Shown here one piece after another: positions 1-32,507 of a stretch of DNA of 32,507 nucleotides. Each line of letters begins with the position of its first letter. Positions within the stretch are counted from its first letter, which is position 1. Origin of the DNA: Pseudomonadota bacterium (lineage in GTDB: Bacteria; Desulfobacterota; Desulfobacteria; Desulfobacterales; Desulfobacteraceae); NCBI GenBank assembly GCA_018821715.1, contig JAHJLN010000185.1, forward strand, positions 1 through 32,507. The letters run 5' to 3'. The position numbers and the translations under genes were made by a program. Below the pieces are notes generated by a model. It ran no database searches. It was not told the origin of the DNA and saw only the letters and a list, made by a program, of their open reading frames with translations.

Positions 1-1012
1 TGACCAGCCCGGTTGCCGTGTTGATATAAGGGCGTTGATCATACACCATTTCAAGCGCCAACCGGTTGTCTCCAAGAATGGTTTTATTCAGTTGAATAAC
101 CGCTTTTTCAACAGCATCCGTCATGTCCAGGACATTGGCCCCTTTTTCTTTTCTGACGGCAACCACTATCACCTGCTCCCCATTGTGCAGGACTGAAGCG
201 GTCTCCTTATTAAATCCTTTTTCGACCCGGGCTACATCCTTAAGATAGACCCGTTTTATTCCATCATCAAAGATCACCACGTCAAGGGCATCCCCAGGTG
301 TTTGAAACTGGCTGATGGTCCTGATCCGGTAATTTTTCTTGGCCATGCCCAGAATGCCGGCGGAAATATTCTGGTTTGCATGGCGGACCGAGGCGATGAT
401 CTGGTTGATGGATACATTATACCGGGCCATTTTCTGGGCATCAATGATAATATCCAGGGTGGTGTCGGTGCCGCCAAACACCAGCAGGGAACCCACACCG
501 TTAATCCGCTCCAGATACTGCCGGACATTATCCTCAAAAAACGTTTTAAATTGATTGATTTGACCTTTGTTACCGGGTGTTGTGGTCAGGACCATCCAGA
601 TGATCGGCGAGCTGTTGGCTCCGGAAGACTCTATGGTTGGTTTGTTTACGTTTTCCGGATAATTGCCGACCTCGGACATCTTATTGGACACCCTTAAAAG
701 AGCATCATCAAGGTTGATTCCGATTTTAAAGGACAGGGTAATCGTCCCCAGCCCGTTGTAAGAGGAACTCTCCATTTTAGTGAGTCCCTGAAGGCCTTTT
801 AAAACTTTTTCCTGCTTTTCAATAATTTCTTTTTCAATTTCATAGGGGGTCGCGCCCTGCCAGGTTGTGTTGACGGTAATCAAAGGGGTTTCAACGTCGG
901 GCGTCAGCTGGACCGGAAGCTTTTGAAGCCCGATCAGACCGAACATAACCGTCAGGATGACGCCCACGGCAACGGTTACCGGTTTGTGGATAAAAAAACG
1001 GATAATATCCAT
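1..1012 (-). CDS. RND efflux transporter inner-membrane subunit (N-terminal part, cut by window edge)
   Basis: The gene runs off the left edge, so only the first ~337 residues are present. The protein starts MDIIRFFIHKPVTVAVGVIL, a short cytoplasmic segment followed by the first membrane helix, as in HAE1/AcrB-type pumps. The periplasmic porter domain follows (LPVQLTPDVETPLITV, WQGATPYEIEKEI, GLTKMESSSYNG, LLVFGGTDTTLDI), typical of RND proteins. These are proton-driven inner-membrane exporters that work with a periplasmic adaptor and an outer-membrane channel. The adaptor gene lies immediately upstream on the same strand: its TAG stop ends at 1013 and this ATG begins at 1012, so the two are probably translationally coupled. 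The substrate cannot be told from this fragment. No outer-membrane component is visible. Confidence 0.9.
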   Translation of the reverse strand, partial: MDIIRFFIHKPVTVAVGVILTVMFGLIGLQKLPVQLTPDVETPLITVNTTWQGATPYEIEKEIIEKQEKVLKGLQGLTKMESSSYNGLGTITLSFKIGINLDDALLRVSNKMSEVGNYPENVNKPTIESSGANSSPIIWMVLTTTPGNKGQINQFKTFFEDNVRQYLERINGVGSLLVFGGTDTTLDIIIDAQKMARYNVSINQIIASVRHANQNISAGILGMAKKNYRIRTISQFQTPGDALDVVIFDDGIKRVYLKDVARVEKGFNKETASVLHNGEQVIVVAVRKEKGANVLDMTDAVEKAVIQLNKTILGDNRLALEMVYDQRPYINTATGLV

Positions 1013-2065
1013 CTAGTGTTCTCCAACAATAACAACGGCCTGATCCTGCCGCAATCGTTCATTTCCATCAACAACAACCGGCATGCCTTCGGTAAAATGT
1101 TCATTATCCGCACCGATACTGTCCCCCAGATAGGTCACGATATTGACCGGCAGCAGGATTGCTTTCTCCTGTTTTATCGTATACACAGCATCCTTGCCCT
1201 GGAATTTGAGGAGCGCATCCCTTGGGATGATGGCAAGTTTTCCTTTGGTACCCGTGGAAATAAACACTGTGGCCGACATGTTCTGCGCCACCTTGGTTAA
1301 CATGGGGATCCGTATTTTCAAAAAAACATTTTTAGTTTTTTCATCTGCAATGGGAGACAGCGTGTCAATGGTTCCGGTCAGTTCTTTGTCATAGGCATTG
1401 ATGGATACGGGTACGCTTTGTCCCAATGAAATGAATTTCAGCAAGGTTTCCGCCACAGGTACACTTATATACAGATCATTGACAGATCCGATACTGATCA
1501 GTGGTTTTCCCTGCTGGACCCAGTCACCTGAATCCACGTTTTTATCAAGAATAATTCCGTCAAAAGGCGCATGAATAATGCTTTTTCTCTTTTGGATCAA
1601 CAATTTTTCAAGGCGTGTCTCTGCGGCCAGTTTTTTTAAAAGAGCCTCTTGATAAACAAAGTTTGCATCATCATAATCTTTTTCCCTGATCCCGCCTTTT
1701 TTAAACAACGATTCCATTCGTTCATAATTTTTTTTTGAATGGCTGATAAGAAGATCAGCCTGTTCAATCTGGTTTTGGTGGATTAAAATTTCTTTTTCAA
1801 GTATTTCAGTATTCAAGTGTACCAGTGGTGTGCCGTTGGTAATTCGATCCCCGGTCCTGACATTGATGCGGGTTACCAGTCCCGGGACTTCTGAAGAAAC
1901 ATGGCTGATCCGGTCATAATAAAGCGTACCGATAAAAGACCGGTTCTGGGCGACCTCTTGAAAGGCAATCTTTGAGATCACCACCCTTGCAGGGGGTGGC
2001 TCCTGGGCAAAAACCATTGAGCTTGTGATGGCGGCCAGAATCAACAGGGCTTGAAGAACACGCAT
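1013..2065 (-). CDS. RND efflux periplasmic adaptor (membrane fusion protein)
   Basis: This is an HlyD/AcrA-type membrane fusion protein of ~350 residues that bridges an inner-membrane RND pump to an outer-membrane channel. From the chosen start MRVLQALLILAAIT it has a Sec-type signal peptide ending near VFAQ. A biotinyl-lipoyl half motif follows (SEVPGLVTRINVRTGDRI), then a coiled-coil hairpin (about residues 100-160), the second lipoyl half (HAPFDGIILDKNVDSGDWV) and a beta-barrel region. An in-frame GTG (2098) and an ATG (2077) lie upstream, but ATG 2065 has a GAGAGG sequence just before it and directly begins a good signal peptide, so I prefer it. The gene is the first of the pair with the RND transporter, with no intergenic space between them. 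Confidence 0.88.
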   Translation of the reverse strand: MRVLQALLILAAITSSMVFAQEPPPARVVISKIAFQEVAQNRSFIGTLYYDRISHVSSEVPGLVTRINVRTGDRITNGTPLVHLNTEILEKEILIHQNQIEQADLLISHSKKNYERMESLFKKGGIREKDYDDANFVYQEALLKKLAAETRLEKLLIQKRKSIIHAPFDGIILDKNVDSGDWVQQGKPLISIGSVNDLYISVPVAETLLKFISLGQSVPVSINAYDKELTGTIDTLSPIADEKTKNVFLKIRIPMLTKVAQNMSATVFISTGTKGKLAIIPRDALLKFQGKDAVYTIKQEKAILLPVNIVTYLGDSIGADNEHFTEGMPVVVDGNERLRQDQAVVIVGEH

Positions 2066-2371
2066 ACATCCTCTCATTGTGCAGTTAAGGGGGTTCACTT
2101 CTCATGGTTTTTATATTTGTTAAATCGGCTTTTGCCAGGGATGATACTTTTTTATCATCGCCTGGAAACAAGAAAAGCAAATTATGTAGAAATTATTTTT
2201 TGCAGAAATAAAAGTCAAGGTTAAAAAGAAATTAAAAAAATCTAACCGGACAAGATCGGCAAAGTGTAGATTTGCATTGTCTTTTTAATACCGGATTGCT
2301 ATGGATCTGTTATCACCTGAAATTAATGAATACACATCACTACCGGCACCTAAAACAACAGAGTAATTTTA
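2066..2371. other. Intergenic region between divergent genes
   Basis: About 306 bases separate the efflux adaptor (minus) from the histidine kinase (plus). It is AT-rich and must hold promoters for both directions, but I see no -35/-10 pair good enough to call, no strong hairpin and no convincing small ORF. Confidence 0.5.
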
Positions 2372-4450
2372 ATGGCGGCAAAAAAGAAAAATGTAAAGGC
2401 AGATGAGTTAAAATATGCGAATCAGATAACGCAAACTCTTTTTGATATCGCAAATGCCGTCAACACAACATCAAGACTGGAAGAGCTCTATCTTATGATC
2501 CATGACGCATTGGGTCGGGTAATGGATGTTACAAATTTTTTTATTGCCATGGTGGATACAAAAAAAGACACATTGTATTTTCCCTATTTTGTAGATGCTC
2601 AAGATAATGATTTCGAACCGATCGAAGACTTTGAGGCCAAGAATTCTCTAACAGGGCTGGTGGTTCAGAAGGGATACCCCTTGCTGCTCAAAAAGGACGT
2701 CTTATTGCAAAGAGCATCACAAAACGGCGTATGGGGACCTGTGCCGGTCATCTGGATGGGGGTTCCATTAATCGTCAGAGAAGAAATAATCGGTGTGATT
2801 GCCATACAAAGCTATACAGATCCCGAGTGTTATACAAAAAAAGAGTTGGATCTCCTGGTTTCTGTTTCAGACCATATTGCCGTTGCCATTGATCGAAAAC
2901 AGACAGAAGAACAGTTGAGAAAAACCCAGAACAAATTTGCAAAACTATTCCAGGCCACCCCCTGCTGGAGCATGTTGACCATGGTTGAAGCGGGCATCAT
3001 CATTGAGGCCAATGATACTTTTTTTAAAAGTTCCGGGTATGACAGGTCCGAAGTCATCGGCCATACCGGATTTGAGTTCGGCCTGTTTGTTAATCCGGGC
3101 GACAGGAAAAAAGTGTTAAAAGAATTTGAAAAAAAAGGCAGACTCCATGAATTCCCCATCCAGTTCAGAATGAAAAATAGAAAGATTCGTGATTTTTTAT
3201 GGTCTGCAGAAGTAATAGATGTCGACGATAAATTATGCTGGGTAAGCGCTGTTTTGGATATTACAAAGCGCAAACAGGCTGAAAGAGAAAAAAACAGGGC
3301 AAACCGTCTTGCGGCAGAACAGGAAAAGCATGCCCTGGTGGGAAGGGTTGCCGGTAAAATGGCCCATGATTTTAATAATATTCTGGGCGTTATCATGGGC
3401 AATACGGAACTGGCTCTTTTAGACTGCAAGGATGAGGAAATTAAAAAAACACTGGAGTTGATATGCGGGCAAACCATCAGGGGCAGAAGTTTAACAAAAA
3501 ACCTGACGGCCTTTGCAAAAGCCCAGGAGCCAAAGCATGAATTTTTCAGGATCAATGATGTCATGGATCTTGTCCTGGAACTTTTAAAAAAAGACCTGGA
3601 AGACATTGAGCTGATCAAGGATTTTAAAACAGGACTTCCGGATCTGATGGCTGATCCGGGAATGATTGAAAATACCCTGGTAAATCTGTTACAAAATTCA
3701 ATTCATGCATTAAGCCGGACCCAAAATCCTAAAATAAAGATAAGAACCTTTTCTAAGGATAAGCAGATCTGCTTTGAAATAGAAGATAACGGGTGCGGGA
3801 TACCCAAAGAGAACCTGTCAGATATCTTTGAACCCTCATTTACATTAAAAGGCAGCAGTGATTTAACCGATTCCTATTCAAGAGATATAAAAGGAACCGG
3901 GTATGGAATGTCCAATGTAAAAAGATATATTGGACAGCATAAGGGAAAAATTGTTGTAACATCCAAAGTCAATGCCGGTACAAGGTTTTCCATTTGTATG
4001 CCGGTAATTAAAAAAGAATTAACAGCAAATGAAAAAACAGAACTGGGTACGGCTCAACTGGTGACGCAAAAATATATTCTTCTTGTAGAAGACGAAACTG
4101 CAATTTCAGATGTACAGTATCGGATATTGACCCAGGCGCCCTGTAACCACAGAGTTGATATTGCCATGAACGGTCAGATGGCCATTGATTTGTTAAACAG
4201 AAACAAATATGACCTGGTAAGCCTGGATTACCAGCTGCCGGGAAAAATTAACGGCATGGATGTCTATAAACAACTCAGGACAAAGGATAAGACAATTCCC
4301 GTACTATTTGTGTCCGGCAATCTGGAATTTTTAGAATCCATCAACAAGTTGAAAAAACAAAAACAGATCGCACATCTTTCCAAGCCCTGCCAGAATAAGG
4401 TTTATATCAACGCCATTAATCAATTGCTTGGGAATGCCGGAATAAAATAG
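2372..4450 (+). CDS. GAF-PAS hybrid sensor histidine kinase with C-terminal receiver domain
   Basis: This 692-residue protein has no signal peptide or membrane segment, so it should be a cytosolic sensor. Domains in order: GAF (about residues 20-175), PAS (about 190-300, ending in a DITKRKQAE PAC signature), HisKA with phosphoacceptor His332 in KMAHDFNNILG, and HATPase with N-box (LVNLLQNSIHAL), G1 (DNGCGIP) and G2 (GTGYGMSNVK). The receiver runs from about residue 566 to the end, with acidic pocket VEDE and phospho-acceptor Asp619 in SLDYQLPG. The usual job is phosphorelay to a downstream regulator; no partner with a DNA-binding output is adjacent. It lies 66 bases upstream of hypC on the same strand. 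Control of hydrogenase genes is therefore possible, but this is inference from position only. The ligand of the GAF/PAS part is unknown. Confidence 0.88.
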   Translation: MAAKKKNVKADELKYANQITQTLFDIANAVNTTSRLEELYLMIHDALGRVMDVTNFFIAMVDTKKDTLYFPYFVDAQDNDFEPIEDFEAKNSLTGLVVQKGYPLLLKKDVLLQRASQNGVWGPVPVIWMGVPLIVREEIIGVIAIQSYTDPECYTKKELDLLVSVSDHIAVAIDRKQTEEQLRKTQNKFAKLFQATPCWSMLTMVEAGIIIEANDTFFKSSGYDRSEVIGHTGFEFGLFVNPGDRKKVLKEFEKKGRLHEFPIQFRMKNRKIRDFLWSAEVIDVDDKLCWVSAVLDITKRKQAEREKNRANRLAAEQEKHALVGRVAGKMAHDFNNILGVIMGNTELALLDCKDEEIKKTLELICGQTIRGRSLTKNLTAFAKAQEPKHEFFRINDVMDLVLELLKKDLEDIELIKDFKTGLPDLMADPGMIENTLVNLLQNSIHALSRTQNPKIKIRTFSKDKQICFEIEDNGCGIPKENLSDIFEPSFTLKGSSDLTDSYSRDIKGTGYGMSNVKRYIGQHKGKIVVTSKVNAGTRFSICMPVIKKELTANEKTELGTAQLVTQKYILLVEDETAISDVQYRILTQAPCNHRVDIAMNGQMAIDLLNRNKYDLVSLDYQLPGKINGMDVYKQLRTKDKTIPVLFVSGNLEFLESINKLKKQKQIAHLSKPCQNKVYINAINQLLGNAGIK

Positions 4451-4516
4451 GGTTTGCCCAAAGCCGATCTTGTGTTATATTAAGGTTTTATCATTTAAGA
4501 AGAATAGGTATAAAAT

Positions 4517-4768
4517 ATGTGTTTAGCAGTTCCGTCCAAGATTATTGAAATCAACGATACAATTGCCAAAGTGGATGTGGATGGCGTGATCCGGGAAACC
4601 AGCATCATGCTGATGGATGATGTAAAAATCGGGGATTATGTGATTGTTCATGCAGGATTTGCCATCAGCAAGATTGATGAAGCGGCTGCCCTCCAGACTT
4701 TGGAAGACATGCGCAATATCCTGGCAGCAGAAGTGCTTCAGGCCAATGGCCTTTTTGATCATTCATAA
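4517..4768 (+). CDS. hypC: Hydrogenase assembly chaperone HypC/HupF
   Basis: The 83-residue protein begins MCLAVPSKIIEI, the family signature; Cys2, exposed after Met removal, binds iron while the Fe(CN)2CO unit is assembled together with HypD and then delivered to the hydrogenase large-subunit precursor. Length and motif match HypC/HybG. An AGGT sequence lies about eight bases before the ATG. It is the first gene of a hypC-hypF-hypD-hypE run, with hypF beginning six bases after its stop. The hydrogenases encoded further along the window are the likely clients. Confidence 0.95.
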   Translation: MCLAVPSKIIEINDTIAKVDVDGVIRETSIMLMDDVKIGDYVIVHAGFAISKIDEAAALQTLEDMRNILAAEVLQANGLFDHS

Positions 4769-4774
4769 GCGGGT

Positions 4775-7096
4775 ATGAAGGATTTTTTGGTAGCTAAACG
4801 GCTGGAAATCAGCGGCGTGGTTCAAGGCGTTGGTTTCCGGCCGTTTTTATTTGTCCTGGCCAAAAAATATCATCTCAAAGGAGAGGTGTCCAATACTTCC
4901 TCTGGTGTTAGTGTCATTGTGGAGGGGACGATAAAAAATATTGAAGGCTTTACCCATGATATTTATCATAAAAGCCCGCTGCTTGCCTCGGTGAAACATA
5001 TTGAAACCATGGATACAGCGCATCACAATTTTTCTTTGTTTCAAATTATAAAGAGCAAAACCGCCAACAGCCGGAACACGTTGATTTCTCCTGATGTAAC
5101 CCTTTGCGCAGACTGTCTGGCTGAAATGAAAGATCCCCATGACCGGCGGTATGAATACCCGTTTATCAATTGTACCAATTGCGGTCCGCGGTATACCATT
5201 ATTGAAGATATTCCCTATGACCGCCCCAAAACATCCATGAAACAGTTTAAGATGTGTCAGGCGTGTCAGGGCGAGTATGACGACCCGCTGAACAGACGAT
5301 TTCATGCTCAGCCCAATGCCTGCCCGGAATGCGGACCCACCGTATTTTTAACAGATCATAAAGGGGTCAGGATCGATTCAGATTCAAAAGAGGCCATCAC
5401 CCTTGCTGCCCGATACTTAAAAAAGGGTAAAATTGTTGCAGTAAAAGGACTTGGCGGATTTCATCTGGCCTGCGATGCCGCCAATCTTGAAGCGGTTCAA
5501 CGGTTAAGACAGAGAAAAGCACGCCCCCATAAACCCTTTGCCCTGATGGCCGAATCAGCATCCCGCCTGTTTGACCATGTTCATGTCAGTGACAGGGAAA
5601 AAGACCTGTTGGAATCCTATCACAGACCCATTGTTCTTTTGAAAAAGAAGGATACCAGACCCGGGAAGATTGAGGGTCTTGCACTGGATGTTGCGCCGTT
5701 TAACAAAACTCTCGGGATCATGCTGCCCTATACCCCGTTGCATTACCTGCTGCTTGAAAAAGGACCTGACATTCTGGTGATGACCAGCGGAAATCGTTCA
5801 GGAGAGCCGCTTTCCATAGATAATGAGGAGGCTTTGGATGCCTTTTCCCATATTGCAGATTATTTTTTACTGCATAACAGGGAGATTTGTTTTCGGGCAG
5901 ATGATTCCATTGCCAGGATTCAGGCAGGCAAAACAAGATTTATCAGGCGGTCAAGAGGGTATGCACCGTTGCCCGTGGCAATGAACAACCCCATGCCGAA
6001 AATTCTGGGATGCGGCGCAGGGCTTAAAAATACGGTCTGCCTGACCCGGAAGAACGATGTGTTTTTAAGCCAGCATATCGGGGATCTGGACAATATAAAG
6101 GTGTATGATTTTTATCAAAACAGTATTGATCATTTAAAACAGATTTTTGATATTCAACCCGGGATTATTGCCCATGATCTGCACCCGGGATATATGAGCA
6201 CCGGTTATGCCATGGCACAGAAGAGCATAAAAAAGATTGGGGTCCAGCATCACCATGCCCATGCCGTGGCCTGTATGGCAGAAAACAATCTGGATGAACC
6301 GGTTATTGCCATAACCCTTGATGGTACAGGGTATGGAACAGACGGCCATATCTGGGGCGGAGAAATTCTTGTGTGCACCCAAAAAGGGTTCAAGCGAAAC
6401 GCACATTTGTCCTATATGCGGATGCCGGGCGGAGATGCAGCTGTTCTGGAGCCCTGGCGAATGGCAGCATCCCTCTTGTACCAGGCCTTTGGGAATGATT
6501 TTTTAAGCCTGGATATTCCTTTCATAAAACAGATGGACAAAGAAAAGCTTTTCTTTATCTGTCAGATGATGGAAAAAAATTTGAATTCGCCGTTAACATC
6601 CAGTGCAGGAAGAGTGTTTGATGCAATTGCATCTCTGTTGTGCATCCGGCATAAAATTTCCCATGAAAGCCAGGCGGCAATGGAACTTGAGGCTGTTGCA
6701 GATGAAGATCCGGCAGAAAAGGCCTATGGATTTGATCTGGTGGAAAATAAAAAAGAGGGGAGCATCGGCGCTTTTCAAATCAACCTTGAGGCCTGTATCC
6801 GGCAGATTGTAGCGGATTTAAGGCAGGGTGTAACAAATGGCTGCATCAGTTCAAAGTTTCATCATACCCTGGTTCAGGCTTTTTTAGCGGCAGCCATGAT
6901 TGTGAGCAAAAAAACAGGGATTAAAAAAACAGTTCTCTCGGGAGGGGTGTTTAACAATGATATTATCTTGAACCGGATGATCCATAGCCTTGAAGAAAAC
7001 GATCTTAAGGTATATACACACACAAAGGTTCCAACAGGGGACGGTGGAATCTGTTTAGGTCAGGCAGTGGTTGCTGCCGCTTTGGAAGGAAATTAG
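4775..7096 (+). CDS. hypF: Carbamoyltransferase HypF
   Basis: HypF uses carbamoyl phosphate and ATP to make the carbamoyl group that becomes the cyanide ligands of the [NiFe] active site, handing it to HypE. The 773-residue length is normal. Domains in order: N-terminal acylphosphatase-like domain (GVVQGVGFRPF, Arg22; Asn40 in VSNTSSG), two zinc-finger pairs in about residues 105-190 (CADC, CTNCGPR, CQAC, CPECGP), a YrdC-like nucleotide-binding domain (KGLGGFHLACDA, MTSGNRSGEPL) and a Kae1-like C-terminal domain (HHHAHAVACM, ITLDGTGYGTDG, LSGGVFNN). All parts appear intact. It sits between hypC and hypD; hypD begins five bases after its TAG. Confidence 0.96.
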   Translation: MKDFLVAKRLEISGVVQGVGFRPFLFVLAKKYHLKGEVSNTSSGVSVIVEGTIKNIEGFTHDIYHKSPLLASVKHIETMDTAHHNFSLFQIIKSKTANSRNTLISPDVTLCADCLAEMKDPHDRRYEYPFINCTNCGPRYTIIEDIPYDRPKTSMKQFKMCQACQGEYDDPLNRRFHAQPNACPECGPTVFLTDHKGVRIDSDSKEAITLAARYLKKGKIVAVKGLGGFHLACDAANLEAVQRLRQRKARPHKPFALMAESASRLFDHVHVSDREKDLLESYHRPIVLLKKKDTRPGKIEGLALDVAPFNKTLGIMLPYTPLHYLLLEKGPDILVMTSGNRSGEPLSIDNEEALDAFSHIADYFLLHNREICFRADDSIARIQAGKTRFIRRSRGYAPLPVAMNNPMPKILGCGAGLKNTVCLTRKNDVFLSQHIGDLDNIKVYDFYQNSIDHLKQIFDIQPGIIAHDLHPGYMSTGYAMAQKSIKKIGVQHHHAHAVACMAENNLDEPVIAITLDGTGYGTDGHIWGGEILVCTQKGFKRNAHLSYMRMPGGDAAVLEPWRMAASLLYQAFGNDFLSLDIPFIKQMDKEKLFFICQMMEKNLNSPLTSSAGRVFDAIASLLCIRHKISHESQAAMELEAVADEDPAEKAYGFDLVENKKEGSIGAFQINLEACIRQIVADLRQGVTNGCISSKFHHTLVQAFLAAAMIVSKKTGIKKTVLSGGVFNNDIILNRMIHSLEENDLKVYTHTKVPTGDGGICLGQAVVAAALEGN

Positions 7097-7100
7097 ACAT

Positions 7101-8186
7101 ATGGCGTTAAAATATATTGAAGAGTACAGGGATGCTTTGCTTGCAAAGGATCTGATCAAAAAAATCCATGCTGTGAGCAAGAAAAACTTAAGACTGATGG
7201 AGGTCTGTGGAACCCATACCATGTCCATTTTCAGGCATGGCATAAGAAGTGTAATACCTGATACCATCACCTTGCTTTCAGGTCCGGGATGCCCTGTGTG
7301 TGTGACCGCCCAGAAAGATATTGATGCCTTTGTTGAGTTTGCAAGGGTTAAGGATGTAATTGTGACAACCTTTGGAGATCTGATTAAGGTACCGGGGTCT
7401 GGTTCATCCCTGGGAAAAGAAAAAGCCGCAGGCGCAGATGTTCGGATTGTCTATTCCATATCTGATGCCGTTCATATTGCCAGGGAAAATAAAGATAAAC
7501 AAATTGTGTTCTGTGCTGTGGGATTTGAAACAACCATTCCCACCATTGCTGCCGGCATTCTTATGGCAATTGCTCAAAAAGTGGATAATTTTTCCATTTA
7601 TTCTGCCAATAAACTGACACCCCCGGCCCTTGCCGCCCTGATGGAAACAAAGGGTGTCCAGATTGACGGCTTTATCCTTCCGGGCCATGTTTCTGTGATT
7701 ACAGGAACCAATGCCTACAGGGGGACCTTTGAAAAGTATGCCATCCCATCCGTGATTGCAGGGTTTGAACCCATTGATATTTTAAAGGCGATTCTTCTTT
7801 TAATCCAGCAGAATGAATCCGGTATTCCTGCCCTTGAAAATGCATATCCCCGGGCGGTATCCGATCAGGGGAATCTTAAGGCAAAACAGATCATGAACCA
7901 GGTTTTTGAGGTTTGTGCTGCATCCTGGAGAGGGATCGGAGAAATCCCGTTAAGTGGCATGGGACTGAAAAAAGAGTATCAAGCCTTTAATGCTGCTGCC
8001 AAATTCGGCATGGACATGCCCGATGTGCCTGAGCCCAAAGGGTGTGCCTGCGGTCAAATCCTCATGGGGCTGAAAACTCCCGAACACTGTGCGCTTTATA
8101 AGAAAAAATGTACCCCCCTGACGCCGGTTGGACCCTGTATGGTCTCCAGCGAAGGGGCTTGTGCTGCATTTTACAGATATGCTTAA
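7101..8186 (+). CDS. hypD: Hydrogenase iron-ligand assembly protein HypD
   Basis: HypD is the iron-sulfur scaffold where, with HypC, the Fe(CN)2CO moiety is put together. The 361-residue product starts MALKYIEEYRD. Family motifs are all present: MEVCGTHTMSIFRHGIR, LLSGPGCPVCVT, the GFETT stretch, LPGHVSVITG, and the C-terminal cysteine region (KGCACGQIL, CALYKKKCTP, GPCMVSSEGAC) that holds the [4Fe-4S] cluster. An in-frame ATG at 7071 would overlap hypF, but ATG 7101 follows a GAAGGAAAT sequence and matches the usual N-terminus, so it is preferred. It is part of the hypCFDE operon. Confidence 0.95.
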   Translation: MALKYIEEYRDALLAKDLIKKIHAVSKKNLRLMEVCGTHTMSIFRHGIRSVIPDTITLLSGPGCPVCVTAQKDIDAFVEFARVKDVIVTTFGDLIKVPGSGSSLGKEKAAGADVRIVYSISDAVHIARENKDKQIVFCAVGFETTIPTIAAGILMAIAQKVDNFSIYSANKLTPPALAALMETKGVQIDGFILPGHVSVITGTNAYRGTFEKYAIPSVIAGFEPIDILKAILLLIQQNESGIPALENAYPRAVSDQGNLKAKQIMNQVFEVCAASWRGIGEIPLSGMGLKKEYQAFNAAAKFGMDMPDVPEPKGCACGQILMGLKTPEHCALYKKKCTPLTPVGPCMVSSEGACAAFYRYA

Positions 8187-8207
8187 GATAGATGAACAGG
8201 AATAAAG

Positions 8208-9218
8208 ATGACTGAAGAAAAAGTATTATTAGATCATGGTTCAGGGGGAAAAATTTCCCATTCAATGTTTGCCGATATCATCCTGCCCTTGTTTGAAAAT
8301 CCTGAATTGTCAAAACAGGATGACGGGGCAGTCCTGGATATCGAAGGCGCCAAACTTGCCTTTTCAACCGATTCCTATGTGGTGGATCCCATTTTTTTCC
8401 CCGGCGGGAATATCGGGGATCTGGCGGTGAACGGAACTGTTAATGACATTGCCATGTGTGGCGCTGTGCCCAGATTTATCAGTGTGGGCCTTATTATAGA
8501 AGAAGGGCTTTTGCTCAAGGAGTTAAAGATGATCCTTGAAAGCATGGCAATGGCTGCAAAAAAGGCAGGTGTCAAGATTGTAACCGGAGATACCAAGGTG
8601 GTTCCAAAGGGCAAAGCAGACAAGATTTTTATTAATACTTCCGGAATCGGTGTGATTCCCCCAAATGTTGATGTGTCCGGGAGCAATGCAAAGCCGGGAG
8701 ATAAAATCATTGTCAGCGGTACCATTGCAGACCACGGCATTGCGGTATTGAGTTCAAGAGAGGGCTTGAAATTTGATTCTGATATAAAATCAGATTCAGC
8801 CCCGTTAAACTGGATGGTTCAGTCGATTATCCAGTCTGGCTGTGATGTGCATGTACTTCGTGATCCCACAAGGGGAGGGCTGGGTACAACCTTGAATGAG
8901 ATTGCATCACAATCCGGTGTGGGAATGTTAATAGATGAAACCCGCCTGCCGGTCAGAGGGGCTGTCCAGGGAACCTGTGAGCTGTTGGGGTTTGACCCTC
9001 TATATATTGCCAATGAAGGAAAATTGATTGCCTTTGTGCCGCCGGAACATGCCCAAAAAGTACTTGAGATTATTCAACAAAATGAGTTCGGCAAAGATGC
9101 GGTAATGATTGGAGAAGTAACCGATAAAAATCCGGGAAAGGTTTTTTTGCAGACAGCTATCGGTGGCCTGCGGCTGATCGATATGCTGACAGGAGAACAG
9201 CTGCCAAGAATCTGTTAA
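8208..9218 (+). CDS. hypE: Hydrogenase maturation protein HypE (thiocarbamate dehydratase)
   Basis: HypE accepts the carbamoyl group from HypF on its C-terminal cysteine and dehydrates it with ATP to a thiocyanate, the cyanide donor for the active-site iron. The 336-residue protein has the PurM/AIR-synthase fold motifs (LDHGSGGKIS near the start, STDSYVVDPIFFPGG, GDTKVV, DPTRGGLGTTLNEIA) and ends exactly in PRIC, the diagnostic tail with the acceptor Cys336. It follows hypD by 21 bases and is the last hyp gene here. hypA and hypB (nickel delivery) are not in the window, so nickel insertion must be served from elsewhere. Confidence 0.96.
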   Translation: MTEEKVLLDHGSGGKISHSMFADIILPLFENPELSKQDDGAVLDIEGAKLAFSTDSYVVDPIFFPGGNIGDLAVNGTVNDIAMCGAVPRFISVGLIIEEGLLLKELKMILESMAMAAKKAGVKIVTGDTKVVPKGKADKIFINTSGIGVIPPNVDVSGSNAKPGDKIIVSGTIADHGIAVLSSREGLKFDSDIKSDSAPLNWMVQSIIQSGCDVHVLRDPTRGGLGTTLNEIASQSGVGMLIDETRLPVRGAVQGTCELLGFDPLYIANEGKLIAFVPPEHAQKVLEIIQQNEFGKDAVMIGEVTDKNPGKVFLQTAIGGLRLIDMLTGEQLPRIC

Positions 9219-9311
9219 GTTCAAATTTTGAATACAGGCCCTCTTGCCAAAACGGTTTGTTTGGTTTGCAGCCCAAGCGCAGTATGAATCCCGGGACGGT
9301 CTTTTTTTCAA

Positions 9312-9351
9312 TATAATTATAGTTGACGCGACTAATTTTAATAATGTAAAG
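9312..9351 (+). promoter_or_regulatory. Possible promoter region of Hdr module 1
   Basis: The 170-base gap between hypE and hdrA contains a perfect TATAAT (9312-9317) without a good -35, and a TTGACG (9323-9328) with a weak TGTAAA 16 bases downstream. Overlapping the latter is an imperfect palindrome, TAGTTG-ACG-CGACTA. Which of these, if any, is used cannot be told; read-through from hypE is also possible because I see no convincing terminator after hypE. Confidence 0.3.
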
Positions 9352-9388
9352 TTAGAACTTGCAAACTATCTTAAAGGGAGTCTGCAAA

Positions 9389-12300
9389 ATGTTGATATTT
9401 AAAGTCGGTACGATTGCAAGACACCTGGGTGTTCACAGAAACACCGTTACCAACTGGATTAATAAAGGAAACCTTCAGGCATCCTTAACTGCTGCCAAGC
9501 GGTATACGATTTCAAAACAAGACTTTATCCTTTTTTGTGAAAAAAAACATATTTCCAAAACTGCCATGGAAAATGTTATTTTAGAAACCCAAACCCAAAC
9601 CCAAACCCAAACCCAAAATAATATTAAAGCCCCTGGAACCATTATCAACAGGGCTATTCCAAATGAGAAAAATCAAACAAAAACAAACAGGCGTGGCACT
9701 GAAAAAATAATTCAAATACCCGGAACAGATAAACTGATCGGTTCGGTTATGATTGTGGGGGGGGGAATAGCGGGTATCCAGGCGGCGATAGAGCTGGCTG
9801 ATTCAGGATACTATGTGTATATTGTTGAAAAAACAGCAGGCATTGGCGGGGTAATGTCCCAGTTGGATAAAACATTTCCGACCAATGATTGTGCCTCATG
9901 TATCATTTTACCAAAGCTTGTGGAGTGCGACCGGCATCTGAACATTGAACTGCTTACGTTATCCCGGGTTGTCAAGGTCCAGGGCAGTGTGGGGCACTTT
10001 AGCATTCAGGTGAAAAAAACCCCCCGGTATGTGGACATGGACAAATGCATTGCCTGCGGGATCTGTGCTGAAAAATGTCCGATTAATGTGAAAGACGAGT
10101 TTAATTTCGGCATTAATAATAAAAAGGCGGCCTATATCAAATATGATCAGTCTGTTCCGCTTAAATATGCCATTGATCCGTCTGCATGTATTTATTTTAC
10201 CCTGGGAAAATGCAGGGCCTGTGAAAAATTTTGTCCCACAGGGGCCATTAATTTTACACAGGTTGAAGAAACGGTTACCATTGAAGCAGGGGCGGTTATT
10301 CTGGCACCGGGATTTAAACCCTTTGATCCTTCAGGTCATGATTTTTTTGGATACCGTATCAAGGATGTGGTCACCAGTCTTGAATTCGAGCGTCTCCTTT
10401 CCATCAGCGGACCGAACAGAGGTAAGCTTCTCAGGCCGTCTGACAGCACAGAACCACGAAAAATCGCCTGGCTGCAATGCGTGGGATCTCGGAACCTTAA
10501 TAATTGCGGCAATTCTTATTGTTCAAATATTTGCTGCATGTCTGCGGTAAAGCAGGGGTTGGCTGCTTTGGATCATATCACGGCCCAGACCCTTGAATGC
10601 ACTATTTTTTTTACGGATTTAAGAAGCCAGGGCAAGGAATCGGAAAAGTTTTTTGAACGGGCAAAACAAGAGAACATCAGATTTGTGAGAGCCATTCCTC
10701 ATACCATGGAACCGGGAAAAGACGGTACCGGTATCCGGATGAGATACATGACCGAACGGGGTGAGGTGATGGTTGAATCTTTTGAAATGGTTGTCCTTTC
10801 CATTGGATTTGAAGCGCCTGAAGATGTATTAACCCTTGCCGGACAATTTGATATTGAGCTGGATCGACACCATTTTGCCAGGACCTCATGTTTCGAACCC
10901 ATAGAAAGCAGCCGGAAAGGGGTCTATGTCATCGGTGCGTTTCAATCCCCTAAACCGATTTCAAGATCAGTGATACAGGCTGCATCAGCAGCCGCCTCTA
11001 TTGCAAGGCTGCTTGCTGAGAAAAAAGGGTCTCTTACAAAAATAAAAATCTTTCCTGATGAACGTGACATTCTCGAAGAAAAGCCCTCGGTCGGTGTGTT
11101 TGTCTGTTCCTGCGGTGTGAATATTGCCGGCATTGTTGATGTGGGTCAGGTTGTGGCATATTCAGCCAGGCTGCCTTACGTGACATATGTTGAGAACAAT
11201 CTTTTTTCCTGCTCTGCCGATGCCCAGGAAAGCATTACACAAAAAATTAAAGAATTCGGGTTGAACCGAATTGTTATTGCCGCCTGCACCCCCAGGACCC
11301 ATGAGCCTTTGTTTCAGGAAACGCTGAAAAATGCCCGGTTGAACGGGTTCATGGTAGAGATGGCCAATATCAGGAATCAAAATTCCTGGGTGCATCAACA
11401 AGACTCAAAGAGTGCGACCCGAAAAGCAAAAGACCAGGTAAGGATGGCCATTGCTAAAGTGGTTCATAATTATCCGCTGAAACAGGATCGGATAAAGGTG
11501 GTTCAAAAAGCCCTTGTTGTGGGGGGCGGTATTGTGGGCCTTGACAGTGCCCTTACCCTTGCCCAGCTGGGGATTGAAACCATATTGATTGAAAAAAGCA
11601 ATGTTTTGGGAGGCAATGCACTGAACCTGGAAACCAGTTTCAAGGGAGAAAATGTACCTTCCCTGCTTGAAGATCTTATCAATAAGGTAAGCCAGAATGA
11701 AAAAATCATGGTTTACAGAAAAGCAACCCTGGAATCGGTTTCAGGGTCAGTTGGAAATTTTAAAGGATTTATCAATATTGCCGGGGAAACAGAACAAATC
11801 AACTTTGGTGCAGCGATAATGGCCACCGGCGGCAAAGAAGCCATCCCTGAAGAGTATCTTTATGGTATGGAGCCCAGGGTGATGACCCAGTTGGAATTTG
11901 ATCGAAAAGTTCTGTTTCATCCGGCTGAAGTCAAAAAAGCCCAGAGTATTGTGTTTATCCAGTGTGTGGGCTCAAGGGAGCCTGAAAGGCCTTATTGCAG
12001 CAGGATCTGCTGCATCCATTCCGTTAAGGCTGCCATTGGGTTAAAAAAGATCCACCCAGGCATTAAAGTTTATATCCTTTACAGGGAAATCAGAACCTAT
12101 GGGGAGTGGGAGTCGTATTACACCGAAGCAAGGGATATCGGCATAATATTTATCCGGTATGAAACCATAAGAAAACCAAAGGTTAAAAAACAGGATAATT
12201 ATTTGACGGTTGAGGTATTTGATCCCATTGCCCGGCGGCCCGTAAGGATTACGGCGGATTATCTGGCCCTGGCAACCGGCATAGTGTCTCGTGATAATCA

Positions 12301-12781
12301 TTATATTGCAGAGTTTTTCAAGTTTAATGTAAATTCAGATGGGTTTTTCAACGGGGCGCATCCAAAGCTCAAGCCGGTTGATTTATCTGTGGCAGGTCTG
12401 TTTCTTGCCGGCATCTGCAATTATCCCAAACCCTTGGACGAGTCCATTGAAGAGTCCAGAGCAGCAGCCTTCAGAGTGTCTGCACTTCTTTTGCAGGAAG
12501 AGATTAAATCAGAAGCCATTAAATCTTTTGCAACAGATCATTGCGATGGGTGTGCCCTTTGTGTTGACGTTTGTCCGTTTCATGCCCTCTCGATTATGAA
12601 AACAGATGTGCGAAAAAGCAGATCTAATCTCACAGTTGTCACTGATCCGGCCTTATGCCAGGGGTGTGGCCTTTGTGCTGCAACATGTCCCAAAGACGGC
12701 ATTATGGTCCATGGGTTTACAATGAAACAACTTATGGCGCAAGTGCGTGCTGCGGTTAATGAAGGCACAATGGAAACATAA
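9389..12781 (+). CDS. hdrA: HdrA-like electron-bifurcating flavoprotein, doubled, with N-terminal helix-turn-helix domain (copy 1)
   Basis: This 1130-residue protein is much longer than a standard HdrA (around 650). Order: a helix-turn-helix domain of excisionase/MerR type (1-57; FKVGTIARHLGVHRNTVTNW, wing TAAKRYTIS); a linker with five TQ repeats; a first HdrA-type FAD domain (GGGIAG near 122); two cluster-binding segments (CIACGICAEKCP near 219, CRACEKFCP near 275); the HdrA N-terminal-type motif VCSCGVNIAG (near 571); a second FAD domain (VVGGGIVG near 708); and two C-terminal [4Fe-4S] motifs (CDGCALCVDVCP near 1050, CQGCGLCAATCP near 1089). HdrA carries the bifurcating flavin in Hdr complexes; that activity is inferred. 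ATG 9389 is preferred to 9359 because AAAGGGAG lies eight bases upstream and the paralogue starts at the same point. It leads module 1 with the HdrCB-like and FrhB-like genes. Confidence 0.9.
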   Translation: MLIFKVGTIARHLGVHRNTVTNWINKGNLQASLTAAKRYTISKQDFILFCEKKHISKTAMENVILETQTQTQTQTQNNIKAPGTIINRAIPNEKNQTKTNRRGTEKIIQIPGTDKLIGSVMIVGGGIAGIQAAIELADSGYYVYIVEKTAGIGGVMSQLDKTFPTNDCASCIILPKLVECDRHLNIELLTLSRVVKVQGSVGHFSIQVKKTPRYVDMDKCIACGICAEKCPINVKDEFNFGINNKKAAYIKYDQSVPLKYAIDPSACIYFTLGKCRACEKFCPTGAINFTQVEETVTIEAGAVILAPGFKPFDPSGHDFFGYRIKDVVTSLEFERLLSISGPNRGKLLRPSDSTEPRKIAWLQCVGSRNLNNCGNSYCSNICCMSAVKQGLAALDHITAQTLECTIFFTDLRSQGKESEKFFERAKQENIRFVRAIPHTMEPGKDGTGIRMRYMTERGEVMVESFEMVVLSIGFEAPEDVLTLAGQFDIELDRHHFARTSCFEPIESSRKGVYVIGAFQSPKPISRSVIQAASAAASIARLLAEKKGSLTKIKIFPDERDILEEKPSVGVFVCSCGVNIAGIVDVGQVVAYSARLPYVTYVENNLFSCSADAQESITQKIKEFGLNRIVIAACTPRTHEPLFQETLKNARLNGFMVEMANIRNQNSWVHQQDSKSATRKAKDQVRMAIAKVVHNYPLKQDRIKVVQKALVVGGGIVGLDSALTLAQLGIETILIEKSNVLGGNALNLETSFKGENVPSLLEDLINKVSQNEKIMVYRKATLESVSGSVGNFKGFINIAGETEQINFGAAIMATGGKEAIPEEYLYGMEPRVMTQLEFDRKVLFHPAEVKKAQSIVFIQCVGSREPERPYCSRICCIHSVKAAIGLKKIHPGIKVYILYREIRTYGEWESYYTEARDIGIIFIRYETIRKPKVKKQDNYLTVEVFDPIARRPVRITADYLALATGIVSRDNHYIAEFFKFNVNSDGFFNGAHPKLKPVDLSVAGLFLAGICNYPKPLDESIEESRAAAFRVSALLLQEEIKSEAIKSFATDHCDGCALCVDVCPFHALSIMKTDVRKSRSNLTVVTDPALCQGCGLCAATCPKDGIMVHGFTMKQLMAQVRAAVNEGTMET
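9585..9617 (+). repeat. In-frame hexanucleotide repeat (AAACCC)5
   Basis: Five perfect AAACCC units (9585-9614) plus a trailing AAA encode a Thr-Gln dipeptide repeat in the linker between the helix-turn-helix and the HdrA part. Each unit is two codons, so gain or loss by slippage would change linker length without breaking the frame. The paralogue at 21077 has no such repeat. Confidence 0.95.
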
Positions 12782-12851
12782 TGCCGCAAAAACAAAAAAG
12801 AGACCCTTATAAGAGATTAACACCTATACAGGATGTGAATAGACAATAAAA

Positions 12852-14198
12852 ATGACAGCAATTGATCAAAATGGGTTTAGTGATAAAGAAGGCATCATAC
12901 GGGTTGCTCCTGTTGAGTTGGGCATTGGAAGCAAGACGGTACTTAAGGATCTTGTTTTATCCATATTGCCAAAAGGCAGAAATCTGACATCCTGTTTTAA
13001 CTGTGGTGCATGTTCATCCGGATGCCCGGCCAGCGGTCTTGCCGGGATGGATCCAAGAAAATTTGTCAGAATGGTTTCTTTGGGTATGGATGAAGAGATC
13101 ATGACCAATGACTGGGTATGGATGTGCACGACATGTCATCGCTGTGTCCATGTCTGCCCCATGAAGATTGATATTCCTCAACTTGTTTCTATTATTCGAA
13201 GTCAATGGCCAAGGGAAAAAAGGCCGAAAACCATTGTAAACGACTGCGAAAGATCGCTTAAAAGTGATACCTGTTCTACTGCGGGAATCAGTGTCGAGGA
13301 TTGGAAATTTATTGTAGCAGATGTTGTTGATGACGTAAGACAAACACAGCAGGGGTTTGAAGAGCTCAATGTTCCCATGGATGAGAAAGGTGCGCTGCTG
13401 TTTTTAAATCAGAATTCAAGCATGCCGTTGACAGAGCCGCTGGAGATGGCTCCCTTGTGGAAAATCCTGCACCTTGCCGGTGCAAACTGGACCTATGGGT
13501 CACAGGGGTGGGCAGCGGAAAATTTTGGGATGTTTCTTGCCGATAATAACGCCTGGGAAAAAATCGTTAGAAAAAAAACAGCGGTTATTGAACAACTGGG
13601 GTGTAAAGTTCTGTTAAATACAGAATGCGGCCATGATTTCCTTGCGGCCAAACATGGGCTTGAAAAATTTAAAATACCCCATTCATTTGAGGTTAAAAGT
13701 ATTATTGAATACTATGCTGACTGGATACGCAAAGGCAGGCTGAAGATGAGCTCTGACTGGAACCTGGACTTGAAAATTAAATTTACAGTTCAAGACCCCT
13801 GTCAATTGGTCAGAAAAAGCTATGGGGATTTCATTGCTGATGAACTCAGGTTTGTGGTCAAGGAAGCCGTGGGGGAAGAAAATTTTGTTGATATGGTTCC
13901 AAACCGTTCCAATAACTATTGTTGTGGTGGCGGGGGCGGCGCCATCCTGTCGGATTTTAAAGAGGAAAGACTTTCTTACGGAAAGATTAAGCTTGAGCAG
14001 ATTCTCGAGACGGAAGCCGCTTATTGCATTACCCCCTGCAACAATTGCCACGGTCAGATAATGGAGTTGAGTCAGCATTATCATGCAAGGGTCAAGACCA
14101 TCCATTTGTGGACAATTATCTGTCTGTCAATGGGAGTCTTGGGGGAAGATGAGCGCAAATACCTGGGGGATGATCTGGCCATGGTCGGGCTTAAATAA
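12852..14198 (+). CDS. HdrC-HdrB-like fused iron-sulfur protein (copy 1)
   Basis: The 448-residue protein joins an HdrC-like N-terminus to an HdrB/HdrD-like C-terminus. The N-terminal part has two [4Fe-4S] motifs (Cys48, 51, 54, 58 in CFNCGACSSGCP and Cys92, 95, 98, 102 in CTTCHRCVHVCP). The C-terminal part has one complete CCG-type set (DPCQLV, NNYCCGGGGGA, CITPCNNCH) that could hold a non-cubane cluster, and a first CCG region whose cysteines are mostly gone (only NTECGHDF remains). In Hdr complexes this unit takes the high-potential electrons from HdrA. The acceptor is unknown; a disulfide, DsrC-like protein or quinone-linked partner are possibilities. No membrane segment is present. There is no strong ribosome-binding site, but the start aligns with that of copy 2. 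Confidence 0.88.
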   Translation: MTAIDQNGFSDKEGIIRVAPVELGIGSKTVLKDLVLSILPKGRNLTSCFNCGACSSGCPASGLAGMDPRKFVRMVSLGMDEEIMTNDWVWMCTTCHRCVHVCPMKIDIPQLVSIIRSQWPREKRPKTIVNDCERSLKSDTCSTAGISVEDWKFIVADVVDDVRQTQQGFEELNVPMDEKGALLFLNQNSSMPLTEPLEMAPLWKILHLAGANWTYGSQGWAAENFGMFLADNNAWEKIVRKKTAVIEQLGCKVLLNTECGHDFLAAKHGLEKFKIPHSFEVKSIIEYYADWIRKGRLKMSSDWNLDLKIKFTVQDPCQLVRKSYGDFIADELRFVVKEAVGEENFVDMVPNRSNNYCCGGGGGAILSDFKEERLSYGKIKLEQILETEAAYCITPCNNCHGQIMELSQHYHARVKTIHLWTIICLSMGVLGEDERKYLGDDLAMVGLK

Positions 14199-14221
14199 AG
14201 GGACGGTAAAGGGAAAGCTTT

Positions 14222-15340
14222 ATGAAAACTTTTTTTAATCTGGTACAGGAAGTGCAAAAACCCGGGTTATGTTACAGGTGTGGGGGGTGTGCTGTTTTTT
14301 GCACTGCCATCAATTACGGAGCATTAGAAATTGATAAAACCGGCAAGCCTGTTTATGGGGATATGGAAAAATGTATTGAATGCGGTCTTTGTTATTCCAT
14401 CTGCCCTGAGATCAGTGATCTGGATGAAGAGACAAAACGCCAGGCCAACTGGAGCGAGCCCATGGGAAGGGTTATTGAAACAACGGTTGTCCGGGCATCT
14501 GACACAAGGGTAAGGCAAAGAGCGACCGATGGCGGAGCTGTGACAGCACTTTTGCTGCATCTTTTCGACCGTAATAGAATAGATGGTGCCATTGTGACCC
14601 GATCGGTAGGTCATTTTCAGCGCCAGCCTTTTTTGGCAACCACCCGGCAGGATATCTCGGATTCTGCAGGATTTTTCTTTGATGTTTCCCACGGGATGAA
14701 ACGGTTCAGCGATGAATACATGACGTTTTCAAGTATTGAACAGTTTGATCCCATGGTCAAAAAAGGTCTGAAAAGAGTTGCTTTGGTCGGAACTCCCTGC
14801 CAGATAAAATCCTTACGCAAGATGCAGGTGTTGAATCTGGTGCCGTCGGATTCCATAAAAATATGCTTTGGGCTTTTCTGTTCCGGGAATTTTACCTTTG
14901 GCATTGAAGAGCAGCAGAAACTTGCCGAAATTGCCGGTTTCGCGTGGAATGATGTTATCAAAATCAACTTGAAAGAAAGGCTTGTCATTACGTTAAAGTC
15001 CGGTGATAGAAGAACGGTTGAACTTGAGGATATGGAATCTTTAAAACGATATGCCTGTCATTATTGTGGCGACTATTCAGCAGAATTTGCAGATATTTCC
15101 TTTGGCGGGATCGGTGCCAAAGAAGGCTGGTCTACGGTCATTACCCGAACGCCTCTTGGGCGGGCAGTACTGGCAGACTGCCGCAGTTTTAAAAGCATAG
15201 AACAATTCAATATTGAAGATAACCCTGAATATGCCAGCAAAGCGCTTCAGGCGGTTAGAAAAGCCTCTTTTGAAAAAAAGAAAAAATCCAGACATAAAAG
15301 AAGAAATCTTCAGGCAAAGTCAGTGCAGGTTAAGGTATAG
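14222..15340 (+). CDS. FrhB/FdhB-like iron-sulfur flavoprotein (copy 1)
   Basis: The 372-residue protein belongs to the coenzyme F420 hydrogenase/dehydrogenase beta-subunit family. Two ferredoxin-type clusters are at the start (Cys17, 20, 23, 27 and Cys51, 54, 57, 61), followed by the FrhB N- and C-terminal domains with RATDGGAVTALLLHL, VGTPCQIKSLRK, FGLFCSGNFTFG and YACHYCGDYSAEFADISFGG. Family members bind FAD and exchange electrons between F420, ferredoxin or other partners and iron-sulfur chains. Which partner is used here is not shown; F420 itself should not be assumed. It is the last gene of module 1, 23 bases after the HdrCB-like gene with AAGGGA before the ATG. Its stop lies only seven bases from the stop of the convergent gene, leaving no room for a separate terminator. 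Confidence 0.88.
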   Translation: MKTFFNLVQEVQKPGLCYRCGGCAVFCTAINYGALEIDKTGKPVYGDMEKCIECGLCYSICPEISDLDEETKRQANWSEPMGRVIETTVVRASDTRVRQRATDGGAVTALLLHLFDRNRIDGAIVTRSVGHFQRQPFLATTRQDISDSAGFFFDVSHGMKRFSDEYMTFSSIEQFDPMVKKGLKRVALVGTPCQIKSLRKMQVLNLVPSDSIKICFGLFCSGNFTFGIEEQQKLAEIAGFAWNDVIKINLKERLVITLKSGDRRTVELEDMESLKRYACHYCGDYSAEFADISFGGIGAKEGWSTVITRTPLGRAVLADCRSFKSIEQFNIEDNPEYASKALQAVRKASFEKKKKSRHKRRNLQAKSVQVKV

Positions 15341-15347
15341 TTTAATA

Positions 15348-15968
15348 TTATTTAGTGGAATAGGCTTTGATCTGTGATTCGCTGCTGTTTTTAATCGCTT
15401 CCATCTGAAGATGTGTGTCCACATATCTTGCCAGGATTTCTGCAGCTTTGCCGGGCGGGGGAATAATCATATAGTGGTCAATGATGGCATGGGCGAACTC
15501 ATGGGCAAGCATGCCCTCGTAAAGGTCGTCCAATTGAATATAGATCGTCAGTTTTTCATGGGCATACCAAGCTCTTGCATTGCATTCTTTTTTATAAAGC
15601 GCATAAAACGCATGGTTCAATTGTTGTCTGTTGCTGAATATTTTAACGTTGATTTTATTGGTAAATCCCTTCATTTCAAGGAGATCCTGGGATTTTCTGA
15701 ACAGAGCGTCTATTTTTTTTGAAATGGTAACAGCCAGGCGTGAATCAGAGTTATCATTATTTGGATTATAGTTTATCCGGGTGTTAAATCGGTTTAAATC
15801 ATCCATGTTTTGAAAATACAGGATTGTATTCTCTGTGTGAATCTGTTGCCAGTTGACTGGTGCTGATATACCGGCATAACCATTCCCAAATGACACAAAG
15901 ACAATCAGGCTGATGAAAGCTGCAGCTTTTAAAAAGTTGATGTTTATATGGCAGAGAGTCGTTTTCAT
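15348..15968 (-). CDS. Exported putative zinc metallopeptidase (HExxH)
   Basis: The 206-residue protein starts with a Sec-type signal peptide (hydrophobic FLKAAAFISLIVFVSFG, cleavage likely after GYA) and is otherwise soluble. Residues 156-160 form HEFAH, the HExxH zinc-protease signature, followed by AIIDHYM. A second glutamate that could act as third ligand (AAEILARYVD) lies about 20 residues further on, as in gluzincin/peptidase MA-like families. I do not recognise a specific named family. The neighbour at 16267 is another small exported protein, and the two end in similar residues (AYSTK and AYSTE). A role near the periplasmic hydrogenase is only suggested by position. Confidence 0.7.
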   Translation of the reverse strand: MKTTLCHININFLKAAAFISLIVFVSFGNGYAGISAPVNWQQIHTENTILYFQNMDDLNRFNTRINYNPNNDNSDSRLAVTISKKIDALFRKSQDLLEMKGFTNKINVKIFSNRQQLNHAFYALYKKECNARAWYAHEKLTIYIQLDDLYEGMLAHEFAHAIIDHYMIIPPPGKAAEILARYVDTHLQMEAIKNSSESQIKAYSTK

Positions 15969-16144
15969 TATAAGCAGGGCCTATTTTTATGCATTATGCA
16001 AAGTGTGCAAAATGTGCTAAATGTATTAAAGCATAGTTTGCCGGGTTTTGTCAATATGGATAGGTGCTTTTTTAAAAAAAAGATTAGAATTGATTTTGTC
16101 AGGGACTATAATTTTAAATGGATGTTGTTGTTGAAAAGGAATAG

Positions 16145-16269
16145 TTGAAGGGGTGTGTTAATACAAACAGCCTTGATTCATCAAGAGAAATGAATCAAGG
16201 CTGTTTGTATCATCGAGCAACTGTCTTGCTGGCTGGCGGTTCAGAAGACAGGATTGAAGGGGTCTGTTA
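16145..16269. repeat. 16-base direct repeat flanking a perfect hairpin
   Basis: TTGAAGGGGTGTGTTA (16145-16160) recurs with one mismatch as TTGAAGGGGTCTGTTA (16254-16269). The second copy includes the stop codon of the exported protein gene at 16267. Between them lies the 20-base-pair hairpin of 16161-16210. Confidence 0.8.
16161..16210. repeat. Perfect 20-bp inverted repeat with 10-base loop
   Basis: ATACAAACAGCCTTGATTCA (16161-16180) is followed by a ten-base loop and its exact reverse complement (16191-16210). It lies about 57 bases past the stop of the minus-strand gene at 16267, so it may end or protect that transcript. Neither strand has the run of T expected after an intrinsic terminator. 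Confidence 0.85.
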
Positions 16270-16638
16270 TTCTGTGGAATACGCCTCCATGCTGGTATTG
16301 ATATTCTGTATCTTGGTTCCTAGAAAGGAATTCATCCCTGTATGGGTCAATTTTACATTTTTGCTGATCATGTTGTTGATAAGCTTTTGTCTGTAGGCTT
16401 TTAAAAAAGAGATTTTCTTTACAGCATCCTTGCCGATGTCGGCCAGTATTTTAAATTCAGAATCAACCAGATAAATTCTTTTTTGATAAAAGGACACTTT
16501 GCCGTCGATGGTTGCCCCATAAACGATGTTCTGCATCTTAGTGGAAGGATCTGATAATGACACGCCTTGTGCCGCCCAGACACATGATGTTGCGGCCACC
16601 ATACATACTATAGCAGTGAGTATAAACCATTTTTTCAT
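16267..16638 (-). CDS. Small exported protein of unknown function
   Basis: The 123-residue product has a clear Sec signal peptide (MKKWFILTAIVCMVAATSCVWA) and a mature part of about 100 residues rich in Lys and beta-type segments (NIVYGATIDGKVSFYQKRIYLVDSEF is split here only for description of a likely beta-rich start). A CAAGGAGG sequence lies six bases before the ATG, a strong ribosome-binding site, so the gene is very likely real. I do not recognise the family. It has no cysteine in the mature part. Its last residues (EAYSTE) resemble those of the adjacent exported HExxH protein (KAYSTK). It precedes that gene on the same strand, 298 bases apart. Confidence 0.75.
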   Translation of the reverse strand: MKKWFILTAIVCMVAATSCVWAAQGVSLSDPSTKMQNIVYGATIDGKVSFYQKRIYLVDSEFKILADIGKDAVKKISFLKAYRQKLINNMISKNVKLTHTGMNSFLGTKIQNINTSMEAYSTE

Positions 16639-16971
16639 TTTGCCTCCTTGAAAACCGCTTTGGTTTTAATTGCCTGTTTTGATTTAATGCTATATCAGCG
16701 AAATCCTAAAACATTTGTTGTTAAAGGAGAAATGCTAATAATGCAACCCTGCCAGTGATCAGATTATATCAAGATTTTTTTTCAAATCAAAGAAAATTGA
16801 GGAAAAATGTAACTGCTTTTGCAATAAAAGTGTGCCATCCAAAAACTGAACAGATTGGGTTGAAGGTAATTGTTGTGCAAGGTTTACAGAATTTATAATT
16901 TTCCGCTGAAATTTTCGCATAAGCTTTATACGAACCCTATGCGCAATTTAAGATCGTATCGAAAGTTTTTT
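16639..16971. other. Intergenic region upstream of exported protein gene
   Basis: This 333-base AT-rich stretch separates the maturation protease (minus, stop at 16972) from the exported protein (minus, start 16638). It holds an 8-bp hairpin CGCATAAG (16916-16923) / CCTATGCG (16936-16943) with one G-U pair just past the protease gene, and one TTGTGCAA motif (16873-16880). No convincing ORF or promoter is visible. Confidence 0.5.
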
Positions 16972-17439
16972 TTAGTTGAGCAATTCTTTGATATGCTTTC
17001 TGGCCACTTTCATGAAGGATGGAAGGGCTTTGGCAAGGGTAGACGTCAGTTGGGTTCCCCAGTCTATTTTTTCAGGCTCAATGCCAATCACTTTTAACCG
17101 GGGTCGGTGTCCCCGCATCTGGGCCATGTCAAGGGAGTCCAAAAGATCGATATCATGAAGTGATAACACCTGTTTTTCATTTTTTACAAGGTCGTCTTCA
17201 TCAAGGCTGTAGATGGTGCCGGGCTTATGTCCGGCCCGGACAATATCCAATACCAGAATTTGTTCGTATGTTTCAAAAAGATAAAATATATCCTGGGTAA
17301 AGGTTCCTCCGTCAATAAAATCAACCAATGTTTCATCAAAGTCTTGTTTTTCTTTCCAGAATTCATGAATCGCATGAACCCCGAGACCTTCATCCATCAT
17401 GAGGAGGTTACCTACACCCAAAACCAAAAGTTTTTTCAT
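16972..17439 (-). CDS. hysD: Hydrogenase maturation endopeptidase, probably for the [NiFeSe] large subunit
   Basis: The 155-residue protein is a HybD/HyaD-type protease that removes the C-terminal propeptide of a hydrogenase large subunit after nickel insertion. It starts MKKLLVLGVGNLLMMDEGLG, the family signature, and the three expected nickel-sensing ligands are present: Glu17, Asp65 (LVLDIV) and His95 (SLHDID). It lies directly downstream of hysBA on the same strand, separated by about 130 bases that include a hairpin, so HysA is the likely substrate; the HysA frame read through its TGA does have a 16-residue extension after the last His. The gene symbol is assigned by context. Confidence 0.9.
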   Translation of the reverse strand: MKKLLVLGVGNLLMMDEGLGVHAIHEFWKEKQDFDETLVDFIDGGTFTQDIFYLFETYEQILVLDIVRAGHKPGTIYSLDEDDLVKNEKQVLSLHDIDLLDSLDMAQMRGHRPRLKVIGIEPEKIDWGTQLTSTLAKALPSFMKVARKHIKELLN

Positions 17440-17513
17440 TTGCTTAAAATTTCCACTTTGTGACTACTGCTAAAAAATAGCTGATAACAAAAAAAATAGT
17501 TTTGTGCAATAAC

Positions 17514-17545
17514 TAAGCGGGGATGAAAAATTTCATCCCCGCTTA
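17514..17545 (-). terminator. Hairpin after hysA, probable terminator or processing site
   Basis: TAAGCGGGGATGAAA (17514-17528), a two-base loop and the exact reverse complement (17531-17545) form a 15-bp stem beginning 25 bases past the hysA stop. On the minus strand a run of eight T follows, but only about 20 bases later, so this could be a terminator or a stabilising 3' hairpin that lowers expression of the downstream protease gene. Confidence 0.65.
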
Positions 17546-17570
17546 ACACAACAGAACAGAACAACGAACA

Positions 17571-19082
17571 CTATAATGGAATTTCCACTTTAATCTCTCT
17601 GCCGGTATCTGCGTCCAGCACGTGGACGGCACAACCCAGTCAGGGGTCAAAGGAGCGGATCAGACGCCCCACATTCACCGGATTTTCAGGATCAGGAACA
17701 GGAACACCAATCAACGCCTGTTCCATTGGTCCTCTCTGACCCATGTCATCCATTGGATTGGCATTCCAGATGGTTGCCGATGTAATCTGGTAATTGGCAA
17801 TTTTTTTGTTTTTAATGTTCACATAGTGAAGAAGCGCACCGCGTGGTGCTTCTGTGAGCCCAAGGCCTTCTGCTGAATCCGGGATGGGTGCCACAACATA
17901 GGTCTCTTTGCCGGGCTGCGCTTCTGCCAGCCATTGTTCAACCGCATCAGCAACAATAACGGTTTCTTCAGCCCTGGCTACATGTCTTCCAAGAATCGAG
18001 AAGGCAGCGTCACCGATATCGCGTATATTTTTAACGCCCAGTTTTTCCTGGCCGATTTTAGACAGTTCAGGATTGGTGATCCACATTCTTGCAAGCGGGC
18101 CGCCTTCATGGGGTCTGCCGTTATAACGGGGGGCCTTGACAAAGCTGTATGCACCTTCTTTGTAGGGATTGGGAACGGTTTTTCCCATGGTCGGATTCAG
18201 GCCGGTTGTGGCATCATCAAAGTAAGAATATTTTACATATTCCTTGATAAGGGCCGGATCAACCGCAGAATCTTTGCCATCAGTGTAAACACCTCTTTTT
18301 AAAAGTGTATTGCCGGCACTATCCATTGGGAAGACTCCCCAGGAAACACAGTTTTTATAGCCGCCGCCTGTTTTCAGAAGATCGCCATAGGGGCCTGCAA
18401 GCAGGTAAACGATGGGAACATATTTTTCCAGAACAAATTTTTTGACTTTTTTAAACCGTTCTGCATAGGCATTCAATGCTTCCCTTGTTGGGATCTCTGT
18501 GGTTCCGCCAACAACAATACCCTGAACATGGGGCATTTTGCCGCCAAGAAGGGCGACCATTTCATGGCAGATCTTTCTCATTTCAAGGGCTTCAAGATAC
18601 TGGCCGACAGCAACATCATTAATGTCTTTGGGTACGCGGATATCATTTTTGGCATATCTTGGGATAAACGGCGCAACATCAGGACCATTGACATAGTCAA
18701 GGGCAGCAAGATGATAAAAATGGAGGATATGGGATTGAAGGTAATTGGCACCTAAAATCAGATTTCTTGCAATTCTTCCGTTTTCCGTTAGTTTCACGTT
18801 GAATGCATCATCAAGTGCCAGTGCTGATGCAGTTGCATGTGCTGTCGGGCATACGCCGCAGATTCTCTGGGTAATCTGGGAAGCATCCCGAGGATCCCTG
18901 CCGATCAATATTTGTTCAAAGCCACGATACATGCCGCCAAAGACTCTGGCATCAACGACAACTCCGTCTTTTATTTCAACTTCTACTTTAAGGTGACCCT
19001 CAATCCTGGTTACAGGATCAATGGCAACCTTAACTTTTTTTCCGGCTCCAACCGGAGCAGCTTGTGGTTTACAGCCTGCCAT
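17571..19082 (-). CDS. hysA: Periplasmic [NiFeSe] hydrogenase large subunit, selenoprotein (TGA at 17640-17642 read as Sec)
   Basis: This is the catalytic subunit that splits or forms H2 at the Ni-Fe site. An ordinary reading stops after ...RLIRSFDP at TGA 17640-17642, but the frame continues as U-LGCAVH plus 16 residues to TAG at 17571, completing DPUxxCxxH. The product is then 503 residues, the normal size. Ligands are Cys75 and Cys78 (RICGVCPTAH) and Sec481 and Cys484; His487 precedes the removable tail. The start MAGCKPQ resembles the N-terminus of Desulfovibrio HysA, where the cysteine is reported to carry a lipid anchor; here it is Cys4. AGGAGG lies seven bases before the ATG. It follows hysB by 40 bases; export would be by the Tat signal on HysB. 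Confidence 0.95.
17612..17642 (-). promoter_or_regulatory. Bacterial SECIS-like hairpin of hysA
   Basis: Directly after the TGA codon, the mRNA can form CGTCC/GGACG (stem bases 15-19 and 27-31 counting T of TGA as 1), optionally closed by one more A-U pair, with a small apical loop containing G22-U23. Distance and a loop GU agree with the bacterial SelB-binding element. Folding was done by eye. Confidence 0.65.
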
Positions 19083-19122
19083 AATAAAACCTCCTCAGGT
19101 TTAAACGTTTTGGATAATTGTG

Positions 19123-20079
19123 CTATGCGGGTTCATAGAAAGGTGATGATGCATCCGGGAACCCCGGCTCAACACAACCAATGCAGACGGAATTGTCCAC
19201 ACACCAGTTCATACCACTGTTCCATTTGCGTTTGTAACAGTCAGCATATGTATCCGGACCTTTGCAGCCAAGATCTATACGGCAGCCGTTTGCATCGGAA
19301 AGTTTTTCAGACAGGTTGCCCGCGTCATACTGCCCAACCCGCGGGCAGTTGTCATGGATATTCTCACCATAGAAGATAACCGGGCGTCCGTTGTCATCTA
19401 ATTCAGGAAGGCCTTTGGTTAGCAGGTGGGCAATGGATCCAACGATCCAGTCCGGATGGGGAGGGCAGCCAGGGATATTGACAACCGGCGTTTTGATGCC
19501 ATGGGTTTTGAAAAAATCCATAACACCTGTTGCACCGGTTTCATTGCCTTTTGCAGCCGGGATGCCGCCATATGCAGCACAGGTTCCCAGGGCAAGAACA
19601 CTTCCTGCTTTTGCGCCCAGATCCTTTACAATGTCAACCATGGTGATTTCTTTGTGGTGAAGTTCGCCAACAATGCAGTATTTCCCGTCTGCGGCAACAG
19701 GAATGGCGCCTTCAACTGCCAGAGAGAATTTTCCTTTGTACTTTTCTGCGATGTGGTAAAGATTTTCCATGGCAGTATCGCCTTCACTTGCCATCACGGT
19801 GGGATGGAACTGAAGACTGATAACTTTGAGAAGTACATCTGCAATGGATGGATCAACGCTGTTCAAAAGGGAAACTGAGCAGCCTGTACAGCCCTGCCCC
19901 TGTATCCATATGACCGGATGGGTCTCAAGAGCCTTTTCCAATGCCGAAACAAGGGCCGGGTTGAACACCTGAGAAATACCGATCCCGGCAGCTGTTCCAG
20001 TGATGGTTTTTAAAAAAGCCCTCCTGGAAACCCCTGTTTTCTTTTGTTGCTCATCCAGCAACATTTGTTTGTTTTTCAC
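19123..20079 (-). CDS. hysB: Periplasmic [NiFeSe] hydrogenase small subunit with Tat signal
   Basis: The 318-residue subunit carries three iron-sulfur clusters that move electrons from the active site to a redox partner such as a periplasmic cytochrome c3. A twin-arginine signal (SRRAFLKTITGTAAG) directs folded export of the complex. Proximal cluster ligands are in CTGCSVSLLN, GTCAAYGG and PGCPPHPD. The distal/medial region reads CPRVGQYDAG, CRIDLGCKG, CYKRKWN and WCVDNSVCIGC. The Cys after Trp (about residue 293) replaces the Pro of standard [NiFe] enzymes, so the medial cluster should be [4Fe-4S], as in [NiFeSe] hydrogenases. GTG 20079 is chosen because AAGGAGG lies five bases before it; the upstream GTG at 20085 overlaps that site. 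It is first in hysB-hysA. Confidence 0.95.
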   Translation of the reverse strand: MKNKQMLLDEQQKKTGVSRRAFLKTITGTAAGIGISQVFNPALVSALEKALETHPVIWIQGQGCTGCSVSLLNSVDPSIADVLLKVISLQFHPTVMASEGDTAMENLYHIAEKYKGKFSLAVEGAIPVAADGKYCIVGELHHKEITMVDIVKDLGAKAGSVLALGTCAAYGGIPAAKGNETGATGVMDFFKTHGIKTPVVNIPGCPPHPDWIVGSIAHLLTKGLPELDDNGRPVIFYGENIHDNCPRVGQYDAGNLSEKLSDANGCRIDLGCKGPDTYADCYKRKWNSGMNWCVDNSVCIGCVEPGFPDASSPFYEPA

Positions 20080-20104
20080 GGGCACCTCCTTGATGCTGTT
20101 AAAA

Positions 20105-20126
20105 ACTAATAAGCCTTAGCTTATTA
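20105..20126 (-). promoter_or_regulatory. Terminator-like hairpin in the hysBA leader (possible attenuator)
   Basis: CTAATAAGC, a four-base loop and GCTTATTAG form a perfect 9-bp stem. On the minus strand it is followed at once by TTTTT, the layout of an intrinsic terminator, yet it lies only a few bases before the hysB ribosome-binding site. A second hairpin (GCTCTCA at 20143-20149 with TGAGAGC at 20161-20167) lies upstream in the same leader. Confidence 0.6.
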
Positions 20127-20177
20127 GGCGGCTATTATCTTAAGCTCTCACCATTTTTTTTGAGAGCATGTTTGGTC

Positions 20178-20225
20178 TTGTGCAAAATATGCGAACTTTA
20201 CATTGTGCCAAATATGATTTATAGT
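20178..20225 (+). promoter_or_regulatory. Sigma-70-like promoter with paired operator-like motif
   Basis: TTTACA (20197-20202) and TATAGT (20220-20225) are spaced by exactly 17 bases, each matching the consensus at five of six positions, pointing toward the mvh/Hdr module 2 operon. TTGTGCAAAATATG (20178-20191) lies upstream of the -35 box and TTGTGCCAAATATG (20203-20216) fills the spacer; the pair is 25 bases apart. This is the layout of a regulated promoter. The regulator is unknown. Confidence 0.55.
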
Positions 20226-20270
20226 AAATATATTGCAAAGATATTCTTGTCAATAAAAAAGATAATTTCA

Positions 20271-20498
20271 ATGGATTTTATGATGAATATAGATAGAATA
20301 AATAGAGTTTATAAAGGATCATTAAGATTAAACATGGCTGTAAACAAAAGGTTCTGGAATGTTTTTACGGGATTTCAAAGAAGTGTTTTAAATTACAAGT
20401 TGGTTGACGAAAAGGATTCAAACATTGTAATGTATGATGATTTTTACTCAGATAACCAGCAGTTTTGCCTTAATGGTTTAGCAAAGAATCGATTATAA
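20271..20498 (+). CDS. Possible small protein of unknown function
   Basis: An open frame of 75 codons begins ATG GAT TTT; a longer version from TTG 20160 (112 codons) would run through the promoter and is less likely. The product (MDFMMNIDRINRVYKGSLRL onward) is hydrophilic and charged, with no signal peptide or known motif. There is no clear ribosome-binding site. It lies in the 476-base gap between the divergent hydrogenase operons, downstream of the promoter-like element. It may equally be untranslated leader of the protease gene at 20556. Confidence 0.3.
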   Translation: MDFMMNIDRINRVYKGSLRLNMAVNKRFWNVFTGFQRSVLNYKLVDEKDSNIVMYDDFYSDNQQFCLNGLAKNRL

Positions 20499-20555
20499 AA
20501 ATGGAGGCTGTTTTTGCACAATAGGATTTAGATCTGTTGTCAAAAAAAATAAAAC

Positions 20556-21083
20556 ATGTACCTGGATTTGTTTAATAAGGATATTCTTGTGGTGGGATGC
20601 GGTAATCCGCTGCTGGGTGATGACGGGTTCGGACCGGAAGTGATTAAAGCGCTTGAAGCACGCCATATCCTGACGGATGATATCGGAGTGCTCGATGCAG
20701 GGACTTCTTTCAGGGAGCTTCTTTTTGATTTGCTGCTGTGTGCAAAAATTCCCAGGACACTTATTTTGATTGATGCGATTCAATATTCCAACGCCTTGCC
20801 TGGAGATATCCTTTGCATTAATATCGACCAGATTCCTGAAAATAAAGTGGCGGATTATTCTCTTCACCAGTTCCCGGCCATGAATATGCTCAAGGAATTA
20901 AAAGAGTTGTCTTTGATTGATATTCAGATTTATGCGGTGCAGATTGACTATATCCCCCTGGAGGTAAAACCCGGGTTGAGCGACCCGGTCAAAAAAGCTG
21001 TTGACAAAATGTGTTGTCTGATCAAGCGGGCAGTATATGATCCGAATTACAGATTTTGTGCCGGGCAGGTTCCATCATGTTGA
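20556..21083 (+). CDS. Hydrogenase maturation endopeptidase, probably for MvhA
   Basis: The 175-residue protein is of the HycI/FrcD type, related to but clearly different from the protease at 16972. The signature ILVVGCGNPLLGDDGFG is present, with candidate nickel ligands Asp23, Asp73 (LILIDAIQ) and His104 (SLHQFP). It heads the operon containing the MvhA-type large subunit, whose readthrough C-terminus carries a 22-residue extension after its last His, so it most likely trims that protein. No good ribosome-binding site is visible before the ATG. Its TGA overlaps the ATG of the following hdrA by seven bases, implying translational coupling. Confidence 0.9.
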   Translation: MYLDLFNKDILVVGCGNPLLGDDGFGPEVIKALEARHILTDDIGVLDAGTSFRELLFDLLLCAKIPRTLILIDAIQYSNALPGDILCINIDQIPENKVADYSLHQFPAMNMLKELKELSLIDIQIYAVQIDYIPLEVKPGLSDPVKKAVDKMCCLIKRAVYDPNYRFCAGQVPSC

Positions 21084-24000
21084 CGTTTAAAGTCGGAACC
21101 CTTGCCAAACATCTTGGTGTTCACAGGAACACGGTTACAAACTGGATCAAGAAGAAAAAACTTAATGCAACCCCGACAGCGGCCAAACGGTATTTTATTT
21201 CAAAAATTGAGTTTATCGAATTTTGTGAAAAAGAACAGATTTCAAAAAAGGCCATGGAGCTTGTTTTAAAGGAAGTCTCAGATCAGGCGAATGATAAAAA
21301 AAATTCAATAAAGCCGACCCGGCTGCCGGGGGAAGACAAGCAGATCGGGGCCGTTATGGTTGTCGGCGGCGGAATTGCCGGTATTCAGGCAGCCATGGAT
21401 CTGGCGGATTCAGGCTATTATGTCTATATAGTTGAAAAAACGGCCGGGATCGGTGGAACAATGGCTCAGCTGGATAAAACCTTTCCCACCAATGACTGTG
21501 CATCCTGTATCATTCTGCCAAAGCTTGTGGAATGCAGCAGACACAGAAATATAGAGTTGCTGACCCTTGCACAGGTGGATGACGTTCAGGGCAGTGCCGG
21601 TCATTTCACTATCCGGGTCAAAAAGCAGCCCCGGTATATTGATATGGGTAAATGCATTGCCTGTGGCATTTGTGCTCAAAAATGTCCTATTAATGTCAAA
21701 GATGCGTTTAATTTTAATATCAGTAAAAAAAAGGCAGTGTATATAAAGTATGACCAGTCCGTGCCGCTTAAATACGCCATTGAGCCCAAGGCCTGTATCT
21801 ATTTTACCATGGGAAAGTGCAGAGCCTGTGAAAAATTCTGCCCCACAGGGGCGGTGGATTTTACACAGACCCGGGAAACAGTTACCATAAAAGTCGGGGC
21901 TGTGATTTTAGCGCCTGGGTTTAAACCTTTTGACCCTTCAAAATACGATTTTTTTGGATATGGTTTTATTCAGGATGTTGTAACCAGCCTGGAATATGAA
22001 CGCCTGCTTTCCGTGAGCGGCCCGAATCGGGGGAGGCTTGCAAGGCCATCGGACAGGACGGAGCCGCGCAAAATTGCCTGGCTGCAATGCGTGGGGTCAC
22101 GGAACCACAATAACTGCGGGAATTCTTATTGTTCCAGCATCTGTTGCATGTCTGCCGTTAAACAGAGCATGACGTCCCTTGAGCACATTAAGGGAATTGA
22201 TTTTGAACAGACGATTTTTTTCATGGATTTAAGAAGTCATGGAAAGGAATCGGAACGATACTTTGAGCGGGCAAAAAAAGAAAATATAAGATTTGTAAGG
22301 GCCCTTCCGCATACCATGGAACCGGGAAAAGACGGTACGGGTGTAAAAATGAGATACATGAATGAAGACGGCCGTGTAATGGTTGAAACATTTGACATGG
22401 CAGTGCTGTCCATAGGCTTTGAAGCACCGGAAGATGCCCTCATTCTTGCAGAGCAGTTTGATATTGAGCTTGACCAGCATCATTTTGCCAAGACATCCTG
22501 TTTCGAACCGGTTGAGAGCAGCAGGCAAGGGGTGTATGTCATCGGAGCGTTTCAATCCCCCAAGGCCATTGCACGATCTGTGGTTCAGGCATCTGCGGCA
22601 GCTGCTGCCGCATCCAGGCTTCTTGTGGAAGAAAGACAGACTCTTGTCAAAACAAAAGGATTTCCCAAAGAACGAAACATCCTTGATGAACAACCCTCTG
22701 TGGGTGTCTTTGTCTGTTCCTGCGGGGTGAACATCGCAGGTATTGTTGATGTGGCAAAGGTTGTTGAATATGCAGCGCAGCTGCCCCATGTCTCTTATGT
22801 GGAAAATAATCTTTTTTCCTGTTCTGCAGATGCCCAGGAAAGCATTATTGAAAAAATTCATGAATTTGCCTTGAACCGGATTGTGATTGCCGCCTGTACG
22901 CCAAGAACCCATGAACACCTGTTTCAGGAAACCTTGAAAAGCGCACGGCTTAACGGGTTCATGGCGGAGATGGCCAATATCAGGAATCAGAATTCCTGGG
23001 TCCATCAGAAAGATTCAATCGGCGCAACTCAAAAAGCAAAAGATCAGGTCCGAATGGCTGTAGCCAAGGTTGCCCACAACTATCCGCTGCAGCAAGAGAG
23101 TATAAAGGTCGTTCAAAGGGCTCTTGTTGTCGGCGGCGGAGTCGTGGGCATGAACTGTGCCGTAACACTTGCAGGCCTGGGGATTGAAACCGTGCTCATC
23201 GAAAAAGGCAATATTCTTGGGGGCAATGCATTAAAGCTTGAGACCTGTTTTAATGGAGAGGCCGTATACCCAATGGTGGAAGATCTTATCAGCCGGGTGA
23301 ACAAGGATAAAAACATCACGGTTTATAAAAGAACAACATTGGAATCCGTATCCGGGTCAGTTGGGCATTTTAAAGGGCAGCTTAATATTTTTGGAGAACA
23401 AAGACAAATTAATTTTGGTGCTGCCATTATGGCAACCGGTGCAAAGGAAGCCAGCCCCATAGAGTACCTGTATGGCAAAGAATCAAGAGTGATGACCCAG
23501 ACAGAGTTTGACGGCAATATTCTCTATAATCCCGATGAAGTTGAAAAGACAAAAAGCGTTGTGTTTATCCAGTGTGTGGGCTCAAGGGAGCCAGAACGGC
23601 CCTATTGCAGCAGGATTTGCTGTATCCACTCGGTTAAGGCGGCCATCTGGTTAAAGCAGAGCAATCCTGAGGTTATGGTTTATATCCTTTACAGGGACAT
23701 CAGAACCTATGGTGAATGGGAGGCATATTATAAAGAAGCAAGAGACTTGGGCGTTTTGTTTATCCGGTATGAAACCAGTAGAAAGCCTCTGGTGAAAAAC
23801 AAGGACAGCCTGTTGGAAATAGAGGTGTTTGATCCTATTGTTCGACGGCAGGTGAAAATTCTGGCAGATTATCTTGTGCTGGCATCTTCCGTTATTGCCA
23901 ATGACAACAAAAATCTTGCAGACCTGTTTAAATTTTCTGTGAATTCAGATGGATTTTTTTATGGGGCACACCCCAAACTCAAACCGGTGAATTTGTCTGT

Positions 24001-24400
24001 GGCAGGCCTGTTCCTTGCAGGGCTGTGCAATTATCCAAAGCCGCTGGATGAATCCATTGAAGAGGCAAGGGCAGCGGCATGCAAGGCCTTTGTATTATTG
24101 TCACAAACAAAAATAAAATCAGAGGCCATAAAATCTTTTGTAACCAAGCATTGCGACGGCTGCGCCCTTTGTATTGATGTCTGCCCGTTTAATGCCTTAT
24201 CGGTCTGTACGGCAGATGCAACGATAAACCAAAGCAAAGTAAGGGTCTCCACTGATCCTGCGTTATGCCAGGGTTGTGGCCTTTGTGCAGCTACCTGTCC
24301 CAAGGAAGGTATTCTGGTCCACGGGTTTACAATGAGACAACTGATGGCCCAGGTGAAGGCAGCTATGAATACAGATATCACACAAAAAGAATGCAGCTAA
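21077..24400 (+). CDS. hdrA: HdrA-like electron-bifurcating flavoprotein, doubled, with N-terminal helix-turn-helix domain (copy 2)
   Basis: This 1107-residue paralogue of the protein at 9389 has the same order of parts: helix-turn-helix (FKVGTLAKHLGVHRNTVTNW, wing TAAKRYFIS), short linker, first FAD domain (VVGGGIAGIQAAMDLADSG), ferredoxin-type motifs (CIACGICAQKCP, CRACEKFCP), the mid-protein VCSCGVNIAG, second FAD domain (VVGGGVVGMNC) and two C-terminal clusters (CDGCALCIDVCP, CQGCGLCAATCP). ATG 21077 is used because it aligns with copy 1 and is coupled to the protease stop; the earlier in-frame ATG at 21056 lies deep inside the protease gene. With MvhD, MvhG and MvhA encoded downstream, this copy should receive electrons from H2 through MvhD. 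Bifurcation is inferred from the family. Confidence 0.92.
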   Translation: MLTFKVGTLAKHLGVHRNTVTNWIKKKKLNATPTAAKRYFISKIEFIEFCEKEQISKKAMELVLKEVSDQANDKKNSIKPTRLPGEDKQIGAVMVVGGGIAGIQAAMDLADSGYYVYIVEKTAGIGGTMAQLDKTFPTNDCASCIILPKLVECSRHRNIELLTLAQVDDVQGSAGHFTIRVKKQPRYIDMGKCIACGICAQKCPINVKDAFNFNISKKKAVYIKYDQSVPLKYAIEPKACIYFTMGKCRACEKFCPTGAVDFTQTRETVTIKVGAVILAPGFKPFDPSKYDFFGYGFIQDVVTSLEYERLLSVSGPNRGRLARPSDRTEPRKIAWLQCVGSRNHNNCGNSYCSSICCMSAVKQSMTSLEHIKGIDFEQTIFFMDLRSHGKESERYFERAKKENIRFVRALPHTMEPGKDGTGVKMRYMNEDGRVMVETFDMAVLSIGFEAPEDALILAEQFDIELDQHHFAKTSCFEPVESSRQGVYVIGAFQSPKAIARSVVQASAAAAAASRLLVEERQTLVKTKGFPKERNILDEQPSVGVFVCSCGVNIAGIVDVAKVVEYAAQLPHVSYVENNLFSCSADAQESIIEKIHEFALNRIVIAACTPRTHEHLFQETLKSARLNGFMAEMANIRNQNSWVHQKDSIGATQKAKDQVRMAVAKVAHNYPLQQESIKVVQRALVVGGGVVGMNCAVTLAGLGIETVLIEKGNILGGNALKLETCFNGEAVYPMVEDLISRVNKDKNITVYKRTTLESVSGSVGHFKGQLNIFGEQRQINFGAAIMATGAKEASPIEYLYGKESRVMTQTEFDGNILYNPDEVEKTKSVVFIQCVGSREPERPYCSRICCIHSVKAAIWLKQSNPEVMVYILYRDIRTYGEWEAYYKEARDLGVLFIRYETSRKPLVKNKDSLLEIEVFDPIVRRQVKILADYLVLASSVIANDNKNLADLFKFSVNSDGFFYGAHPKLKPVNLSVAGLFLAGLCNYPKPLDESIEEARAAACKAFVLLSQTKIKSEAIKSFVTKHCDGCALCIDVCPFNALSVCTADATINQSKVRVSTDPALCQGCGLCAATCPKEGILVHGFTMRQLMAQVKAAMNTDITQKECS

Positions 24401-24431
24401 GAAATGAACCTATAATTTTGGAGATTATCAG

Positions 24432-24845
24432 ATGACCCCCCGTTTTGAACCGGTTATTATCGGGTTTTTATGCAACTGGTGTTCTTATACCGGTGCGGAT
24501 CTGGCCGGAGTCGCAAGACTTCAGTATCCGCCGAACCTGCGCCCCATACGGGTGATGTGCTCAGGCATGGTTCATCCGGATCTGGTGATGGAAGCGTTTG
24601 TCCAGGGAGCGGATGGCGTGATGGTAATGGGCTGCCATCCGGGCGAATGCCATTACCTTGAGGGAAATACAAAAGCCCTGGCCCGGGCACAAGTTATTTC
24701 CATTATCCTTAAGGAAACCGGTATAGACCCCTGCCGATTTGAGCTGAAATGGATTTCTTCGGCTGAAGCATCGGTTTTTGCCCGGTTGATTACGGATTTT
24801 ACAACACGGATTCAGAAACTCGGCCCGCACAGGGTTGAGGCTTAA
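24432..24845 (+). CDS. mvhD: MvhD-type iron-sulfur subunit linking hydrogenase to HdrA
   Basis: The 137-residue protein is the small [2Fe-2S] protein that passes electrons from the MvhAG hydrogenase (or another dehydrogenase) to HdrA. It shows the family pattern: Cys14 and Cys17 in GFLCNWCSYTGADLAG, Cys43 in VMCSGMV, Cys68 and Cys73 in MGCHPGECHY. In some methanogens the matching protein has selenocysteine; here these positions are cysteines. A GGAG sequence precedes the ATG. It sits between hdrA copy 2 and the HdrCB-like gene. No equivalent exists in module 1. Confidence 0.95.
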   Translation: MTPRFEPVIIGFLCNWCSYTGADLAGVARLQYPPNLRPIRVMCSGMVHPDLVMEAFVQGADGVMVMGCHPGECHYLEGNTKALARAQVISIILKETGIDPCRFELKWISSAEASVFARLITDFTTRIQKLGPHRVEA

Positions 24846-24874
24846 GGAATACGGGTTCAGGAAACACAGAAAAG

Positions 24875-26221
24875 ATGAGCAATGGTTACCAGAATACATT
24901 AAAAGAAAAAAACAATAGCCGTATGGCTTTGCCCGTGGAGCTTGGGATCAAAAGCAATACCCTGCTGAAGGATCTGGTCATGGCCATGCTGCCTTCAGGG
25001 GGTAATTTAAATTCGTGCTTCACCTGTGGTATCTGTGCATCCGGCTGCCCGGCAAGCGGCCTTGCCGATATGGACCCAAGAATGTTTGTCAGAATGATTT
25101 CCATGGGCATGGATGAAGAATTGATGACCAGTGACTGGGTATGGATGTGTACCACGTGCAACCGATGTGTTCATGTATGTCCCATGCAGATCGATATCCC
25201 AATGCTTGTATTCATCGTGCGGAACAACTGGCCTAAAAATAAAAGACCCAGAGGGATTGTTGATTATTGCAGTCAGGGTCTGAAAACCGACACTTGTTCC
25301 ACCACAGGTATCAGTTCTGAAGATTTTAAATTTATTGTTGAGGATGTTGCAGATGATGTGAGACAGACCCAGCAAGGGTTTGAACAGCTCAATGTTCCCA
25401 TGGATAAAAAAGGCGCTTCTTTATTTGTAAATCAGAATTCCAGGATGCCCACGGATGAACCCCAGGAGATGGCGCCGCTCTGGAAGATCCTGCACCTTGC
25501 CGGCGCAGACTGGACCTATGGATCAAAAGGCTGGGCAGCAGAGAATTACTGCATGTTTCTTGCCGATGATTCCTCCTGGGAAAAACTGGTTGCAACCAAG
25601 GCATCTATTGTTGACAAGCTTGGCTGCAAGACCTTGCTGAATACCGAATGCGGACATGATTTTTTTTCCGTCCGCCAGGGGCTGGAAAAATTTGGGATAC
25701 CCCATTCCTTTGAAGTAAAAAGCATCATCGAGTATTATGCCAACTGGATCCGGGAGGGCAGATTAAAGGTAACTTCCGACTGGAACCTGGACTTGAAAAT
25801 AAAATTTACCGTACAGGATCCCTGCCAGCTGGTCAGGAAAAGTTATGGAGATTTTATCGCAGATGAACTCAGGTTTGTTATCAAGGAAGCAGTGGGCGAG
25901 GAAAATTTCATAGATATGGTTCCCAATCGATCCAATAATTATTGTTGCGGCGGTGGGGGCGGTGCCGTACAAACAGATTTTATTGAGGAAAGACTCAGCT
26001 ATGGAAAAATTAAACTCGAGCAGATTCTTGAGACCGAGGCTGCCTACTGCATTACGCCCTGCAATAATTGTCACACCCAGATAATGGCGCTGAGCCGGCA
26101 TTCTCAGGCAGGCTTCAATACTGTGCGGTTATGGACAATTTTATGCCTGGCCATGGGGGTTTTGGGGGAGAATGAACGAAAATATCTTGGAAAGGACCTG
26201 GCTCGGGTGGGACTGAAATAG
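24875..26221 (+). CDS. HdrC-HdrB-like fused iron-sulfur protein (copy 2)
   Basis: The 448-residue protein is a close paralogue of the one at 12852, with identical length and layout: two N-terminal [4Fe-4S] motifs (CFTCGICASGCP, CTTCNRCVHVCP), a degenerate first CCG region (NTECGHDF) and a complete second set (DPCQLV, NNYCCGGGGGA, CITPCNNCH). The first residues differ from copy 1 until PVELGI, after which the match is close. It should accept the higher-potential electrons from HdrA copy 2. It lies 29 bases after mvhD and 77 bases before the FrhB-like gene. The terminal electron acceptor is not identified. Confidence 0.9.
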   Translation: MSNGYQNTLKEKNNSRMALPVELGIKSNTLLKDLVMAMLPSGGNLNSCFTCGICASGCPASGLADMDPRMFVRMISMGMDEELMTSDWVWMCTTCNRCVHVCPMQIDIPMLVFIVRNNWPKNKRPRGIVDYCSQGLKTDTCSTTGISSEDFKFIVEDVADDVRQTQQGFEQLNVPMDKKGASLFVNQNSRMPTDEPQEMAPLWKILHLAGADWTYGSKGWAAENYCMFLADDSSWEKLVATKASIVDKLGCKTLLNTECGHDFFSVRQGLEKFGIPHSFEVKSIIEYYANWIREGRLKVTSDWNLDLKIKFTVQDPCQLVRKSYGDFIADELRFVIKEAVGEENFIDMVPNRSNNYCCGGGGGAVQTDFIEERLSYGKIKLEQILETEAAYCITPCNNCHTQIMALSRHSQAGFNTVRLWTILCLAMGVLGENERKYLGKDLARVGLK

Positions 26222-26298
26222 GTTGCCTTTCAGATAGAAAATGATAAAAGGGATTAAAAATAAAATAGTATCAGGACTGACTGTTAACAAGGAATCAC

Positions 26299-27417
26299 AT
26301 GAAAACATTTTTTAATCTGGTTCAGGAAGTGCAAAAACCAGGGTTATGCTACCGGTGCGGAGGGTGTGCCACCTTTTGTACCGCCATTAACTATGGTGCT
26401 CTTGAAATTGATAAAAGCGGTAAGCCGGTTTACCAGGATATGGAAAAATGTATTGAGTGCGGCCTTTGTTACTCTATCTGCCCGGAGATTAATGACCTGG
26501 ACGAGGAAACAAAACGGCAGGCAGCCTGGAGTGACCCCATGGGACGGGTGATCGAGACCACTGTTGTCAGGTCATCCGATGTGAAGGTCAGGGACCGGGC
26601 CACGGACGGCGGAGCTGTAACAGGGATTTTGCTTCACTTGTTTGACCGAAACAGAATTGATGGTGCCATTGTGACAAGACCGGTGGGTAAATTCCAGCGC
26701 CAGCCGTTCCTGGCAACCACCCGGGAGGAAATATTGGAATCTGCAGGACTTTTTTTTGATACCTCCCAGGGGATGAAACAGTTCAGTGATCAGTACATGA
26801 CATTTTCAACCATTGAGGAATTTGATCCCATGATCAAAAAGGGATTGAAAAGGGTTGCACTGGTCGGCACCCCCTGCCAGATTAAATCCCTTCGCAAGAT
26901 GCAGGTGTTAAATCTGATACCGTCGGATTCCATAAAATTTTGTTTCGGGCTTTTCTGCTCTGGCAACTTTACCTTTGGCATCAAGGAACAGCAGTACCTG
27001 GCAGATATTGCCGGAATATCCTGGGACGATGTGGTAAAAATTAATTTAAAAGACAAGTTCATTATTACCCTGGATACAGGGGATGTCAAAACTGTGGAGC
27101 TTGGGCAGATGGATTCCATGAAGCGGTATGCCTGTCACTATTGTTCGGATTATTCAGCAGAGTTTGCCGATATTTCCTTTGGCGGGATCGGCGCCGAGGT
27201 TGGATGGACAACCGTTATTACCCGGACGCCTCTTGGCAGGGCTGTCCTGGCAGACAGCCGGCACAGCAAGAGTATTGAGCAGTTTGATGTGGAAGACAAT
27301 CCTGAGTTTGCCAGCAGTGCACTCCAGGAGGTCAGAAAGGCGTCTTCTGCCAAGAAGAAGAACACCCGGTACAAGAGAAGAGGGCTTCAAGCAAAATCAG
27401 TGCAGGTCAAGGTATAG
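26299..27417 (+). CDS. FrhB/FdhB-like iron-sulfur flavoprotein (copy 2)
   Basis: At 372 residues, this has the same length as the copy at 14222 and starts with the same residues through both ferredoxin-type motifs (CYRCGGCATFC, CIECGLCYSICPE). The FrhB family blocks follow (RATDGGAVTGILLHL, VGTPCQIKSLRK, FGLFCSGNFTFG, YACHYCSDYSAEFADISFGG), and both copies end LQAKSVQVKV. AAGGA lies six bases before the ATG. It is placed between the HdrCB-like and MvhG genes, so it is probably a stable subunit of the Hdr-Mvh complex, offering a flavin site for ferredoxin, F420 or another carrier. Confidence 0.9.
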   Translation: MKTFFNLVQEVQKPGLCYRCGGCATFCTAINYGALEIDKSGKPVYQDMEKCIECGLCYSICPEINDLDEETKRQAAWSDPMGRVIETTVVRSSDVKVRDRATDGGAVTGILLHLFDRNRIDGAIVTRPVGKFQRQPFLATTREEILESAGLFFDTSQGMKQFSDQYMTFSTIEEFDPMIKKGLKRVALVGTPCQIKSLRKMQVLNLIPSDSIKFCFGLFCSGNFTFGIKEQQYLADIAGISWDDVVKINLKDKFIITLDTGDVKTVELGQMDSMKRYACHYCSDYSAEFADISFGGIGAEVGWTTVITRTPLGRAVLADSRHSKSIEQFDVEDNPEFASSALQEVRKASSAKKKNTRYKRRGLQAKSVQVKV

Positions 27418-27483
27418 ATTATACCTTGAATCCGCATGAAAATAGAACTTAATAAAGAACACAACACCCTATCGGGAGGATCC

Positions 27484-28422
27484 ATGCCTATTAAAATAGC
27501 CTCAGAGAGTCTTCATGCATGTTCAGGATGCGAGATTTCCATTCTTGACATGGGAGAAAAACTTTTAGAGCTGTTGGAATTTGCCGCCATTGTTCACCTG
27601 CCCCTTCTTATGGACAGCAAACATGACAGTCCCAAAAAGAATCCCCGGACGATCAAACTGCCTAAAGCCGATGTGGGCCTTATCAGCGGGGGGATTAAAA
27701 CCAGAGAACATCTTGAGGTGGCCCGGGCCTTAAGAAAGTCTTGTGATCTTATTGTTGCTCTTGGGACCTGTGCCACCCACGGGGGAATTCCGGCTCTTGC
27801 AAATTCTTACGGTAATGATGATCTTCTTGGCCGCTGTTTTAATACAAAGGGAACGGATAAGGCTGACAGCTTCCCGTCTGATGGTGTCCCGGGTATGATG
27901 GACACCTGTTCTGCCCTTGATGAGCACATCAGTGTGGATATCTTTCTGCCGGGATGTCCGCCCCATCCGGATCATATTTTCAAGGCCCTTGAATCTATTG
28001 AGAAAAAAGAGCTGTTTTCTCTGCCGGACAAATCAGTATGTGATAATTGCCCGGCAACAAGGAATGGCAACGGTCAGGTAAAAGCATTGAAAAGATCATT
28101 GGAACTGCCGAACTGGAGGGTCTATGAAGGAAAAGAAGACTTTATATGCTTCCTGGAACAGGGATTTCTCTGCATGGGGCCGGTGACAAAGGACGGGTGC
28201 GGGGGAAATACGGATTCAGCCCGGTGTATCATGGCCCAGGTACCCTGCAGGGGATGTTACGGCCCGGTAAAAAAAGAGGGCAACCAGCGGCTGGCCATGC
28301 TCAATGCCCTTGCATCCAACGGCATTGATATCTCCTCTTTGCCGGAAACCGTGTCAATGCTGAGATTTTCCGGAGGACACGGATTGTTGCGCCCTATAGA
28401 TAGAAGAAAGGAATCCAAATAA
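27484..28422 (+). CDS. mvhG: Cytoplasmic [NiFe] hydrogenase small subunit, MvhG type
   Basis: The 312-residue protein is an F420-non-reducing hydrogenase small subunit. It has no Tat signal, so the enzyme stays in the cytoplasm, unlike HysB. Cluster ligands are seen in LHACSGCEIS (Cys13, Cys16), GTCATHGG, PGCPPHPDH, CDNCPA and the C-terminal cysteine-rich part (FLCMGPVTKDGCGG, RCIMAQVPCRGCYGPV). ATG 27484 is preferred to ATG 27436, because GGGAGGA lies just upstream and family members start close to this point; the longer version would add 16 residues with no ribosome-binding site. It relays electrons from MvhA to MvhD. Its stop is one base away from the mvhA start. Confidence 0.93.
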   Translation: MPIKIASESLHACSGCEISILDMGEKLLELLEFAAIVHLPLLMDSKHDSPKKNPRTIKLPKADVGLISGGIKTREHLEVARALRKSCDLIVALGTCATHGGIPALANSYGNDDLLGRCFNTKGTDKADSFPSDGVPGMMDTCSALDEHISVDIFLPGCPPHPDHIFKALESIEKKELFSLPDKSVCDNCPATRNGNGQVKALKRSLELPNWRVYEGKEDFICFLEQGFLCMGPVTKDGCGGNTDSARCIMAQVPCRGCYGPVKKEGNQRLAMLNALASNGIDISSLPETVSMLRFSGGHGLLRPIDRRKESK

Positions 28423-28423
28423 T

Positions 28424-29860
28424 ATGGCAAAAGTCATCAATATCCACCCCATCACCCGGATAGAAGGACATGCTTCCATCCACATCCATCTGGATGATAA
28501 CGGCAATGTCCGGGAAACAAAAGTTGCGTTTAAATCCCTTAGAGGATTTGAAAAATTTGTTGAAGGCAAACCGGCTGAAGAACTTCCCAGGATCGTGAGC
28601 CGAATTTGCGGCATTTGTCCCTGGATGCATCACATTGCCTCAAATAAGGCGGTCGATGCCTGTTTTAACGTTACGCCGCCACCTGCCGGAAGTCTGTTAA
28701 GGGAATTGATGCTCACCATTGCCCATGTCGAGGATAAGCTGCTTCATTTCTTTTTTCTTGCCGGAGCGGATTTCTTTTTTGGACCTGAATATGATTACAG
28801 TGTCCGCAGCATTATGGGGCTTGTAAAAGCAAAGCCTGAGCTCGCCCAAAAAGTCATTAAAATGCGGCATAAGGCAAAAATGGTTTTGGACAGGTTTTCA
28901 AAAAAAACCATTCATCCCTTTGCCGGCGTACCGGGTGGTTTTGTAAAACCGCTTACAACAGAGGACCGCAAAATATTTCTTGATAATTTGACGGAACTCC
29001 TGGATTTTTCTCTTTTTGCCATGGCATATGCCAAAAAAGAGGTGTTCCCTAAATTCCTGGAAGTCTACCCGGGTCTCGGAGAAATCACCACCGGGTTTAT
29101 CGGGACTGTGGACGATAACGGCGCATTGAACCTGTATGACGGAGATATCCGGCTGATGAAACCCGATGGCAGCTGTACTCAGTTTAGACCGGAAAAGTAT
29201 CTGGATCATCTGGCGGAAAAAGTGGTTCCGTTTTCATATGGCAAGTTTCCCTATGCCAAATCCTGGGGGGAAGGATTCTCACTGGACCTGGACGCACCAA
29301 AGGGCATTTACAGATCCAACACTTTGGCAAGGATCAATGTGGCGGACAGGATTGCCACACCAAAAGCCCAGGCTGAACTTGAAGAATTCCGCGAACTGTA
29401 TGGCCGTCCGGCGCAATCCACCTTGCTGTATCATTATGCAAGACTGATTGAAGAGATTTATGCCTGTGAAAGGGCCCTTGAAATTTTAAAAGATCCCAGG
29501 ATCATCAGCCCAAAAATCCGAGCAAAGGTAGACCCCTGCGCCGGCAGGGGGGTCGGATGCGTTGAAGCACCGAGAGGAACCCTTATTCATGATTATACAA
29601 CCGATGAAAACGGCCTGATTACCCGGGTGAATCTCATAGTGGGCACTACCCACAACCTGGCACCGATCAATCTCAGCGTGGACAGGGCGGCAAGGGACCT
29701 GATTAAAGACGGGGTGTATGATGAGGCGATACTCAATAAGATTGAGATGGCGGTTCGGGCCTACGACCCCTGAATTTCCTGTGCAACCCATCGCCTGGAC
29801 GGCGAGAAGACAATCAACATAAAAATTTATGACTCAAACGATCAAGAAATTTGTAAGTAA
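28424..29860 (+). CDS. mvhA: Cytoplasmic MvhA-type hydrogenase large subunit, selenoprotein (TGA at 29771-29773 read as Sec)
   Basis: This is the catalytic subunit of the Hdr-linked hydrogenase. An ordinary reading ends at ...VRAYDP before TGA 29771-29773, lacking the second half of the nickel site. Continuing in frame gives U-ISCATH and 22 more residues to TAA at 29858-29860, completing DPUxxCxxH. The full product is 478 residues with ligands Cys62 and Cys65 (RICGICPWMHH), Sec450 and Cys453. The tail after His456 (RLDGEKTINIKIYDSNDQEI) would be removed by a maturation protease, probably that at 20556. AAGGA precedes the ATG. Selenocysteine in this subunit class is known from methanogen Vhu/Fru enzymes. 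The alternative, a nonsense-truncated gene, is unlikely because the tail is so well conserved in motif. Confidence 0.95.
29771..29805 (+). promoter_or_regulatory. Bacterial SECIS-like hairpin of mvhA
   Basis: Downstream of the TGA the mRNA can form TCGCC (29791-29795) paired with GGCGA (29801-29805) around a five-base loop TGGAC. The distance from the TGA is slightly greater than in hysA but in the usual range for a SelB-binding element. Folding was done by eye. Confidence 0.5.
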
Positions 29861-30008
29861 AAGCTATAATAGAGGTTGTGATGAAATTTGAGATTATGGG
29901 CTCAACAACCTTTGCCTTGGGATCTGATGTTCAAGAAGATCATATTTTTTTTAAATTGCTGGTATAAGTTTATTATCACATTTTAACCGACAAGGACTGT
30001 ATCATTTG

Positions 30009-30413
30009 CTATGTGTACGCAATTCTTCGGTTCCTCACGGATACCTGATCATTCAAGGTCCAGAAATCATAAAGAACACCAATGCCAAACACACCACCGG
30101 TCACAAGGTAGAGGAGTCCGGAAATCCATTTTCCCATGTACATGCGATGGACGCCAAAAATACCGAGAAACGTTAGAAATATAAATGCAAGGGAGTAGTC
30201 AATATCACCTGAAAAGTATCTAAGATCCGCCTCTTCATCCATGGAAGGAATCAGGAAAAAATCGACGATCCACCCTATCCCAAGCAACCCGAGAGTGAAA
30301 AAATAGAGCGTCCCTGAAATTGGTTTTCCATAATAAAATCTGTGTGCGCCTATGAACCCGAATATCCATAAAATATACCCGATTGATTTTCTATGTGTAT
30401 CGTTCCTGTGCAT
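30009..30413 (-). CDS. Membrane protein with two TM2 domains
   Basis: The 134-residue protein contains two TM2 units, each a pair of short membrane helices. The first reads IGYILWIFGFIGAHRFYYGK then GTLYFFTLGLLGIGWIVDFF; the second reads FLTFLGIFGVHRMYMGKW then GLLYLVTGGVFGIGVLYDFW. The G-x-HR-x-Y-x-GK and G-x-D-F signatures are clear in both. TM2 proteins are small inner-membrane proteins of poorly known function. It is transcribed on its own, convergent with mvhA. It has no visible link to hydrogenase metabolism. Confidence 0.85.
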   Translation of the reverse strand: MHRNDTHRKSIGYILWIFGFIGAHRFYYGKPISGTLYFFTLGLLGIGWIVDFFLIPSMDEEADLRYFSGDIDYSLAFIFLTFLGIFGVHRMYMGKWISGLLYLVTGGVFGIGVLYDFWTLNDQVSVRNRRIAYT

Positions 30414-30563
30414 TGTTTTTCCTTTTTTATAAAATTAAAAATTTATTTTACTTTCAGTAAAGGGGTAGCAAATAACATACCAAAACAAAATTGACTGTGA
30501 TATCAATAATATAGAGTGTAACCCTGGCGTTCAACAATCATTTTATACAGTATAAATGGTTAA

Positions 30564-30581
30564 AACCACCAATTGGTGGTT
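30564..30581 (-). terminator. Perfect 18-base palindrome, likely terminator of the response-regulator gene
   Basis: AACCACCAATTGGTGGTT is perfectly self-complementary and on the minus strand is followed by TT and more T-rich sequence, about 60 bases past the stop at 30641. An operator for the TM2 gene at 30413 is the alternative. Confidence 0.5.
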
Positions 30582-30640
30582 AAAAAACTTGCACATAGGC
30601 GAGAATTCCGATGAAAAAAACAAGGAATTATCCTAAATTA

Positions 30641-31063
30641 TCAGTCATTTTTTTTATCTTGTTGATGTTGTCTTCTTAACCGGTTCAGTTCCAGATGGGT
30701 CTCTATCCTGGAAAGCAGTAGAATGGACTCAATTGGTTTTATTGTATAATCAGCACCACCTGCATCAAAGCAATTTTTAATATCTTTTCTTTCAGTACTG
30801 CCCGAACAAAAAAGAATGGGGATATGATGAGTTTCAGAATCATTTTTTAGTTTCTTACAAACTTCAAGCCCATCCATTCCCGGCATCACAAGGTCCAATA
30901 CAACAAGGTCAGGTTTTTTGTTCTTTATTGATTTTAAAGCATCTTCTCCGCTTCCAGACAAATCAACCTTATACCCGTTATATGATAAAAGCTTTCCAAT
31001 CATTGCAAGATTTGATGGATTATCATCTACAACTAAAATCAGGGGTTTTAAAAAATTGTTCAT
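30641..31063 (-). CDS. Single-domain response regulator (receiver only)
   Basis: The 140-residue protein is a CheY-like receiver with no output domain. Acidic pocket Asp13-Asp14 (LVVDDNPSN), phospho-acceptor Asp57 (VVLDLVMPGMDG), the Ser/Thr switch (FCSGST) and conserved Lys (YTIKPI) are all present. After the receiver only about 20 residues remain (ETHLELNRLRRQHQQDKKND), probably a short helix. It would act by protein contacts or as a phosphorelay carrier. A hybrid kinase lies at 2372 but far away, so pairing is not supported. It is monocistronic and divergent from the amidohydrolase. Confidence 0.9.
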   Translation of the reverse strand: MNNFLKPLILVVDDNPSNLAMIGKLLSYNGYKVDLSGSGEDALKSIKNKKPDLVVLDLVMPGMDGLEVCKKLKNDSETHHIPILFCSGSTERKDIKNCFDAGGADYTIKPIESILLLSRIETHLELNRLRRQHQQDKKND

Positions 31064-31244
31064 AAATTTTAGACCTCACAAGTTAATAACTCTTTTATCA
31101 AACATTCTGGAATGATTTTCAAGAATAATCAAGAAGCGAAATTATAAATCCCATTGCCGCCGTCTTAACTTGATTATTTAAACTGAGTGTACTACGAGAA
31201 TGAATGGGACAATATAGTATTATTATTTTCAAGGAACCAATAAA

Positions 31245-32015
31245 ATGGATGCAGAAGATTCAATTGTCATAGATGCCCATGCTCACTGCGGCATACAGGA
31301 TCATTCTTTTGACCAGTCCTTCGAATCCTATCTCTCCTATGTTCAGTATACAGGAATCAAGAGCGTGGCAGCATTTCCTCCGGTAGCTGAAATATATGAT
31401 CGATATGATTTTCATTTCCAGGACAATGACCATTGGATCCATCGGCGGACCAAAGCCAACCAATACCTGTTAAATATCGGCAACCAAAGACTTCAAGTCA
31501 TTCCCTATTTTTTCATATGGAACGACTTTGTCACCGACCAGATAACACCCCGGCATAAAGGCATTAAATGGCATCGCCATTCATCAGAACCCGTCTATCA
31601 TTATGACTCAGAAGAATGCAGAAGGGCGATTGATGTGATTACAGAAAAAAACATGCCCATTGTGCTGGAAGAAGAATTTTTAAACACTATTAAATTCATT
31701 AATGATTATGCGCCTTATGCCCGTGTGATTATCCCTCATCTCGGAGGACTCAACGGTGGCTACAATACCATTGTCCGTGCCGGCCTGTGGGAAAATCCCA
31801 ATGTTTATGCTGACACAGCCCTTGCATCTGCTGATGAACTACAGCACTATATTGAAACCTATGGTCATGAACGCATCATGTTTGGATCAGACTTTCCATT
31901 TGGAGATCCAGCATATGAGTTGAAAAAAATTACAAACCTTAACTTAGAAAAAGATGTTGAAAAAGCAATCCTATCTGAGAATCTGATTCAACTATTATCT
32001 GACAGCAATATTTAA
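31245..32015 (+). CDS. Amidohydrolase-family protein (TIM-barrel metal-dependent hydrolase)
   Basis: The 256-residue protein has the metal-binding features of the amidohydrolase-2 / TatD-like superfamily: HxH near the N-terminus (IDAHAHCG, His12 and His14), a later His165 in IIPHLGGLNGG and Asp216 in MFGSDFPFGDP, the usual final catalytic/metal residue. Glu in VLEEEFL could be a further ligand. The substrate cannot be told; relatives hydrolyse or decarboxylate small cyclic or aromatic compounds. AAGGA lies about ten bases before the ATG. It has no signal peptide and stands alone between the response regulator and the zinc-ribbon gene. Confidence 0.8.
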   Translation: MDAEDSIVIDAHAHCGIQDHSFDQSFESYLSYVQYTGIKSVAAFPPVAEIYDRYDFHFQDNDHWIHRRTKANQYLLNIGNQRLQVIPYFFIWNDFVTDQITPRHKGIKWHRHSSEPVYHYDSEECRRAIDVITEKNMPIVLEEEFLNTIKFINDYAPYARVIIPHLGGLNGGYNTIVRAGLWENPNVYADTALASADELQHYIETYGHERIMFGSDFPFGDPAYELKKITNLNLEKDVEKAILSENLIQLLSDSNI

Positions 32016-32145
32016 TTTATCAAAATTTGATTAATGAAATATCTTTACAGGCTAAGCAAATACTGATAGGGATTCAGTATCTATATATCTGAATCATTGG
32101 GTGAAAAAAAAGTCGATTTGTACCTGACGTTCAGCATTGAATTTT

Positions 32146-32196
32146 GACCTGATAATAGCCTGTTTTTTTACTTATCAGGTAAAATCGACCTGATAA
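32146..32196. repeat. Three copies of ACCTGATAA, two direct and one inverted
   Basis: GACCTGATAATA occurs at 32146-32157 and again at 32187-32198, with the inverted form TTATCAGGT at 32172-32180. The first and inverted copies can form a 9-bp stem, flanked by TTTT and AAAA. The third copy lies about 34 bases before the next gene, so this may be a terminator for the amidohydrolase gene or an operator. Confidence 0.6.
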
Positions 32197-32230
32197 TAAA
32201 ATGGTTATAATTAGCGAGGTTGAATAGAAT

Positions 32231-32507
32231 ATGTTCTGTCCAAAATGTGGTTGCGAATATAGAGAAGGATTCACAGAATGTTCTGATTGTAAAATTCCCC
32301 TTGTGGTGAATCTACCAATTGAAAAAAATCAAGAAAATGTGGAATTCAAAGAAGTCACATCCACATTAAGACAAGATGAAATAAGTATTATCAAATCAAT
32401 CTTAGATGCTACTGAAATCAATTATGTTATCCATGGTGAATCGTTTGGTACGATGTACAACATTTCAGGTACCAGCAGACTTATGGTTGAAAAAGAAGAA
32501 TATGAAA
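32231..32507 (+). CDS. Zinc-ribbon protein with DUF2007-like region (N-terminal part, cut by window edge)
   Basis: The frame is open from ATG 32231 to the window end (92 codons). The N-terminus MFCPKCGCEYREGFTECSDC is a four-cysteine zinc ribbon (Cys3, 6, 17, 20). Residues from about 40 (VTSTLRQDEISIIKSILDATEINYVIHGES) resemble the DUF2007 fold, described as a putative signal-transducing domain, often found fused to zinc ribbons. The function is unknown. A GAGG lies about 13 bases upstream, rather far. The 215-base gap before it holds the ACCTGATAA repeats. Confidence 0.7.
   Translation, partial: MFCPKCGCEYREGFTECSDCKIPLVVNLPIEKNQENVEFKEVTSTLRQDEISIIKSILDATEINYVIHGESFGTMYNISGTSRLMVEKEEYE

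Follow-up and report, generated by a model that had tools for sequence, protein, structure and literature searches.

The HdrA protein described here carries, in frame at its N-terminus, a winged helix-turn-helix (wHTH) domain, and the fusion is probably a trigger enzyme comparable to PutA, that is, a predicted DNA-binding Hdr subunit which regulates its own hydrogenase operon. The HdrA part would serve a soluble electron-bifurcating hydrogenase complex of the Hdr-Mvh type. The BldC/Xis-like wHTH, joined to it by what is probably a flexible linker, would bind 9-bp repeats (consensus TTTGCACAAATTGCACAAT) that are arrayed head to tail upstream of the protein's own protease-Hdr-Mvh operon. In the genus from which the window (the whole stretch of 32,507 nucleotides analysed) derives, the domain would also bind at hysB (NiFeSe hydrogenase) and the adjacent peptidase gene. 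The effect would most likely be repression, so that any Hdr subunit that is free or in surplus would reduce its own production. This proposal is built on computational observations, namely the domain, its predicted fold, its conserved in-frame fusion, the repeat motif and the co-occurrence of the last with the domain.

The open reading frame at 9389-12781 (+) encodes 1130 residues, consisting by translation and profile matches of a wHTH of 62 residues, a linker and a tandem HdrA (Table 1). The frame is open from a TTG at 9359, and the ATG at 9389, preceded by AAAGGGAGT, is the likely start. The initial annotation described the N-terminus as HTH_17-like and in frame with HdrA, and this description holds, as the isolated residues 1-62 gave a significant match to Pfam HTH_17 (PF12728; 2.4e-7, 31.4 bits, cut-off 27), the frame is continuous and the same N-terminus is present in homologues. 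In the whole protein the match scored 24.9 bits, slightly below the cut-off, and in the whole copy-2 protein (21077-24400) 28.0 bits, above it. All 33 sequences of one phylum-wide alignment, the window's two included, matched HTH_17 at E <= 0.001, and A10 was invariant in them together with H16, R17, N18, T19, N22 and W23 of the recognition helix. Loss of basic residues from this helix had been named as an argument against DNA binding; the arginine R17 is retained throughout. The paralogue at 21077, which the initial annotation did not mention, carries the same domain (74% identity to that of copy 1).

AlphaFold, run on the domain with the 33 aligned sequences, predicted a compact winged HTH with a mean pLDDT of 94.7 and the order E-H-H-E-E-H, in agreement with the winged fold first proposed. 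The Foldseek neighbours were RacA, BldC, MerR-family proteins and Xis, at weak E-values (best 6.8e-3; about 0.05 for the BldC structures 6amk and 6ama). By sequence profile, the best PDB relative was Xis of phage Pukovnik (4j2n, 1.8e-4), with RacA at 0.001 and BldC weak at 0.11. We assign the domain to the HTH_17/BldC-like wHTH type on a profile match above the curated cut-off and an HTH with a beta-hairpin wing, the fold E-values being weak. The whole-protein score of copy 1 (24.9 against 27 bits) might suggest that the HTH-like stretch is degenerate or due to chance, or that it is an artefact of assembly. This idea is contradicted by the second copy in the window, the 33/33 aligned matches, and occurrence in many assemblies and two named isolates; its probability is negligible, and the in-frame fusion of an N-terminal HTH_17 wHTH to HdrA is confirmed as a real feature.

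Table 1. Features of the window and the evidence on which each was placed.
Feature	Position	Strand	Evidence or remark
HTH_17/BldC-like wHTH, copy 1 (residues 1-62)	9389..9574	+	Pfam, AlphaFold, profile and fold relatives
Linker	9575..9736	+	3' end placed at onset of HdrA similarity
Tandem HdrA, copy 1: FAD module with ferredoxin insert, HdrA N-domain-like stretch, second FAD module, 4Fe-4S domains	9737..12781	+	Pfam, NCBIfam
HdrBC-like (HmcF/TmcB/DsrK-like) subunit, copy 1	12852..14198	+	NCBIfam, all matches under cut-off
FrhB-like subunit, copy 1	14222..15340	+	Pfam FrhB_FdhB_C 6.3e-35; NCBIfam
Conserved putative secreted HExxH (HEFAHA) peptidase	15348..15968	-	Motif and secretion read by eye; repeat array at promoter
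Operator-like array, three 9-bp repeats GCACATTTT GCACACTTT GCATAA, upstream of the 15348-15968 gene	15994..16017	-	Each pair one mismatch from strict
hysB, NiFeSe hydrogenase small subunit, divergent from Hdr-Mvh operon	19123..20085	-	NCBIfam 540 bits, cut-off 470
Operator-like exact pair GCATATTTTGCACAA between hysB and protease gene	20178..20192	-	Pattern search
Second pair, one mismatch, hysB-protease interval	20203-20217		Pattern search
Single half-site GCACAA, 40 bp before protease gene	20516..20521	+	
FrhD/HycI-type hydrogenase maturation protease, first gene of operon	20556..21083	+	Pfam HycI 5.2e-20
HTH_17/BldC-like wHTH, copy 2	21077..21262	+	Pfam; ATG overlaps 3' end of protease gene
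Tandem HdrA, copy 2	21344..24400	+	Pfam, NCBIfam
mvhD-, HdrBC-, frhB-, mvhG- and mvhA-like genes, copy-2 operon	24432..29773	+	Pfam/NCBIfam profiles

Beyond the wHTH, a single helix is predicted as far as residue 76, confidence is low from there to 114, and HdrA follows. Inside the linker, a tandem-repeat search found a perfect (AAACCC)5.5 repeat at 9585-9617, encoding TQTQTQ.... In the full-length model of copy 1 (26 sequences, mean pLDDT 71.5) the HTH is folded and residues 72-114 fall below a pLDDT of 50, which suggests a flexible tether, weakly so because the ferredoxin-insert region 213-291 is equally low in the same model. The HdrA part of copy 1 scored 897 bits against the NCBIfam HdrA2 model NF040770, below its cut-off of 1100, and combines FAD/thioredoxin-reductase modules with ferredoxin domains, as in HdrA; its GVFVCSCG... 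stretch we take to be HdrA N-domain-like. The protein appears to be a "type II"-like tandem HdrA, for which electron bifurcation is predicted. Type II HdrA is described as having two thioredoxin-reductase domains in one chain (PMC12054007), and the likeness lies in the two FAD modules and ferredoxin domains in one chain. The archaeal HdrA classes of that paper differ in lacking a DNA-binding domain, as far as its available text goes, in which "DNA-binding" does not occur.

Copy 1 is preceded by hypC, hypF, hypD and an AIRS-family gene, presumably hypE, and the NiFeSe hydrogenase genes hysB-hysA-hysD lie on the minus strand between the copy-1 and copy-2 operons. The peptidase gene at 15348-15968 had no Pfam or NCBIfam match. 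A similar gene neighbourhood, compared by description only, is reported in Desulfobacterium autotrophicum, where a selenocysteine HdrA occurs with Mvh and Hys genes in the HdrA1-MvhA2DG-HysAB cluster (PMC2702500). The available text of that report describes no HdrA-borne domain, because "helix-turn" is absent from it and its lone "DNA-binding" passage concerns sigma factors.

The domain was matched at E <= 1e-5 in 34 of the 291 genomes of the order, about a tenth, and close HdrA homologues in 280 of them; therefore, most HdrAs of the order lack it. It stands beside Hdr in 31/34 genomes (the window's genome, G006, G024, G089 and G200 included), a count that takes in the genome of L053 despite its contig end; G027 holds a receiver fusion, and G045 and G267 stand outside the count. 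Of 26 further loci of the order (L033-L058), 25 continue in frame as far as the FAD motif of HdrA, and L053 stops at a contig end. A scan of named genomes gave 24/27 loci (L059-L082) in frame into HdrA, one cut by a contig end and two unrelated alphaproteobacterial proteins; these loci overlap the unnamed ones, several being the same contigs. The named records with the domain were Desulfobacula, Desulfotignum, Desulfamplus, Desulfatibacillum and other Desulfobacterales, and one MAG titled Desulfohalobiaceae. In a set of 44 loci, 42 were in frame by script, L157 was in frame also, and L024 has real stops.

Across the phylum sample, 36/395 genomes matched the domain at E <= 1e-10, and the partner among 27 phylum loci was HdrBC-like in 19, HdrA in six, a receiver domain in one and none recognised in one (L155, perhaps a frameshift). 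Ten wider regions showed HTH-HdrBC-HdrA (seven) or HTH-HdrA (three), followed by MvhD, with the protease directly upstream in six and MvhG with MvhA in six. In G024 the protease carries the domain at its C-terminus and HdrA begins from a separate start, and in L039/L047 (same contigs as L071/L070) protease, HTH and HdrA form one open frame. With the protease, HdrA or an HdrBC-like protein as partner, the usual place of the domain is therefore after the protease and before the first Hdr gene, the partner being variable; window copy 1 and L025-L029 are exceptions. A tree of the 62-residue domain required four partner changes where the minimum possible is two, and it decides nothing on this matter because only 3/30 inner branches were well supported. 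An excisionase left over from a mobile element was rejected on account of the recurrent place of the domain in one operon across the phylum.

These fusions bear on another explanation, that the HTH has been reused for protein contacts, as the initial annotation also considered, here by docking the protease, HdrBC or MvhD or by dimerisation, and that any repeats belong to another, unlinked regulator. The annotated fusions do join proteins of this one operon, usually complex subunits, as an assembly domain might. However, the hydrogenase maturation protease is not a complex subunit, and a fusion to it fits poorly. The invariant part of the domain is its recognition helix. The linker is modelled at a low confidence that would suit a disordered segment, as are other parts of that model, and at the thresholds used the remaining proteins of the copy-2 operon gave no match to any DNA-binding family. 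Since repeats tied to the domain were found, as described below, at hysB included, and their 9-bp head-to-tail period suits this fold, reuse only for complex assembly has become the weaker option, and we regard it as unlikely.

The repeats were recognised in 37 stretches of 400 bp, each lying upstream of the protease of one operon; 32 of these operons were scored as domain-bearing and five as lacking the domain. L028 was placed among the former although a different operon on its contig holds the domain; L118 and L120 were not used, their protease start not being placeable, and L025, L026, L027 and L029 were outside the set, having no protease beside the HTH gene. With no prior motif, the top word was GCACAA, in 30/32 domain-bearing regions (7.6 expected), and the top 8-base word was TTGCACAA, in 23/32 (1.2 expected). 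They belong to tandem 9-bp direct repeats with the consensus TTTGCACAAATTGCACAAT, in arrays of up to five copies at variable positions. The half-site pattern GCAYAW was chosen after viewing the 32 regions; its same-strand pairs numbered 33 at 9 bp, and no other distance within 40 bp gave more than seven, the larger of these counts falling at 18, 27 and 33. Pairs on opposite strands numbered zero at 9 bp and at most two at any spacing, with no peak. An exact pair was present in 25/32 domain-bearing operons, compared with an average of 0.075 of 32 in first-order Markov resamples; seven of the 32 had none within 400 bp, and L059 had none in the 811 bp searched.

Outside the order, in loci not used to define the motif, an exact pair was found upstream in 18/25, HdrA and HdrBC fusions alike, with 20 pairs in 35.5 kb of upstream sequence versus none in 41.1 kb downstream. 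These 25 are the 27 phylum loci minus L146 (same order) and L168 (receiver fusion), and pairs were sought close to the start of the protease or, in loci with no protease detected upstream, close to that of the HTH. The other seven loci had no exact pair, one of them offering only 195 bp. In the window's own genome a loose pattern gave 14 sites versus five for a reversed control. Counted genome-wide, the strict pair had 0 to 4 sites in the majority of the order's listed genomes and as many as 30 in outliers (G166); its reversed control, at 0 to 7 per genome, was about as common. The pair alone is therefore no genome-wide signature, and its position distinguishes it.

Another view would treat the GCACAA repeats as common promoter elements, or as binding sites of known regulators (sigma-54 -24/-12, Rex, CRP/FNR), that do no more than co-occur with the operon. 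TGGCAC and TTGCA resemble the consensus of sigma-54 elements, yet the two GC elements of such a promoter are separated by about 11 bp, a spacing seen in 0/32 regions, against 25/32 for a spacing of 9, and on this ground a sigma-54 promoter was rejected. Rex and CRP/FNR sites are palindromes, but the repeats are direct and the opposite-strand pairs without a peak, so a palindromic regulator was also rejected. Arrays of up to five copies at variable positions do not suit promoter elements either, and in most related operons that have no such domain the repeats are absent. We therefore give this explanation a very low probability.

 An exact pair was present in 25/32 domain-bearing operons versus 1/11 related operons of the order without it (Fisher 9e-5), of which five have no protease and L091 offers only 257 bp; restricted to the protease-bearing ones the latter figure was 1/6 (Fisher 0.008), and these values, like that for hysB, overstate independence because the loci are related by descent. 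The one exception, L111, has the pair but not the domain; elsewhere in its genome, G104, a different operon does carry the domain. Upstream of hysB, within genus and family, 6/9 domain-bearing genomes had an exact pair versus 0/15 without the domain (Fisher 6e-4, several genomes scored as domain-free being incomplete); the domain-bearing G006, G007 and G057 had none there. This set comprised the 27 genomes with a HysB match, minus G014 (the match lacks a start) and G001, G008 and G018 (only paralogues of 41-43%), plus the window. The domain-free G009 and G019 keep one-mismatch pairs at hysB and G249, by eye, a more decayed one, as if the putative operators erode after loss of the domain.

In the window itself, the array upstream of the peptidase gene was recovered independently as a period-9 tandem repeat. 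Among relatives, L028 has an exact pair at this promoter, and L026 and L027 each show a pair with one mismatch there. Two regions had been proposed earlier as DNA targets. The region 20080-20555 holds the exact pair, and the copy-1 promoter region 9219-9388 had no pair even with one mismatch. The repeats at the operon and hysB promoters are comparative evidence for action at its own promoter, to which window copy 1, which may act in trans, adds none. The window's other exact pair (31706) lies inside an ORF and looks like chance. Taken together, the comparison lends good support to the DNA-binding, self-regulating reading first advanced for this protein, the 9-bp repeats accompanying the domain at the operon and at hysB, and the finding is more interesting than first reported because this motif has the period expected for the fold.

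That expectation comes from known DNA-binding proteins of related fold. BldC of Streptomyces is reported to be a MerR-like wHTH that places one protomer per 9-bp direct repeat, head to tail; it is a free protein of 68 residues without a dimerisation or effector domain, with the consensus AATTXXXX(C) (PMC5859096). The recombination directionality factors Xis and RdfS, of the HTH_17 group, likewise form head-to-tail oligomers on DNA (PMC11963761). The present domain resembles BldC in the 9-bp direct-repeat period and the fold match, its DNA binding being predicted from the repeats, and differs in being tethered to an enzyme, in its repeat TTGCACAAW and in the weak BldC profile match (E 0.11). 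It shares with Xis the HTH_17 group, the Pukovnik protein being the best PDB match noted above. Xis and RdfS act in DNA excision and are not known to have an enzyme fused. Classical MerR regulators have a coiled-coil dimerisation helix, an effector domain and a palindromic operator; here, in contrast, the repeats are direct and the wHTH is followed by a single helix, a low-confidence stretch and HdrA.

PutA is a flavoenzyme whose DNA-binding fold is ribbon-helix-helix. It and other trigger enzymes are described as metabolic enzymes with a DNA-binding domain in the same chain that act on their own regulon (PMC8249747). HTH-HdrA likewise joins an enzyme and a predicted DNA-binding domain in one chain, and it differs in being a subunit of a bifurcating hydrogenase complex and in that the same domain occurs on three different proteins of the operon. 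To our knowledge, the control of bifurcating hydrogenase complex levels in anaerobes is poorly known. HdrR is said to regulate hdrBCA in Methanosarcina barkeri, by title as a separate regulator of an archaeal operon and not as an HdrA domain; its paper, PMC11218639, reportedly contains "helix-turn-helix". We found no description of an HTH-HdrA fusion in the open-access literature on HdrA/heterodisulfide reductase or bifurcating flavoproteins with HTH, DNA binding, excisionase, autoregulation or regulon, nor in the available text of PMC2702500, PMC4046663 and PMC12054007; a prior account elsewhere is possible. With a regulator carried by the enzyme itself, transcription would be coupled directly to the flux of energy metabolism and no separate sensor would be needed. 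Array binding of the BldC type would then be found in a metabolic enzyme as well as in free regulators and excisionases, and one DNA-binding module is present on three different proteins of one operon. The predicted operator can be tested with a 62-residue peptide and short DNA.

We infer that this HTH binds the repeats and that the effect is repression. Among 24 pairs in regions with a predicted sigma-70 promoter, eight lay upstream, six overlapping and ten downstream (four of these in L100), a placement that leans to repression, the promoter calls being weak. The same 16/24 pairs that overlap or follow the promoter also suit a plainer variant, in which HTH-Hdr would bind DNA whatever the redox state and do no more than titrate its own amount. 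Nothing in the evidence for binding calls for gating, and this variant is a serious candidate, somewhat short of an even chance, but it leaves unexplained why the domain is so often retained in frame with an Hdr subunit and not as a free protein. Within the trigger-enzyme reading, release from DNA through redox state, flavin state or incorporation into the complex is speculative. A fuller and more doubtful version would have the bifurcating complex read its own redox or assembly state and switch hydrogenase-gene transcription through the tethered BldC-type array-binding domain. In selenocysteine relatives, termination at a UGA about 150 residues in would free an HTH fragment that could report selenium supply, and in many relatives an internal start would give HTH-bearing and HTH-free HdrA.

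The in-frame UGA and a candidate internal start both occur in relatives. An in-frame UGA occurs at TNDCAMU in all 25 of the L033-L058 loci that reach that position, and the window reads TNDCASC; these relatives are presumably selenoproteins and the window the cysteine form. The nine genus rows, the window's two included, had no internal ATG with a Shine-Dalgarno match, and the window probably makes the fusion only. An ATG with a match of at least five bases, at most 14 codons before the HdrA FAD motif, was found in 23/44 loci, compared with 4/100 control in-frame ATGs, and many relatives may therefore make both HTH-HdrA and HdrA.

The UGA and the residues encoded in frame after it at the terminus of the window hysA form the selenocysteine end that is expected for a NiFeSe hydrogenase. 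In the operon of the relative's locus L024 (genome G024, 9005-13910), one in-frame UGA interrupts HdrA and another one interrupts MvhD, and the HdrBC-like gene is found in two ORFs. It suggests that two or three selenoproteins may be encoded by this operon.

The linker between the HTH domain and HdrA of the first copy contains a perfect AAACCC repeat of 5.5 units at 9585-9617, translated as TQTQTQTQTQ. Such a hexamer repeat could allow the linker length to change without a frameshift. At the relatives' loci L039 (on the contig of L071) and L047 (on the contig of L070), the maturation protease, the HTH domain and HdrA form a single open frame, with an internal GAGGT...ATG ahead of HdrA. A related HTH domain (HRVTVT.W) was found joined to a response-regulator receiver domain at L015 (1099-1680, minus strand) and L168, and these proteins apparently represent a separate family.

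Another exact 9-bp pair of the window, GCATAAGGCGCATAA at 31706-31720 (minus strand), lies within the amidohydrolase-like ORF and is probably a chance occurrence. In a genome from another bacterial family, an exact strict pair, GCACAATTCGCATAA, is present at L113 (G104:C15, approximately 12968-12982 by manual calculation, minus strand), where it precedes a hysB-like gene by about 300 bp. In the window, the gene of the putative secreted protein at 15348-15968 also has a 9-bp repeat array, and its product showed no match in Pfam or NCBIfam.

Two minus-strand genes of the window
Feature	Position	Strand	Remarks
hysA	17640-19082	-	ORF closes at UGA, then in-frame LGCAVHVLDADTGREIKVEIPL and true stop
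Putative secreted protein, conserved, 206 residues	15348-15968	-	HEFAHA zinc-peptidase motif
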